Shown: positions 1 to 64,000 of the stretch, in pieces
Position numbering within the stretch: the first letter of the stretch is position 1
Layout: the number at the start of each line of letters is the position of its first letter
Source: an uncultured Pelagibacteraceae bacterium
GTDB lineage: Bacteria > Pseudomonadota > Alphaproteobacteria > Pelagibacterales > Pelagibacteraceae
Reading direction: 5' to 3'
Assembly (NCBI GenBank): GCA_902571135.1
Contig: CACGAU010000004.1
Coordinates: forward strand, 1 to 64,000
DNA: 64,000 bases
Made by a program: the position numbers and the translations under genes
Notes under the pieces: model-generated
The model's input: the letters and a program-made list of their open reading frames with translations, nothing else
Told to the model about the DNA's origin: nothing
Databases searched by the model: none

Positions 1-723
1 TTATCAAACCCAGATCAACTTCAAATATCTCTTGATGCAAAAGTTGCTAAAGATTTTAACATTCAGTTAGGTGATATTTTTACTTTAAATGTTTATGGGC
101 GTGAGATTGATGGAAAAGTAATTAATTTTAGAGAGGTGGATTATCGAGATTTAAGCATCAACTTTGCAATGTTATTTAATCCTCAATTTGCAAAAACTAT
201 TCCACATGAATATTTAGCCACTGCAAAATTTAATTCAAATAAATTTGATGAAACTGAAATGCTTGAAATCATGCCGAGTTTATCAATGATAAAAATTGCA
301 GATTACTTGTCTAAAGTTACAGCTGTTTTGAATAAGGTATTTATTGCAGTTACCTTAATTTCAGCAGTTACTATTGTTATTGGTTTAATTGTGATTTCAA
401 GTGCAATTATGGTTCAAGGAAAAGTAAAAGAATATCAAAATTTAGTATTTAAAATTTTAGGTTTTTCAAAAAAACAAATTGTTTTTTCATCGTTAATTGA
501 ATTCATCATTATCTTTAAATCTGTAATTTTAATTGCAATATTCTTTGCAGTGATTGGTTCAAAATTTATTATGGAAAATATTTTTGAGCTAGTATGGATG
601 TTTGACTTTAAAGTTTTAATCTATTTAGGATTTTCAATTGGCTTTGTTACTTTAATTTTAATATTGTTAACAAACTTAAAATATCTAAATCCTAAAGTTT
701 ATCCTCTAATAAGAAATCAATAA
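1..723 (+). CDS. FtsX-like ABC transporter permease, C-terminal part (truncated by window start)
   Basis: Frame is open from base 1 (LSNPDQLQISLDAKVAKDFNIQLGDIFTL...) through the 136..723 ORF; several C-terminal TM segments and FtsX-like pattern (KEYQNLVFKILGFSKKQI). Confidence 0.75.
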   Translation, partial: LSNPDQLQISLDAKVAKDFNIQLGDIFTLNVYGREIDGKVINFREVDYRDLSINFAMLFNPQFAKTIPHEYLATAKFNSNKFDETEMLEIMPSLSMIKIADYLSKVTAVLNKVFIAVTLISAVTIVIGLIVISSAIMVQGKVKEYQNLVFKILGFSKKQIVFSSLIEFIIIFKSVILIAIFFAVIGSKFIMENIFELVWMFDFKVLIYLGFSIGFVTLILILLTNLKYLNPKVYPLIRNQ

Positions 724-1140
724 TTAGAATTTAGTAATTTTACTATCTAAAGAAATTAAATTTAATTCTACTTTTAATTTTGGAAATCTTTTTTTTATTT
801 GTTTTTTTATTTTAGAGAACGACTCTATATGAATTTTTTTTTCATTATCTGGGCTAAATTCTTTTTTTCCGTTAGCTATTTTAGCAGCACCACAATCTTT
901 GTGATTAATGACAATTAATTTTTCTATTTTATGTAATTGAATAGAAGTTCTTAAATTGTCATAAAACGTTTTATGCCATTTTTTGAATTTATTATGTGTA
1001 ACCCCAACTGCTGCACCTGCAATTGTAAAAGCACTGTATTTTCCTGTTAATTTTTTTTTCTTTAAATGATTGTGAACTAAATGCTGAAATCTTGGATCCA
1101 TACAAGACAACACCATTGCTTTAAATTTTGATTTCATCAA
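724..1140 (-). CDS. Short beta-carbonic-anhydrase-like protein
   Basis: CMDPRF (CxDxR-like) and NHKDCGA (HxxC) Zn-site motifs; only 138 aa. Confidence 0.6.
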   Translation of the reverse strand: MMKSKFKAMVLSCMDPRFQHLVHNHLKKKKLTGKYSAFTIAGAAVGVTHNKFKKWHKTFYDNLRTSIQLHKIEKLIVINHKDCGAAKIANGKKEFSPDNEKKIHIESFSKIKKQIKKRFPKLKVELNLISLDSKITKF

Positions 1141-1703
1141 TTTAGTTCAATTTTAAACATCGCCTCGTTTCTTCTATTCATTGGAAGGGTAAATGGGCTA
1201 TCATAAGTTGCTCTGATAGGTGGGCTTATAATTGATATATTGTTTTTTTGTAACTCTTTTTCTAAAATTTCTTTATGTTTAAGAAAATTTCCATCTGAAG
1301 CTCGTCCAGAATATCTCAACACCGCGTAGTATCCTCCTTCAATATTAACTATTTTAACATCTTCTCTGCTTGGGTTTGGCGCATTTTCTGAGTTAAATTT
1401 AGATGGTAAATAAAATTGCATACTCATATTTCCATTTTTCTCAACTTGAGTAACTGGAGTTGTCATTTTAATTTTCTCTTGGGTATCGTTTCTGCCTGAA
1501 ATATAATTAAATAACTTTCTAAAATTACTATCTATTCCAGATGTCATTGTTTCCACCGCTAAACGATCAGAATATTTTCTAATCTCATAAACTTCATTTT
1601 TAGAGACAACTTCATAATTTGCTTCTTCGTAAGCCATAACTGTAGAATAAGATAAAATAAATAAAGTACAAATTACTATAAAATAAAGTTTAATGATTTT
1701 CAT
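1137..1703 (-). CDS. SOUL family heme-binding protein
   Basis: Signal peptide, YEVRKYSDRLAVET, KIKMTTPVTQ and MQFYLPSKF motifs of SOUL/HBP family. Confidence 0.85.
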   Translation of the reverse strand: MKIIKLYFIVICTLFILSYSTVMAYEEANYEVVSKNEVYEIRKYSDRLAVETMTSGIDSNFRKLFNYISGRNDTQEKIKMTTPVTQVEKNGNMSMQFYLPSKFNSENAPNPSREDVKIVNIEGGYYAVLRYSGRASDGNFLKHKEILEKELQKNNISIISPPIRATYDSPFTLPMNRRNEAMFKIELN

Positions 1704-1705
1704 TG

Positions 1706-2260
1706 TTACATAACTTTATATTCAAAATTTTGTGTAGTTTCATTAATTTGAATTAATTTAGCACCATTTCTCTCATGAAAATGAGTTGCCATTTCTGTTA
1801 AAGGTGAAAGTGTCACTAATCTATTTAAATGATTAGATTTTTTAATTTTTTTGAATACTTCCTTTACTATTAATTTTCCTCCACCCTTTTTTTTAGACCA
1901 TACAGTGTAAGCAATTGCTATTTGACCACCAGACTGATCTCGCATAGCAGTTTGTAAAAATGCATCAGTGCTAAGTTTTTCTAACTCTTCGACACTTTTT
2001 GGAATTTCATTTGTATAAGCAAAACACATAACGGCATGAATTTCTCCTTTATATTCAACTCCAAAGATTTTTCTTCCATAACCAGTTCTAAATTTATTAT
2101 CTAACTCCGGTCTTACAGGGTCTTCATCTGTATTGCATTCTTTAAGCTCAACAAGTTTTGCACCTTTAACCCAACCAAAAAAGTTGTCGATATTTTTACT
2201 TAAGACTTGTCGATTTTTTCTTAATCTAGCTTTAATTCTTGGATTGAATTTTTTTTTCAT
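1706..2260 (-). CDS. Uncharacterised protein resembling the C-terminal GNAT-like domain of malonyl-CoA decarboxylase
   Basis: TLSPLTEMATHFHERNGAKLIQIN resembles the MCD C-terminal motif (ATFHLRNGA..xxIN). Confidence 0.5.
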   Translation of the reverse strand: MKKKFNPRIKARLRKNRQVLSKNIDNFFGWVKGAKLVELKECNTDEDPVRPELDNKFRTGYGRKIFGVEYKGEIHAVMCFAYTNEIPKSVEELEKLSTDAFLQTAMRDQSGGQIAIAYTVWSKKKGGGKLIVKEVFKKIKKSNHLNRLVTLSPLTEMATHFHERNGAKLIQINETTQNFEYKVM

Positions 2261-2310
2261 AATTTAAATAAATTTAAACATTTATTTAAAATTTAGTATG
2301 TGTAAAAAAA

Positions 2311-3057
2311 TCATATTAGATAATCATATAAAAGCTTTGTGCTTGATACTAAAATTAGAGCATATATAAAATTATAAAATAATTTTTCTTCTATAATTTT
2401 AAGTAATTTATATCCAATCAATATTCCTAATAAAGCAACTGGAAATAATATTGCTGACTGTTTAAAAGATTCTAAATTTGTCATAGACAGATTAATATAT
2501 AAAGGAAGTTTAATTAAATTCACAAAAGTGAAAAAAAATATTCTTGTTCCAACATAGATTTCTTTTTTCATTCTAAGTGGAAGTAAGTAGAGACTGGTTG
2601 GAGTTCCTCCAGCATGCACACAAAAACTTGTAAAGCCTGCAACCACAGAACAGGCTCCACCTTTTAAAAAATTTTTCTCAGATTGTTTTTCTTTGTCTTT
2701 TTTAAAAAAGAAATAATGACCTGCAAATAAGAAGCCCATTACACCAATTATAAATTTTAACAAATCCTCTGAAAAATATGAAAAGGTTAAAGATCCAATA
2801 ATTATACCGATAGCTGCAAATGGAACCATTAATTTCAAAGTTCCTAAATCAAATTCTTTTCTATATTTATAAACAGCGATGAAATCTGAAAATATTAAAA
2901 TCGGTAAAATTATTCCTAAAGCTTGATTTAGCGGCATCACTATTGTCATTAACGGAACAGAAATTAAAGTCATGGATCCACCTAGGCCTGATTTTGCAAT
3001 TCCGTATAAAATTATCGCTGGAACAACTGTAAAAAAAAATAATAAGTTTATTTCCAT
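2311..3057 (-). CDS. TauE/SafE family sulfite/anion exporter
   Basis: Multi-TM 248 aa protein with GxGGSMT and AGFTSFCVHAGGTPTSLYLLP motifs. Confidence 0.85.
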   Translation of the reverse strand: MEINLLFFFTVVPAIILYGIAKSGLGGSMTLISVPLMTIVMPLNQALGIILPILIFSDFIAVYKYRKEFDLGTLKLMVPFAAIGIIIGSLTFSYFSEDLLKFIIGVMGFLFAGHYFFFKKDKEKQSEKNFLKGGACSVVAGFTSFCVHAGGTPTSLYLLPLRMKKEIYVGTRIFFFTFVNLIKLPLYINLSMTNLESFKQSAILFPVALLGILIGYKLLKIIEEKLFYNFIYALILVSSTKLLYDYLI

Positions 3058-3317
3058 TTATTTAATGATTTTAATAATTTCGATCCTAAAGGGCTAATTG
3101 GTTCCTGAAGTATTATTTCTTTTCCAGTTTTTTGTTTTACGAATTGTAATAGTTTAGTTGCTAGCCCTTGTTTTCTAAAAATTGGATTAACAAAAATATA
3201 CTCTACCTCACCTTTTTCATTAAATCTAACAAAGCCTATTGTTGTATTTTCATTTTTAAAGGTAAAAACTCCCTCAGTTTCCTCAATTTTAAAATTTGAA
3301 ACTTCCAGACTATTCAT
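3048..3317 (-). CDS. Small GNAT-type acetyltransferase
   Basis: VEYIFVNPIFRKQGLATKLLQFVKQ acetyl-CoA-binding motif; overlaps the TauE start. Confidence 0.7.
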   Translation of the reverse strand: MNSLEVSNFKIEETEGVFTFKNENTTIGFVRFNEKGEVEYIFVNPIFRKQGLATKLLQFVKQKTGKEIILQEPISPLGSKLLKSLNKWK

Positions 3318-3322
3318 GAATC

Positions 3323-3487
3323 CTAGTAATTTAGGAGTAAAAGGATAACTGCTATTGCAGCAATAATGGAGCTAACAACAATATAATTAAGCTTAATATT
3401 GAATTTTTTTTCTACAAACTCAGTGATTTGTTCCCAGAATAATACTATTAAAAAAATAATTATAGCTGGCAGTATATATTTAATCAT
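3323..3487 (-). CDS. Small (54 aa) predicted membrane protein
   Basis: Manual translation MIKYILPAIIIFLIVLFWEQITEFVEKKFNIKLNYIVVSSIIAAIAVILLLLNY*; two TM segments; fills the gap between neighbouring genes on the same strand. Confidence 0.5.
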   Translation of the reverse strand: MIKYILPAIIIFLIVLFWEQITEFVEKKFNIKLNYIVVSSIIAAIAVILLLLNY

Positions 3488-3489
3488 AA

Positions 3490-4923
3490 TTAAGCTTTGT
3501 CATCGCTGACATAAACCGAAACACCTCTAGTATTTAAATCAACATCAAATTTTTTATGTAATGGTGGGAATGCTCTTTGTGAACAATCTAATCTGTCACA
3601 GGTTCTGCAAGAAACTCCAATTGGAATTTCAGTAGATTTATCATTTATATTTACGTTTTCAGTATAAACAAAATCTTTTGCATATTTTGCATCACAACCA
3701 AGTCCTATAGATAAAACACTTTTGGCTTGACCAAATCGCCCAATACCTTTTTCAACAGTTCGTGCAATACAAACATATTTTTCACCATTATTCATTTTAC
3801 TTACAGCTGCTTGAATAACCCCTGGCCTAGTAAAAGCAGAATAAACATTCCATCGTGGACAAGCACCACCATATCTTGGGATATCTATACCTGATAAAGA
3901 AAATCTTTTAGAAATATTACCTGCCATATCAACTCTTAAAAAATGAAAAGGAATTCCAGGAAGTTTTGGGTCTTGAAGACAAGTTACTCTATGAGCTACT
4001 TGTTCAAAAGATGTTGCAAAAGTATTTTGAAGTAACTCTAAATCATATTTAAGTTTTTTACACTCAGAATGAAATAATTTATAAGGCATTAAAATAGCTG
4101 CACCACAATAATTTAGTAAAGCAACTTTAGTTAACTTTTTTGACTCCTCAGAGGGAAAACTAAATTTAGAAAGATAGTCATCAATTTCTTTATTTGCACC
4201 TTCTTGTGCTATTTGTGCAGCTGCATGTAATTTTTTTGTTTCTAGTGAACTGTAATCACTAAGCAACAACTCTTTTTTATTTTTATTATAAATTTTTGAA
4301 AATGGTTTGCTTTCATCAGGAATGACATCTTTTACAGTAATTGAATATTCTGAATACAGATATTCACATAAAGCAATGTATCTTGTACGATTATTTTTTT
4401 GAATTTTATCAAATACTTTATTGGCAAATTCTTCTAACTTAGGAAAGTAATTTTTATTTTCTTGTAAAAAGTCTGAAATAACTTCTCCTGGAAAAGAATT
4501 TTTTCTATTATCAACAATTTTACCAGAAATTTTTTCAATCTTATTAATTAGTTCGTGATCTTTTTTTTTTAAAATATCTCCAAGTCTTACAATTGCTTTT
4601 CCAATTTTTGGATTGGTACTAACTAAATCTTTTACTTCAGGTCCTAAAATATCTAAATCTTCAAATAAACTATCATCTAAAATCTCAGAAATTGTATTTT
4701 GAAGATTAATATCTGTTTTTGAAGTAAGATCTGATAACTGAATATTTAATCTTTCACATAAGTTTAATAGTAGATCGCCATCTATTTTTCTTTTTCCACT
4801 CTCAATAAGATTTAAATAACTTGGTGAAATGTTTAAATCTTCTGCTAATTTGTTCGCTTGAAGACCAAGCTGTCTTCGAAAAGACTTGATTTTAGGCCCT
4901 ATTTTTAAATCTATTTGACTCAT
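3490..4923 (-). CDS. XRE-family transcriptional regulator of the RamB/ScfR type (HTH + IrrE/ImmA-like + DUF2083 C-terminal domain)
   Basis: N-terminal HTH (ANKLAEDLNISPSYLNLIESGKRKI), C-terminal CRTCDRLDCSQRAFPP; divergent from isocitrate lyase. Confidence 0.85.
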   Translation of the reverse strand: MSQIDLKIGPKIKSFRRQLGLQANKLAEDLNISPSYLNLIESGKRKIDGDLLLNLCERLNIQLSDLTSKTDINLQNTISEILDDSLFEDLDILGPEVKDLVSTNPKIGKAIVRLGDILKKKDHELINKIEKISGKIVDNRKNSFPGEVISDFLQENKNYFPKLEEFANKVFDKIQKNNRTRYIALCEYLYSEYSITVKDVIPDESKPFSKIYNKNKKELLLSDYSSLETKKLHAAAQIAQEGANKEIDDYLSKFSFPSEESKKLTKVALLNYCGAAILMPYKLFHSECKKLKYDLELLQNTFATSFEQVAHRVTCLQDPKLPGIPFHFLRVDMAGNISKRFSLSGIDIPRYGGACPRWNVYSAFTRPGVIQAAVSKMNNGEKYVCIARTVEKGIGRFGQAKSVLSIGLGCDAKYAKDFVYTENVNINDKSTEIPIGVSCRTCDRLDCSQRAFPPLHKKFDVDLNTRGVSVYVSDDKA

Positions 4924-4931
4924 ATTTACTA

Positions 4932-5022
4932 TTTGTAAATTTTGTAAATTTATTTTTACAATATTTTTTCCCTATTTACAAAGCTTTTTAACGTTTTTTA
5001 TAGATTTTGTAAATTCTGTAAA
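4932..5022. promoter_or_regulatory. Cluster of TTTGTAAA-type sites (candidate RamB/ScfR-like operators)
   Basis: Exact TTTGTAAA at 4932-4939, 4941-4948, 5006-5013; reverse TTTACAAA at 4975-4982; near-matches at 4953-4961 and 5016-5022. Confidence 0.55.
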
Positions 5023-5035
5023 ATATATAATTTAC

Positions 5036-5197
5036 ATGGATAAAAATTTAAAAAACACAGAAAATGAAGCTCAAATCATTAAAAAAGAGGACTTAGATCA
5101 GCACAACAGTAGAGGAATCTACATGAGAGATGATCATTGTGATTGGGGTTCAAGTGGAATGAGTGAGCTAATCAAAGCCTTAGACGATAACAACTAA
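5036..5197 (+). CDS. Small ORF (53 aa) upstream of aceA
   Basis: Manual translation MDKNLKNTENEAQIIKKEDLDQHNSRGIYMRDDHCDWGSSGMSELIKALDDNN*; TATAAT at 5026-5031 just before the ATG. Confidence 0.5.
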   Translation: MDKNLKNTENEAQIIKKEDLDQHNSRGIYMRDDHCDWGSSGMSELIKALDDNN

Positions 5198-5248
5198 TTC
5201 ATTCTTCTTATTCAATTTTCTAAATTAAAACACAAAGGAAACTAAAAA

Positions 5249-6523
5249 ATGAGTGCAGAAAAAATCTCATACGACTTAAAAAGATTTGCTGGAATAAAAA
5301 GAGACTATACGGAGGAAGAAGTAGAAAGATTAAGAGGCTCAATTAAAATTGAATATTCTTTGTGTAAAAACCAATCTCAAAAACTTTGGAAATTATTAAA
5401 TTCTGAGCCATACGTGAACACACTTGGCTCTTTGTCAGGTAATCAAGCAGTACAACATGCAAAAGCTGGTTTAAAAGCAATTTATTTAAGTGGATGGCAA
5501 GTTGCTGCCGATGCAAATACAGCTGGCGAAATGTATCCAGATCAATCTTTATATCCTTATGACAGTGCACCAAAATTAGTTGAGTCTATGAATAATTCTT
5601 TAATCAGAGCTGATCAAATTCAACATATGGAAATGCAAGACGGTGATATGAAAAAAGAAGATAGAACAGATTACATGTTGCCTATTATTGCTGATGGTGA
5701 AGCTGGATTTGGAGGTCCATTAAATGTGTTTGAATTAACTAAAAAATTTATAAGAGCAGGTGCCGCAGGTGTGCACTTTGAAGACCAACTAGCTAGTGAA
5801 AAAAAATGTGGTCACATGGGTGGTAAAGTTTTAGTTCCAACAGGAACAATGGTAAAAAATCTTAAAGCTGCAAGATTAGCTGCTGATATTGCAGAGGTTC
5901 CATTAATAATTTTAGCTAGAACTGATGCGAATGCTGCAAAACTAATTACGAATGATTTTGATGAAAATGATAAACCATTTTTAACAGGTGAAAGATCTCC
6001 TGAAGGTTTTCATTATGTAAAAGATGGAATTGAACAAGCTATCTCTAGAGGTTTAGGTTATGCACCTTATGCTGATTTAATTTGGTGTGAAACAGCAACG
6101 CCTAATTTAGCAGAAGCTAAAAAGTTTGCTGATGCTATACATGAAAAATTTCCTGGAAAACTTTTAGCTTATAATTGTTCACCTTCTTTTAATTGGAAAA
6201 AACATTTGAGCGATGATGAAATTGCTTCATTCCAACAAGAAATTGCAAAAATGGGTTATAAATTTCAATTTATTACTCTTGCTGGTTTTCATACTCAAAA
6301 TATTGCAATCTTTGAACTTGCTGAGAAATACAGAAAAGAAGGTATGGCTGCATACTCTAGAATTCAACAACAGGAATTTGCTCGAGAAAAAGATGGCTAT
6401 ACTAGTGTTAAACACCAAAGAGAAGTTGGTACATCTTATTTTGATGCAGTATCAAACACTATTAGTAGCGGTCAAAGCTCAACTACAGCAATGGCTGGAT
6501 CTACTGAGTCAGAACAGTTTTAA
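5249..6523 (+). CDS. aceA: Isocitrate lyase
   Basis: [14 protein letters not shown] catalytic motif, [36 protein letters not shown]. Confidence 0.95.
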
Positions 6524-6550
6524 AAAATAACTTCCCTCTCCATTTTTTAG

Positions 6551-6577
6551 TAGCCCTTAACAGGGCTATTTTTTTTG
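6551..6577 (+). terminator. Rho-independent terminator after aceA
   Basis: AGCCCT-TAAC-AGGGCT stem followed by ATTTTTTTT. Confidence 0.85.
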
Positions 6578-6612
6578 TTTGTAATTCATACCAAGACTGT
6601 TAAGGGTCACAA

Positions 6613-7752
6613 ATGTCTAATAAAAACTTTGGTTTTGGAACACAAATAAGAAAGTCTCCATATTTTGACTCTACTGTTAAATGGGGAGCTACAGGTTTTT
6701 CTGTATATAATCATATGTATATTCCAAGAGACTTTGGAAATCCTGAACAAAACTTTTGGAACCTTATTGAAAAATCAATTTTATGTGATGTGGCGGTTGA
6801 AAGGCAGGTTGAAATAACTGGTCCTGATGCCTACAAATTTACTCAATTATTAACTCCTAGAGACCTTTCAAAATTATCAATAGGACAGTGTAAATATGTA
6901 TTAATCGTAAATAACGATGGAGGCATATTAAACGATCCAGTTTTACTTAGATTAGCAGAAAATCATTTTTGGTTATCCTTGGCAGATAGTGATGTTTTGT
7001 TATGGGCACAAGGTGTTGCGGTTAATTCAGGTTTAGATGTTAAAATATCTGAACCAGATGTATCCCCTTTACAGTTACAAGGCCCTACCTCACAAGAAAT
7101 AATGGTCAAACTATTTGGTGAAGATATCAGAGATCTTAAATATTATTGGCTAAGAGAATATAATCTTGATGGAATTCCTCTAATTGTTTCAAGAACAGGT
7201 TGGTCAAGTGAACTTGGTTATGAAATATATTTAAGAGATGGTTCAAAAGGAAATGAATTATATGAAAAAATTATGGCTGCTGGTAAAGAACATGGAATTC
7301 AGCCAGGTCATACATCGTCCATAAGAAGAATTGAAGGTGGTATGCTTTCATATCATGCAGATGCTGACATTCATACTAATCCATTTGAATTAGGGTTGGA
7401 TCGTTTAGTGAATCTAGATTCTGAAATTGATTTTATTGGAAAAAAAGCTTTAAAAAAAATAAAGGAAGATGGAATATCTCGTAAACAAGTTGGACTTGTT
7501 ATTGAATGTGCACCATTATCAGGACCCAACACTACTTTTTGGCCAATAAGAAAAAACGGAAAACAAATTGGTAAAGTAACCTCAGCTGTATATTCACCTA
7601 GATTAAAAAAGAATATTGCACTTGCAATGATAGAAATAAATTATTCAGAAGTAGGAAATCAATTGGATGTTCAAACTCATGAAGGAAAATATTCTGCTAC
7701 CATTGTAGAAAAACCTTTTTATGATTCTAAAAAGAAAATAGCTAGTAGCTAG
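6613..7752 (+). CDS. DmdA-like / aminomethyltransferase (GcvT) family protein
   Basis: YNHMYIPRDF, DVAVERQVEITGPDA, TPRDLSKLSIGQCKY, NPFELGLDRLVNLDSEIDFIGKKAL motifs shared with the DmdA branch of GcvT folds. Confidence 0.8.
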   Translation: MSNKNFGFGTQIRKSPYFDSTVKWGATGFSVYNHMYIPRDFGNPEQNFWNLIEKSILCDVAVERQVEITGPDAYKFTQLLTPRDLSKLSIGQCKYVLIVNNDGGILNDPVLLRLAENHFWLSLADSDVLLWAQGVAVNSGLDVKISEPDVSPLQLQGPTSQEIMVKLFGEDIRDLKYYWLREYNLDGIPLIVSRTGWSSELGYEIYLRDGSKGNELYEKIMAAGKEHGIQPGHTSSIRRIEGGMLSYHADADIHTNPFELGLDRLVNLDSEIDFIGKKALKKIKEDGISRKQVGLVIECAPLSGPNTTFWPIRKNGKQIGKVTSAVYSPRLKKNIALAMIEINYSEVGNQLDVQTHEGKYSATIVEKPFYDSKKKIASS

Positions 7753-8516
7753 GATTTAATATTGTAACCTTTTTTAAGTAATACTGTCACAACTGTTACA
7801 CAAGCAACCAAAAATACAACCATAGAAATTATACTTACCCAAATATTAAAGTCCGATACTCCATAAAAAGCAAATCTAAGGCCATTAATTAAATAAACTA
7901 CTGGATTGAAATAAGTAACTGTCTGCCAAAATTCTGGCAGCATATCTAATGAGTACAAGCTACCCCCTAAAAATACCATTGGTGTAATAACTAAAGTAGG
8001 AATTATAGACATTTGTTCGAAATTAGAACTCATTAAACCTATTAAGAAACCAAATAATGCAAATGTAAATGCAACCAATACTAATAAAAAAATCATTAAT
8101 AATGGATACATGACGTTGACCTCTACAAAAAATGTTGAAGTGATAAATATTACAACACCTACAATAAGAGTTTTAGTTGCTCCTGCTCCAACAAAAGCTA
8201 GAACAATTTCAAAAGTAGAAATTGGTGCTGCTAAAATTTCATAAATTGTACCATTAAACTTAGGAAAAAATATTCCAAAAGAAGTATTACTAATAGATTG
8301 CGTAAGCAATGTGAGCATTAATAAACCTGGAACGATGTAAGATCCGTAACTAATTCCATCAATATTTTCAACATATCCTCCAATTACTGAACCAAATACT
8401 ATGAAGTATAAGGAGGTAGATAAAACTGGAGAAAAAAGAGACTGCATTAAAGTTCTTTTAAACCGATCCATCTCATGAAGATAAATTGCACTAAATGCTT
8501 GAAAATTAAACTTCAT
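7749..8516 (-). CDS. ABC-2 type transporter permease
   Basis: ABC-2 membrane protein pattern ([24 protein letters not shown]); overlaps the ATPase gene. Confidence 0.85.
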
Positions 8517-9465
8517 TATTCTCCTTTACTAAAGAAACAAATATTTTTTCTAATGTTGTTTGTTCTGTTTTTAAATCCTGTAATTTTAAATTTGCATCTT
8601 TTAAATCTTGAAGCAAATTAGTAATACCTGTGCTTTTAGCTCTAACATTATAAGTATAATTTACTGATTTTTTATCTTCACCAATTTCAAGATTATATTT
8701 ACTTAAACTATCTGGTATTTCAGTAATTTCATTTTGAAGGTCTACAGTAAGTTTCTTGTGTCCCATTTTTTTTAACAATTCTTTTGTTTCATCAACCACT
8801 ATAATTTCTCCTTGATTGATTACTCCTACTCTATCTGCAATAGCTTCTGCTTCTTCTATGTAATGTGTTGTTAAAATTATTGTGACACCAGTTTTTCTTA
8901 AACTCTCAACAACTTTCCACATATCCTGCCTTAACTCTACATCAACACCTGCAGTTGGTTCATCTAAAAATAAAATGGTTGGTTCATGAGATAATGCTTT
9001 TGCAATCAAAACTCTTCTTTTCATTCCCCCAGATAATTGTCTAAGCCTTAAATCTTTTTTATCCCATAGACTTAGATCTTTTAAAACTTTCTCAATATGT
9101 TTTGGATCAGGTTTTTTCCCGTACAAACCTCTAGAATATGAAACATTATTAAATACAGTTTCAAATTGCTCTAAAGTTAACTCTTGAGGAACTAATCCAA
9201 TTCTAGATCTTGTTTCTCTATAATCATCAATAATATCAAATTCATCTACTGTAACTTTCCCAGAAGATGGTCTTACTATCCCGCAAATAATACTTATAAG
9301 CGTAGTTTTTCCTGCACCATTTGGTCCTAGCATTGCAAAAATTTCACCTTTTTTTATATTTAGGTTTATTTTTTTTAATGCCTCAAAACCATTGTCGTAC
9401 ACTTTTGACAGGTTATTTATGCTTATTTGATCGTTTGACATGTAGTTAGGCATATATAGAGACAA
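8506..9465 (-). CDS. ABC transporter ATP-binding protein (multidrug/ABC-2 type)
   Basis: Walker [10 protein letters not shown], signature LSGGMKRR, Walker [13 protein letters not shown]. Confidence 0.92.
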
Positions 9466-9510
9466 TTTATAGTATTACAATAAATTAAAATTTACCTTAA
9501 TTTTTAGTTA

Positions 9511-9879
9511 ATGAAAAAATTTTTAGTATTTATCTGTTTTGTATTATCATTTAGTACCAAAGCAATTGGAAAAGAAACCACTTATAGTAAAGAGTTATTT
9601 GATAAAGCTATATTAGAAGGAAAAGTTGTGGTGATTAGTTCTTGGATTAAATATTGCACTTCTTGTGCAAGCCAAATGAAAGTTCTTGAAAAAGCAAAAA
9701 ATGATTTTGATAATATGGAGTACTTTGCTTTTGATGTAACAAATAAAGAAATTGCTCAATTTTTTAACGTTCAATATCAAACAACACTTTTAATTTTTAA
9801 AGATAATAAAGAAGTTTACAGAAGCATTGGTGAGACCACTAAAGAACTTATTTATGATGCTTTAAAATCCTCAATCTAA
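9511..9879 (+). CDS. Thioredoxin-like periplasmic protein (DsbD C-terminal-domain-like)
   Basis: Signal peptide, CTSC redox motif, FNVQYQTTLLIFKDNKEVYR. Confidence 0.75.
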   Translation: MKKFLVFICFVLSFSTKAIGKETTYSKELFDKAILEGKVVVISSWIKYCTSCASQMKVLEKAKNDFDNMEYFAFDVTNKEIAQFFNVQYQTTLLIFKDNKEVYRSIGETTKELIYDALKSSI

Positions 9880-11311
9880 ATTTAATTTTTAAAATTATTG
9901 CAGGCAAGAAAGTTGCAATCAAAAAAGATAAAAATAATAAAGATTGAGCTATAAATGGTGAAAATAGGTCTTTAGACAAAAATACTCCCACTAATAGACT
10001 TTTAGAAAAATCTGGAAATGGAAACATTAAAAATCCAGCAACTAAACCAATTATAATTGAAACATAAGCGGTTTTTTCATCCACTTTATTATAGAAGCTA
10101 TAAAAAACAGTCACTACAAACGCACAACAAAATAAATCTGCAAGTAAAAATAAATATAAAATATCAAATCCTTTTGAAGCAACACCAAATGCAATTATGG
10201 ATAAAATTAAAATGAAATATTTAGATATTTTTAAGTAATCAGTTTTTTTATCTAAATTAAAAGTTGCTTTGCCATCAACTACAAATAAACTAGAAATAGC
10301 ATTAACCAAAGTATCAACAGTAGAAATTGTTAATGCAAGACCAAGTATAATGATTAATAAAGATAAAATTTCTGTTTGATCTTTTAATAATAAACTAAAA
10401 AATCCTAAATCAGGTCTAATAGATGGATCCATTGAAAATGAAACCATTCCAATAAAACCCATTAAGAAAACAATTGGAACAATAATAAAGAAAGAAATTA
10501 TCAAACCACTTTTTAATGTTTGATAATCTTTTGCCGCATATACTCTTTGCCAATTTCCTTGATGAAATAAATTAGTTGCTGCAACTGCTATAAAGAAAGT
10601 TAATCCAGCGGTATATCCTGGAACATAATTTGAACTTATTAGTTGAGGGTTTTTCTCATTAATTAAAGAAAAAGAAAAATTATCTCCTGTAGATGAACTA
10701 ATAATTGAAATCAAAATAAATAATAAAACACCAATTACAATCATTTGAATATTATCAGTAAATATTGAGGCTCTTAATCCTCCATAAAGTGTATAGCTTA
10801 AGGTAGCTGCCAAGACTATTAATGCTGTAATCCATAATTCTGTTCCTGATATATAATTAATTAATACAGCAACTGCCGTTACTTCTGCGCAAAGAAAAAT
10901 GAACATGTAAAAGATTGTCATTAACAAAATTAGCTTAAAAAGACTTTTGCCAAATTTCTTTCTCATAAACTCAACTAAAGAAGATCCTTTTGGAAACTCA
11001 TTTCTAATTTTTTTTCCAAAATAAATTAAGAAAATCATTGGAAAAGCTGTGCCTAATGCATAACCGATAACAGCACCTACTCCACCCCATGTTGCGGCAG
11101 CAACTGGACCAAATAATATCCAAGCACCTAAAGCTGATGCTACAAGACTTGTTGTAAGCGAAAATAAACCGATGTTTCTATTTGCAGTTAAATAATTATT
11201 TATACCCTTATATTTTTTAGAATGAAAAATTCCTAAAAAAGCAAATATTAAACTAATTGCGATAACTAATATTAATGATGTTGATTGACTTAAAAAATAT
11301 GTTTTATCCAT
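9848..11311 (-). CDS. thiV: Sodium:solute symporter (SSS) family transporter under TPP riboswitch; putative HMP/thiamin-precursor transporter
   Basis: About 13 TM segments with SSS motifs; TPP riboswitch directly upstream, as described for ThiV in SAR11. Confidence 0.8.
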   Translation of the reverse strand: MDKTYFLSQSTSLILVIAISLIFAFLGIFHSKKYKGINNYLTANRNIGLFSLTTSLVASALGAWILFGPVAAATWGGVGAVIGYALGTAFPMIFLIYFGKKIRNEFPKGSSLVEFMRKKFGKSLFKLILLMTIFYMFIFLCAEVTAVAVLINYISGTELWITALIVLAATLSYTLYGGLRASIFTDNIQMIVIGVLLFILISIISSSTGDNFSFSLINEKNPQLISSNYVPGYTAGLTFFIAVAATNLFHQGNWQRVYAAKDYQTLKSGLIISFFIIVPIVFLMGFIGMVSFSMDPSIRPDLGFFSLLLKDQTEILSLLIIILGLALTISTVDTLVNAISSLFVVDGKATFNLDKKTDYLKISKYFILILSIIAFGVASKGFDILYLFLLADLFCCAFVVTVFYSFYNKVDEKTAYVSIIIGLVAGFLMFPFPDFSKSLLVGVFLSKDLFSPFIAQSLLFLSFLIATFLPAIILKIKFRLRILKHHK

Positions 11312-11318
11312 TTTATCC

Positions 11319-11385
11319 CTTTCTGAATTACCGGACAGGTTCTTAGGGTATGATCTCAGTCTGTTAAGACACCCCTTTAAGTAAT
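11319..11385 (-). ncRNA. TPP (THI-box) riboswitch
   Basis: Minus strand: AAGGGGTGTCTTAACAGACTGAGATCATACCCTAAGAACCTGTCCGGTAATTCAGAAAGGG; contains CTGAGA, ACCC and GAACCTG..CCGGTAAT core; upstream TATAAT-like -10. Confidence 0.9.
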
Positions 11386-11437
11386 CTTTATATTATATTA
11401 ATCGATATAGCTAGCGATTTAAAATTTATTTCTTAAA

Positions 11438-11731
11438 TTATTTTTGATTCTTATGATTCATTATTTCAATCATGCATTGAGTAGCGTACTCTCTCCACTC
11501 AGATGATGATTTGTTCTTTAAACTATTTAGATGATTTCTGTTACTTTGAATATCATCTTTATGCTTAATATAATCAGCTCCATTTAGGTTTTTCTCCATT
11601 TCAGATAAATTAGTTTCCATTGCCTTTATCCATTCGTTTCCAAGCTCAACACATTTTTGATCATCTTTTTCATCACAAATTTGTTTAAAAAAATTAAAGA
11701 TAACATCATCAGTATTAACTGAAGTATTCAT
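11438..11731 (-). CDS. Hypothetical protein (97 aa)
   Basis: Intact ORF between same-strand neighbours; no recognised motif. Confidence 0.55.
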   Translation of the reverse strand: MNTSVNTDDVIFNFFKQICDEKDDQKCVELGNEWIKAMETNLSEMEKNLNGADYIKHKDDIQSNRNHLNSLKNKSSSEWREYATQCMIEIMNHKNQK

Positions 11732-11734
11732 TAA

Positions 11735-12259
11735 TTATTGTTTACAGATGCCAATAGATTCTGGACCACAAGTTTGACCATTGGTCCACGTTGCTCCAGT
11801 TAAATTAGCTCCATCAAAATTAGCATTGGTGATGTTAGAAGAGGTAAAGTTAGCCTCCATTAAATTAGAGTTTTGAAAATTTGCTTCGATTAAGGTTGCT
11901 CCCATAAAATCAACTCTAGTTAAGTTAGCGCCAGTAAAATTTGTTTTTTCAAAATTTGCGCCAATAGAAACAGATTCATAAAGGTTGGCTCTAACAAAGG
12001 TAGACTCTGGAAAAGTTCCAAATGATAGATTTGAAGTCATCATTATACTTTTATCAAAGTTTACTTGAATAAAACTTGCAAAAGAAAGATTTGAATTTGG
12101 AAGATAACTTCCTTGTAAATCTTGTGAGTCCGAAAATCTACAATTAGAATAATCAACACCTTCTGTTAAAGGATCGTCACATGCAGCATTTGAATTTGTG
12201 AAAAATAATAAACTAAATAAAGCAAGTAGGATTATTTTTTTCATAAGCAAAGTTAGCAA
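11735..12259 (-). CDS. Secreted pentapeptide-repeat protein
   Basis: Signal peptide then tandem A(N/D)(L/F)xx repeats (GANFEKTNFTGANLTRVDFMGATLIEANFQNSNLMEANF). Confidence 0.85.
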   Translation of the reverse strand: MLTLLMKKIILLALFSLLFFTNSNAACDDPLTEGVDYSNCRFSDSQDLQGSYLPNSNLSFASFIQVNFDKSIMMTSNLSFGTFPESTFVRANLYESVSIGANFEKTNFTGANLTRVDFMGATLIEANFQNSNLMEANFTSSNITNANFDGANLTGATWTNGQTCGPESIGICKQ

Positions 12260-12347
12260 AAAAAATATGTCAAAACAATGAAGGTTTAAAATTTAATATT
12301 AATTTAACAATGTAATTTATTGATATTTGCAGTATAAAAATCAACTA

Positions 12348-13412
12348 ATGAAAGAATATAACATTGCTTCAATAGCTGGTGACGGGATTGGTAAAGAGGT
12401 ATTGCCTGAAGGCTTAAAAGTTTTAAAAGACGCTGCTTTAAAACATCAATTTAAAATAAATTTTACAGAGTATGATTTTGCTTCCTGTGATTATTACGAA
12501 AAACATGGAAAAATGCTTCCTGATGATTGGAAAGAAAAATTAGAAAAACATGATGCTATATTTTTTGGAGCAGTCGGTATGCCAGATAAAGTACCGGATC
12601 ATATTTCTTTATGTGGTTCCTTACTTCAGTTTAGAAGAGAATTTGATCAATACATAAATCTTAGACCTGTAAAACTTTTCCCAGGTATCAATCCTCCTCT
12701 AGCTAATAAAAAACCCGGTGATATCGATATGTTGATTGTTAGAGAAAATACAGAGGGAGAATATTCTACTGTAGGCGGAAGAATGTATAAAAATACCGAT
12801 AGAGAAATTGCAATTCAAGAAACTATCATGTCTGCCCATGGAATAGACAGAGTTCAAAAATTTGCCTTTGAATTAGCCAAACAACGAAAAAGAAAAAAAC
12901 TAACTAATGCAACAAAATCAAATGGAATTTCAATTACTATGCCTTTTTGGGATGAACGTTTTAATGAAATGAAAAAAAATTATCCTGAAATTGAAACAGA
13001 TCAATTTCATATTGATATTTTAGTTGCTAGATTTGTACTCAATCCAGAATGGTTTGATGTTGTGGTAGCATCGAATTTATTTGGAGATATTCTTTCAGAT
13101 TTAGGACCTGCTTGCACAGGAACAATTGGAATTGCTCCCTCTGGAAATATTAACCCAGAAAATAAATTTCCATCTTTGTTTGAGCCAGTTCACGGTTCTG
13201 CTCCTGATATTGCAGGTAAAGGAATTGCAAATCCTGTAGGGCAAATTTGGTCTGGAGCAATGATGTTAGATTATTTAGGAGAAAAGGAGGCATCTAATTC
13301 AATAGTTGAAGCAATTGAAAAATCATTAAGTGATAAAAGTAACAGAACTAAAGATTTGGGAGGTGATGCTGATACTATTAAATCTTCTAATTCGATTTTA
13401 GATAATCTTTAA
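12348..13412 (+). CDS. Tartrate/D-malate dehydrogenase-type (isopropylmalate dehydrogenase family)
   Basis: AGDGIGKEVLPEG, VRENTEGEYS, NLFGDILSDL, FEPVHGSAPDIAGKGIANP; start 12348 (MKEYNIASIAGDGIG) preferred over 12327. Confidence 0.88.
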   Translation: MKEYNIASIAGDGIGKEVLPEGLKVLKDAALKHQFKINFTEYDFASCDYYEKHGKMLPDDWKEKLEKHDAIFFGAVGMPDKVPDHISLCGSLLQFRREFDQYINLRPVKLFPGINPPLANKKPGDIDMLIVRENTEGEYSTVGGRMYKNTDREIAIQETIMSAHGIDRVQKFAFELAKQRKRKKLTNATKSNGISITMPFWDERFNEMKKNYPEIETDQFHIDILVARFVLNPEWFDVVVASNLFGDILSDLGPACTGTIGIAPSGNINPENKFPSLFEPVHGSAPDIAGKGIANPVGQIWSGAMMLDYLGEKEASNSIVEAIEKSLSDKSNRTKDLGGDADTIKSSNSILDNL

Positions 13413-14446
13413 ATTTTAATTTTCTTTCCAGTTTTTGCACTTTTAGTTATAGCAGCAAAAATTTTAAGAGAGATTAAACCATCGTTTCCATTTACTTTTG
13501 GTTTTGCTTTTTTTGCGACAACATCAGCAAAATGATCAATTTGATTTACTAATGTATTATCATCTTTTTTATTTTTATCTTCATTAACAAAAATTTTATT
13601 CCACCAACTTCTTTCTTTTTTATAAAACCAATATTTAAGATTGGGAAACTGCAAAGAACCTTTGGTGCCTCCAATCATGTAAGCAGATTGATTGGTAATT
13701 GGGTATGCAGGATTTTCTCCAGCAGTTAATTCATAACTCCACGGTGCAACAATTGTATCTGACAAATTTAGTGTGCAAAGCGCTCCTGAATTAAAAATCA
13801 AGCTAATTGTAGCAGTATCCTCCACTTGGAATTTTCTAGTTTTATTTGTTGTAAATGCTTGCACATATTTTATTGAACCCAATAAATAACAAATCATATC
13901 AATGTCATGTACCAAATTAATACCTAAAGGCCCTCCACCTTTCCTAACCCTCCATTTTTCATTGTAATAAGCTTTGTGTTTGTATAACCAACACAAAACA
14001 TTTGCGGAAACGATGTTGCCCAATTTACCTTTATTAATAATGTCTTTTACTTTAGAGACTATAGAATTGTGCCGACGATGATATCCAATCAATAATGGTG
14101 TTCTATTCTTATTAGCACTACTTATAATTTTTTTTGCAGATTGAATGTTATCTGAAATAGGTTTTTCTAAAAGAACAGGTATTTTTTTTTTTAAAAAACT
14201 TACTGTATGTTTTTCATGCAATTGATTGGGAGTAGCAACTATTACAGCATCTAGTTTTTTTGAATTTAAAAGCTCTGATACATTAGAATATAGTGGGATT
14301 TTATATTTTTTTGATAAATTTTTAGCGTTATTACTAATATCTACTATTGAATGAAGATTTGCTTTCTTTGATTTTTTAATGGCTTTAATATGTTGCAAAC
14401 CCATTAATCCTGTTCCAACTATAGAGATATTAATTTTTTTACTCAT
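13409..14446 (-). CDS. Gfo/Idh/MocA family oxidoreductase
   Basis: N-terminal Rossmann ISIVGTGLMGLQHI, VLLEKPIS (EKP motif). Confidence 0.9.
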   Translation of the reverse strand: MSKKINISIVGTGLMGLQHIKAIKKSKKANLHSIVDISNNAKNLSKKYKIPLYSNVSELLNSKKLDAVIVATPNQLHEKHTVSFLKKKIPVLLEKPISDNIQSAKKIISSANKNRTPLLIGYHRRHNSIVSKVKDIINKGKLGNIVSANVLCWLYKHKAYYNEKWRVRKGGGPLGINLVHDIDMICYLLGSIKYVQAFTTNKTRKFQVEDTATISLIFNSGALCTLNLSDTIVAPWSYELTAGENPAYPITNQSAYMIGGTKGSLQFPNLKYWFYKKERSWWNKIFVNEDKNKKDDNTLVNQIDHFADVVAKKAKPKVNGNDGLISLKIFAAITKSAKTGKKIKI

Positions 14447-14449
14447 AAA

Positions 14450-15418
14450 TTAATTAATTTTAATTTTTGTAAAGCATGTATACCTTTTATTAGGTTTAAT
14501 TAAAGTACTAGGAAAATTTTTTTTATTAGGAGCATCAGGAAAATATTGTGTTTCTAAACAAATACCTTGATAGGGAAATAATTTTTTTTTGTAATTAAGA
14601 TTTTGTGCTGAATAAAGTTGAACACCAGGTAAATTTGAAAAAAAATCAACTTGAATATTAGTATTATTATTTTTTAAAGTTCCAACATAATTTCTAATAT
14701 TTTTCTTTATAACAAAAGTGTTATCAAAACCTTTAAATTTAATATTAAGCTTTTTATTTTTAAAATAATCTAATTTTTTTCTAATGTTTTCAAAATTCGA
14801 AAAGTCGTAAATAGATTTTTTTGCATTTTTAAATCTACCAGTTGGAATTAAATTTTTATTTATTTGAAGATATTTATATGAGTTTAATTTTAACTCATGA
14901 CTATAAATCATATTTTTTTTATTTTTTTCTAAGTTCCAATAACTATGATTGGTTAAATTAACATGAGTGCTTTTATTGGATTTGTATTCATATTTTATAA
15001 TTAGATATTTATTTATTAATTCATAAGTACAATTGACAAGAAGATCTCCCGGAAAGCCTTGATCGTTATTTGCTGAATGAAGTTGATATACTATTTTATC
15101 TTTTTTTTGATTTATTTTTTTCCATGGGAGAATTGAGAAACCAACTTTACCACCATGCAGTATATTTTTTCCCTCATTTGCATTTAAATTAAATTTTTTA
15201 TTACCTATCTTAAATTTTGCATTGGAAATTCTACCTGCATATCTTCCGCAAGTAGATCCAACACTTGGATGTTTGTACTGATAATTTTGTTTTGATTCTA
15301 AATTTAAAATTAAATTTATTTTCTTTTTCTTGTGATAAACTTCAAAAAGACTAGCGCCGTAATTAAGAGTTTGAACTCTTAGAAATTTATTTTGAATTGT
15401 AGAACTCTCAACTTTCAC
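14450..15418 (-). CDS. galM: Aldose 1-epimerase
   Basis: NEGKNILHGGKVGFS, NLTNHSYWNL, GVQLYSAQNL, CLETQYFPDAPN. Confidence 0.9.
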   Translation of the reverse strand: MKVESSTIQNKFLRVQTLNYGASLFEVYHKKKKINLILNLESKQNYQYKHPSVGSTCGRYAGRISNAKFKIGNKKFNLNANEGKNILHGGKVGFSILPWKKINQKKDKIVYQLHSANNDQGFPGDLLVNCTYELINKYLIIKYEYKSNKSTHVNLTNHSYWNLEKNKKNMIYSHELKLNSYKYLQINKNLIPTGRFKNAKKSIYDFSNFENIRKKLDYFKNKKLNIKFKGFDNTFVIKKNIRNYVGTLKNNNTNIQVDFFSNLPGVQLYSAQNLNYKKKLFPYQGICLETQYFPDAPNKKNFPSTLIKPNKRYTCFTKIKIN

Positions 15419-15423
15419 CTAGA

Positions 15424-16215
15424 TCAAGTTATACCACCATCAACAATAAAGCTTTGTTTTGTGCATCCAGATGATTGATCTGATGCTAAAAACATAACCA
15501 TTTGAGCAACATCATTAGGTTTTAATTGTCTTTTTAAAGCCTGACTATCTAAAATAAGTTTTTTGTACTTTGGTGTTAACCAATATTTTATTTGTCTTTC
15601 AGTAGCTATAGATCCAGGGACTACTGAATTGGTTCTGATATTATATTTCCCATACTCTTGTGCAAAAGATCTAGTTAAACCGACTACTGCAGATTTTGCA
15701 GTTTCATAAACAACTTTATCACCTTCACCTAGCATCCATGAAACCGAACTTAAATTTACAATCGAACCAGCTTTCATTTTTTTCATAGATTTAACGACAG
15801 CTTTAGCTGCAAAAAAATAATGTTTTAAGTTGATTGCCATTCTATTTTCCCAATATTTTTCATCCACCTGATCTGTTGTATGTCTGTCATCATTGGCAGC
15901 GTTATTAATTAAAGCGTGTATTGGACCTTTTTTTGCAACAATATTTTTAATTGTTTTTTCTAATTTATTGATGTCTAACAAATTACATTCAATGAATGTT
16001 GGAGTTCTAAATTTATTTTTTTTAATTTTATTTAAAAGTTTTTTTGTTTCTTTTAGATCAATATCTACAAAATAAACCTCACTTCCTTGTTCACAAAAAT
16101 GTTCAACGATCGAACCACCTATGCCTGAACCACCACCAGTTATAAATACTCTTTTATTTTTTAAATCAGAATATTTAACTTTCATCTTATATTCTCTCCT
16201 CAGTTTGAGCATCAA
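15424..16215 (-). CDS. SDR family oxidoreductase (putative sugar dehydrogenase)
   Basis: TGGGSGIGGSI, NNAANDDRH, YETAKSAV; likely start at MKVKYSDLKNKR. Confidence 0.88.
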   Translation of the reverse strand: MMLKLRREYKMKVKYSDLKNKRVFITGGGSGIGGSIVEHFCEQGSEVYFVDIDLKETKKLLNKIKKNKFRTPTFIECNLLDINKLEKTIKNIVAKKGPIHALINNAANDDRHTTDQVDEKYWENRMAINLKHYFFAAKAVVKSMKKMKAGSIVNLSSVSWMLGEGDKVVYETAKSAVVGLTRSFAQEYGKYNIRTNSVVPGSIATERQIKYWLTPKYKKLILDSQALKRQLKPNDVAQMVMFLASDQSSGCTKQSFIVDGGIT

Positions 16216-17281
16216 ATAATGATGTTTGAGTTAAATCAAAATATAATTTTGTTTCTTTTGCTAATTCAATTTTGATTGTTGAAGGAAATTTAGCTAGAAT
16301 TTCTTGATTAGCATAATCAAAGGTCATTATTTGCTCATGACCGATGTACTCACTTAAATCCGCTCTTAAAGTCACTTCAAAATCACTTTCATTAGATTTT
16401 TTAAAGTAAATATGTTCTGGTCTTATGCCAAAAAAGACTTCTTTATTACTTAAATTAGATTTATCTTTAAATTCATATCCTTTTACTGGAATTTCAAAAT
16501 TAGAACCATTTGCTGTAAAAGATATTTCGCCCGAGCTTTCTTTTAAACTTCCCTTAATCAAATTCATAGATGGTGATCCAATAAAATCAGCTACAAAAGT
16601 GTTACTTGGTTTGTTGTAAATGTTTTCAGGAGTATCATTTTGCTGAATAACACCATGATTCATAATTGCAATTCTTGTTCCTAAACTCATAGCTTCAGTT
16701 TGATCGTGAGTTACATATACAACTGTTGTTTTTAATTGTTGGTGAAGTTTTTTAATTTCTCTTCTCATCTCAACTCTTAATTTTGCATCTAAATTAGACA
16801 AAGGTTCATCAAATAAAAATATTCTTGGCTCTCTTACTAATGCTCTTCCTATAGCAACCCTTTGTCTTTGTCCTCCAGACAATTGAGATGGTTTTCTTTC
16901 TAACAATTGATCAACTTGTAAAAATTTAGATACCTTCTCTAGCTGTTGTTCAATTTTTTCTTTTGAAGTCTTTGCTTGTTTCAGACCAAAAATCATATTC
17001 TCTCTTACATTCATTGAAGGATATAAAGCGTATGATTGGAAGACCATTGCGATATTTCTGTCTTTTGGCTCTACTTTACTGACATTATAATCATCAATAA
17101 AAACGTTACCTTCGTTGATTGTCTCTAAACCTGCAATAATGTTAAGTAATGTAGATTTTCCACATCCTGAAGGACCTAATAAAACTAAAAAATTTCCCTC
17201 ATCTATCTCTAAATTAATTTTTCTTAATACTTCTGTAGACCCAAAATTTTTTGATAGATCCTCAATTTTTAATGTTTTCAT
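16187..17281 (-). CDS. Sugar ABC transporter ATP-binding protein (UgpC/MsmX type)
   Basis: GPSGCGKSTLL, LSGGQRQRVAIGRALVREPRIFLFDEPLSNLDAKLR, C-terminal TOBE-like region. Confidence 0.93.
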   Translation of the reverse strand: MKTLKIEDLSKNFGSTEVLRKINLEIDEGNFLVLLGPSGCGKSTLLNIIAGLETINEGNVFIDDYNVSKVEPKDRNIAMVFQSYALYPSMNVRENMIFGLKQAKTSKEKIEQQLEKVSKFLQVDQLLERKPSQLSGGQRQRVAIGRALVREPRIFLFDEPLSNLDAKLRVEMRREIKKLHQQLKTTVVYVTHDQTEAMSLGTRIAIMNHGVIQQNDTPENIYNKPSNTFVADFIGSPSMNLIKGSLKESSGEISFTANGSNFEIPVKGYEFKDKSNLSNKEVFFGIRPEHIYFKKSNESDFEVTLRADLSEYIGHEQIMTFDYANQEILAKFPSTIKIELAKETKLYFDLTQTSLFDAQTEERI

Positions 17282-17283
17282 TG

Positions 17284-18189
17284 TTATCCTTTCACTGCTC
17301 CTGAAGTTAATCCTCTAATAAAATATTTACCTGCTAAAACATACACAATAAGTGTTGGTACTCCTGCTATGATTGCTGATGCCATATCAACATTGTATTC
17401 TTTAACACTTGTGCTAGATAAAACCATGTTATTTAAAGCAACTTGAATTGGTGCTGCCTCACCAAACGAAAAAGTTGATCCAAATAAAAAGTCATTCCAA
17501 ATTTGAGTAAACTGCCAAATAACTGTTACCACAATTATAGGCGCTGATATTGGAAGTAAAATTTTGAAAAATATTTTAAAAAACCCTGCTCCATCAATTC
17601 TTGCAGCTTTTACTAATTCCGTTGGAACTGACACATAGTAATTTCTAAAAAACAAAGTGGTAAATGGAATCCCATAAACGGTATGAACTAAAACTAATCC
17701 AACAATAGAATTTGATATTCCTAATGCACCCAAAGTTCTAGCCATTGGAAGTAATATTGCTTGAAAAGGAATAAAACATCCAAATAATAAAAACAAGAAA
17801 ACCCAACTGTCTCCTTTAAATCTCCATTTAGTTAAAACATACCCTGTCATTGCTCCAATTAAGGTAGAAAAAAATACTGCTGGTACAACCATCTTAATTG
17901 AATTCCAAAAATATGGTCTTAAAAAAGTATCTCCTGCTCCATATCCTCTTCCTCCCCATGCAACTGCCCAGGAGTCAAAATTTAATCCACTCGGCCAAGA
18001 TAAAAGTGTTCCTTGACGTATCTCTTCCATCGTTTTTAATGAAGTAACAACCATTACATATAATGGAAAAATAAAATAGGAAGCAAATAGAATTAAAACA
18101 AAATACAAAAACCATCTTAAAAACATATTTGTATATTTCGATTTTTGCTCAAGCTGCTGATAAGAAGATGATTTTAAATTATCTTGCAT
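17284..18189 (-). CDS. Sugar ABC transporter permease (MalG type)
   Basis: EAA-loop region ELVKAARIDGAGFFKIFFKILLPISAP. Confidence 0.92.
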   Translation of the reverse strand: MQDNLKSSSYQQLEQKSKYTNMFLRWFLYFVLILFASYFIFPLYVMVVTSLKTMEEIRQGTLLSWPSGLNFDSWAVAWGGRGYGAGDTFLRPYFWNSIKMVVPAVFFSTLIGAMTGYVLTKWRFKGDSWVFLFLLFGCFIPFQAILLPMARTLGALGISNSIVGLVLVHTVYGIPFTTLFFRNYYVSVPTELVKAARIDGAGFFKIFFKILLPISAPIIVVTVIWQFTQIWNDFLFGSTFSFGEAAPIQVALNNMVLSSTSVKEYNVDMASAIIAGVPTLIVYVLAGKYFIRGLTSGAVKG

Positions 18190-19054
18190 TTTCTCTCCTT
18201 AATTCTGAATATAAATACGGAATGATGACTGCAGCTACAGCCATAAACATCATCATTGCACTTGCTGCAGATAATCCAACTTGACTTTTGTGAAATGCTG
18301 CTTGTGTCATAAATAAAGCTGGCATTGTAGTAGAAATACCAGGGCCACCTTGGGTTAAAGCAACAATCAAATCATAACTTTTAATTGAGATATGAACTAA
18401 AATTACAAAACTTGTAAAAAATACTGGTCTCATCATTGGTAATAATATTCTCCAGTAAACTGTAAACAAACCAGCACCATCAATTTTTGCAGCTTTGACG
18501 ATTTCATCCTCAACTGATCTTAGTCCTGCTAGAAATAAAGCCATGACAAATCCTGCCGATTGCCAAACACCCGCGATCACTATGGTGTAGATTGCCATTT
18601 CCCTGTTAACCAACCAATCAAAAGTAAAGTTCTCAAAACCCCAATCTATAAACATTTTTTGAATACCAAGGGTTGGGTTTAAAATCCATTTCCAAGCAGT
18701 ACCTGTTACGATAAATGATAAAGCCATTGGGTATAAATAGATTGTTCTTAAAACCCCTTCTGCTCTTATTTTTTGATCTAGAAAGATTGCTAAAATTATC
18801 CCAATCACAATACAAAAAATTAAAAATAAAGCAGTAAAAACAAGCAAATTATCTACTGATATAAGCCACTTTCGGGATGCCCATAACTTTTCATATTGAC
18901 CAAAACCCCACAATTCATATTTGGGTAAAATTTTAGAATTAGTAAAAGATATATATAAAGTCCAAAGCACAAAACCATATACAAACCAACCTATTAATCC
19001 AACAGCAGGAGCCATTACAATTTTAGGTAAATTTTTTTCTAACCACTTGAACAT
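18179..19054 (-). CDS. Sugar ABC transporter permease (MalF type)
   Basis: EAA-loop region EIVKAAKIDGAGLFTVYWRILLPMMRP. Confidence 0.92.
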   Translation of the reverse strand: MFKWLEKNLPKIVMAPAVGLIGWFVYGFVLWTLYISFTNSKILPKYELWGFGQYEKLWASRKWLISVDNLLVFTALFLIFCIVIGIILAIFLDQKIRAEGVLRTIYLYPMALSFIVTGTAWKWILNPTLGIQKMFIDWGFENFTFDWLVNREMAIYTIVIAGVWQSAGFVMALFLAGLRSVEDEIVKAAKIDGAGLFTVYWRILLPMMRPVFFTSFVILVHISIKSYDLIVALTQGGPGISTTMPALFMTQAAFHKSQVGLSAASAMMMFMAVAAVIIPYLYSELRRENAR

Positions 19055-19083
19055 TATAAATATTTTTTATTTAAGATTTAAAA

Positions 19084-19113
19084 AAAAGGCCACTTAATCA
19101 AAAGTGGCCTTTT
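19084..19113 (-). terminator. Terminator-like hairpin between SBP and permease genes
   Basis: Perfect 12-bp stem AAAAGGCCACTT/AAGTGGCCTTTT with T-run on the minus strand. Confidence 0.85.
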
Positions 19114-19125
19114 AATTTTTATGTA

Positions 19126-20382
19126 CTACATATTAGCTAAAACTGAGTCAGCTAAAGCGTTAGCAGCATCTACAGATGACATGTCAGAGTTAAAGTGCTC
19201 TGTGATGATATCTTGTAGGGCAGCTTTCATAGTATTACCTTGAGCCATACCATGAGCAAAACTTGGAACTAATCCACCTTTTGCACCAGCAGTTTTAATA
19301 TCTGCGTTAGATGTTTTTGCACATTTGTCAAATTCATCCATTGATACGTCTAAACGAGCTGGGATAGAACCTTTGTATAGGTTGAAAACTTTTTGGAAGT
19401 TTTTACCCATCATAAGCTTAGCTAGTAACTTTTGACCAGCTTGTTTATCTGGATCGCTAGATTTGTAAAAGATAAAACTATCTACGTTATATAAGTATCC
19501 ATTGTTTGAAGGAGTAGCAGCACAGTAGTAATCTACACCTGGAACTTTTCCAGCAGCTGTAAATTCACCTTTTGCCCAGTCACCCATAATTTGGAAACCA
19601 GCTTTTCCTTCAATAACCATACCAGTAGCAACGTTCCAGTCTCTTCCTGGGCTACCTTCATCTGTAAAGCCTTTAAGCTTTCTCATTTGGTCAAATACTT
19701 TAACTGTTGTTTCGCTTCTTAAACAACTTTCTTTAAGATCTACGTAACAGTTTTTGTAGTAGTTATTTCCACCAAGACCCATAGCAACTGCTTCAAATAC
19801 TGTAGCATCTTGCCAAGCTTGACCACCATGTGCAAATGGAATAATACCAGCAGCTTGTAATTTTTCAGCAGCAGCATTTAACTCATCCCAAGTAGTTGGA
19901 ACTGAAATACCGTTTGCATCAAATACAGCTTTGTTTGCCCACATCCAGTCAATTCTGTGAATGTTTACTGGAGCAGCACAATAAGGTCCGCTGTTATTTT
20001 CACACTTGTGAATAGCTGCAATCATTGGATCTAATAAATTGTCCCAACCTTCTGATTTAGCAACTTCATCTATATTGTATGGAGCTACAACACCTTCTTG
20101 GTCATACTCTTGAATTGTAGGTCCTTTAATTTGTGATGCAGATGGAGGATCTCCAGCAACGATTCTTGCTTTTAGTGCAACGTTAGCAGCGTCTCCACCA
20201 CCACCTGTTACAGGCATGTCCATCCATTCACCGCCGTTTGCAGCGAAATCATCTTTTAAAACTTTAAGTGCAGCAGCTTCACCACCAGACGTCCACCAGT
20301 GCAATACCTCAATCTTAGGTCCTGCAATTGATGAAGTAGATGTGAACGCTAATGTAATTAAAGCGATCATTAGTTTTTTCAT
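19126..20382 (-). CDS. Extracellular sugar-binding protein (SBP family 1)
   Basis: Signal peptide; KIEVLHWWTSGGEAAAL, DWAKGEF pattern of carbohydrate SBPs. Confidence 0.92.
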   Translation of the reverse strand: MKKLMIALITLAFTSTSSIAGPKIEVLHWWTSGGEAAALKVLKDDFAANGGEWMDMPVTGGGGDAANVALKARIVAGDPPSASQIKGPTIQEYDQEGVVAPYNIDEVAKSEGWDNLLDPMIAAIHKCENNSGPYCAAPVNIHRIDWMWANKAVFDANGISVPTTWDELNAAAEKLQAAGIIPFAHGGQAWQDATVFEAVAMGLGGNNYYKNCYVDLKESCLRSETTVKVFDQMRKLKGFTDEGSPGRDWNVATGMVIEGKAGFQIMGDWAKGEFTAAGKVPGVDYYCAATPSNNGYLYNVDSFIFYKSSDPDKQAGQKLLAKLMMGKNFQKVFNLYKGSIPARLDVSMDEFDKCAKTSNADIKTAGAKGGLVPSFAHGMAQGNTMKAALQDIITEHFNSDMSSVDAANALADSVLANM

Positions 20383-20476
20383 ATCTTCTCTTCCTCTTTT
20401 TATTTAGTTAACTAGTTTTTAAAAAAACAAACTATAAGTAGAAAGGATAACAATTGATAATTAAAAAAATTTGATA

Positions 20477-20489
20477 CAACTTAAAGTTG
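20477..20489. promoter_or_regulatory. Palindrome CAACTT-A-AAGTTG upstream of the sugar SBP gene (candidate operator)
   Basis: Exact 13-bp palindrome in a 190-bp intergenic region. Confidence 0.35.
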
Positions 20490-20573
20490 AATTGCTTTTT
20501 TTTCATTTATTTTTAAAGTTTTTTTCAATTATAAAAAAAATCTTTTTTTTAAATTCAATTAAAAGTTGAAGTT

Positions 20574-21476
20574 CTAATATGTCGCGCTTCTTCCAAGTCT
20601 TGCGGCACCTCTGACACCACTAGCGTCTCCATATCTAGGTTTTAAAAAAACACCTTCGTATTCTCTGCCGATAACAAATTTTCTAACTAATGAGTCTATC
20701 TCATGTAAAAAATCAATTTCGTTTGAAACTCCTCCACCAAAAACAAAAGCATCAGGGTCTAAAATATTTATTATGCTCGATAATGACATTGCTAAATTTA
20801 CCTTAAAGTCATCTATAAATCTTTCTGCATCTAAATCATGTTTTCGGTTTAATTCAAAAATTTCATTTGTTTTTAAGTTTTTTCCATAAAGTTTATTAAA
20901 TCTTTTAGCCAAACCTAAACCAGATAAAAAACTCTCAATCTCTGCTTCTCTAGCATTGCTTGAATCAAAATTTTCTTTTTTAGCAGCAAAATAAGGAATT
21001 TGATTGTGACCCCACTCTCCAGCCACACCATTGGGTCCACTTACTATTTTTTTATCAATTACTAAACCACCACCAACTCCAGATCCTAAAATAATACCAT
21101 AAACAATTTTGTAATGTTTGCCTGATCCATCTATAGCTTCTGATAAAGCAAAACAATTTGCATCGTTTTCGCAAAATACTTCTTTACCAAGTGCTTTACG
21201 TAAATCATTTTGAAAAGGTTTTTTTTCTAACCAAGTAATATTTGGAGCATTTTTTACTAATCCTGTTTGAGGAGAATGAACTCCTGGATGACAAACACCA
21301 ATTGGTAGTTCTCTTTTAAATTCTTGTTCTAATTTTTTATGAATGTCTCTTATCGCAGTTATAATTTGAGTATACTCTTTTGGACAAGATATTCTTGATC
21401 TGTGTTTTTCATTTCCATTATCTTCAAGCACAACACTCTCTATTTTGGTCGCACCTACATCAATACCTACTTGCAT
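20574..21476 (-). CDS. ROK family sugar kinase
   Basis: VGIDVGATKIESVVL, CENDANCFALSEA, GVIL-type GSGVGGGLVID, NGVAGEWGHNQI. Confidence 0.9.
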   Translation of the reverse strand: MQVGIDVGATKIESVVLEDNGNEKHRSRISCPKEYTQIITAIRDIHKKLEQEFKRELPIGVCHPGVHSPQTGLVKNAPNITWLEKKPFQNDLRKALGKEVFCENDANCFALSEAIDGSGKHYKIVYGIILGSGVGGGLVIDKKIVSGPNGVAGEWGHNQIPYFAAKKENFDSSNAREAEIESFLSGLGLAKRFNKLYGKNLKTNEIFELNRKHDLDAERFIDDFKVNLAMSLSSIINILDPDAFVFGGGVSNEIDFLHEIDSLVRKFVIGREYEGVFLKPRYGDASGVRGAARLGRSATY

Positions 21477-21478
21477 AA

Positions 21479-22228
21479 CTAATACGTAGCTCTTCCACCA
21501 CTTAAATCAAAAACTGCTGCAGTTGAAAAAGAATTTTCTTCGCTAGCTAACCAAGTAACTAATGATGCTAATTCTTCAACCTTTGCAAATTTATTTCTAG
21601 GAATTTTTGATAACATATAGTTAATATGTTCCTCTGTCATTTGATCAAAAATTCTTGTTTTGGCTGCTGCTGGTGTAACACAATTTACAGCTATATTATT
21701 TTGTGCCAATTCTTTACCTAAAGATTTTGTTAAACCTATAACGCCTGCCTTAGAAGTGCTATATGCACTTGCATTTGGATTTCCTTCTTTTCCAGCAATA
21801 GATGCAATGTTTACTATTCTACCATAGTCATTCTTTAACATGAATGGAACAACAGCTTTACAACAATAAAAAACAGAATTTAAATTTAAATTCATTACCT
21901 TTTTCCATTCATCTAAAGGGTATTCAGCTACAGTAGTATTCATGCCTGCAATACCTGCATTGTTTACGAAAATATCTATTTTCCCAAATTTTTTTTCTAC
22001 TTCTTCTAAATTTTTATTTACTATTTCAAAATTAGTTACATCTACGACTTGATGACTTAGGTGTTCTGATTTTACTTTATCAATTGCTTCTTTAGCTGCA
22101 TTTTCGTCAATATCCCAAATCACAACTTTTGCACCAGCTTCAATAAATCTTTCAGTTATTGCTAAACCAAACCCTTGAGCTCCACCAGTAACAACTGCTA
22201 CTCGATTATTTAAATCGTACTTAATCAT
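21479..22228 (-). CDS. SDR family oxidoreductase
   Basis: TGGAQGFGLAI, NNAGIAG, YSTSKAGVIGL. Confidence 0.9.
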   Translation of the reverse strand: MIKYDLNNRVAVVTGGAQGFGLAITERFIEAGAKVVIWDIDENAAKEAIDKVKSEHLSHQVVDVTNFEIVNKNLEEVEKKFGKIDIFVNNAGIAGMNTTVAEYPLDEWKKVMNLNLNSVFYCCKAVVPFMLKNDYGRIVNIASIAGKEGNPNASAYSTSKAGVIGLTKSLGKELAQNNIAVNCVTPAAAKTRIFDQMTEEHINYMLSKIPRNKFAKVEELASLVTWLASEENSFSTAAVFDLSGGRATY

Positions 22229-23702
22229 TATTTTTTTTTAATTTCCTCGATCTTATTAAAGGAAAAGCTAAAGCAATTAAAGACAAAATAAAGAATGTTA
22301 AAGCAATTGGTCTTGTGAAAAACATCAGCCAATTACCGTCAAATATAACCAGAGATTGTCTTAGAGTTCCTTCAACTAACTCACCCAAAATTAATCCAAT
22401 AATTACTGGTACTACGGAAAAACCATATCTTCTCATAAAGAAACCAAGCACACCAAAAAATAACATTATCCAAACATCTATTATTGATTGATTAAGTGAA
22501 TATGTTCCACAAACCGAAACTGCAAAAATCATTGGCCATAAAATTTTATTAGGAACCAAAGTTATTCTTGCAAAAATTTTTGCACCAAAAAAACCAAATA
22601 TGAAGAAAAGGATATTCGCGATCAACATAGAGCCAAAAATTCCATATAAGAAATCTGGTTGCTCTCTAAATAAATCTGGTCCAGGTCTAACACCATGGAT
22701 AATTAATCCAGTTAGAATAACTGCTGTTGTTGCACTACCAGGAATACCAAGAGCTAAAGTTGGAACCATAGCGCCTCCTGTAGCAGCATTATTTGCTGCT
22801 TCTGCTCCAGCAATACCTTCAATTGAACCTTTTCCAAATTCTTCTGGTTTTTTTGAAAATCTTTTAGCTTCAGAATAGCCAATTAAAGAGGCAACTGTTC
22901 CTCCTTCAGCTGGCAATACTCCTATAAAAGAACCAATTCCACTTGATCGTAATATTGTTTTCCAAGTTTTCTTATAATCATCTTTGCTTGGAAGCTTAAT
23001 TGCTTTTAAAGCTATTCTGTTAAATACTTGATTGATTAAAGTTGATTGAGTTAACATTTCACTCATTGCGAAAAGTCCAACTACTACTGGTATAAAACCT
23101 ATTCCTTCAGTTAATTCATTGATCCCAAAAGTAAAACGATCAATTGAAGTCATAAAATCTTTACCAACTGTAGAAATCAATATTCCAAATGCACCTGCAA
23201 TTAAATTTTTAATTGGACTACCTTCACCAATTGATGCAAGCATTGTTAAACCAAATATTGCTAATGCAAAATATTCTGGCTGACCAAACTCATAAGCAAG
23301 TTGTGCTAATATAGGAGCAAAAAAAACTAATATAATAACACTGAAAATACCTCCCACAGTACTTGATACTGTTGCCATGCCCAAAGCTCTTCCTGCTTCA
23401 CCTTTTTGTGCTAATGGATAGCCATCTAAACAAGTTGCTGCTGCTGCCGGAGTTCCAGGAGTGTTTATAAGTACAGCTGTTATTGCACCACCATATGTTC
23501 CAGCACAATAAATAGATGTTAATAATACAATTGCAGATAATGGATCTAAAGTCATTGTAAAAGGTAAGATTAATGCTCCACCTGTTGTTGGTCCTAACCC
23601 AGGCAATACACCTAATATCAAACCAAATAAAGTTCCAAAAAATAAAACTAATAACAGTTTAGAACTGAAAAGTGGTGCCAGCATTAATAATAAATTATCC
23701 AT
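22221..23702 (-). CDS. tctA: Tripartite tricarboxylate transporter large membrane subunit TctA
   Basis: FGTLFGLILGVLPGLGPTTGGALILPFT, TPGTPAAAATCLDGYPLA, AEAANNAATGGAMVPTLALGIPGS. Confidence 0.95.
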   Translation of the reverse strand: MDNLLLMLAPLFSSKLLLVLFFGTLFGLILGVLPGLGPTTGGALILPFTMTLDPLSAIVLLTSIYCAGTYGGAITAVLINTPGTPAAAATCLDGYPLAQKGEAGRALGMATVSSTVGGIFSVIILVFFAPILAQLAYEFGQPEYFALAIFGLTMLASIGEGSPIKNLIAGAFGILISTVGKDFMTSIDRFTFGINELTEGIGFIPVVVGLFAMSEMLTQSTLINQVFNRIALKAIKLPSKDDYKKTWKTILRSSGIGSFIGVLPAEGGTVASLIGYSEAKRFSKKPEEFGKGSIEGIAGAEAANNAATGGAMVPTLALGIPGSATTAVILTGLIIHGVRPGPDLFREQPDFLYGIFGSMLIANILFFIFGFFGAKIFARITLVPNKILWPMIFAVSVCGTYSLNQSIIDVWIMLFFGVLGFFMRRYGFSVVPVIIGLILGELVEGTLRQSLVIFDGNWLMFFTRPIALTFFILSLIALAFPLIRSRKLKKNND

Positions 23703-24215
23703 TTAACTATAGTAAATGTTAGTAATTATTCCTGGGGGAAATCTTAAACCTAAAATAGTTTCAAAAAATATAAAAACAATAATTGGGAAAATAATCCCAA
23801 CTAGTAATAAATAAAATATTCTTTTTTCTCCCCAACAATAAGAAACAAATATAGATAAAGCTGAGATTGCTAAAAAGAAATCAAGTGTTTTAGAAACTAC
23901 TACAAAAACAACAAAACTTGATAAAGTTAGAAAGAATGATCTTGGTAATTTTTTTTCAACTTTCCAGGGATTTTTAGTTGCCAAATAATAGATTAACAAT
24001 GTCATTACTATTATTAAAACTAAGAGCGCTTTTGGGAATGTTGCTGGCTGTATTCCTCTATTTAAAATTGGAGGAACAATATCAAAAGTAAAAGTCGTGA
24101 TTAATAATGCTAAAGATATTAAAATAATTACAAGTGAAACTCTAAACTCATCTCTAACAAAAAAGGGCAAACTTTTGTTTGCCCTTTTTTGTTTTTGTAC
24201 ATTTTTCATATTCAA
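23703..24215 (-). CDS. tctB: Tripartite tricarboxylate transporter small membrane subunit TctB
   Basis: Four-TM 170 aa protein between tctA and tctC; start codon uncertain (see finding). Confidence 0.8.
   Translation of the reverse strand: MNMKNVQKQKRANKSLPFFVRDEFRVSLVIILISLALLITTFTFDIVPPILNRGIQPATFPKALLVLIIVMTLLIYYLATKNPWKVEKKLPRSFFLTLSSFVVFVVVSKTLDFFLAISALSIFVSYCWGEKRIFYLLLVGIIFPIIVFIFFETILGLRFPPGIITNIYYS
24158..24191 (-). terminator. Terminator-like hairpin overlapping the 5' end of tctB
   Basis: Perfect 15-bp stem CAAAAAAGGGCAAAC/GTTTGCCCTTTTTTG with TTTT loop and T-run on the minus strand. Confidence 0.8.
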
Positions 24216-24232
24216 ATGTACTTTTAATTAGA

Positions 24233-25207
24233 TTAGTTAATGTAACCTAAAGCTTTAAGCTGCGCAGTCATCTCAGCAAGCATTTCTTCCATTTGCTTAC
24301 CCCATTCATCTGCACCTACAACACTTGTCTCATCAAGACCAATTTCTGTTAAGAAATTTTTGTAGTAATTGTGGCTCATAGCTTTCATCATTCCAGCTTC
24401 TAGTTGTTTTACTCTGTCTGCTGGAGCACCTTTTTTAGTTACGAAACCTCTAACAGTAGATAAAGAAACAGGTATACCTAATTCTTTTGCTGTTGGAGAG
24501 TCCCCAATTTTAGCCATTCTATTATTTGCTAATACAACTGAAACACAAAGTTTACCTTCATTAATTTCAGTTAATGCTTCACCTAAGTTTAAAACACCTA
24601 CATCAATATCTCCTTTGATAAGGTTAGTTTTAATTGGTGCAACACCTTTGTAAGCAACGATAGTTGGATCTTTTAATCCACCTTTTTTTGTAAATGCGAT
24701 TGCACTAACATCATCAATACCACCAGTATGAGTAGTTCCATATTTTAATGATTTTGATTTTTGTGTGCTGATGAATTTTTTTGCATCTTTGATATCATTT
24801 TTACAATTAACAACAAATAATTGAGGATCATCAGTTCCTCTAGCAAGTGGTTGCATATCACTTAACTTAACTTTAGTTTTACCTAAAGCCATAGATACAG
24901 CATGACCTGTTGTCCAAGTTAAAGTGTGATTTCCATCAGCTGGTAAAGACATCATGTAGTCCATAGATGCTGCACCACCACCACCTTTTTTGTTTACTAA
25001 TTGCATATCCTGCTTAAGAACTCTTCTTGCTCTTAACAACATCATTCTAGTAGTAACGTCAGTTCCACCACCAAAACCAGCGTGTGTAATTGCTTGTATC
25101 GGATGACCATCAGCTTTAGCTGAAGTGATCATTAATGGAAGAGCTACAACAAAAAATTCAGTTACTAGAAAAGCAGCTGCTAAAAATAGTTTAAAGCTTT
25201 TTTTCAT
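24233..25207 (-). CDS. tctC: Tripartite tricarboxylate transporter solute-binding protein TctC
   Basis: Signal peptide, THAGFGGGTDVTTRMM, NKKGGGGAASMDY. Confidence 0.92.
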   Translation of the reverse strand: MKKSFKLFLAAAFLVTEFFVVALPLMITSAKADGHPIQAITHAGFGGGTDVTTRMMLLRARRVLKQDMQLVNKKGGGGAASMDYMMSLPADGNHTLTWTTGHAVSMALGKTKVKLSDMQPLARGTDDPQLFVVNCKNDIKDAKKFISTQKSKSLKYGTTHTGGIDDVSAIAFTKKGGLKDPTIVAYKGVAPIKTNLIKGDIDVGVLNLGEALTEINEGKLCVSVVLANNRMAKIGDSPTAKELGIPVSLSTVRGFVTKKGAPADRVKQLEAGMMKAMSHNYYKNFLTEIGLDETSVVGADEWGKQMEEMLAEMTAQLKALGYIN

Positions 25208-25276
25208 TATTTCCCTCTTAAGTTAATTTATATTTAATAATTTAAACATAATCTGCTACAAGACGTAAAGAAAAAA

Positions 25277-26272
25277 ATGACTGAAAATAAATCTAACATT
25301 GCTCTTCTACTTGGTGATCCAGCTGGGATTGGACCAGAATTAATTTCAAAGCTTTTAAATGATGAGATGACAAAAAAAGCAAACATTGTCATAATTGGTG
25401 AAAAGCAAGTATTTGAAAGTGGAAATAGTATTACAGGAATTTCACATAATATAGATGTTGTAGAAAATTTTGATGATATAAATTTTGAAAAAGCAAATAG
25501 ATTTTTATTAGATATTTCTAAAGGAAAAAATCATAAATATAAATTAGCGGAACCATCAAAAGAATCTGGAGAAAGCGTACTACAAGCTTTGGATTTAGCT
25601 TTAACTCTTGCTAAGGAAAAAAAAATAGATGCAATTAATTTTGCGCCAATGAATAAGACAAGTTTAAAACTTGGAGGCAACAAACATTCAGATGAATTAC
25701 AGTTAATGGCTGAAAAACTTGAAGTAAATAGTTTTTGTTGTGAGTTTAATGTAATAGATAATTTTTGGACGGCAAGAGTGACATCTCATATTCCAATTAA
25801 AGAAGTTGCTCAACACATTACTAAAGAAAATATAATGAAGCCTATAAAATTAATAAATGAGGTTATGGAGTTAAATGGTGTAAAGAATCCTAGAATTGCC
25901 ATTCAAGCTCTTAATCCTCACGCAGAGTTTGGTACAGAAGAAAAAGACGAAATCATTCCTGCAATTGAGGAAGCAAAAAAACTTGGCTACAATGTTGATG
26001 GGCCATTGCCATGCGATACCTCTTTTGTCGTAGCCTACAAAAATAAAAACCATGATTGTATGGTTGGTATGTATCATGACGCGTTACAATCTGGCCTTAA
26101 AGCATTTGGTTTTGATAGAGGAGTAACAGTTCAGGGTGGATTAACCGTACCAGTAACGACTACTGCTCATGGGTCTGCATTTGCTATTGCAGGAAAAAAT
26201 GAGGCTAACTTAGATCCAATTTTAAACTCTTTTAAAATTGCTTTATCAATGTCGCAAAATAAGAAAAACTAA
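25277..26272 (+). CDS. PdxA-family 4-hydroxythreonine-4-phosphate dehydrogenase-like protein (PdxA2 type likely)
   Basis: LLLGDPAGIGPELISK, NPHAEFGTEE, MVGMYHDALQSGLKAFGFDRGVTVQGGLTVPVTTTAHGSAFAIAGK. Confidence 0.88.
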   Translation: MTENKSNIALLLGDPAGIGPELISKLLNDEMTKKANIVIIGEKQVFESGNSITGISHNIDVVENFDDINFEKANRFLLDISKGKNHKYKLAEPSKESGESVLQALDLALTLAKEKKIDAINFAPMNKTSLKLGGNKHSDELQLMAEKLEVNSFCCEFNVIDNFWTARVTSHIPIKEVAQHITKENIMKPIKLINEVMELNGVKNPRIAIQALNPHAEFGTEEKDEIIPAIEEAKKLGYNVDGPLPCDTSFVVAYKNKNHDCMVGMYHDALQSGLKAFGFDRGVTVQGGLTVPVTTTAHGSAFAIAGKNEANLDPILNSFKIALSMSQNKKN

Positions 26273-27030
26273 ATTAATCCTGCGTCCACTGTAAAGTTTT
26301 GTTTTGTACATCCTGATGAAACATCAGATGCTAAGAATAATACTATTTTTGAAACATCTTCAGGTAATAATTGTTTTTTTAAAGCCTGATTTTTTAATAT
26401 TTCCTTTTTAAATTTTGGATTAAGCCATAACTTTGATTGTCTTTTGGTAGCAACAGAGCCGGGAGCAATTGAGTTAATTCTTATATTATGTTTTCCTAAA
26501 TCTCTTGCTAAAGATCTTGTTAAACCGTGAATACCAGCCTTTGCAGTGCTATAAGCTGGAAACATCACTGCACCTCTAACCCAACTAACTGAACCTAAAT
26601 TAATTATTGATCCTCCTTTATTTTTTATCATGCTTTTTTTAACTGATTGTATTGCAAACAAATAATGCTTTAAATTAATAGCCATTCTATCATCCCAATA
26701 TTTTTCTGTTATTTTCTCTAAACTATGTCTTTGGTCGTTAGAGGCATTATTAACTAAAATGTCAATAGGACCCTGATTTTTAATAATGTTTAAAATTGAT
26801 GATTTATATTTTTTAATATTTTTAATGTTACATTCTACAAATGAAGGGGTTTTAAATTTTTTCTTTTTAATTTTATTTATAGTTTTTTTTGCTTCATTTT
26901 TATTAATATCAAAAAAATATACTTCAACTCCTTGCTCACAAAGATGTTCAACAATTGATGATCCTATACCCGAAGCTCCACCTGAAACTAAAGCTCTTTT
27001 ATTTTTAAGATCAAAATATTCAGTTTTCAT
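26269..27030 (-). CDS. SDR family oxidoreductase, paralogue of 15424..16215
   Basis: SGGASGIGSSIVEHLCEQGVEVYF, NNASNDQRH, YSTAKAGIHGL. Confidence 0.88.
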   Translation of the reverse strand: MKTEYFDLKNKRALVSGGASGIGSSIVEHLCEQGVEVYFFDINKNEAKKTINKIKKKKFKTPSFVECNIKNIKKYKSSILNIIKNQGPIDILVNNASNDQRHSLEKITEKYWDDRMAINLKHYLFAIQSVKKSMIKNKGGSIINLGSVSWVRGAVMFPAYSTAKAGIHGLTRSLARDLGKHNIRINSIAPGSVATKRQSKLWLNPKFKKEILKNQALKKQLLPEDVSKIVLFLASDVSSGCTKQNFTVDAGLI

Positions 27031-27044
27031 TTTTGGAAATAATA

Positions 27045-27959
27045 TTAGTAATTATTTAAATCTTCCATTGATGGCATTGAGGCTGCTGCGCCTTGTTTTG
27101 TAGTTGAAATTGCTCCTACCTTATTAGCAAAAGTGAGTACTTCTTTAATATCTAAATTTTTTGATAACCCAACAGCTAAAGCACCGTTGAAAGCATCTCC
27201 AGCACCAGTAGTATCAACGACTGGTTCTTTAAGTTTAAATGCATTCATGAAAAAATTTTCTTTATCATTTGCAAAATAACATCCTTTTTCACCTAAAGTT
27301 ATAACTATGTTTTTAATACCTTTTTTTAAAAATTCCTCTGAGGCAATTTTTATATCTTTTTCAGTCTCAATTTTTTTATTTAAATAAAATTCAGCCTCAG
27401 TTTCATTAGGTGTAAAAAAATCAATTAATTTAAAATCATCATCATTAATTTGGCATGCAGGTGCTGGATTTAATATTGTGGTCAATTTATTTTCTTTAGC
27501 TTTCTTCAATGCATATTTCGTTACATCATATGGTGTTTCCAGTTGTGTTAAAAATATATCTGTATTTGAAATAAAATTTAAATTTTTTTCAATATCGTCA
27601 TTGGTTAGTGTTCCAGCAGCACCTGGTATAATATTTATTGCGTTGTCTCCTGTTTTTTCATTGACCATTATTCCTGCAACTCCAGTTGAGTGATTTTTAT
27701 CTTGAATAATAGAAGCAATATCCATGCCTAATGATTTGTATAAATTTAAAGCCATCTCACCATTTTTGTCATTACCTATTTTTGTTATAAAATTTACTTT
27801 CCCATCTAATTTAGCTGCAGCTATTGCTTGATTTGATCCTTTTCCACCTGGTCCAACAATGTGTTGTGAACCTAGAATTGTTTGACCTTTTTCAGGGATC
27901 GCATTAGCTATAAAGCAAAGGTCTGCTACAAATACACCAAACACTGATATAGTTTTCAT
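27045..27959 (-). CDS. rbsK: Ribokinase / PfkB-family carbohydrate kinase
   Basis: GGKGSNQAIAAAKL, DTTGAGDAFNGALAVGL. Confidence 0.88.
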   Translation of the reverse strand: MKTISVFGVFVADLCFIANAIPEKGQTILGSQHIVGPGGKGSNQAIAAAKLDGKVNFITKIGNDKNGEMALNLYKSLGMDIASIIQDKNHSTGVAGIMVNEKTGDNAINIIPGAAGTLTNDDIEKNLNFISNTDIFLTQLETPYDVTKYALKKAKENKLTTILNPAPACQINDDDFKLIDFFTPNETEAEFYLNKKIETEKDIKIASEEFLKKGIKNIVITLGEKGCYFANDKENFFMNAFKLKEPVVDTTGAGDAFNGALAVGLSKNLDIKEVLTFANKVGAISTTKQGAAASMPSMEDLNNY

Positions 27960-27962
27960 TTT

Positions 27963-28424
27963 TTAAGTCCAAACGTTTCCGTCAGGTAAAATGACTCCTT
28001 TGGTAAGTATAAAACAACCAAACGGTCTCGCATCTGTTGTGGTAACTATACAATAAGCTTTCTTAGCCTCTTCATAAAATTCTTGTCTTGAAATTGATCC
28101 TACATTCCAATTTTCACCAGAGACTTTTTTTACAATATCAATAAATTCTTTATGAGTTTCTGTTAACTCTTCAGGTTTGTCATCTACTTCCATCCTTAAA
28201 GCTGGAGACCCTCCCTTAGAATTAATAAAACTATCAAGTGGAAAAACTGAAAGTATGGCAGAGGCTGCTTCTTTAATCCCTACTCCATCTAATCTAATTA
28301 CTTTTTCATTTGTTGTATTTGCAGGAAAATTCGCATCAGCTAATATTAATTTTTCTCCATGACCCATAGATCTTAAATGAAAAAGCAAATCAGGGCTTAA
28401 AACTGGATCAATTTTAATAAGCAT
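27963..28424 (-). CDS. RbsD/FucU family mutarotase
   Basis: LLFHLRSMGHGEKLILADANFPA, EFYEEAKKAYCIVTTTDARPFGCFILTKGVI. Confidence 0.88.
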   Translation of the reverse strand: MLIKIDPVLSPDLLFHLRSMGHGEKLILADANFPANTTNEKVIRLDGVGIKEAASAILSVFPLDSFINSKGGSPALRMEVDDKPEELTETHKEFIDIVKKVSGENWNVGSISRQEFYEEAKKAYCIVTTTDARPFGCFILTKGVILPDGNVWT

Positions 28425-28443
28425 AAATTATTATATTACATAA

Positions 28444-28478
28444 AAAAAAAGGGTGGAATTAAATTCCACCCTTTTTTT
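28444..28478 (-). terminator. Terminator-like hairpin between rbsB-like and fucU-like genes
   Basis: AAAAAAAGGGTGGAA..TTCCACCCTTTTTTT; U-tract either strand. Confidence 0.85.
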
Positions 28479-28496
28479 AAAGTATATATCTATTGA

Positions 28497-29420
28497 TTAT
28501 TTAAAATCGTTAGCGTTTTCTTTTGTTACTAATTGTGTTCCTGTGTCAATGTTTGGATCAATACTTCCACCATTAGCTAATTCTAGAGCATATTTAACGC
28601 CATATGCACCCATGTTGTAAGAAAACTGTGCAATTGTTGCTGTCATTTCTCCTTTTAAGATACTCGTAGCTGCATCTGGAGTAGCATCAAAACCTACAAC
28701 AATAACATTATTCATATCTGCATCTTTCAGAGCTTGCATAGCGCCTAAGCCCATATTATCGTTTGATGCAAATATTGCTTTGATGTTTGGATTTTTTAAG
28801 ATAATTGACTCCGTTACAGATCTTCCTTTTGCAGTATCCCACTCCGCAGTTTGAGTTGCTACAATATTTAGACCACAATTTTTGAAACCTTTAATTGCAC
28901 CATCTCTTCTAAGCAAAGCTGTAGATTGAGATTCAATACCAGTTAAAATTGCTACATCTGAACCTTTTGGAGTTTTATCACAAATAAATTTAGCAGCTAA
29001 CTCTGCACCATTCATATTGTTGGTTCCAATAAAAGTTACTCCTTCATTAATTCCTTTTGTATCCACGAATACAACTGGAACACCACTTTTAATCGCATCA
29101 TCTACGATTGGAGCAAAAGCATTTGGATCTCCTGGCGCTAAAGCTATTGCATCAACACCTTTTGCTAATTGGTCCTCGACTTGGTTAATCTGAGCTTGTA
29201 CATCGCCTTCTTGCGGTGGTGCAACCAAAACTAAATCAACACCTAATTTTGCTGCTTCTTCTTTAGCTCCTTTTTCTACAGATGCCCAAAAAGGATTACC
29301 TGATCCAGGTCCTTTAATGCTGAATAATATTTTTTTTCCAGCAAATGCCCCTGTTGAAAAACTTGCTAATAGAAAAACAGAAGTAATAATTACACTAATT
29401 ATTTTTGTTAAGTTTTTCAT
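28497..29420 (-). CDS. rbsB: Ribose-type periplasmic sugar-binding protein
   Basis: Signal peptide; NPFWASVEKGAKEEAAKLGVDL, LAPGDPNAFAPIVDDAIKSGVPVVFVDT, ASNDNMGLGAMQAL. Confidence 0.88.
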   Translation of the reverse strand: MKNLTKIISVIITSVFLLASFSTGAFAGKKILFSIKGPGSGNPFWASVEKGAKEEAAKLGVDLVLVAPPQEGDVQAQINQVEDQLAKGVDAIALAPGDPNAFAPIVDDAIKSGVPVVFVDTKGINEGVTFIGTNNMNGAELAAKFICDKTPKGSDVAILTGIESQSTALLRRDGAIKGFKNCGLNIVATQTAEWDTAKGRSVTESIILKNPNIKAIFASNDNMGLGAMQALKDADMNNVIVVGFDATPDAATSILKGEMTATIAQFSYNMGAYGVKYALELANGGSIDPNIDTGTQLVTKENANDFK

Positions 29421-29478
29421 ATATTTCCCCTTAGTTGTTTTTTAAAATTAAATTTAATCGAAATTTTAAAAAAAATTC

Positions 29479-29498
29479 AACTGTTAATAAGAACAGTT
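29479..29498 (-). terminator. Terminator-like hairpin between rbsC-like and rbsB-like genes
   Basis: AACTGTT-CTTATT-AACAGTT followed by GAATTTTTTTT on the minus strand. Confidence 0.5.
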
Positions 29499-29531
29499 CT
29501 AAATAAGGTAAAAACAACTAATACGTGTAAA

Positions 29532-30572
29532 TTATTTTCTTGTTCCAATATCTCTTCTTAGTACATCAATATAAACAGCTAAAACTATAATTGAACCAAT
29601 TAACACTTGTTGCCAAAATGAACTTACATCCATTAAGTTTAATCCATTACGAAGAATACCCATAATCATAACTCCGGCAAAAACTCCAAGCACAGTTCCT
29701 CTTCCACCAAAAAAACTTGCTCCACCAATAATACAAGCAGCAATCGCATCGAGTTCTGACTGAAGACCAGCATTTGGATATCCTGAGTCTGTTCTTCCAG
29801 CTAAAATCAAAGCACCAATACCAGATAAAAAACCACACAAAGAATAAACAATAATCAAAATTTTATTTACATTTATTCCTGAAGCTCTTGCTGCATTTGG
29901 ATTGCCTCCAATTGCATAGATCCACTTACCGGTTTTACTCTTATTTAAAAAAATCCAAAAAATTATATAAACAATTGCAATTAATACTAAACTTACAGGT
30001 AAATATTGAGATTTTTCCAATCCTAACCATTGAAGATCAATTCTTCCATGTCCAAGATATCTAACTTCGTCTGTAAAACCACTGATAGGAGTACCGCCTG
30101 AAATTAAATTTCCTGCGCCTCTAAATATATAAAGTGTACCCAAAGTCATTATAAATGGATGAGGCATCCGCAATAAAGTAATACCTAAACCATTAAATAA
30201 CCCACATAAAAAACCTGCAATCAATGGTGTAAGCACTACAATGAACCAGGGGGCTCCTGCTTTTGCAACGACAGCTAAAATCATAAGAGATAACATCATT
30301 ATAGAGCCAACAGAAAGATCAATTCCTGCTGTTACAATTACCATAAATACTCCTAGAGCTAGCATTGATTGCCAGGATATTTGTTTAAAAACATTGGTTA
30401 CATTTCTCCATGAAAGAAACACATCTGGTTGCAAAATATGCATTACCAGAATCATTAGAACTAACAAAAGAAGTATTCCATACTTTTCAAAGTATGGAAT
30501 TAATTTTAAATGCAAACTTTCTATTTTTTTATCTTTATCTTCCATATTATTTTTTACCCATGATCCATCCAA
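29532..30572 (-). CDS. rbsC: Ribose/inositol-type ABC transporter permease
   Basis: GIDLSVGSIMMLSLM, GGNPNAARASGINV, AACIIGGASFFGGRGTVLGVFAG. Confidence 0.9.
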   Translation of the reverse strand: MDGSWVKNNMEDKDKKIESLHLKLIPYFEKYGILLLLVLMILVMHILQPDVFLSWRNVTNVFKQISWQSMLALGVFMVIVTAGIDLSVGSIMMLSLMILAVVAKAGAPWFIVVLTPLIAGFLCGLFNGLGITLLRMPHPFIMTLGTLYIFRGAGNLISGGTPISGFTDEVRYLGHGRIDLQWLGLEKSQYLPVSLVLIAIVYIIFWIFLNKSKTGKWIYAIGGNPNAARASGINVNKILIIVYSLCGFLSGIGALILAGRTDSGYPNAGLQSELDAIAACIIGGASFFGGRGTVLGVFAGVMIMGILRNGLNLMDVSSFWQQVLIGSIIVLAVYIDVLRRDIGTRK

Positions 30573-31296
30573 TTACTTCATCTCTTGAAGTATTTGAAAG
30601 GGTAGATTCTGCAAAATTAGTTCCTTGGAATAAAGCCATTACACGATCACAAACTGTAAAAATATCGTCCATTCTATGACTTATTACAATCACTCCAACA
30701 CCTGTTTTTTTTAAACTATTAATAAGATCTAAAACTTTACCAACTTCTTTGATTGCTAATGCTGCAGTCGGTTCATCCATAATTACTACTTTAGCATTAA
30801 AGGCTGTTGATCTTGCGATTGCTACAGCTTGTCTTTGACCACCTGAAAGTTCTTCTACTTTTTGATCGGCGCTTTTAACATTTATTTTTAACTTATCTAA
30901 ATGAGCATTAGTTAACTCTTTAATTTTATTAAAATCTAAAAGTTTTAAAAAACCTAAATTTTTAGTTGGCTCTCTTCCTAAAAAAATATTTTCACCAATA
31001 GGTAAATTACCTGCTAAAGCAAGATCTTGATAAACCATTTCTAAACCTAAATTTTGAGAGTCTCTTGGACTTTCTAATGTTTCTTCTTTGCCTTGAAAAA
31101 ATAGGGAACCTGCGCTTGGTTTGTAAAGTCCCGACAAAACTTTCATTAAAGTTGATTTTCCTGCTCCGTTATCTCCAACTACACCCAAACATTCTCCAGC
31201 ATGAACCTTTAAGTTAACATTTTCTAATGCAGTAATAGTTCCAAAATATTTTGTTATTCCTTTAGCTTCTAAGAGTGGATTGCTAGTTGACGACAT
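30547..31296 (-). CDS. Sugar ABC transporter ATP-binding protein, single NBD (FrcA-like)
   Basis: [42 protein letters not shown]; only 249 aa. Confidence 0.9.
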   Translation of the reverse strand: MSSTSNPLLEAKGITKYFGTITALENVNLKVHAGECLGVVGDNGAGKSTLMKVLSGLYKPSAGSLFFQGKEETLESPRDSQNLGLEMVYQDLALAGNLPIGENIFLGREPTKNLGFLKLLDFNKIKELTNAHLDKLKINVKSADQKVEELSGGQRQAVAIARSTAFNAKVVIMDEPTAALAIKEVGKVLDLINSLKKTGVGVIVISHRMDDIFTVCDRVMALFQGTNFAESTLSNTSRDEVIGWIMGKK

Positions 31297-31318
31297 AATT
31301 TATAAAATTATTAAAATA

Positions 31319-32341
31319 TCAATTAATTGCAACTGGTTTTGAGGCCAATAACCCTACTGTTTTCAATTGAGCTTGTTTGCAAAATTTTGGTTTTAAATTT
31401 TTTGAAATTAGATGCATGTCCTTTAAAACTATATCCCCCATACTATAAAAGGCCTCTGTTAAAGCACCTGCTCTGTGCGCAGAAAACAAAATGTTTTTAA
31501 CTTTCCTAATTGGGTCATTTTTTCTCACTGGTTCTTCAGGAAATACATCAGTAGCTACATATATATCTCCCTTTTTAACTCTGGTAATCAAGTCTTTAAA
31601 ATTTACAACTGCTGCTCGACTCATCAATATGAATAATGAGTTTGTTTTCATTTTATTGATTAAACTTTTATTTACTAAATTTTTGTTTTTGGTTGTTACT
31701 GCTGCTAATACATAAATAATTTCGCATGTTTTAAACATTTTATTTAAGCTAACTGGATTAAATCCAAAGCTTTTGATTTTATTATTTGATAACCAAGGGT
31801 CAAAAACATTTATATCTTTAGTAAATGGTAGCAACATTGGGTATAAAGATTTAGCTAAATCACCAAATCCTAATAATCCAATTTTTTTTCCAGATAAAAG
31901 TGAAGCTTTTAAGTTACTTTCTAATCCATATTTTTCTTTACCTTTTACAAAATCAAAATGAGCATTGTGAATATTCCTTAATAGAGAAAGTGTCATTCCT
32001 AATGCAATTTCAGCGACAGGCTTTGAAAATACTGGAGAAGTTGCGATAACATGTATTCCCTTTTTAGCACAATAAACATAATCAACGTTATTCATAAAAT
32101 TACTTTCAACATTAATTATTGCTTTTAATTTTTTTGCTTTTGACAAAATTTTTTTATCTAAATCTGGTTGACCCATAATAAAAGTAACATTATCAATATA
32201 TTTTTCATAAAATTTTCTTTTGTTTTTGTGAGGTGCAATTAAAACCTTATATTTTGATTTTAATTCTTTTAATTTTTTTTTAGTAAAAATAAGATCTAAT
32301 GTTCTTGGGAAAGGATCAGATATAACAATTGGTTTTTTCAT
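31319..32341 (-). CDS. D-isomer specific 2-hydroxyacid dehydrogenase
   Basis: KIGLLGFGDLAKSL Rossmann motif, ATDVFPEEPVRKNDPIRK, SAHRAG. Confidence 0.85.
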   Translation of the reverse strand: MKKPIVISDPFPRTLDLIFTKKKLKELKSKYKVLIAPHKNKRKFYEKYIDNVTFIMGQPDLDKKILSKAKKLKAIINVESNFMNNVDYVYCAKKGIHVIATSPVFSKPVAEIALGMTLSLLRNIHNAHFDFVKGKEKYGLESNLKASLLSGKKIGLLGFGDLAKSLYPMLLPFTKDINVFDPWLSNNKIKSFGFNPVSLNKMFKTCEIIYVLAAVTTKNKNLVNKSLINKMKTNSLFILMSRAAVVNFKDLITRVKKGDIYVATDVFPEEPVRKNDPIRKVKNILFSAHRAGALTEAFYSMGDIVLKDMHLISKNLKPKFCKQAQLKTVGLLASKPVAIN

Positions 32342-32360
32342 TAATTATATAACAAACTTA

Positions 32361-33518
32361 TTAATTCATAATTTTTTTAATTTCTTCTAACGTAAATGGT
32401 TTTGGTTTCTTGCATGTTGTTTTTATTTCTTGTGGGATACCAGTTTGTGAAGCTCTCATAGTAGAATCAATTATATCTAAAACATGAAGGGATAGCTCTC
32501 CATTACATCTGTGCTCTAAATTATTTTCAATTGCATAAGCCATTTCTGATAAACCAGCACCTCTATAATTTGCGTTAGTAGGTGACTCATTTGCCCTAGA
32601 GCTTTGACTCTTTATATTAATCTTTCCTAGAGGCATCATATCAGTTTTATGTTCTCCCCAATTACCACCAGCTGTCACTGAAACAAAAGCTGATCCACCA
32701 AACATATTTGGATCTGGAACAATTATTGACCCTTTGTTTCCATAAAGTTCAATATGATTTCTTTGATGAGCTACAACATCAAAAGATAAAGTTATTTGAA
32801 TTATGCAATCATTTTCAAATTGTATAGTTGCTAAGTAAGTTGTTGGTGTTTCAACTTTAAATTTTTGACCTTTTTTTGGACCAATTCCAATTTCTCTTTC
32901 TTCAAAAACTTTTGTACACCTTCCTTGAACCTGTTTTGCTGGACCAATTAAATTTACTAGTGCTGTCAAATAGTATGGACCCATATCAATAACTGGTCCA
33001 CCCTCATTTTCTGCAAACCAAGACTCTGGATTTGGATGATAAGATTGTACACCTGGAAAAGCAAATATAGCATTACCTAATTTAATATCCCCAATTACAC
33101 CATTATCAATTAGCTCTCTAGTTTTTTGAATACCACCACCTAAAAAAGTATCTGGCGCGTTTCCTATGTAAAGATTTTTTTTATTAGCAAGTTCAACTAA
33201 TTTTTTTCCATCTTCAAAATTAACTGCTAATGGCTTTTCAGCATAAGAATGTTTTCCATTTTCAAGAGCCAATTTAGAAACTTGATAATGTGCACCTGGT
33301 ATTGTTAAATTTAAGATTATTTCAATTTCTTTATCTTTTAAAAGCTCATCAACCGTTACAGCCTCAATATTGTAGTGAATTGCACATTTTTTAGCAGCAT
33401 CCATGTTTATATCTGCACATTTGACTATTCTTATATTATTAAAGTACTCCTGGGCTCTAAAATAGGTTTCAGAAATATGACCACAGCCAATTAGACCGAC
33501 TTTAAAAATTTTACTCAT
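32361..33518 (-). CDS. Gfo/Idh/MocA family oxidoreductase
   Basis: KVGLIGCGHISETYF, KHSYAEKPLAVNFEDGKKLVELA. Confidence 0.9.
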   Translation of the reverse strand: MSKIFKVGLIGCGHISETYFRAQEYFNNIRIVKCADINMDAAKKCAIHYNIEAVTVDELLKDKEIEIILNLTIPGAHYQVSKLALENGKHSYAEKPLAVNFEDGKKLVELANKKNLYIGNAPDTFLGGGIQKTRELIDNGVIGDIKLGNAIFAFPGVQSYHPNPESWFAENEGGPVIDMGPYYLTALVNLIGPAKQVQGRCTKVFEEREIGIGPKKGQKFKVETPTTYLATIQFENDCIIQITLSFDVVAHQRNHIELYGNKGSIIVPDPNMFGGSAFVSVTAGGNWGEHKTDMMPLGKINIKSQSSRANESPTNANYRGAGLSEMAYAIENNLEHRCNGELSLHVLDIIDSTMRASQTGIPQEIKTTCKKPKPFTLEEIKKIMN

Positions 33519-33524
33519 AAAGGT

Positions 33525-35369
33525 TTATACACCTTGTCTTTGTTTGCCTTTTCCTTCTTTATAAAGTTTTAAAGCCTCTTCATTTTCTTTAGTTTTAGGA
33601 ATTTCAAGTGTTGGGCTATCCCAAAAAGCAGAACCCTCAACCCACTTATAAGCATGAGTTTTTATTGAAATAACGTATGTTACATCAGATGCTTTTGCTC
33701 TCTTAAATGCAGCTTCAAGATCTGAAATTGAATTAACATGTTCAGATTTAGCTCCCATACTTTCTGCATGTTTTGCAAAATCAACATCAACTAATCCTGG
33801 GGTATTAGAGCTCTTTAATAAGTTATTATATTCTTTACCACCTTTAAATAGTTGAAGTCGATTGATAACTGCAAACCCACCATTATCACAAACTATAATT
33901 ATCAATTTGTTTTTTGTAATAACTGATGAATAAATATCTGTATTATTTAGAAGATAAGAACCATCTCCTACAAAAGAAATTACTTCTTTATCAGGATTAG
34001 CCATTTTTATTCCAAGTGCTCCTGAAATTTCATAACTCATACAACTAAAACCCCACTCTGTTTCATGAGTATTTAATTCTCTAGGTCTCCAAACTTGAAC
34101 AACTTCACCAACCAAACCTCCTGCTGCAGTAACAGCTATATCTGTTGGGTCAGAGTTTCTATAAATTGCACCAATTACCTGAACATAACTTGGAACTTCT
34201 TGATTTGTTGGCGCACTCTCTTTATCTATATGTTCATTCCAAGATTTGAGTTCAGTTTGAGATTTTTTATTCCATTCTTCTCCAGCTTTCCAACTGCCTA
34301 ATGCTAGTGAAAGCTCTGTTAATGAAACTTTAGCATCTCCAATGACAGCTTGTGCTAAATGTTTGTTAGCATCAAATCTTGATACATTTATTGAAACTAG
34401 TTTAAAATCTTTGTTTTCAAAATTTGCCCATGATCCAGTTGTAAAATCTGCAAGTTTAGTTCCAACTGCAATTGCTAAATCTGTTTCTTTTGCTAATGTA
34501 TTTGTATTTTTTCCACCTAAACCGCCAATCTGGCCTGCAAAATGAGAATGATCTCTTTTCATTGTAGAATATCCCATTACAGTTTGAGTGACTGGTATAT
34601 TATGTTTAATCGCAAATTGACTTAACTCATCCATTGCATCTGAGTAAAAAACTCCACCACCAGAAATTATAATTGGATTTTTTGATAATTTAATTTTTTC
34701 TGCTGCTTCTTTGATTTGAAATTCATCTGGTCTTGGTCTTCTGATCGCGTGGACTCTTTCCTTAAAAAATTCCTCAGGATAATCAAAAGTTTGACCTTGT
34801 ATATCTTGACTTAAAGCGATACATGCAGGACCACAATCTGCAGGATCTAACATTGTTTGAATAGCTGCCGGGAATGATTGAATAATCTGCTCTGGTCTTG
34901 TTATTCTATCAAAATATCTTGTAACTGGTTTAAATGCATCATTAGCTGTAATTCCAGGGTTATTAAAATGCTCAACTTGTTGCAATACTGGGTCCGGCAT
35001 TCTATTTGCATAAGTGTCTCCAGGTAAAAATAAAATTGGTAATCTGTTACTCATAGCAACTGCAGCAGCTGTAACCATATTTGTTGCCCCAGGTCCAACA
35101 GAGGATGTTGCTACAAAAATTTGTTGTCTTCTTTTTGCTCTAGCATAGCCAATTCCCGTAAGGGCCATATTTTGTTCGTGATGCCCCCTATATGTTGGAA
35201 GTTCTTTTTGATTTTCCTCTAGTGCTTGACCTAGACACGCTACATTTCCATGTCCAAAAATTCCAAAGACACCTGGAAATAAAGGTTCTTTTTTACCGTT
35301 AATTAATATTTTCTGAGCAATTAAATATTTAACTATCGCATGAGCACATGTGAGGGTAATTTTTTTCAT
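33525..35369 (-). CDS. iolD: 3D-(3,5/4)-trihydroxycyclohexane-1,2-dione hydrolase (TPP-dependent)
   Basis: PGVFGIFGHGNVACLGQAL, YRGHHEQNMALTGIGYARA, TPP-binding FVGDGSYLLNNTDIYSSV region. Confidence 0.93.
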   Translation of the reverse strand: MKKITLTCAHAIVKYLIAQKILINGKKEPLFPGVFGIFGHGNVACLGQALEENQKELPTYRGHHEQNMALTGIGYARAKRRQQIFVATSSVGPGATNMVTAAAVAMSNRLPILFLPGDTYANRMPDPVLQQVEHFNNPGITANDAFKPVTRYFDRITRPEQIIQSFPAAIQTMLDPADCGPACIALSQDIQGQTFDYPEEFFKERVHAIRRPRPDEFQIKEAAEKIKLSKNPIIISGGGVFYSDAMDELSQFAIKHNIPVTQTVMGYSTMKRDHSHFAGQIGGLGGKNTNTLAKETDLAIAVGTKLADFTTGSWANFENKDFKLVSINVSRFDANKHLAQAVIGDAKVSLTELSLALGSWKAGEEWNKKSQTELKSWNEHIDKESAPTNQEVPSYVQVIGAIYRNSDPTDIAVTAAGGLVGEVVQVWRPRELNTHETEWGFSCMSYEISGALGIKMANPDKEVISFVGDGSYLLNNTDIYSSVITKNKLIIIVCDNGGFAVINRLQLFKGGKEYNNLLKSSNTPGLVDVDFAKHAESMGAKSEHVNSISDLEAAFKRAKASDVTYVISIKTHAYKWVEGSAFWDSPTLEIPKTKENEEALKLYKEGKGKQRQGV

Positions 35370-35387
35370 AAATATGTTTATCTTTTA

Positions 35388-35410
35388 ATATGTATAGTGT
35401 TTATATATAA
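35388..35410. promoter_or_regulatory. Candidate operator, 9-5-9 palindrome variant
   Basis: ATATGTATA-GTGTT-TATATATAA between divergent iolD and aldehyde dehydrogenase genes. Confidence 0.4.
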
Positions 35411-35461
35411 TTCTATTTATAAATTAAAAAACCTAATTAAGTAAACTTAAAAATAAATTCT

Positions 35462-36904
35462 ATGTACGAAAAATTTGGACAATTCATTGACGGTAAATGG
35501 CAACAAGCTGAAAAAAAAGAAACTTACGACGTAATCAACCCTGCAACAGAAGAAGTAATTGGAAAAGCATCAAAAGCTTCATCTATTGAAGTACAAAAAG
35601 CATTAAAGTCTGCAGAAAAAGGTTTGGAAGTTTGGAAAAACACTGCACCATGGCAAAGAGCTTACGTGCTTAGAAAAATTGCAGACATGATGAGAGAAAA
35701 AAAAGATGTTATAGCAAAATGGTTAACTCTTGAAGTTGGAAAGCCTCTTGCAGAAGCAGTTGGTGAAGTTGGTGGTGGAGCTGATATTTTTGAGTGGAAT
35801 GCTGAAGAAACAAAAAGAATTTATGGTCAAACACAACAAAGTAGATTTCCAGATACTAGAGTCCATGTTTATTATCAACCCGTGGGAGTTGTTGCAGCTT
35901 TAGTTCCTTGGAATTTCCCAATAGTTTTAGCATCTAGAAAAATTTCTACCGCCCTAGCTGCAGGATGTTCTGTAATTTGTAAGCCTGACGTAATTACCCC
36001 TGGTGCTGTAATGGAATTAGTAAACATTTGCAAAGAAGCTGGAGTACCTGATGGTGTTGTTAGTCTTTTGTCAGGTGATCCCGCTGAAATATCAAATGAA
36101 TTAATGGAATCGGATATAATTAAAAAAGTTTCAGTTACTGGATCGACTAGAGTTGGTAAAATTATTTTAAAAAAAGCAGCTGATAAAGTTCAAAGAGTTA
36201 CTATGGAGCTAAGCGGACACTCACCTTTTATTGTATGTGAAGATGTAGACATGAACAAAGTAGCTGATATAGCAATAACTGGTAAATTTAGAAATAACGG
36301 TCAGGTCTGTATTTCACCTAATAGATTTTATATCCAAGAAAATAGAAAAGAGGATTTTGTTAATGCCTTTATTGAAAGGGCAAAAAAATTAAAAATTGGA
36401 AACGGTATGGACGAAGGTGTAGATCTTGGACCTTTAACTACCGCTAAAAGATTGGAAGAAATAGAAAAACTAGTTGAAACTACTAAAAAAGAAGGAGCAA
36501 AAGTATTAATGGGTGGACAAAGACCTTCTGGTTTCAACAAAGGATACTATTATGAACCAACAGTCTTTGATGATGTTAAAGACAATTTTACAATCATGAA
36601 AGAAGAGCCTTTTGGTCCACTAGTACCAATTTTAACTTTTAAAACTTTTGATGAAGTAATTGAAAGAGCAAATGATAATGACTTAGGATTATGTAGTTAT
36701 TTATACACTAACTCTATGGATAAAGCTCACATAGGATCTGAAAAATTAGAGTCTGGTTGTGTTGCAGTTAACACTGGAGTTGTTGCTATTGCTGAAGCAC
36801 CTTTTGGAGGAATAAAACAAACTGGTTATGGACGTGAAGGTGGTTCAGGTGCGATAAAAGATTATCTAAATGTGAAATACACTCACATGGGTTTAAAAAT
36901 CTAG
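35462..36904 (+). CDS. NAD(P)-dependent aldehyde dehydrogenase (succinate-semialdehyde dehydrogenase-like)
   Basis: VPWNFPIVLASRKISTALAAGCSVICKP, VTMELSGHSPFIV, FRNNGQVCISPNRFY. Confidence 0.92.
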   Translation: MYEKFGQFIDGKWQQAEKKETYDVINPATEEVIGKASKASSIEVQKALKSAEKGLEVWKNTAPWQRAYVLRKIADMMREKKDVIAKWLTLEVGKPLAEAVGEVGGGADIFEWNAEETKRIYGQTQQSRFPDTRVHVYYQPVGVVAALVPWNFPIVLASRKISTALAAGCSVICKPDVITPGAVMELVNICKEAGVPDGVVSLLSGDPAEISNELMESDIIKKVSVTGSTRVGKIILKKAADKVQRVTMELSGHSPFIVCEDVDMNKVADIAITGKFRNNGQVCISPNRFYIQENRKEDFVNAFIERAKKLKIGNGMDEGVDLGPLTTAKRLEEIEKLVETTKKEGAKVLMGGQRPSGFNKGYYYEPTVFDDVKDNFTIMKEEPFGPLVPILTFKTFDEVIERANDNDLGLCSYLYTNSMDKAHIGSEKLESGCVAVNTGVVAIAEAPFGGIKQTGYGREGGSGAIKDYLNVKYTHMGLKI

Positions 36905-36907
36905 AAA

Positions 36908-37702
36908 ATGAGAAAAAATAAAATCAAACAAATGATGAAGGAAGGTAAACCTGTTATTAACGGCTGGTGTGCTATTCCAAGTACAGCCTCAGTTGAAGCA
37001 ATGGCTCATCAAGGTTGGGACTCTTTAACTATTGATATGCAACATGGATTAGTTGACTACAGTAATGCGCTTCCCATGCTTCAGACAATATCAACAACAG
37101 ATGTAACTCCTTTAGCTAGAGTTAATTGGAACGAACCAGGTCAAATTATGAAAATTTTAGATGCTGGATGTTACGGAATTGTTTGTCCTATGGTAAGTAA
37201 TAAAAAAGAGGCAGAGAATTTTGTTCAAGCTTGCATGTATCCACCTGATGGCTACAGAAGTTTTGGTCCTATTAGAGGTTTAATTTATGGTGGAGCTGAT
37301 TATGCAGATCACGCTAATGAAGAAATACTAAAATTAGCAATGATAGAAACAAAAGAGTCTTTAGAAAATCTTGATGAGATAATGTCTACACCAGGTGTTG
37401 ATGGTATTTATATTGGTCCAGCAGATTTAAGTTTAGCAATAGGTGAAAAACCTGGTTTTGATAGGTCTGAGTCTACAAAAGCTTATTCTGAAATTTTAAG
37501 AATTCTAGAACATGCTAAAAAAAATAATATTTTTGCAGGAATTCATAATGGCACTACAGAATATGCTACTAAGATGATCGAAAAAGGTTTTGATTTTGTA
37601 ACTATAGCATCTGATTTAAGAGCTTTAAGTGCTGGCGCTAAAGCCACAGTAGATAAAATGAAGGGTTCTTTATCAAAAAAAGACGACAACTCTACTTACT
37701 AA
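36908..37702 (+). CDS. HpcH/HpaI family aldolase
   Basis: GWDSLTIDMQHGLVDY, ARVNWNEPGQIMKILDAGCYGIVCPMV, GVDGIYIGPADLSLAIG. Confidence 0.92.
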   Translation: MRKNKIKQMMKEGKPVINGWCAIPSTASVEAMAHQGWDSLTIDMQHGLVDYSNALPMLQTISTTDVTPLARVNWNEPGQIMKILDAGCYGIVCPMVSNKKEAENFVQACMYPPDGYRSFGPIRGLIYGGADYADHANEEILKLAMIETKESLENLDEIMSTPGVDGIYIGPADLSLAIGEKPGFDRSESTKAYSEILRILEHAKKNNIFAGIHNGTTEYATKMIEKGFDFVTIASDLRALSAGAKATVDKMKGSLSKKDDNSTY

Positions 37703-38514
37703 TCAAGTTGGTCTAAAAATTCCTCAAATTGTTTTTTTTCTAAATTTGAAGATTGTTTTTTTCCTGGGAATTTTCCATTCATTGAATCTTTTTTAAAAGC
37801 CTTAAGAGCTTTTACTCTTTCTAGTTTTATTTCATTTCTAAGTCTCAATAAATTTCCATATGCTTTTGAATGTCTTGGAGGATTCTCTGTATCACCACAG
37901 ATATCTTCCATAAATAAATACATTACATCAGCGTTTTTACCTGAGCCTAATGAAACAGTAACTATATCTGTACGCTTTGAAATTTCACCCATTACATTTT
38001 CAGGTATTACTTCACACTCAGCTGAAAAAGCACCTGCATCTTCTAATCTTTTAAACTTTTGAAAAAGCTCGTATGCTTCATCAGCAGTTTTACCAACAGC
38101 TCTTAAGCCACCAATCCAAGTAGATTTTCTTGGAACTAAACCTAAATGCCCCATTACTGGAACATCTTCTTTAGCCAGCATTTCAACTATATCCATACTT
38201 CTTGGTGTCATAACTGCATCCGCACCATTCTCCAATGCTTTAAAAGCTCCACGCATAATATCCTCCGCAGTTACAAACTCATTTAAAACTAAAGCAGCTG
38301 TTAAAAATAAATTTTTTGAACCTTCTCTTACAGGAATTACATTTTTTGCATTTGATATAATCATATCAAATCCTGCCTTTGCAGCTGCCTCGGCTTCTTC
38401 AACACTATTCGCTGTAACTTGTGTAAATTTTCTTTTTCCTTTTGCTGCTTTTAAATCCCCAACAGTCAAAGTTCGTTTTGCTGGTTTAGCGGCCCAAGTA
38501 TAGATATTCTTCAT
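37699..38514 (-). CDS. Divergent PanB-family (ketopantoate hydroxymethyltransferase-like) protein
   Basis: VPVMGHLGLVPRKSTWIGGLRAVGKTADEA resembles PanB, but the VGDSLGM and VKIEGG motifs are not present. Confidence 0.7.
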   Translation of the reverse strand: MKNIYTWAAKPAKRTLTVGDLKAAKGKRKFTQVTANSVEEAEAAAKAGFDMIISNAKNVIPVREGSKNLFLTAALVLNEFVTAEDIMRGAFKALENGADAVMTPRSMDIVEMLAKEDVPVMGHLGLVPRKSTWIGGLRAVGKTADEAYELFQKFKRLEDAGAFSAECEVIPENVMGEISKRTDIVTVSLGSGKNADVMYLFMEDICGDTENPPRHSKAYGNLLRLRNEIKLERVKALKAFKKDSMNGKFPGKKQSSNLEKKQFEEFLDQLD

Positions 38515-38927
38515 CTTACACCTTTATAAAGAATATCTCTCCTATCAATAAATTCCTCAAAAGTTTTAATGGTAATTACTGAAGGTAAAATAAATATAGA
38601 TCTTTTATCTCGCTCGTTTCTTATAATTCTAAAATAACCTTTTTTTATTGCTGTATCGATATAAACATTTGAGGTTAAATATGATTTCTCGATTACTTTA
38701 AGTAATTGATTTTTTGTAATTGATTTATTTTTGTAATAAGCAAGCATCACCATATGCAACATTATCCAATGTTGTGGGGTTAAAGAAAACCAATTCAATA
38801 ACTCATTGGCTAATCTTCCTTCAAAATCTCCAAGTGATATTTCTGCTAATTGAATTCTTTTTTGAGTAAGTTTTGGAATTTTTTTTTGTTCTTCGAAGTG
38901 CTTAGGATACTTGAACTGTCTTTTCAT
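38511..38927 (-). CDS. MarR/winged-helix-like transcriptional regulator
   Basis: WFSLTPQHWIMLHMVMLAYYKNKSITKNQLLKVIEKSYLTSNVYIDTAIKKGYFRIIRNERDKRSIFILP. Confidence 0.65.
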   Translation of the reverse strand: MKRQFKYPKHFEEQKKIPKLTQKRIQLAEISLGDFEGRLANELLNWFSLTPQHWIMLHMVMLAYYKNKSITKNQLLKVIEKSYLTSNVYIDTAIKKGYFRIIRNERDKRSIFILPSVITIKTFEEFIDRRDILYKGVR

Positions 38928-38955
38928 TTAAATATATTTAAACTCATTGAGTTTT

Positions 38956-39933
38956 CTATTCAATACTATTTTTACTCAATAGTTCTTTATAAATGTTATT
39001 TACTCTATGTACTTCAGTAGCAGTATTAAAATAACCTTCATATTCTATTTCTTCAGGTGTGACATCAAAATGATAATGTCCAGCGTCTTTATCATGTTCA
39101 TAAGAATGAAAGTGAGTATGTTCACCAGACTCTCTTAAATTTAATTTCCCTCCTGTAGGATCTCCAGTCCAAAGAACTGTATAACACTGTAACTTTGGAC
39201 CAACAGGTTCATAAAATTGAAGAAAATCTTTTACACACTTCATTTGTTTTGGATCATAGTATTCATGTTTGATGTCTTTATAATCTGGTTGAACATGAGA
39301 CCTTACTTTTCCCTCTAGAATTCTAAATACACCTGCAAGAGCAATCTGTTCATTTACTTTTAGATTTAAATTATTTGACAATGAAGACCTCATTGCTTGT
39401 GGCAATGAACCTTGATCTCCTGATCTTCCTTTGATTTTTATTTTAATGACTTTTCCTTGTTTACCATCAGTATAATAAATGTTTCCAAGTCCACCATGTT
39501 TTCTTGCGCTATATTTTTCAACAATACATTTTTTGTCAGGACTTACTCTTGCAATTATAGATCTGGACTCATCAGTAATTAAATTTTCATTAATTACTAA
39601 TTCACCACAGTGACCATCCAAACACGACATTGCACCAGATCCTGCACCTAAAGCATAAGATTTTTCTGATCCAATCATTTTTGAAATTTCTTTGTAATCA
39701 AATTCTGCACCAATAAAATTAGGATCATGCATGTATGGCTCTCCACCAACATCTATGATTTTTTGGTTACCGCTTATTCCTTCAGATGGACAATCCCATT
39801 CACGAAGATTAGGACAATCTACAACTTCTACTTCAACATTTTTAAAATTTTCTGAAAGTCCTTTTTTTAATGCAATCGCTATATCTTCAAGTGAATGATT
39901 TGTGAAAGTTCCTTTTTCTATTTTTAATTGCAT
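38956..39933 (-). CDS. DUF1907 / C11orf54 (PTD012)-like putative metal-dependent ester hydrolase
   Basis: VVDCPNLREW.CPSEGISG, YALGAGSGAM, LNLRESGEHTHFHSYEHDKDAGHYHFDVTPEEIEYEGYF (His-rich metal site). Confidence 0.85.
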   Translation of the reverse strand: MQLKIEKGTFTNHSLEDIAIALKKGLSENFKNVEVEVVDCPNLREWDCPSEGISGNQKIIDVGGEPYMHDPNFIGAEFDYKEISKMIGSEKSYALGAGSGAMSCLDGHCGELVINENLITDESRSIIARVSPDKKCIVEKYSARKHGGLGNIYYTDGKQGKVIKIKIKGRSGDQGSLPQAMRSSLSNNLNLKVNEQIALAGVFRILEGKVRSHVQPDYKDIKHEYYDPKQMKCVKDFLQFYEPVGPKLQCYTVLWTGDPTGGKLNLRESGEHTHFHSYEHDKDAGHYHFDVTPEEIEYEGYFNTATEVHRVNNIYKELLSKNSIE

Positions 39934-39977
39934 GGTGTTAATAAGCTATAATTTATTTTGCATATTGTCTATAGATA

Positions 39978-40000
39978 ATATATATAATTTCTATACATAA
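39978..40000. promoter_or_regulatory. Candidate operator, 9-5-9 palindrome variant
   Basis: ATATATATA-ATTTC-TATACATAA between divergent DUF1907 and PanE-like genes. Confidence 0.4.
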
Positions 40001-40020
40001 ATAATTTAAAAAAGGTAACG

Positions 40021-40965
40021 ATGATAAATAAAGATTTAAATGTAGCCGTATTAGGTGCAGGTGCTATGGGATGCCTGTTTGGAGGATTGCTAGCTGAAAA
40101 AGGTTTAAATGTAACTTTAATTGACGTTTGGAAAGAACATGTAGATGCAATTAACAAAGATGGTTTGAAAATGGATGGCCATGGAGGAGATCGTATAATC
40201 AAAGTAAAAGCTACTTCAGATCCATCGTCGTTAGATAAAATGGATGCAGTGATTGTTATGTGTAAAGCAACTGCATTAGAACCAGCATTAAACAGTATTA
40301 AAAATATTATTGGTGAAAAAACAGTCTTCATGTCATTTCAAAATGGAATTGGTCATGAAGCAATTATTCAAAGTATTGTGGGTAATGAAAAAGTAATTGG
40401 TGGGACAACTACTCAAGCTTCAAACATTTTAGGACCAGGTCATATAATGAATCATGGTTCGTTACCATCTTGGATTGGTGAGTACGAGGGAGGAATTACT
40501 GATAGAATTAAAGAAATAGCAGATACTTTTACAGCACATAATCTTGAAATGATTGCTGCAGAAGATGTAAAGAAAAGAAAATGGATGAAGCTTTTTGCTT
40601 TAACAGCAATTGGACCATTATCTGCAATTTTTGATCTTCATCATACTGATTTGTATATAAATAATAAAGCAAACGAAGTATCTCGAGGATTGGGTAAAGA
40701 AATAATTTTAGAAACTAGGGAAGTTGCACTTGCTGATGGTGTAAATGTGTCCGAAGATGAATGCTTATTTATGTTCAATAAAATTGTAGATTCAATGCAA
40801 ACTAACAAGTCATCTATGGCTTTTGACGTTCAATACAAGAGAAAAACCGAAATAGATTTTATTAGTGGTGCAGTTTCAAAAATAGGTAAAAAACATGGTG
40901 TAAAAACACCTTTAAATGATCTTATGTATAAAATGATTAAAGTGAAAGAAGGTATGTACAGCTAA
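40021..40965 (+). CDS. PanE/ApbA family 2-dehydropantoate 2-reductase-like
   Basis: VAVLGAGAMGCLFGGLLAEKGLNVTLIDVW, MSFQNGIGHEAII, WMKLFALTAIGPLSAIF. Confidence 0.88.
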   Translation: MINKDLNVAVLGAGAMGCLFGGLLAEKGLNVTLIDVWKEHVDAINKDGLKMDGHGGDRIIKVKATSDPSSLDKMDAVIVMCKATALEPALNSIKNIIGEKTVFMSFQNGIGHEAIIQSIVGNEKVIGGTTTQASNILGPGHIMNHGSLPSWIGEYEGGITDRIKEIADTFTAHNLEMIAAEDVKKRKWMKLFALTAIGPLSAIFDLHHTDLYINNKANEVSRGLGKEIILETREVALADGVNVSEDECLFMFNKIVDSMQTNKSSMAFDVQYKRKTEIDFISGAVSKIGKKHGVKTPLNDLMYKMIKVKEGMYS

Positions 40966-41835
40966 ATGCTCAGTACAAATAAATTAAAAAAAATCAAAAG
41001 TAACTTTCCTGTTTTAGTTGGAGACAACGTTGTTTCAAAAAAAATCTGTAATTTATTAATTAAAGAAATAAGCAACTCAAAATCATTTGATGATATGATT
41101 ATGGGAGGTAGAAGCAGGATTAATAAAGGTTCAAAAAATTTTAATTTATATATTAAAAATTCAGTTAACTCTGCAAAACTTTTTAAGCTTTTTAATAGTA
41201 AGTCTTTTTATAAAAAAATTGAAAATCTTTTTACAAAAAATTTTAAGAATGGATCATGGGTAAATTTACATAAACCAAAATCATTTAATCCTAAAAAGTT
41301 CACTATAAAAAAAAAATTAAAGTCTAGTGAATTAAAAAAAATGTTGGGTAACAACTATACAAATCCTAAAGTAAATTTAGATATAGACTTTTCGGTATCA
41401 AAGGGAGGGTATAGATTGAGACCTCATCGGGATGATATAACTAGATTATATAATTTCTTAATTTATTTAACAGACATTCCAAAAAAGAATGGTGGGTCTC
41501 TCACAATTTATAGAAAAAAAGCAAAAAAAAATTTAAGAAAAAGCTTTAGAAGATTTCCAAAAATAACCGAACTTGAAATAGTGAAGTCTTTTACGCCAAA
41601 AAAAGGAACTGTTGTTTTTTTTCAGTCTACTCCAAATTCCTATCATGGCGTGAAGCGGTTTATAGAAAGAAATTGTCCAAAACGTTTTTTCATTTATGGA
41701 AGTTATGCCTTAAATAAACCGGTTATATGGAATTACAAAGGGATTTCATATTATCCGCACATAATTAGCACCAAAAAAAGAATGTTAACCTCTTTTCATG
41801 ATGCGAACTATTTAACCACAGCACCAAAACATTGA
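40966..41835 (+). CDS. 2-oxoglutarate/Fe(II)-dependent oxygenase (prolyl-4-hydroxylase-like)
   Basis: HxD in RLRPHRDDITRLYNFLIYLTD, distal His in TPNSYHGVKRF. Confidence 0.75.
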   Translation: MLSTNKLKKIKSNFPVLVGDNVVSKKICNLLIKEISNSKSFDDMIMGGRSRINKGSKNFNLYIKNSVNSAKLFKLFNSKSFYKKIENLFTKNFKNGSWVNLHKPKSFNPKKFTIKKKLKSSELKKMLGNNYTNPKVNLDIDFSVSKGGYRLRPHRDDITRLYNFLIYLTDIPKKNGGSLTIYRKKAKKNLRKSFRRFPKITELEIVKSFTPKKGTVVFFQSTPNSYHGVKRFIERNCPKRFFIYGSYALNKPVIWNYKGISYYPHIISTKKRMLTSFHDANYLTTAPKH

Positions 41836-41863
41836 AATATTGTTAATGATAAAATAAATTTTA

Positions 41864-42850
41864 ATGATGACAAATAGTCTTCAAAAAAAATTATATGAGA
41901 ATGGGTACTTGATTGTTAAAAATGTACTTAACTTTAGAAGAGACTTAAAACCAATTCTAAATGATATGGAATTTGTTATGGATTGTCTCATCCAAAAATA
42001 TGCAAAAAAAAGAGATATAAAAAAAGTTCTTAATTTCGATTTTAAAAAAAAATATTCTTATATATCAAAGCTTAATATTTATGATTTGGATCAGTATTTT
42101 AATACCCGATTGCCAAGAGACCACGTAAAAAAAGATAGTGATTATTTTGCTACTCAATCATTATGGAATTTAATTACTAATAAAAAAATTTTGGATGTTG
42201 TAGAAAAAATTTTAGGTGAAGAAATAATGTCTAACCCTGTTCAAAATACTAGAATTAAACAACCTGAAAAAAAATTACCTGAGGGATCAATTCATGATGG
42301 TTTAAGCGGCAGAACACCATGGCATCAAGATGCTGCTGTTTTAAATTCAAGAGGACAAAAATTAACTGACATGATTACTGTATGGATCCCTTTTACTAAA
42401 ACAACTAAGAAAAATGGATGCATGATTACAGTAAGAAAGATAAATAAAATGGGATTATTAAATCATGTATCAGGATACAGAGGGCAAGTAGAGTTAAAAA
42501 ATAGTAAATTACTTGATGACATGGAGCATATTTATTTAGAAGCAAATGTTGGAGATGTAATATTATTGCATAAACATTCTATACATTGCTCTTTACCAAA
42601 CAGATCAAATGATTTTAGGATAAGTGCTGATCTTAGATATAATGTTGCTGGACAACCATCAGGTAGAGAACCACTTCCAAATTTTTATGTAAGAAGTAAA
42701 AATAAAAAAAATCTCAAAGTTCAAAACTTTAAACAATGGTTATCTCTATGGGAAAAGGCAAAAGAAAAATGTATACCAAGAAAATATGCCTTTAAATATC
42801 CACTTCCAACGTATAAAAATAATAAAAGAGACTTATCTAATTTAGTTTAA
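41864..42850 (+). CDS. Phytanoyl-CoA dioxygenase (PhyH) family protein
   Basis: PWHQDAAVLNSRGQKLTDMITVWIPFT; distal SIHCSLPNRSNDFRISADLRY. Confidence 0.88.
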   Translation: MMTNSLQKKLYENGYLIVKNVLNFRRDLKPILNDMEFVMDCLIQKYAKKRDIKKVLNFDFKKKYSYISKLNIYDLDQYFNTRLPRDHVKKDSDYFATQSLWNLITNKKILDVVEKILGEEIMSNPVQNTRIKQPEKKLPEGSIHDGLSGRTPWHQDAAVLNSRGQKLTDMITVWIPFTKTTKKNGCMITVRKINKMGLLNHVSGYRGQVELKNSKLLDDMEHIYLEANVGDVILLHKHSIHCSLPNRSNDFRISADLRYNVAGQPSGREPLPNFYVRSKNKKNLKVQNFKQWLSLWEKAKEKCIPRKYAFKYPLPTYKNNKRDLSNLV

Positions 42851-42866
42851 TATTTATAAATAATTA

Positions 42867-43790
42867 ATGACTAAAATTTTAATTACTGAATTCATCAACC
42901 AAAATAGTTTAGAAAATTTAAATAAAAAATTTGATGTTAACTACGATGAAAAATTATGTGAAGATGGAAAAGAAATAATAAAAATAATTAGAGACTATGA
43001 TGGTCTAATTGTAAGAAATAAAACTCAAGTAAATTCAGATATTTTAAAAAATGCATTTAAATTAAAATTTATTGGAAGGTTGGGTGTTGGTTTGGACAAT
43101 ATTGATACAGAATATTGCAAAAATAAAAATATTCATGTTCAGCCAGCTACAGGAATGAATGCAGACTCTGTTGCAGAATATGTTGTTTCTTCATCAATGT
43201 CTCTTATAAAAAAAATCCCAATGTTTCATAATGGAACTATCAAGGGTGAATGGCCAAGAACAACAATTAAGTCAACAGAAATAAAACAAAAGAATTTAGG
43301 AATAATTGGATTTGGCACAATTGGAAAAAAAGTTGCTGAATATTCTTCAAAAAATGGTTTAAAGATTTTAGCCTACGATCCTTATATTAAGGAATTAAAT
43401 GATAAAGAAATTGATGCTAAATTATCAAGTTTAAATGAGATATATGAAAAATCAGATATCATTTCAATACACCTACCTTTAACAGATGAAACCAAAAATA
43501 TGATAAATAAATCGTCATTTTCTCAAATGAAAAATAAACCGATTATAATAAATACTTCTAGAGGAAGCGTCATAAATGAAAGTGATTTAATTGAAGCTTA
43601 CAATAAAAATAATATTTCTGGCTTTGCTCTAGACGTGTTTGAAAAAGAACCAATAAAGAGTGAATTTTATGACAAAATAAAACCAGGTATGAATTGTATA
43701 TTAACACCTCATATTTCTGGTGTAACAACTGAGTCAAACATTAGAGTAAGTGACTTTATAGTTAGAAAAATTACTGATTTTTTTAATTAA
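42867..43790 (+). CDS. D-isomer specific 2-hydroxyacid dehydrogenase (phosphoglycerate dehydrogenase-like)
   Basis: LGIIGFGTIGKKVAEYS, HLPLTDETKNMI, NTSRGSVINE, LDVFEKEP, TPHISG. Confidence 0.9.
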   Translation: MTKILITEFINQNSLENLNKKFDVNYDEKLCEDGKEIIKIIRDYDGLIVRNKTQVNSDILKNAFKLKFIGRLGVGLDNIDTEYCKNKNIHVQPATGMNADSVAEYVVSSSMSLIKKIPMFHNGTIKGEWPRTTIKSTEIKQKNLGIIGFGTIGKKVAEYSSKNGLKILAYDPYIKELNDKEIDAKLSSLNEIYEKSDIISIHLPLTDETKNMINKSSFSQMKNKPIIINTSRGSVINESDLIEAYNKNNISGFALDVFEKEPIKSEFYDKIKPGMNCILTPHISGVTTESNIRVSDFIVRKITDFFN

Positions 43791-44865
43791 TTATTTCTTC
43801 TAGATTTATTAATCGACCTTGTTTTATTGACTGCTCTGCAGCCTCTCCCACAGCAACAGCAATTAAACCATCTTCTAATGAAACCTCTGGATCTGAATTA
43901 TTTTCAATAGCTTTCAAAAAAGCTAAGTGTTCGTAGTAAGTAGATCCATGATGGTGGCCGGCCTCAAGAATTTTTTTATCTACTTCAATATTTTCAACAT
44001 GTGTTTTGCCATCTCTCATCCCAATTCTTATATTTGATGAGGTTTTACCTGAGTCATCGGAGGGCACTGAAGTTTCAATTTTTCCTTTATTTCCAGTGGC
44101 TACAAGCTCTTCTTGCATGTCAGAATTTTCTGCAAACATACAAAGCTCAAGCAAACTTCTTGCTCCATTTTCAAAATTTACAATCACATAGGCATTATCA
44201 ATGATGTCTGGCTTTTTTCCATTATACACTTCATCTAAATGGTTAACGTCTTGACCACCACTTGCGTAAACACTAAGTGGCTTACTTTGAATGATCAATC
44301 TCATTAAATCAAAGAAATGGCAGCATTTTTCAACAAGTGTACCACCAGTATTTTCTTCAAAACGATTCCAATCATTTACTTTTTTTAAAAAAGGAAATCT
44401 ATGTTCCCTTATAGTTAAAGTCTTTAAATCACCAATTTTGTTATTATGAATTTCATTAATAAACTTTGAAACTGGCGGCATATATCTATACTCCATCGCA
44501 GTCCAAAATACTGAAGGATAATCTTTTGTAAGTTTTTTTATTTCTAAACAATCTTTTGTATTAGTGCATAATGGTTTTTCTACTAATATGTGTTTTTTAG
44601 TTTTGATTACATCTTTCAAGATTTCTAAATGAGTAAAGTTGGGGGATGAAATTAAGTATACATCAACAATATTTTTTTCAATCATTTCTAAATGATTTTT
44701 AAAACAAAAAATTTTTGTTTTTAGAATTTCTTTACACTGATTTAATGAATCTTCATGAGGATCAGCAAGTGCAACTACTTCAGTATTATCAATTAATGAT
44801 ATATTTAAAATATGTTCTCGAGCCATTGTCCCTGCTCCAATAATTCCATATTTTATTTTTTTCAT
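43783..44865 (-). CDS. Gfo/Idh/MocA family oxidoreductase
   Basis: KYGIIGAGTMAREHI, HILVEKPLCT. Confidence 0.9.
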   Translation of the reverse strand: MKKIKYGIIGAGTMAREHILNISLIDNTEVVALADPHEDSLNQCKEILKTKIFCFKNHLEMIEKNIVDVYLISSPNFTHLEILKDVIKTKKHILVEKPLCTNTKDCLEIKKLTKDYPSVFWTAMEYRYMPPVSKFINEIHNNKIGDLKTLTIREHRFPFLKKVNDWNRFEENTGGTLVEKCCHFFDLMRLIIQSKPLSVYASGGQDVNHLDEVYNGKKPDIIDNAYVIVNFENGARSLLELCMFAENSDMQEELVATGNKGKIETSVPSDDSGKTSSNIRIGMRDGKTHVENIEVDKKILEAGHHHGSTYYEHLAFLKAIENNSDPEVSLEDGLIAVAVGEAAEQSIKQGRLINLEEIIN

Positions 44866-44895
44866 ATTCTGTTTGTATCAGTTTAATTTAAAAAC

Positions 44896-46227
44896 TTAAT
44901 CAATACTTAGCCCGCTTGGCACTTTATCTGGTTTACCTAGCGGTCTCTGATTTCCACTTCTGCCAGTTAAAGATTTGAGAAAAGAAACAAGTTCATCAAT
45001 TTCTTTATCATTCAATTCTATAGGCTGTATGTCAATGCTTGATAGAATTCTGTCTTGTTCTCTTTTGTCTGAAAAAGTTACAAAATCAATTTCTTCTAAC
45101 CAAGGTGCTTTAGGTAAATTTGCATATTCGGGTTTCCAATTTTTATTCATTTTTATTGGATTTAAATGATGTTTAATTATTGATTTTAAAGTTGGATAAG
45201 CACCATTATGACCGTAGGGAGCTGTTAAAGAAACGTTTCTTAATGCTGGGGTTTTGAATTTATACATATCGTTTATATTGTCTGTTTCAACCATTCTTCC
45301 AACATCACGTGCATAAGGGTCAAAAGGTCTTGTCCTTCCAGGCCCAAATTGCGGAATTCCTATTGAATGAAATTTTTGATCTGACAACAAAGATCCTGAA
45401 TGACAAGAACTACAGTTTGCTTTTCCATAAAATAAGTTCATACCATTTATTTGCTTTAAAGTTAAAGCTTGTTTATCTCCATTTAAATATTCATCAAAGG
45501 GAGAGTCAAAAGATGTCCATTCATGAATTTCAAATGCAGCAATTGAATTAACAATATGTGTAATGTTGATATCTAAAGAACTGTTAACATCATCAAAAGC
45601 ATTTTTAAATAACTCAACATACTCCGGAATTCCTCTAATCCTGTGAGTAATTACAGGCCATACTCTATCAATTCTCATACTATCTTTTCCAACTTTTGAG
45701 ACTAAGCCTATAATTTCATTTTCACCTGGATTTCCTGCCATCTCAAACTGTCTAGTCATCGGAAACAAAGCTTGAACTGCAACTATATTAACAAGTCCTT
45801 TAGGAAGAGCTTCTTGAGCAGGCGTATTAAAACCGTTACCAAATATATTTGATTTGGTTACTCTTCCGTCATGCAACAAGGTAGTTATGTCTTTAAATCC
45901 TAAATTCCATAAAGCTAAAGCATTTCTTGGAATTCGTTTTTTTATTTTATCATCGCCTTCACCTGCGGTTCTCTCTAATCCTATACCTTGACCTCCTTCA
46001 CCAATGCCTAAAGAAAGTCCATCTGAACCTCCTAGATCATGACTATGGCAGGTTGCGCAAGCAATGTTTCGATTTGCAGATAAAATTTTATCATGAAATA
46101 AAAGTCTTCCAATTTTAACTTTTTCTATATCAACTTGATGGAAATCTTCGCTCTTTAATGGTTTTGGTAAATCAGTTGCGTAAGTTTTATTTACTGAAAT
46201 TAAAAATGGAATTATAAATATTATTAT
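44896..46227 (-). CDS. Cytochrome c peroxidase/MauG-family di-heme protein
   Basis: Two CxxCH sites (CATCHSHDLGGSDG, CSSCHSGSLLSDQKFHSIGIPQFGPG); signal-peptide-like IIIFIIPFLISVNKTYA. Upstream part of the reported ORF is antisense to 46234..46704 and rejected; 5' boundary approximate. Confidence 0.82.
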   Translation of the reverse strand: MIIFIIPFLISVNKTYATDLPKPLKSEDFHQVDIEKVKIGRLLFHDKILSANRNIACATCHSHDLGGSDGLSLGIGEGGQGIGLERTAGEGDDKIKKRIPRNALALWNLGFKDITTLLHDGRVTKSNIFGNGFNTPAQEALPKGLVNIVAVQALFPMTRQFEMAGNPGENEIIGLVSKVGKDSMRIDRVWPVITHRIRGIPEYVELFKNAFDDVNSSLDINITHIVNSIAAFEIHEWTSFDSPFDEYLNGDKQALTLKQINGMNLFYGKANCSSCHSGSLLSDQKFHSIGIPQFGPGRTRPFDPYARDVGRMVETDNINDMYKFKTPALRNVSLTAPYGHNGAYPTLKSIIKHHLNPIKMNKNWKPEYANLPKAPWLEEIDFVTFSDKREQDRILSSIDIQPIELNDKEIDELVSFLKSLTGRSGNQRPLGKPDKVPSGLSID

Positions 46228-46233
46228 TTTTAA

Positions 46234-46704
46234 ATGATTAAATATCTTTTTATACTTTTGTTTCTTCCATCCATAGTTTTTGCAGAAATAGAAAATGCTC
46301 GAGATTTGATGGAACAAGGAAAATTTAAAGAAGCTATGGAAGAACTTATGCCAGCAGCTAGATCTGGTAATGCTGATGCTGAAGAGCTTATTGGAATTAT
46401 GTACGCTATGGGTCTTGGTGTTGAAAGAGATGATGTTAGAGCTTTTGAATGGTATCTCAGATCTTCTATGAAAGGTCATCCTGGTGCTCAATCTGGTGTT
46501 GGGTGGTATTACGAAATTGGTAGAGGACTTCCTGCTCCCGATCTTGTAAGAGCTTATATGTGGTACGGTTTGTCTGCTATTGGTGGAGATCCTGATGCTG
46601 CAATTTCTCAGGAAGAAGTTATTAAAAAAATGACTCCTGAACAAATTGAAAAAGCTCATATTCTCATAAAAGATTATAAATCTTGGATATATCCTTTTAG
46701 ATAA
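46234..46704 (+). CDS. Secreted Sel1-like/TPR repeat protein
   Basis: Signal peptide; ADAEELIGIMYAMGLGVERDDVRAFEWYLRSSMKGHPGAQSGVGWYYEIGRGL. Confidence 0.88.
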   Translation: MIKYLFILLFLPSIVFAEIENARDLMEQGKFKEAMEELMPAARSGNADAEELIGIMYAMGLGVERDDVRAFEWYLRSSMKGHPGAQSGVGWYYEIGRGLPAPDLVRAYMWYGLSAIGGDPDAAISQEEVIKKMTPEQIEKAHILIKDYKSWIYPFR

Positions 46705-46731
46705 TGAGGCGAACTAAAATCCGCCCCATTA
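46702..46731. terminator. Bidirectional hairpin between convergent Sel1 and dctP genes
   Basis: TAATG-A-GGCG...CGCC-C-CATTA. Confidence 0.6.
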
Positions 46732-46744
46732 TATTAATTTGAAA

Positions 46745-47797
46745 TTACAAATCTTTTTTGTATGCGCTCGATGCCTTTTTCTCTGCTTTAGCTACTGCTT
46801 TAGTTAAAGCGTTGAAAATTTCTTTTCCACCTTTAACATTAGCTTTAAACCAATCATACACTGGGCTAGCTTCTTTTTTAAAACTAGCTTTTTGATCAGG
46901 AGTAGGAACATATAAATCTCCACCACCTGCTACAAAGTCCTCGTAAGCTTTGATTGATTTTCTCTTAGGAGAAGCAAAAGTTGCTTGTTGCAAAGCATAG
47001 AAACCATCAGTCACAACTTTTTTAAGATCTGTTGACATTGATTGATATTTTGCATTATTCATCCACCATAATGCACCCATGTATGCATGACCGTCTAAAG
47101 TAACGTATTTTAGACCTGCATCAGGAAACTTCATGTTCATAATGTCAGTTATTCCATTTTTAGATCCTTCAACTACACCAGTTTGAAATGATGTAAACAA
47201 TTCCGGCCATGGAATAGGAGTTGGAGATGCACCTAATGCTCTTACAAGCTCCTGAGGTAAATCAGCTACAACTGTTCTGATTTTTAAACCTTTCATGTCA
47301 GATGGATTTGCAACTCTTCTTTTTGTATTAGCAAAATTTCTCCATCCTCCAGTATTTCCAATTGTCATCAATCTAATTGAGTCATTAGAATCTTTTAGAG
47401 CCATTTTTCTCATTGTTCTTACAAAATCACCTTGCATTACATCTTCAGCAATTCTGTCATCAGCCATTAGATAAGGTAAATCTAAAACTTGAACATATGG
47501 GAATACGCCTGCAGCACCTCCAGAAGTAGAAATGTAAATATCTATACTTCCATCAGATACACCTTGTAAACACTCAGCACCTTTTGAACAAAGCTGCGTA
47601 CCTACAAATAGTTCTACAGCTATTTTTCCATTTGAAGCTGCTTCTACGTAGTTTTTAAATACAACAGCACCATCATAATCTTCATCTTGATCATTAGAGT
47701 TCATTGTCATTCTCAAGTTATAATCTGCAGCTGAAACAGATGCAGTAAAACTAATTAAGAATAATAATGAAAAAAATGATTTTATTGTTTTACTCAT
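46745..47797 (-). CDS. dctP: TRAP transporter solute-binding protein
   Basis: Signal peptide; KGLKIRTVVADLPQELVRALGASPTPIPWPELFTSFQTGVVEGSKNGI. Confidence 0.93.
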   Translation of the reverse strand: MSKTIKSFFSLLFLISFTASVSAADYNLRMTMNSNDQDEDYDGAVVFKNYVEAASNGKIAVELFVGTQLCSKGAECLQGVSDGSIDIYISTSGGAAGVFPYVQVLDLPYLMADDRIAEDVMQGDFVRTMRKMALKDSNDSIRLMTIGNTGGWRNFANTKRRVANPSDMKGLKIRTVVADLPQELVRALGASPTPIPWPELFTSFQTGVVEGSKNGITDIMNMKFPDAGLKYVTLDGHAYMGALWWMNNAKYQSMSTDLKKVVTDGFYALQQATFASPKRKSIKAYEDFVAGGGDLYVPTPDQKASFKKEASPVYDWFKANVKGGKEIFNALTKAVAKAEKKASSAYKKDL

Positions 47798-47821
47798 AAT
47801 TATTTCCCTCTCTTTAAATAT

Positions 47822-47844
47822 TTATGTATATAAACTATACTTAA
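47822..47844. promoter_or_regulatory. Candidate operator, weaker 9-5-9 palindrome variant
   Basis: TTATGTATA-TAAAC-TATACTTAA upstream of dctP. Confidence 0.3.
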
Positions 47845-47886
47845 ATTGATTTAGAGAGTCTATCGAGTAGTAAAAAAAAATTATAT

Positions 47887-49176
47887 TTATTTTGCGAAAC
47901 CAGTAAGCAAAGGAATAGTCATTGATATTGACGGAAAATAGGTTATTAAAAAAATAACTATAGCTTCTACTGCTAAGAATGGCAATATAGCTTTTGCTAT
48001 TGTTTCAACTCTTTCCCCAGATACAGAGGATGCAACAAATAATACAAGTCCCATTGGTGGAGTTGCTAAACCAACTGTTAAATTAACGGACATAATAATT
48101 GCAAAATGCACAGGATGAACTCCCAACTCAACAAACACTGGTCCAAGAATTGGTCCTAAGATTATTATCGCTGGACCTGCATCTAAAAACATTCCAACAA
48201 CAAATAATAAAATATTTATAAGAAATAACAAAACATAAGGATTGTCAGTTAATCCCAAGACGAATGCAGCAAGATGCTCAGGTGCATGTGATAAACTTAC
48301 AACTGTTTTAAAAGCCATTGCAGCACCAACTAAAAGAAGAACCACTGAAGATACCATCGCTGCTTTTGTCATCACTTTAGGAACATCTTTCCATTTTAAT
48401 GATTTCAAAACAAATAAACCAATAAACATTGCATAAGCAGCTGCTACAGCTGATGCTTCTGTTGGTGTAAAAATTCCTCCAAGGATACCTCCTAAAATTA
48501 TTACAGGTGTCATCAAAGGGAAAAAAGCTTTAAGAGATGCTTTGCCTCTTTGGCTCCAAGTTGTTTTTTCGGTTACTGCTGGAAAATTATATCTCTTAGC
48601 CATAAATTTTATTGTAATCATCAAGCTGACCCCAACTAAAATACCAGGTACAATTCCTGCTAAAAATAATGCAGCAACACTTTCACCCATTACATATGCA
48701 TAAATAATCATTATCCCTGAAGGTGGAATTATAGGTCCAATTACAGAACTCGCTGCTGTAATTGCAGCAGCAAATTTTTTTGTATAGCCTTGCTTTTCCA
48801 TTGCAGGAATAAGCATTGATCCAATTGCTGATGTATCAGCTACAGCTGAACCAGATAAACCTGCAAACAACATTGAAGTTAGTACATTGACATGAGCCAA
48901 TCCACCCTTTAAGTGGCCCATCATCGCCTGACTAAATTCAACTAGTCTATGAGTTATTCCTCCTCTGTTCATTAACTCTCCGGCTAACATAAAAAATGGT
49001 ATTGCCATCAAAGGGAAGCTATCTATTCCATTATAAATATTTCTATAAAGCATAGCTCCATCTCTAGCTTGATCATTAAGCCAAAGCAAAATTCCTGGTG
49101 CTGCTAACAATCCAAAAAATACAGGTAAACCAATTAACAAAAATAATAAAAATAAAGGAAGAAACCAAACTAACAT
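47887..49176 (-). CDS. dctM: TRAP transporter large permease
   Basis: SFPLMAIPFFMLAGELMNRGGITHRLVEF, VIGPIIPPSGIMIIY, VNLTVGLATPPMGLVLFVASS. Confidence 0.95.
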   Translation of the reverse strand: MLVWFLPLFLLFLLIGLPVFFGLLAAPGILLWLNDQARDGAMLYRNIYNGIDSFPLMAIPFFMLAGELMNRGGITHRLVEFSQAMMGHLKGGLAHVNVLTSMLFAGLSGSAVADTSAIGSMLIPAMEKQGYTKKFAAAITAASSVIGPIIPPSGIMIIYAYVMGESVAALFLAGIVPGILVGVSLMITIKFMAKRYNFPAVTEKTTWSQRGKASLKAFFPLMTPVIILGGILGGIFTPTEASAVAAAYAMFIGLFVLKSLKWKDVPKVMTKAAMVSSVVLLLVGAAMAFKTVVSLSHAPEHLAAFVLGLTDNPYVLLFLINILLFVVGMFLDAGPAIIILGPILGPVFVELGVHPVHFAIIMSVNLTVGLATPPMGLVLFVASSVSGERVETIAKAILPFLAVEAIVIFLITYFPSISMTIPLLTGFAK

Positions 49177-49772
49177 TATTGCGTCTCCAACTTTTGTTTA
49201 TCGTAATCTTCAGGCAAGTCCAACTTTGTAAAATTAGTAAGAATATTTCTTAAAATTAACTCTATATTCACAGAAATTAAAAAAATAATTCCCACAGGTA
49301 ATGACAAATACATCCAAGCTAATTTTATTGGTTCTGCTTTCCCGCCAATTAAATGAAAAGGAATCTTTATCGATGAAGAATAAAATATCCATCCAGCATT
49401 AATATGTTTAAATCCTAATTCCAAACCTATTACTAATACAAAAAGAGAAACGATTAATAAAAATAAAGTTAATAATGTGGAGATAAGTTTTGGTAAAAAT
49501 CTCTCTAGTAAATCAATAGAAACAAATCCACCCCATCTATACGCAGATGGTGCAATCAATCCTGTCATCCATAACATCAAAAATCTAGCAACTTCATCGG
49601 GCCATGGCAGTGCATTATTTAATACATATCTAAAAAATACTTGCACCAAGATGACAATCACCATCAAAAGTATTGCTATCCATGCAAACTGTCTTCCAAT
49701 TCTTAAAAAAAAAGTATTTATTTTCTCAAGGATCTTAAAAAAAGATAGGAGAATGTTAATTGTCAAATTCAC
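49176..49772 (-). CDS. dctQ: TRAP transporter small permease
   Basis: Four-TM DctQ pattern (FFRYVLNNALPWPDEVARFLMLWMTGLIAPSAYRWGGFVSIDLL). Confidence 0.9.
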   Translation of the reverse strand: MNLTINILLSFFKILEKINTFFLRIGRQFAWIAILLMVIVILVQVFFRYVLNNALPWPDEVARFLMLWMTGLIAPSAYRWGGFVSIDLLERFLPKLISTLLTLFLLIVSLFVLVIGLELGFKHINAGWIFYSSSIKIPFHLIGGKAEPIKLAWMYLSLPVGIIFLISVNIELILRNILTNFTKLDLPEDYDKQKLETQ

Positions 49773-49883
49773 AGCTAAATTTATTTTAAATATTTAATAA
49801 ATACAACTTTAATCAAAAAACTAATTTACTTTATAGAATAATTCTCGTATTAAAAATGCTCTCTAAAAAATTGATATATAATT

Positions 49884-50849
49884 ATGAGCAATAAAAAAAA
49901 GATATTAATTATTCAAAAAGTCCATGAAAAAGGTATGGAATTAATAAATAGCCATCCTAATTTTGATGTTGAAGTAACTGATGACACTTCAATAGAAAAT
50001 TTAAAATCAAAATTAAAAGATTGCGATGGTGCATCAATAAGAATTGCAAAACTTCCTGGTGAAACCTTTGAAGAAGCAAAAAATTTAAAAATTATTTCAA
50101 GACATGGTGTAGGTTACGACAATATCGATTTAAAAAAAGCTAAAGAAAAAGATATAAAAATAGCAATAACAGCTAATGCTAATGCTGTTACGGTTGCAGA
50201 ACATGTAATGTTCGTTTTGTTAAATATTGCAAAAAGAAAAGACTTATTTGACAAAACAGTAAGAGATGGAAATTTTAAAGACAGAAATAAATTACCAAAA
50301 ACAATAGAAGTTTGGAAAAAAAATTTTTTGATAATGGGTTTTGGAAGAATAGGAAAAGCTTTAATCAAAAGATGTCTAGGTTTTGAAATGAATGTATTCG
50401 TTTATGATCCATTTGTAGACAAAGATAAAATTGAAGAATTAGGAGGAAAAAAAGTAGAAGATCTAGCCGATGCAGTAAAAACTATGGATGTTATTTCGCT
50501 CCATATGCCTTTAACGGATAAAACTGAAAATTTAATTAATTATGATTTATTAAAAACAATGAAAAAGACTTGCATTATCATTAATGCAGCAAGAGGTGGA
50601 ATTATTCATGAAGAAGATCTTGATAAAGCGCTCAATGAAAATTTAATTTTTGGAGCTGGTATTGATGTTTTTAAAAAAGAACCACCTGATGATAATAATC
50701 CACTTCTCAAAAATGAAAAAGTTTACTTAAGCCCACATACTGCAGCTTTTACCGATGAATGTATGACAAGAATGGGTAAAGAGACAATTCAAAATATTAT
50801 TGATTTTTTTGAGGAAAAGTTAGAAAAATCTAAAATTGTAAAACTTTAA
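49884..50849 (+). CDS. D-isomer specific 2-hydroxyacid dehydrogenase
   Basis: FLIMGFGRIGKALIKRC, HMPLTDKTENLI, NAARGGIIHEEDL, GIDVFKKEPP, SPHTAAFT. Confidence 0.9.
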   Translation: MSNKKKILIIQKVHEKGMELINSHPNFDVEVTDDTSIENLKSKLKDCDGASIRIAKLPGETFEEAKNLKIISRHGVGYDNIDLKKAKEKDIKIAITANANAVTVAEHVMFVLLNIAKRKDLFDKTVRDGNFKDRNKLPKTIEVWKKNFLIMGFGRIGKALIKRCLGFEMNVFVYDPFVDKDKIEELGGKKVEDLADAVKTMDVISLHMPLTDKTENLINYDLLKTMKKTCIIINAARGGIIHEEDLDKALNENLIFGAGIDVFKKEPPDDNNPLLKNEKVYLSPHTAAFTDECMTRMGKETIQNIIDFFEEKLEKSKIVKL

Positions 50850-50850
50850 T

Positions 50851-51351
50851 ATGAAAATTAATTTCAAAAATTTTGGATTTTTAGAATTTTTAGTATCAGC
50901 GGCTACAATCTTTGTAGTTGGTATGTTAATTTGGACAGCAAGTACAAGACCAGCTGTTGAAGCTAAAGCTAATTTAGTAAAAGAAAATCACAACAAAGTC
51001 GTTGATCTAATTAATGATGAAATTAACAAGTGTGGTAATAACGATGAAGGTAAATTCACTGTTTGGGGTGATCCATGTAATGGTGAATGGATAGCTGATA
51101 AAGTTGTTAATTATATCAATGAAAATTTAAAAATAGAAAATCCATTTTCTGACGATTCAAAAGTAAAAACTGATCCTGATCCTAGAATAAAAGCTGAAGG
51201 TAAAGCTGGTCAATCAGTTGAGATGGGGGTGATCTTTGTTATGTCCTCAAATTTTTTGCCTGATCCTGGTTCTGAATGGATTGTTGGTACTTGCTTCAAA
51301 TCTCCTTGTGTTGCAGCAGGAAATAACGAACTTACTTCTATTTATAGATAA
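50851..51351 (+). CDS. Hypothetical membrane-anchored/pilin-like protein
   Basis: Single N-terminal TM (FGFLEFLVSAATIFVVGMLIW) and Cys-containing extracytoplasmic domain. Confidence 0.55.
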   Translation: MKINFKNFGFLEFLVSAATIFVVGMLIWTASTRPAVEAKANLVKENHNKVVDLINDEINKCGNNDEGKFTVWGDPCNGEWIADKVVNYINENLKIENPFSDDSKVKTDPDPRIKAEGKAGQSVEMGVIFVMSSNFLPDPGSEWIVGTCFKSPCVAAGNNELTSIYR

Positions 51352-52254
51352 TTAATTTTTATAGATCTCTATATTACTTTTATTTAAGGTTTCGGTTAAA
51401 TATTTATAACCAATCTTTGCATATTCAAAAGGATTTGCTTTTGCTGGATCTTGCTCAGCTTCAACTACCAACCAACCTGAATAATTTTTTTCTTTTAATA
51501 CATCAAATAATGGTTTGTAATCAATACAGCCATCTCCAGGTACCGTAAAAGCACCTTCTAAAAATGCGCCTCTAAAACTTAAATCTTCTTTTAATGATTT
51601 GTCTAAAACATTTTTTCTAATATCCTTACAATGAATATGAATAACTCTATCACCAAAATTTTTTATAATTTTAAGAGAATTGCCTTGAGCAAAAAGCATA
51701 TGACCAGTGTCTAAAGTAAGTTTTACGCTATCGTCAGTGTTTTCTAGCAATCTTATAGTGTCTTCCTCGGTTTCTATAACTGTCCCCATGTGATGATGGT
51801 AAGCAAGAGGCATTCCTTGATCTTCTAAATATTTTCCCATCTCTGAAATTTTTGCATAGTATTCTCTGGCTTCATCAAGATTCATTTTTGGCCTTGTAGA
51901 AAGTTTTCTATTTGGGTCTCCTTGAATTGAACCTGAGACTTCTGCAAAAACCATGCAGGGAGAGTTACAATCTTTGAACAATTTTAGCTGAGCTTGTATT
52001 AAATTTTTTTCCTCATTAACGGTGTTTTTTCTTAAATTTGCACCATACCAACCTGAACAAAGATTTAAGCTAAACTCTTTTAATTTAGGAATTAATTCAT
52101 CAGAATTTTTAGGAAATTTACCTCCAGACTCAATTCCAATAAATCCTGCTTGACTAGCTTCTGATAAGCATTGTTCCAAAGAAGTATTGCCCCCAAGTTC
52201 TGGCATGTCATCATTGCTCCATGCTATTGGTGCTATTCCTAATTTTACTGACAT
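51352..52254 (-). CDS. iolE: Inosose dehydratase-like (sugar phosphate isomerase/epimerase TIM barrel)
   Basis: LGIAPIAWSNDDMPELGGNTSLEQCLSEASQAGFIGIESGGKFP, LAYHHHMGTVIE, LTLDTGHMLFA. Confidence 0.88.
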   Translation of the reverse strand: MSVKLGIAPIAWSNDDMPELGGNTSLEQCLSEASQAGFIGIESGGKFPKNSDELIPKLKEFSLNLCSGWYGANLRKNTVNEEKNLIQAQLKLFKDCNSPCMVFAEVSGSIQGDPNRKLSTRPKMNLDEAREYYAKISEMGKYLEDQGMPLAYHHHMGTVIETEEDTIRLLENTDDSVKLTLDTGHMLFAQGNSLKIIKNFGDRVIHIHCKDIRKNVLDKSLKEDLSFRGAFLEGAFTVPGDGCIDYKPLFDVLKEKNYSGWLVVEAEQDPAKANPFEYAKIGYKYLTETLNKSNIEIYKN

Positions 52255-52282
52255 AAATGTTTTTTTTGCTAAGATATATTCA

Positions 52283-53431
52283 ATGTTTAAATCAAATAAA
52301 ACTAAAAAATTAAGTTTAGGAATTGTTGGTGGTGGTCCTGGATCCTGGATTGGTCATGTTCATAGAATTTCATCTAGATTTGATGATCAATACGAAATAG
52401 TAGCTGGTGTTTTTTCTAGAAATGTAAAAATTTCTACTAAGTTTGGAAAAAGCATAGGCATTTCACCTGACCGATGTTACTCAAATTATAAGGAAATGGC
52501 TGAAAAAGAATCTAAGAGAAAAGATGGAATTAATGTAGTTTCTATAATGACACCTCCATCAAGTCATCAAATTATTGCTGAAAAATTTATTTCAAAAAAT
52601 GTAAATATAATTTCTGATAAACCTTTCGCTGGAAATTTAGAACAAGCGAAAAAACTTTTCAAATCAATTAAAAAAAATAAAAAAATTAAATATGCTCTTA
52701 CACATAACTACTCAGCTTATCCAATGGTTAGACAGGCAAAAATTCTTGTTGAGAGAGGTAAGATAGGAAAAGTAAGAATGATAAATGTTGAGTATGTGCA
52801 GGATTGGTCTGATGGATCATCTATCAATAGTAGAAATGCAAAAAAGAAATTAAAGTGGAAACTTGATAAAAATATTGTTGGTTCCTCAGCTGTATTAAAT
52901 GAAATTGGATCTCATGCTTATCATTTAGCAATGTATATATCTGGTTTGAAAGGAACAAATGTTTTTGCTGATATAAAGCAAATTTCTCCAAAGATAAAAA
53001 TGGATGATAATGCTCAAGTTATGATTAATTTTACCAACGGTGCAAAAGGTATGTTTTGGACTAGCGTAATGTCTAGAGGGGGAGTTTATGGATTAAGAAT
53101 AAGAGTCTATGGTGACAAAGGAAGTTTGGAATGGGTTCAAAATGATCCTGGATACTTAAAGTTAAATCCTTCCAAAGGTGCGGTAAAGCTTTTGGAAAGA
53201 GGTTTTCATAATGCAGATTTTTCAAAGAATTTTTCTAGAATTAAATTTGGACATCCAGAAGGATATTTAGATGCGTTTGCAAATATATATAAAGAATTTG
53301 CACAATCGTTAAAAAGTAAATCAAATAAGCGATATTTTTATCCTGATGAAGATGAAGGATTTGAAACTGCTAAATTTATTAATGCATGTAAGGTTTCATC
53401 AAGAAGTAAAAAATGGGTAAAAATCAAATAA
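52283..53431 (+). CDS. Gfo/Idh/MocA family oxidoreductase (iol-associated)
   Basis: LGIVGGGPGSWIGHVHRIS, NIISDKPFAGN; start 52283 (MFKSNK) preferred because the 52187 start overlaps iolE. Confidence 0.9.
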   Translation: MFKSNKTKKLSLGIVGGGPGSWIGHVHRISSRFDDQYEIVAGVFSRNVKISTKFGKSIGISPDRCYSNYKEMAEKESKRKDGINVVSIMTPPSSHQIIAEKFISKNVNIISDKPFAGNLEQAKKLFKSIKKNKKIKYALTHNYSAYPMVRQAKILVERGKIGKVRMINVEYVQDWSDGSSINSRNAKKKLKWKLDKNIVGSSAVLNEIGSHAYHLAMYISGLKGTNVFADIKQISPKIKMDDNAQVMINFTNGAKGMFWTSVMSRGGVYGLRIRVYGDKGSLEWVQNDPGYLKLNPSKGAVKLLERGFHNADFSKNFSRIKFGHPEGYLDAFANIYKEFAQSLKSKSNKRYFYPDEDEGFETAKFINACKVSSRSKKWVKIK

Positions 53432-54426
53432 ACGTAGCATTACTTGGTCTAGGTAGAATAGGTCAAATGCATGCTGAAAACTTAATAAATCATAAAAGTT
53501 TCAAATTGAAATATACTTTTGATATTAGCAAGAAGTTAGCAAAAAATATTTCAAGAAAATTTAATACAGTTGATATTAGTACCCCTGAAAAAGCTTTTAG
53601 AGATAAAAATATAGATTTAATATTTATTGCATCTAGTACTTCTACTCATATTAAATTTATAAAAGAGGCAGCAAAACATAAAAAAGTAGTCTTTTGTGAA
53701 AAACCTTTAGATTTAAACATTGATAAGGTTAATAAATGTTCAAAAAAGATCAAAAAGTATAAACCTAAAATTCAATTAGGTTTTAACAGAAGGTACGACC
53801 CAGGGCATAGTTCAATAAAACAAGAATTAAGAAAAGGAAAAATTGGAAAACTAGAAAAAATAATTATCACCAGCCGGGATCCTGCCCCACCTTCATTAAA
53901 TTATTTAAAAGTATCCGGTGGCATATTTAAAGACATGATGATTCATGACTTTGATTTATTAAGATTTTATTTAGAAAAAGATGAGATAGAAAATATTTTT
54001 ACTACAGCTAGTAATATTTCAGATAAAAGATTTGATAAAATTAAAGATTTTGAACTAGCTTCATGTCTTTTGAAATCAAAACGAGGTGTGCATTGTATAA
54101 TTACAAATTCTAGACACTGTAGCTTTGGGTACGATCAAAGAGTAGAGTTATTTGGTTCAAAAGGAATGTTAATATCTGGAAATAAAAGTGAGAATGAAAC
54201 AGAGATTTTTACAAAAAACAACACATCACAGAAAAAACCACTTTTAAATTTTTTTATAGATAGATATGTTGATGCATACAGGCTTCAACTTGATGAATTA
54301 GCTTTATATTCAAGAAAAAAAAAGTCACCAATTTCAAGTTTTGAGGACGGAAGAAGAGCTTTGATTATTGCTAACGCAGCTTCACAGTCCTTAAAACAAA
54401 GAAAACAAATAAAAATTAAGTTTTAA
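53413..54426 (+). CDS. iolG: Inositol 2-dehydrogenase-like (Gfo/Idh/MocA)
   Basis: ALLGLGRIGQMHAENL, VFCEKPLDL, GFNRRYDPGHSSIKQELRKGKIGKLEKIIITSRDPAPPSLNYLKVSGGIFKDMMIHDFD. Confidence 0.9.
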   Translation: MGKNQINVALLGLGRIGQMHAENLINHKSFKLKYTFDISKKLAKNISRKFNTVDISTPEKAFRDKNIDLIFIASSTSTHIKFIKEAAKHKKVVFCEKPLDLNIDKVNKCSKKIKKYKPKIQLGFNRRYDPGHSSIKQELRKGKIGKLEKIIITSRDPAPPSLNYLKVSGGIFKDMMIHDFDLLRFYLEKDEIENIFTTASNISDKRFDKIKDFELASCLLKSKRGVHCIITNSRHCSFGYDQRVELFGSKGMLISGNKSENETEIFTKNNTSQKKPLLNFFIDRYVDAYRLQLDELALYSRKKKSPISSFEDGRRALIIANAASQSLKQRKQIKIKF

Positions 54427-54449
54427 TTCTAAATTATAATTATTCTAAG

Positions 54450-54472
54450 ATATGTATATTTTCTATACATAT
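54450..54472. promoter_or_regulatory. Perfect palindrome, candidate operator
   Basis: ATATGTATA-TTTTC-TATACATAT, upstream of the sugar/inositol SBP gene. Confidence 0.55.
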
Positions 54473-54559
54473 TGTCCATGACACCTTTACAACCTACTTT
54501 TTTTTATGTTAACGTCCGCGCATAAAAAGTTAACTTTTATTTAAACGAGAGGGAAATAA

Positions 54560-55483
54560 ATGAAAACATTATATAAATCATTATTAGCTTTTGTTGCTTG
54601 GGTTATGCTATCAGTATCTGCTTTAGCAGTAGACGTGATCGTTGTATCTCACGGACAAGCTAACGATCCATTTTGGTCTGTTGCTAAGAATGGTGTAGAT
54701 AAAGGATGTGCAGATATGGGAATATCTTGCAAGTACACTGCGCCTGCTACTTTCGACATGGTTGAAATGGCTAAATTAATTGACAACGCAGTTTCACAAA
54801 AACCAAAAGGTATTGTGATTACTCTTCCAGATGCTGCTGCTTTAGGAAAATCTGTTAAAGCTGCTATCGCTGCTGGTATCCCAGTAATTTCAATGAACTC
54901 TGGTTCAGATGACTTTGCATCACTAGGTATCAGTGCTCACGTTGGACAAACTGAGTTTGAAGCTGGTGTAGGTGGCGGACAAAAAATGAAAGCTGCTGGT
55001 GGTAAAAAAGCACTATGTGTTAACCACGAAGTTGGAAACGTTGCGCTAGACAGAAGATGTGCTGGGTTCAAAAAAGGTTTTGGTGGATCAGTTGACATCT
55101 TAGGAACTTCTAATGACCCAACAGAAATTCAAAAAGCTGTTGCTGCTAAATTAGGTGGTGGATATGACACTATCCTAACTTTAGGTGCTGGTCTTGCAGG
55201 TGAAGCTGCTCTTAAAGCTTTAGAATCTGCAGGAAAAGTTGGTAAAGTTAAACTTGGTACATTTGATATGTCACCAGGAATGTTAAAAGCTGCTGCTGCA
55301 GGTAAAGTAGAGTTTTTAATTGACCAACAACAATACCTACAAGGTTACTTACCAATAGCAATTTTTGGTCAGTACATGAGATATGGAACTATGCCAGCTG
55401 GAGTAGTTATGACTGGTCCTGGTTTCGTAACTCCTGACAATGCTGCTAAAGTAATTAAGTGGGCAGCTCAAGGTTACAGATAA
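54560..55483 (+). CDS. Ribose/inositol-type ABC transporter solute-binding protein
   Basis: Signal peptide; VVSHGQANDPFWSVAKNGVDKGCADMGISCKYTAP; adjacent to iolG/iolE. Confidence 0.9.
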   Translation: MKTLYKSLLAFVAWVMLSVSALAVDVIVVSHGQANDPFWSVAKNGVDKGCADMGISCKYTAPATFDMVEMAKLIDNAVSQKPKGIVITLPDAAALGKSVKAAIAAGIPVISMNSGSDDFASLGISAHVGQTEFEAGVGGGQKMKAAGGKKALCVNHEVGNVALDRRCAGFKKGFGGSVDILGTSNDPTEIQKAVAAKLGGGYDTILTLGAGLAGEAALKALESAGKVGKVKLGTFDMSPGMLKAAAAGKVEFLIDQQQYLQGYLPIAIFGQYMRYGTMPAGVVMTGPGFVTPDNAAKVIKWAAQGYR

Positions 55484-55493
55484 AAAATACTTT

Positions 55494-55529
55494 AAAAGGC
55501 CTAACTAACTTTTAGTTAGGCCTTTTTTT
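55494..55529 (+). terminator. Terminator-like hairpin between SBP and permease genes
   Basis: Perfect 15-bp stem AAAAGGCCTAACTAA/TTAGTTAGGCCTTTT plus T-run. Confidence 0.88.
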
Positions 55530-55548
55530 CTAAACAACATTCAAATTA

Positions 55549-56676
55549 ATGTCAGATAAAGCAAAAAGCATCGCATCCAAAAAAACTTCAGGTCAAGACG
55601 AAAGACTTAAAGAAGTATCAAGACTGAGATTGCTTTTAAATAGACCTGAATTAGGTGCTGTTGGTGGTGCAATTTTAGTATTCATATTTTTTGGAATAGT
55701 TGCAGGTGATACTGGAATGTTTAGTGCTTATGGAACTCTAAACTTTTTAGATGTCTCTGCAAATTTAGGAATTATTGCAATTGCTGCAGCAATGCTAATG
55801 ATTGGTGGTGAATTTGATTTATCAATTGGTTCCATGATTGGTTTTGCAGGAATTTGTATAGCAATACCTGCAATTTATTGGGGTTGGCCTTTATGGGTAA
55901 GTATTATTTTTGCTTTTGCGATGGCGGTACTAGTTGGATACTTCAATGGTATCCTTGTTGTTAGAACTGGACTTCCATCTTTTATAGTAACTCTAGCAAT
56001 GTTGTTTATTTTAAGAGGTGCTACATTAGCAATCACAAGATTAATTACAGGAAGAACTCAAGTTCCTGGTTTAAGAGTTTTAATAGAGAATGATCCAATC
56101 GCGTGGATGTTTGCAACGGATACATTTAAATGGTTATTCACTTGGTTAGGTTCAATGAATTTAATTGCATTAAGAACTGATGGGACTCCATTAGCTACTG
56201 GTATTCCACCTTCAGTAATATGGTTTATTGCAGCTACCCTTTTTGCAACATGGATATTAATGAAGACTAGATATGGAAACTGGATTTTTGCATCAGGAGG
56301 AGACAAAAACGGTGCTACAAATGTTGGTGTGCCTGTTGGAAGAGTGAAAATAAGTTTATTTATTGGAACAGCAGTTGCAGCAACTATTTTTGCAACTATT
56401 CAAGTTTTAGATGCTGGTTCTGCAGATACTATGAGAGGAAATTTAAAAGAATTAGAAGCAATTGCAGCAGCAGTTGTTGGTGGTTGCTTATTAACCGGAG
56501 GGTATGGTTCTGCAATTGGTGCAGCTTTTGGTGCATTAATATTTGGAACTGTATCTATGGGAATATTTTACACAGATGTTGATACTGATTGGTTTAAAGT
56601 GTTTTTGGGAGCAATGATGTTAATTGCTGTAGTATTTAATAATTACATTAGAAAACGTGTAACAGAGACAAAATAA
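55549..56676 (+). CDS. Ribose/inositol-type ABC transporter permease
   Basis: [60 protein letters not shown]. Confidence 0.92.
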
Positions 56677-57470
56677 TGTCAGAAAATTTGATTGAGTTTA
56701 ATAACATTAGTAAGTTTTTTGGGAAAGTAATTGCTCTTAAAGATGTCACTATGAAATTAAAAAAAGGTGAGATCATGTGTTTACTTGGGGATAATGGTGC
56801 TGGAAAATCTACTTTGATTAAAACTTTAGCTGGTGTTCATAAACCTGATGAAGGTGAAATAGTAATCGAAGGTAAAAAAACTGTTTTTGACTCACCAAAA
56901 GATGCTTTGGATATGGGAATTGGAACGGTTTACCAAGACTTAGCTTTAGTTCCATTGATGAGTGTTACAAGAAACTTTTTTATGGGAAGAGAACCATTAA
57001 AGGGACCGCTATTTTTAAAAACTTTTGATATTGAAAAAGCAAATCAAATTGCTGCAGAGAGAATGGGTCAAATTGGAATCGACGTAAGAGATCCTTCGCA
57101 AGCTGTAGGAACAATGTCTGGAGGTGAAAGACAATGTTTAGCAATATCAAGAGCTATATATTTTGGTGCAAAAGTTTTAGTTTTAGATGAACCAACTTCT
57201 GCACTTGGTGTTCATCAAGCATCAATGGTTTTAAAATACATTGTAAAAGCGGCTTCACAAGGTTTAGCTGTAATTTTAATTACACATAACGTTCATCATG
57301 CATATCCAGTTGGAAATAGTTTTACTGTTCTAAATAGAGGTAAAAGCTTAGGAACCTTTAATAAAAAAGATATTAGCCGAGAAGAGCTATTAGGAATGAT
57401 GGCTGGTGGAGAAGAGCTAGATAAACTTGAAGTTGAATTAAAAGAGATGGATAGACTAAGTAAAAATTAG
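56676..57470 (+). CDS. Sugar ABC transporter ATP-binding protein, single NBD
   Basis: [42 protein letters not shown]. Confidence 0.92.
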
Positions 57471-57556
57471 TTAATCATTTTCAAAACATATTAATCCTAA
57501 ATCATTTTTAACAAATGCGAATTTTGTTATAATTTAAATATAAAAAAGGAGGAATA

Positions 57557-57880
57557 ATGAAGTTTGTTGTACTAGGTAAATACTCAACTCAAGGTCTTGC
57601 TGGTTTCGTTAAGAACCCTTCAGATAATAGACAAGAAGCTGCAAAAAAAATAACTGAAGCTGCTGGTGGAAAACTTATAGAAATGATGACGCTAAGAGGA
57701 GCATATGATTTCATAGCTATTATTGAAGGATCAGATTTTGAAACTATGGCAGGTATGAAGATGTTAATGCAATCAACTGGCACAATTGAAGATATGAATA
57801 TCATGGAAGCTGTTGATTTTAACAAAGCTGCAGAAAAAGCTGCAAAAGCTGCATCTTCTTATCGACCAGTTGGAAAATAA
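57557..57880 (+). CDS. GYD-domain protein
   Basis: KFVVLGKYSTQGLAGF...KITEAAGGKLIEMMTLRGAYDFIAIIEGSDFETM. Confidence 0.85.
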   Translation: MKFVVLGKYSTQGLAGFVKNPSDNRQEAAKKITEAAGGKLIEMMTLRGAYDFIAIIEGSDFETMAGMKMLMQSTGTIEDMNIMEAVDFNKAAEKAAKAASSYRPVGK

Positions 57881-57951
57881 AACTTTAATGAAAGGTTCTA
57901 AGACTAGAAGTTAGTATTTTTTTTTATTAAGATAAAAATAATAAAAAAAAA

Positions 57952-58938
57952 ATGCTTATAGATAGTTTCGGTAGAACATTTCCATATATAAGACTTTCAA
58001 TTACAGATGTTTGTAATTTTAAGTGTGGGTATTGTTTACCTAATGGTTATCAAATCGATAAAAGTGACAATAGAAAATTTCTTCATCTTGATGAAATAAG
58101 ACGTCTCGCAAAAGTTTTTTCAAAATTAGGTGTAAATAAAATAAGACTTACTGGTGGTGAACCAACAGTAAGAAATGATTTTTTTGAAATAATTAAAATT
58201 TTAAAACATGAAGCTGGAATAAAAAAAGTTGTAATTACCACAAATGGTTATCATTTAGACAAAAAAGCAAAGATGTTAGTAGATAGTGGGATAAATGGTA
58301 TTAATATTAGCATTGATAGTCTGGATAGAAATACATTCAAAAATGTTACAGGTCATGATCGATTACCAGAGATTTTAAAAGGAATTAATATCCTACAAGA
58401 TTTAAATTTTGAAAATATTAAAATTAATGCAGTTCTTTTAAATGGAATAAATGCATCAGAAAAAGATTTTGAGTCTTGGGGAGAATTTATAAAAAAGAAC
58501 AAAGTTGATTTTAGATATATAGAACTAATGCAAACAGGAGATAACCTAGATTATTTTAAAAAATATCATGTATCTTCAAAAATTTTTAAAGAATACTTAA
58601 ATAAAAATAATTGGATTTATCAAACCTTAGGTAAAGATGCTGGGCCGTCACTAAATTATATCAATCCAAAATACAAAGGGAAATTTGGAATTATAGCGCC
58701 CTACTCTAAAGATTTTTGTAGAAGCTGTAATAGATTAAGAATTACATCAAGAGGAGATCTTAGATTATGCCTATTTGGAAATACTGGAATAAGTATAAGA
58801 CATTTATTACAAAAAGATGATCAAATTAAAGAATTACAAGATCTTATAATGGGTCAAATGAAATTTAAAAAAGAATCTCACCATTTGGAACTAGGCGAAA
58901 CTGGTTTAACTAAAAATTTATCTACCACGGGTGGCTAA
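57952..58938 (+). CDS. moaA: GTP 3',8-cyclase (radical SAM)
   Basis: DVCNFKCGYCLPNGY, RLTGGEPTVRNDF, second cluster CRSCNRLRITSRGDLRLCLF, C-terminal GG. Confidence 0.96.
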   Translation: MLIDSFGRTFPYIRLSITDVCNFKCGYCLPNGYQIDKSDNRKFLHLDEIRRLAKVFSKLGVNKIRLTGGEPTVRNDFFEIIKILKHEAGIKKVVITTNGYHLDKKAKMLVDSGINGINISIDSLDRNTFKNVTGHDRLPEILKGINILQDLNFENIKINAVLLNGINASEKDFESWGEFIKKNKVDFRYIELMQTGDNLDYFKKYHVSSKIFKEYLNKNNWIYQTLGKDAGPSLNYINPKYKGKFGIIAPYSKDFCRSCNRLRITSRGDLRLCLFGNTGISIRHLLQKDDQIKELQDLIMGQMKFKKESHHLELGETGLTKNLSTTGG

Positions 58939-59483
58939 TGTCAAAATTAAAAATTATTAATCAAGAAGAACTTAAAGATTGGGCAAAAGAAATATTTCAA
59001 AAAAACTCTTTCAATATGGTTGATGTTTCTTCAAAAAAAGAAACTTTTAGAAGAGCACTTGCGTCAGGTAAAATTTATGTTGGAAAAGAGGTTTTTGATC
59101 TAATTAAAAATAAGAAGATGCCTAAAGGAGATCCTATTACTTTAGCTGAGGTATCAGCTGTGTTGGGTGTAAAAAAAACAAGTGAACTTATTCCTTTATG
59201 TCACCCACTTCCAATTGACCATACGGCTACTAAAATAATTATGAATGAATTAGACAGTTCATTAGAAGTTTTTTGCGTAGTTTCTGCAGTAGCAAAAACA
59301 GGTGTTGAAATGGAAGCTATAATGGGTGTTAACTCTGCCTTAATCACAATTTATGATTTAAGCAAAATAGTAAATCCACATCTTAAAATTGATAACGTAA
59401 AATTATTAATTAAAGAAGGTGGAAAAAGTGGATTATGGAAAAACCCTGATGGTCTCCCAGATTTTTTAAAAAATATTTTTTAA
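58938..59483 (+). CDS. moaC: Cyclic pyranopterin monophosphate synthase
   Basis: MVDVSSKKETFRRALASGKI, LIPLCHPLPIDHT, KTGVEMEAIMGVNSALITIYDLSK. Confidence 0.95.
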   Translation: MSKLKIINQEELKDWAKEIFQKNSFNMVDVSSKKETFRRALASGKIYVGKEVFDLIKNKKMPKGDPITLAEVSAVLGVKKTSELIPLCHPLPIDHTATKIIMNELDSSLEVFCVVSAVAKTGVEMEAIMGVNSALITIYDLSKIVNPHLKIDNVKLLIKEGGKSGLWKNPDGLPDFLKNIF

Positions 59484-59752
59484 TGAAAATATCAGTTGAA
59501 CTATTTGGCGCAGCTAGAGAATTTAGTACTAAATCCCATTTAGACTTTGAATTAATTGAAAATTCCTCAATAAAGGATCTTAGAAACCAAATGATAGAGT
59601 TTATTGATATAAAATTTAAAGGAAATGAAACTTTTAAAAAAATTATTAAATCATCAGCTTTTTGTTCGTCTGATGATAAAATTGTCTCAGACAATTATAA
59701 AATAGTTAAAAAACAAAACTTTAGCATTATACCTCCTATAGGAGGCGGTTAA
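59483..59752 (+). CDS. moaD: Molybdopterin synthase sulfur carrier subunit
   Basis: Ubiquitin-like length, C-terminal IIPPIGGG; between moaC and moaE. Confidence 0.9.
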   Translation: MKISVELFGAAREFSTKSHLDFELIENSSIKDLRNQMIEFIDIKFKGNETFKKIIKSSAFCSSDDKIVSDNYKIVKKQNFSIIPPIGGG

Positions 59753-60198
59753 TGCTACATACTAAAATTATTGATGCTTCAAAAAATGAGAAGATAGAAA
59801 TTTCAAAAGCAGAAAATTTTTTAAATCAATCTAAATTTGGCGCTGTAATATATTTTGTTGGGACTGTAAGAGATTTAAATGAAAATAAAACAGTTACTGG
59901 TATTACCTATGATGCCAAAGAAAGTATGGTTATAAAAAGTTTTGAAGAAATTTATGAAGAAGCTGATAACAAGCTAAATATTAAAGAAAAAGCAGTATTT
60001 ATTGAACATGTTAAAGGTTATGTGGGTTTAAAAGAAAAAAGCATCATTATTGGTGTAGCTTGTAAACATAGAGATCAAGTTTTTGTGTTATCTAGATATA
60101 TAATTGAAGAAATTAAAAAAAGATCTCCTATTTGGAAAAAAGAACATTATGAAAATGAGGACAGTGAGTGGTTAAAAGGAATATCTCTAAATAATTAA
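59752..60198 (+). CDS. moaE: Molybdopterin synthase catalytic subunit
   Basis: GAVIYFVGTVRDLNENKTVTGITYD, GVACKHRDQVFVLSRYIIEEIKKRSPIWKKEHY. Confidence 0.95.
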   Translation: MLHTKIIDASKNEKIEISKAENFLNQSKFGAVIYFVGTVRDLNENKTVTGITYDAKESMVIKSFEEIYEEADNKLNIKEKAVFIEHVKGYVGLKEKSIIIGVACKHRDQVFVLSRYIIEEIKKRSPIWKKEHYENEDSEWLKGISLNN

Positions 60199-60199
60199 A

Positions 60200-61105
60200 A
60201 TGATAAAATTTAAAAATTCAGAAATTACACCAGAAAATATTTATAAAAAAAGAAGATCTTTCATTAAATCTGTAGGTCTTGGCGCAAGCACATTAGCAAT
60301 ATCTAGTATACCCTTTGTAAATAAATCTTTAGCAAGTGAGAGAGATAAATTAACGAGTTATAAAGATATTACGACTTATAATAACTATTATGAGTTTGGA
60401 ACATCAAAGAGTGATCCTTATAGAAACTCTCAAATATTTAAAACAACTCCTTGGGATATAGCTATTGAGGGTGAGGTTGAAAAACCAATAAAATTATCTA
60501 TGGAAGAAATCTCAGAAATGTTTATTTCTGAGGAAAGAATATATCGTTTAAGGTGTGTTGAAGGTTGGTCAATGGTAATTCCATGGATGGGTTTTTCTTT
60601 AAGCAAATTACTGTCAAAAGTAAATCCAACTAATAAAGCAAAATTTGTTGAATTTGAAAGTGTATATGACCCTGCACAAATGAAAGGTCAAAGATATCCT
60701 GTTTTAAACTGGCCTTACAATGAAGGTTTAAGAATTGACGAGGCCATGCATCCTTTGACAACAGTTGTGACAGGTTTATATGGTAAAAAACTCCCTAATC
60801 AAAACGGAGCACCACTAAGAATTTTTATTCCATGGAAGTATGGTTTTAAAAGTGCAAAAGCTATTGTTAAAATTAAATTTGTTGAAAACATGCCTACCTC
60901 ATCATGGATGTGGGCTTCACCTAGAGAGTACGGATTTTACTCAAATGTTAACCCTAATGTCGATCACCCAAGATGGTCTCAAGCAACTGAAAGAATAATA
61001 GGTGAAGGTATTTGGGCGCCTAGAGTAAAGACCTTAATGTTTAATGGTTATGGAGATGAAGTTGCAAATCTCTATAGCGGTATGGATTTAAAAAAAAATT
61101 TCTAA
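60200..61105 (+). CDS. msrP: Protein-methionine-sulfoxide reductase catalytic subunit
   Basis: Twin-arginine-like KRRSFIKSVGLG; LRCVEGWSMVIPWMGFSLSKLL; GAPLRIFIPWKYGFKSAKAIVKI. Confidence 0.93.
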   Translation: MIKFKNSEITPENIYKKRRSFIKSVGLGASTLAISSIPFVNKSLASERDKLTSYKDITTYNNYYEFGTSKSDPYRNSQIFKTTPWDIAIEGEVEKPIKLSMEEISEMFISEERIYRLRCVEGWSMVIPWMGFSLSKLLSKVNPTNKAKFVEFESVYDPAQMKGQRYPVLNWPYNEGLRIDEAMHPLTTVVTGLYGKKLPNQNGAPLRIFIPWKYGFKSAKAIVKIKFVENMPTSSWMWASPREYGFYSNVNPNVDHPRWSQATERIIGEGIWAPRVKTLMFNGYGDEVANLYSGMDLKKNF

Positions 61106-61111
61106 ATTAAA

Positions 61112-61693
61112 TTGAGAAGATATTCTAAAACTCTAGTTTTTTTTCTTTCTCTTTGGCCAATTTATATGATTTCTTATCAAATAATTTTTAATCAATTAGG
61201 TCCAGAGCCTGTTGATAGAATCATAAATCACTTTGGAGAATGGACTTTGATATTTATTCTTTTAACTCTTTCAATGACACCACTTAAGAAAATCACAAAA
61301 TCAGTAGAGTGGATCAAGTTTAGAAGAATGCTTGGTTTGTTTACTTTTTTTTATGCATCTATTCATATGTTAAGTTATGTTGGTCTTGATTACAGATTTG
61401 ATTTTGAGCCACTGATAAATGATGTCTTAAAAAAGAAATTTATCTTTATAGGATTTTCAGCTTGGCTGTTGTTAATTCCACTTGCTGTAACGTCATCTGA
61501 GAAAATGGTTAGACTGTTAAAAAAAAATTGGAGAAAAATTCATAGATTAATTTATATAATTGGGATTTTTGGCGTACTTCATTATATTTGGCTATCAAAA
61601 ACAATATTTTTCAAACCACTTATATTTTTAATTATTTTAGTAATTCTTTTACTTTTTAGGATTAAAATTACAAGATCAGCTTCTAAAATCTGA
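61112..61693 (+). CDS. msrQ: Protein-methionine-sulfoxide reductase heme-binding subunit (TTG start)
   Basis: Multi-TM ferric-reductase-like; FRRMLGLFTFFYASIHMLSYVGLD, WRKIHRLIYIIGIFGVLHYIW. Confidence 0.9.
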   Translation: MRRYSKTLVFFLSLWPIYMISYQIIFNQLGPEPVDRIINHFGEWTLIFILLTLSMTPLKKITKSVEWIKFRRMLGLFTFFYASIHMLSYVGLDYRFDFEPLINDVLKKKFIFIGFSAWLLLIPLAVTSSEKMVRLLKKNWRKIHRLIYIIGIFGVLHYIWLSKTIFFKPLIFLIILVILLLFRIKITRSASKI

Positions 61694-62251
61694 GGCTTTA
61701 TCAAAATCTTTAAAAGATTTGATACTCTTAGTTTTAATAAAATTTGTTCTATTTTTAAGCCTCTTAACCATAAATTTTGCTCCAAACTGACCTTTAATAT
61801 TTTTAAATTTTTTTATTAAAGAATTATCAAAACCGATGGGGTTACCTACTCTAGTTTTATATTTTAACGCATGTATTAAAAATTTTTTAGAATTTATAGA
61901 TCTACAAATTTTATTTATATCTGATTGTTTAACAAATGGCATGTCCGACTGAGCTATAATAAAGCCCTTATCATTTTTAGATATTTTTTTTAATCCTGTT
62001 TTTATAGACGAGGCCATCCCTTGTTTATAATTTTTATTATAGGTAAAAATAATTTTTTTATTTTTTTTTATTATTTTTTTTACTTCTTTATGTTGATGGC
62101 CAAGAACTATGATAATTTTATTTACTTTACTTTTTTTTAATACATTTAATGAATAATTTATTAACGGTTTATTTTTATATAGCTTAATCAGTTTATTTTC
62201 AGATTTCATTCTTTTTGATTGGCCAGCTGCAAGTAATATTGCTTTAATCAC
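61676..62251 (-). CDS. MobA-like nucleotidyltransferase (Moco cytidylyl/guanylyltransferase family)
   Basis: AILLAAGQSKRMKSENKLIKLYKNKPLINYSL, IIAQSDMPFVKQSDI. Confidence 0.85.
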   Translation of the reverse strand: MIKAILLAAGQSKRMKSENKLIKLYKNKPLINYSLNVLKKSKVNKIIIVLGHQHKEVKKIIKKNKKIIFTYNKNYKQGMASSIKTGLKKISKNDKGFIIAQSDMPFVKQSDINKICRSINSKKFLIHALKYKTRVGNPIGFDNSLIKKFKNIKGQFGAKFMVKRLKNRTNFIKTKSIKSFKDFDKASDFRS

Positions 62252-62928
62252 TTTTTATAAGTTTCTGATACTAATTGAGCTATAATAGATAAAGCAATCT
62301 CTGGAGCAGATTTACCACCAAGCTTAATACCAATTGGTCCGTGAATTGAATTAATTTCATCATTAGTAAATCCAGCCTCACTTAATCTTTGACATCTATT
62401 TTCATGGGTTTTTTTACTGCCAAGTGCTCCAATATAATAAAATTTATTTTTTAATGCGTATTGCAAAGCAGGATCATCTATTTTTGGATCATGTGTTAAA
62501 GCTATTAAGGCTGTGCTTGAATTAGTTTTAATTTCCTCAAAAGCTTCTTTTGGCCATTTATTAATAACTTTAATATCAGGAAATCTTTGCTTGGATGCAA
62601 AATATCCTCTTGGATCTATAATACTAATTTCAAAATTTAAACTTTTTGCAAAATCAACTAAATATTGTGCAATATGTACAGCTCCAACAATAATTACTTT
62701 TATTGGTTTTATATAAGTTTCAACAAATATCTCTGAATTTTCTATAACTCCGTTTTTTTTTGATTTAAAAAAATTTTCTATTTGATCAACATATTTTGAA
62801 AATTCTCCTTTTGGAGAAGTACCAGGTAAATAAATTTCACTATCACCATTTTCTAAATTTGTAAGAATTGCAAACTCAGTTTTTGATGATTTTTTTTTTA
62901 ATATTTCTTCGAGTGTTTTAATTTTCAT
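62248..62928 (-). CDS. XdhC/CoxI family protein, Rossmann domain
   Basis: VIIVGAVHIAQYLVDFAKSLNFEISIIDPRGYFAS, GALGSKKTHENRCQRL, IHGPIGIKLGGKSAPEIALSIIAQLV. Confidence 0.9.
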   Translation of the reverse strand: MKIKTLEEILKKKSSKTEFAILTNLENGDSEIYLPGTSPKGEFSKYVDQIENFFKSKKNGVIENSEIFVETYIKPIKVIIVGAVHIAQYLVDFAKSLNFEISIIDPRGYFASKQRFPDIKVINKWPKEAFEEIKTNSSTALIALTHDPKIDDPALQYALKNKFYYIGALGSKKTHENRCQRLSEAGFTNDEINSIHGPIGIKLGGKSAPEIALSIIAQLVSETYKK

Positions 62929-63257
62929 TAGTGTATCTGCTCAATATATACCGCTATCTCTCCGCCACATGCTAGACCCACTTCCCATGCACTTTCGTTT
63001 GAAACTTTAAATTCTATTTTTTTACAAGGCTTGTTGTCTTTAATTAACGATAGACATTCACTTACAACCGCAGATTCTACACATCCACCAGAAACTGATC
63101 CTGAAAAATCTCCTTTTTCGTTCACAATCATTCTACTACCAACTTGTCTAGGTGATGATCCCCAGGTTTGAATTACGGTTGCTAAAACTACTTTTTGATT
63201 AGCTTTGATCCAATCTTTAGCTTCGTCTAATATTTTCTCATCAAATGAATTTTTCAT
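62928..63257 (-). CDS. XdhC/CoxI family protein, N-terminal domain
   Basis: VVLATVIQTWGSSPRQVGSRMIVNEKGDFSGSVSGGCVESAVV. Confidence 0.9.
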   Translation of the reverse strand: MKNSFDEKILDEAKDWIKANQKVVLATVIQTWGSSPRQVGSRMIVNEKGDFSGSVSGGCVESAVVSECLSLIKDNKPCKKIEFKVSNESAWEVGLACGGEIAVYIEQIH

Positions 63258-63278
63258 CTGATAAAATATAGTTTTTAA

Positions 63279-64000
63279 CTAGCAAGCATCAACGGCTTTT
63301 TTAGCCTGAGTGACAACTAAACTAGCTCTGAAATCTGCAGAAGCATGCATATCAGAGTTCATTTCTGAACTATCTAGATCCATTCCATCTATTGAAGAAG
63401 AAGAAAAATTACCCGATAAAGCTTTAGACATTTCTTTATCATTATAAACACATGATTTTGCACCAGTAACTGCAACGTTTACATCTCCTTTATGTTTAGC
63501 CACATATACTCCAACGATTGCATATCTAGATGCAGGATTAGGATGTTTTTGATAGCTAGATTTTTCTGGTATTTGAAATTCTATAGCTTCTATTAACTCA
63601 CCCTTTTTTAAAGCTGTCTCGAACATTCCTTTAAAAAACTTTGCCGCTTCAATTTTTCTTTCATTTGTATGTATTGTTGCGTTTAAAGCAATACAGGCTG
63701 ATGGATAATCTGCTGATGGATCATTATTTGCTATTGACCCACCTATCGTTCCTCTATTTCTAACTTGAGGATCACCAATTCCTTCTGCCAAACTAGATAA
63801 TGATGGAATTGCTTTTTTTATATCTTTAGAATTTGAAACTTCAACATGTTTAGTTGCAGCTCCTATTGTAACTGACTTCCCACTTACTTTTATACCACTT
63901 AATTTTTTAATATTTTTAATATCAATTAAATCTTTGTAAGTAGCTAATCCTAATTTCATTGAAGGAATAGTAGTCATTCCTCCTGCTAAAAAAGCAGAAC
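63279..64000 (-). CDS. CoxM-type FAD-binding (medium) subunit of a molybdenum hydroxylase, truncated by window end
   Basis: IGDPQVRNRGTIGGSIANNDPSADYPSACIAL; frame stays open to 64000 (LLAGGMTTIPSMKLGLA). Confidence 0.9.
   Translation of the reverse strand, partial: SAFLAGGMTTIPSMKLGLATYKDLIDIKNIKKLSGIKVSGKSVTIGAATKHVEVSNSKDIKKAIPSLSSLAEGIGDPQVRNRGTIGGSIANNDPSADYPSACIALNATIHTNERKIEAAKFFKGMFETALKKGELIEAIEFQIPEKSSYQKHPNPASRYAIVGVYVAKHKGDVNVAVTGAKSCVYNDKEMSKALSGNFSSSSIDGMDLDSSEMNSDMHASADFRASLVVTQAKKAVDAC

Follow-up and report, generated by a model that had tools for sequence, protein, structure and literature searches.

The locus raises the question of what a relative of the human protein C11orf54 (PTD012; DUF1907 family) does in a bacterium, and whether the genes around it can reveal its reaction. 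The window (the whole 64,000-nt stretch of DNA that was analysed) comes from a SAR11 bacterium (Pelagibacteraceae). For positions 38956–39933, the original prediction proposed a bacterial C11orf54 homologue with a metal-binding region (EHTHFH...GHYHFD), set among PanE-like, PanB-like and aldolase genes and possibly active on hydroxy-acid esters or lactones.

An intact DUF1907 gene in SAR11

The gene and its motif region are as follows:

38956–39933, minus strand: DUF1907 (PF08925) protein, 325 aa, homologue of C11orf54/PTD012 (Pfam, phmmer, alignment, structural model, dN/dS)
39064–39123, minus strand: predicted metal-binding region, codons 271–290, EHTHFHSYEHDKDAGHYHFD (alignment)

The predicted coordinates are exact for the ORF, which reads from the minus strand; across this interval, many stop codons interrupt the plus strand. 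The protein covers all 285 positions (1–285) of the Pfam profile PF08925, its sole Pfam match, at 208.6 bits (E value 1.7e-61; gathering cut-off 25 bits), and phmmer returned a single relative in the PDB, human PTD012/C11orf54 (1XCR, E value 1.3e-40). In a five-sequence alignment, 81 columns are invariant and the window protein is approximately 40 % identical to its human counterpart, C11orf54; the proposed homology therefore stands. The protein contains the predicted EHTHF...GHYH(F/Y)D region, which is invariant across 23 SAR11 sequences and, in the five-sequence alignment, the human protein; H272, H274 and H286 are unchanged in all 23 and align with the human sequence. From the alignment, we take these three histidines to be the likely zinc ligands.

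An AlphaFold2 model built from the 23 SAR11 sequences, and SAR11 sequences only, was of moderate confidence (pLDDT 68, pTM 0.75) and resembles the 1XCR fold over its whole length (Foldseek E value 2.4e-20, TM about 0.7). Foldseek with this moderate model returned no significant match besides 1XCR, and acetolactate decarboxylase was not recovered. The dN/dS of the gene against ten relatives is 0.06–0.13, indicating that it is maintained under purifying selection. The DUF1907 gene in the window is thus intact, full-length and real.

Malatesta et al. (2025), as relayed in a PNAS commentary (PMC12435205), assigned human C11orf54 (EC 4.1.1.34) as a 3-dehydro-L-gulonate decarboxylase with L-xylulose as its product; the substrate is an alpha-hydroxy-beta-oxo acid made by the preceding dehydrogenase. 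A 2026 paper repeats this assignment (PMC12921845). On this account, the description of the animal family as having an unclear physiological substrate is outdated. The ester hydrolase annotation of the family stems from the hydrolysis of p-nitrophenyl acetate by human PTD012, the zinc of which is held by three conserved histidines and the fold of which is related to that of acetolactate decarboxylase (similar substrate, 14 % identity) (PMC12435205). Rotifers carry DUF1907 in fusion with a 3HCDH domain, the kind of dehydrogenase that produces the substrate of the decarboxylase (PMC12435205). Our literature search found no report of the activity of any bacterial DUF1907 member.

DUF1907 is patchily distributed within SAR11

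A scan of public genomes, which used motif patterns and favours close relatives, confirmed 155 loci, and the 80 listed all belong to Pelagibacteraceae/SAR11. In whole-genome samples reaching up to the phylum Pseudomonadota, DUF1907 was detected in 22/118 genomes (3/14 genera) of the window's family and 61/297 genomes (3/11 genera) of its order, and, the window's own genome aside, in none of the 385 class and 399 phylum genomes. Its occurrence is patchy inside each of the three genera; two near-complete genomes of the window's genus (G207 and G297) lack it. No DUF1907 was found in plasmid and phage collections and no motif-pattern match in IMG/VR was confirmed as DUF1907, so we rejected viral or plasmid carriage in these collections. 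SAR11 may have gained the gene by transfer from eukaryotes.

A conserved cassette surrounds DUF1907

The following neighbours make up the cassette in the window:

37699–38514, minus strand: PanB-like protein, 271 aa, cassette member (PF02548; co-occurrence)
38511–38927, minus strand: small protein, 138 aa, candidate cassette regulator, 28 nt downstream of DUF1907 (weak Sar/MarR-type winged-helix match)
40021–40965, plus strand: PanE/ApbA-like NAD(P)-dependent dehydrogenase, divergent from DUF1907 and 87 nt apart (Pfam, TIGR00745, co-occurrence)
40966–41835, plus strand: 2OG-Fe(II) oxygenase family protein (PF13640), cassette member in the window's genus and genus g279
41864–42850, plus strand: PhyH-type 2OG-Fe(II) oxygenase (PF05721), cassette member in three genera

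Pfam matches confirmed that the PanE-like and PanB-like genes, together with an HpcH/HpaI aldolase, are all present near DUF1907. In the window's genus, the gene order (PanB-like, 138 aa protein and DUF1907, then the divergent PanE-like, 2OG oxygenase and PhyH genes) recurs in single-cell and metagenome-assembled loci and in larger genomes. The PanE-like gene adjoins DUF1907 in every locus of this genus whose contig extends that far, and the divergent gap measures 85–88 nt in 80/80 loci holding both genes. The PanB-like gene is missing in some loci (e.g. L023, L025 and L041). The 138 aa protein accompanies DUF1907 in the window's genus, and its match to TIGR01889 (26 bits) is under the cut-off. 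In genera g277 and g279, the core genes occur with Liv-type ABC and EamA transporters, an acyl-CoA synthetase, a crotonase, an enolase-superfamily enzyme, a CitE-like lyase and an HpaH/FAH-like protein. For the binding protein of the g279 Liv-type transporter (L089:2336–3538) and for the enolase-superfamily enzyme, the relatives on plasmids were too distant to name a substrate. A survey of the DUF1907 neighbourhood, set beforehand as a test of the original prediction, thus found PanE-like, PanB-like and PhyH partners conserved over three genera.

The PanB-like proteins of g277 and g279 (L110:3822–4634 and L089:8199–9011) share 98.5 % identity, as against approximately 70 % for DUF1907 and approximately 87 % (partial alignment) for the PanE-like protein, suggesting that part of the cassette was recently transferred. 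The gene that follows PhyH also varies (window 41864–52187 and its equivalents in L015, L022, L023 and L036): it may be the gene at 42867 with a TRAP-transporter module or a Gfo/Idh gene accompanied by a different ABC module, or the gene at 49884 may come next without either; this region looks like a hypervariable insertion site. Repeats near the cassette were limited to AT-rich pairs of a chance-like kind.

Cassette genes co-occur with DUF1907

We compared 44 SAR11-family genomes from three genera, 22 with and 22 without DUF1907, and found the following pattern. Orthologues of the PanE-like dehydrogenase (at least 75 % identity) occur in 18/22 DUF1907-positive and 0/22 DUF1907-negative genomes, as do those of the PanB-like protein (at least 73 % identity; 18/22 versus 0/22), while PhyH orthologues (at least 49 % identity) occur in 19/22 versus 0/22. 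The HpaH/FAH-like gene is present in 18/22 positive genomes (none of the window's genus), against one broken copy among the negative ones. Fisher tests, uncorrected for relatedness, gave a P value of 1.4e-8 for the PanE-like gene and about 1e-8 or less for each; since DUF1907 is patchy in three genera, shared lineage alone is unlikely to explain this strict co-occurrence. In three of the four positive genomes without a PanE-like gene (G447, G452 and G491), the DUF1907 contig ends inside the cluster, short of the PanE-like position, and in the fourth (G441) it is only 3,148 bases long. The cassette is therefore patchy and co-inherited in SAR11.

The aldolase belongs to a separate inositol module

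The cassette adjoins genes of an inositol module:

33525–35369: IolD, above cut-off
35462–36904: aldehyde dehydrogenase
36908–37702: HpcH/HpaI aldolase
51352–52254: IolE, above cut-off
53413–54426: IolG, above cut-off

In three DUF1907-negative genomes (G207, G493 and G489), the module is uninterrupted, and 7–25 nt separate the aldolase from the homologue of the gene at 49884; in the window, that gap holds the DUF1907 cassette together with further genes. The cassette is thus inserted into a separate inositol module, of which these three genomes preserve the empty site. In the DUF1907-negative IolD genomes that we read, the IolD–aldehyde dehydrogenase pair likewise stands without the cassette, and in g277 and g279 DUF1907 is located elsewhere in the genome. 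As the aldolase is adjacent by insertion, it says little about DUF1907, and we rejected the aldolase and inositol genes as its partners. The expectation that genomic context would be informative therefore held for the co-occurring PanE-like and PanB-like partners and not for the aldolase. The link between DUF1907 and inositol is weakened by these data; IolD is still commoner with DUF1907 (21/22 positive genomes, one with a partial gene, versus 6/22 negative ones).

IolB was detected in 0/44 SAR11 genomes, while the Bacillus subtilis, Caulobacter and Corynebacterium glutamicum controls were detected. Its absence alongside IolD, IolE and IolG points to a non-canonical route for the steps of inositol breakdown below 5-deoxyglucuronate, in which the neighbouring aldehyde dehydrogenase and HpcH/HpaI aldolase may take part; our literature search found nothing specific on SAR11 inositol catabolism. 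In other SAR11 genera (L118, L119, L121 and L122), the next gene after the module's aldolase encodes a protein of approximately 710 aa and lies 241–242 nt away in the two loci measured.

The PanE-like and PanB-like partners diverge from their namesakes

The PanE-like protein passes TIGR00745 (238 versus 141 bits) and is matched over its length by 22 PDB sequences. Like PanE/ApbA ketopantoate reductases, it keeps the catalytic Lys and the Glu (TEID); unlike them, it has Leu and Gly in place of the two pocket Asn of the family in an alignment with 5HWS. This replacement makes an altered substrate plausible. PanE-family enzymes are best known for acting on 2-oxo acids rather than 3-hydroxy acids.

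The PanB-like protein scores 91.7 bits against a PanB cut-off of 207.55 and falls short of both PanB models by over 100 bits, and the positions aligned with what we take to be the PanB metal ligands are replaced, with no acidic residue among them. Judged by its sequence, the product of 37699–38514 is not a genuine PanB, and a role in pantoate synthesis does not follow from its name. Relatives with 55–59 % identity are encoded on rhizobial plasmids (Mesorhizobium L104 and Bradyrhizobium L105), where the neighbours are a sterol-desaturase-type protein and a Rieske ferredoxin rather than pan genes. As in SAR11, the PanB-like gene there sits beside a gene of hydroxylase type, again tying it to hydroxylation; the hydroxylase is of another family, however, and the plasmid collection holds no DUF1907. 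The conserved rhizobial clusters (L104:8840–13704 and L105:8729–14547) comprise an AraC regulator, a ribokinase-like protein, the PanB-like protein, the sterol-desaturase-family protein, the Rieske ferredoxin and an FAD-dependent oxidoreductase, and we found nothing specific on them in the literature.

A putative decarboxylase in a candidate catabolic cassette

We consider it probable (roughly 0.6) that SAR11 DUF1907 is a zinc-dependent beta-oxo-acid decarboxylase, probably acting on an alpha-hydroxy-beta-oxo acid like 3-dehydro-L-gulonate within a catabolic cassette. We infer this chemistry, the order of the steps and the role of the PanE-like protein as a beta-hydroxyacid dehydrogenase from the reaction of the human member, the full-length 40 % identity, the zinc motif and the pairing with a dehydrogenase. 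The five to six genes would form a catabolic unit in which the first step may be hydroxylation of an incoming organic acid by the 2OG oxygenases. The PanE-like dehydrogenase would then oxidize the hydroxyl beta to the carboxylate, yielding a beta-keto acid, which DUF1907 would bind at its three-His zinc site, stabilizing the resulting enolate and freeing CO2. The product might pass to the PanB-like protein and, in the other SAR11 genera, to the acyl-CoA synthetase, crotonase, enolase-superfamily, CitE-like and HpaH/FAH-like enzymes.

The putative order of a PanE-like step followed by DUF1907 would echo the animal pathway. The SAR11 protein shares with human C11orf54 its full-length family membership, identity, three-His motif and modelled fold; it differs in being bacterial, in having a dehydrogenase partner of PanE type instead of 3HCDH type and in a cassette in which no L-xylulose genes were recognized. 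The rotifer fusions (PMC12435205) likewise link a dehydrogenase to DUF1907, there as one protein with a 3HCDH domain and in SAR11 as a divergent gene pair with a dehydrogenase of another family. Acetolactate decarboxylase (PDB 4BT4), reported to have a related fold and a similar substrate (PMC12435205), is absent from the fold matches of the SAR11 model.

Within the decarboxylase reading, a special case is that SAR11 carries out exactly the animal reaction, 3-dehydro-L-gulonate to L-xylulose, with the PanE-like protein replacing L-gulonate 3-dehydrogenase. The identity to the human protein, its invariant columns and a window rich in sugar transport and sugar-acid genes fit this idea; however, neither L-gulonate 3-dehydrogenase nor L-xylulose reductase nor xylulokinase was recognized in the cassette across three genera, and the g277/g279 cassette, with its Liv-type transporter, acyl-CoA synthetase, crotonase and CitE-like lyase, is unlike pentose metabolism. 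The presence of such CoA-linked enzymes in two genera speaks against a simple pentose pathway, and we therefore regard the human substrate as unlikely. A search for MIOX gave no match, and the controls were likewise undetected. The chances appear even that the cassette is instead an undescribed SAR11 catabolic route, in which what the PanE-type dehydrogenase and DUF1907 process is not 3-dehydro-L-gulonate but another compound, and in which a PanB-like protein of new function and the 2OG oxygenases also take part.

The readings that depart from decarboxylation in this cassette fare worse. The proposed esterase or lactonase activity on hydroxy-acid lactones draws on the hydrolysis of p-nitrophenyl acetate by human PTD012 (PMC12435205), and a zinc site could hydrolyse lactones; yet that annotation derives from a model-substrate assay, the reaction given in the commentary (PMC12435205) is decarboxylation, which fits better, and no lactone-forming enzyme is fixed in the cassette. 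We therefore set it aside as the main explanation on that literature and deem it improbable. Equally doubtful is a role in SAR11 inositol catabolism, with DUF1907 processing the beta-oxo acid from 5-deoxyglucuronate where IolB is absent: IolG, IolE and IolD above their cut-offs, the missing IolB and the skew of IolD towards DUF1907-positive genomes speak for it, against which stand the six DUF1907-negative genomes that keep IolD, the empty site and the separate location of DUF1907 in g277 and g279. Least credible of all is pantoate or pantothenate metabolism, suggested by the ApbA/PanE and Pantoate_transf Pfam matches and the TIGR00745 score; we rejected it on the PanB model scores, and the replaced metal-ligand positions and the rhizobial relatives away from pan genes also stand against it.

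The family assignment of the SAR11 protein is in itself ordinary; what is new is the co-inherited cassette, a bacterial setting for a family whose reaction was only recently assigned. The analysis also corrects an outdated esterase reading and separates the informative neighbours from those adjacent by insertion. SAR11 bacteria rank among the ocean's most abundant cells, and their diet is only partly known; the cassette offers a concrete candidate pathway and would place the C11orf54 family in a second physiological context.
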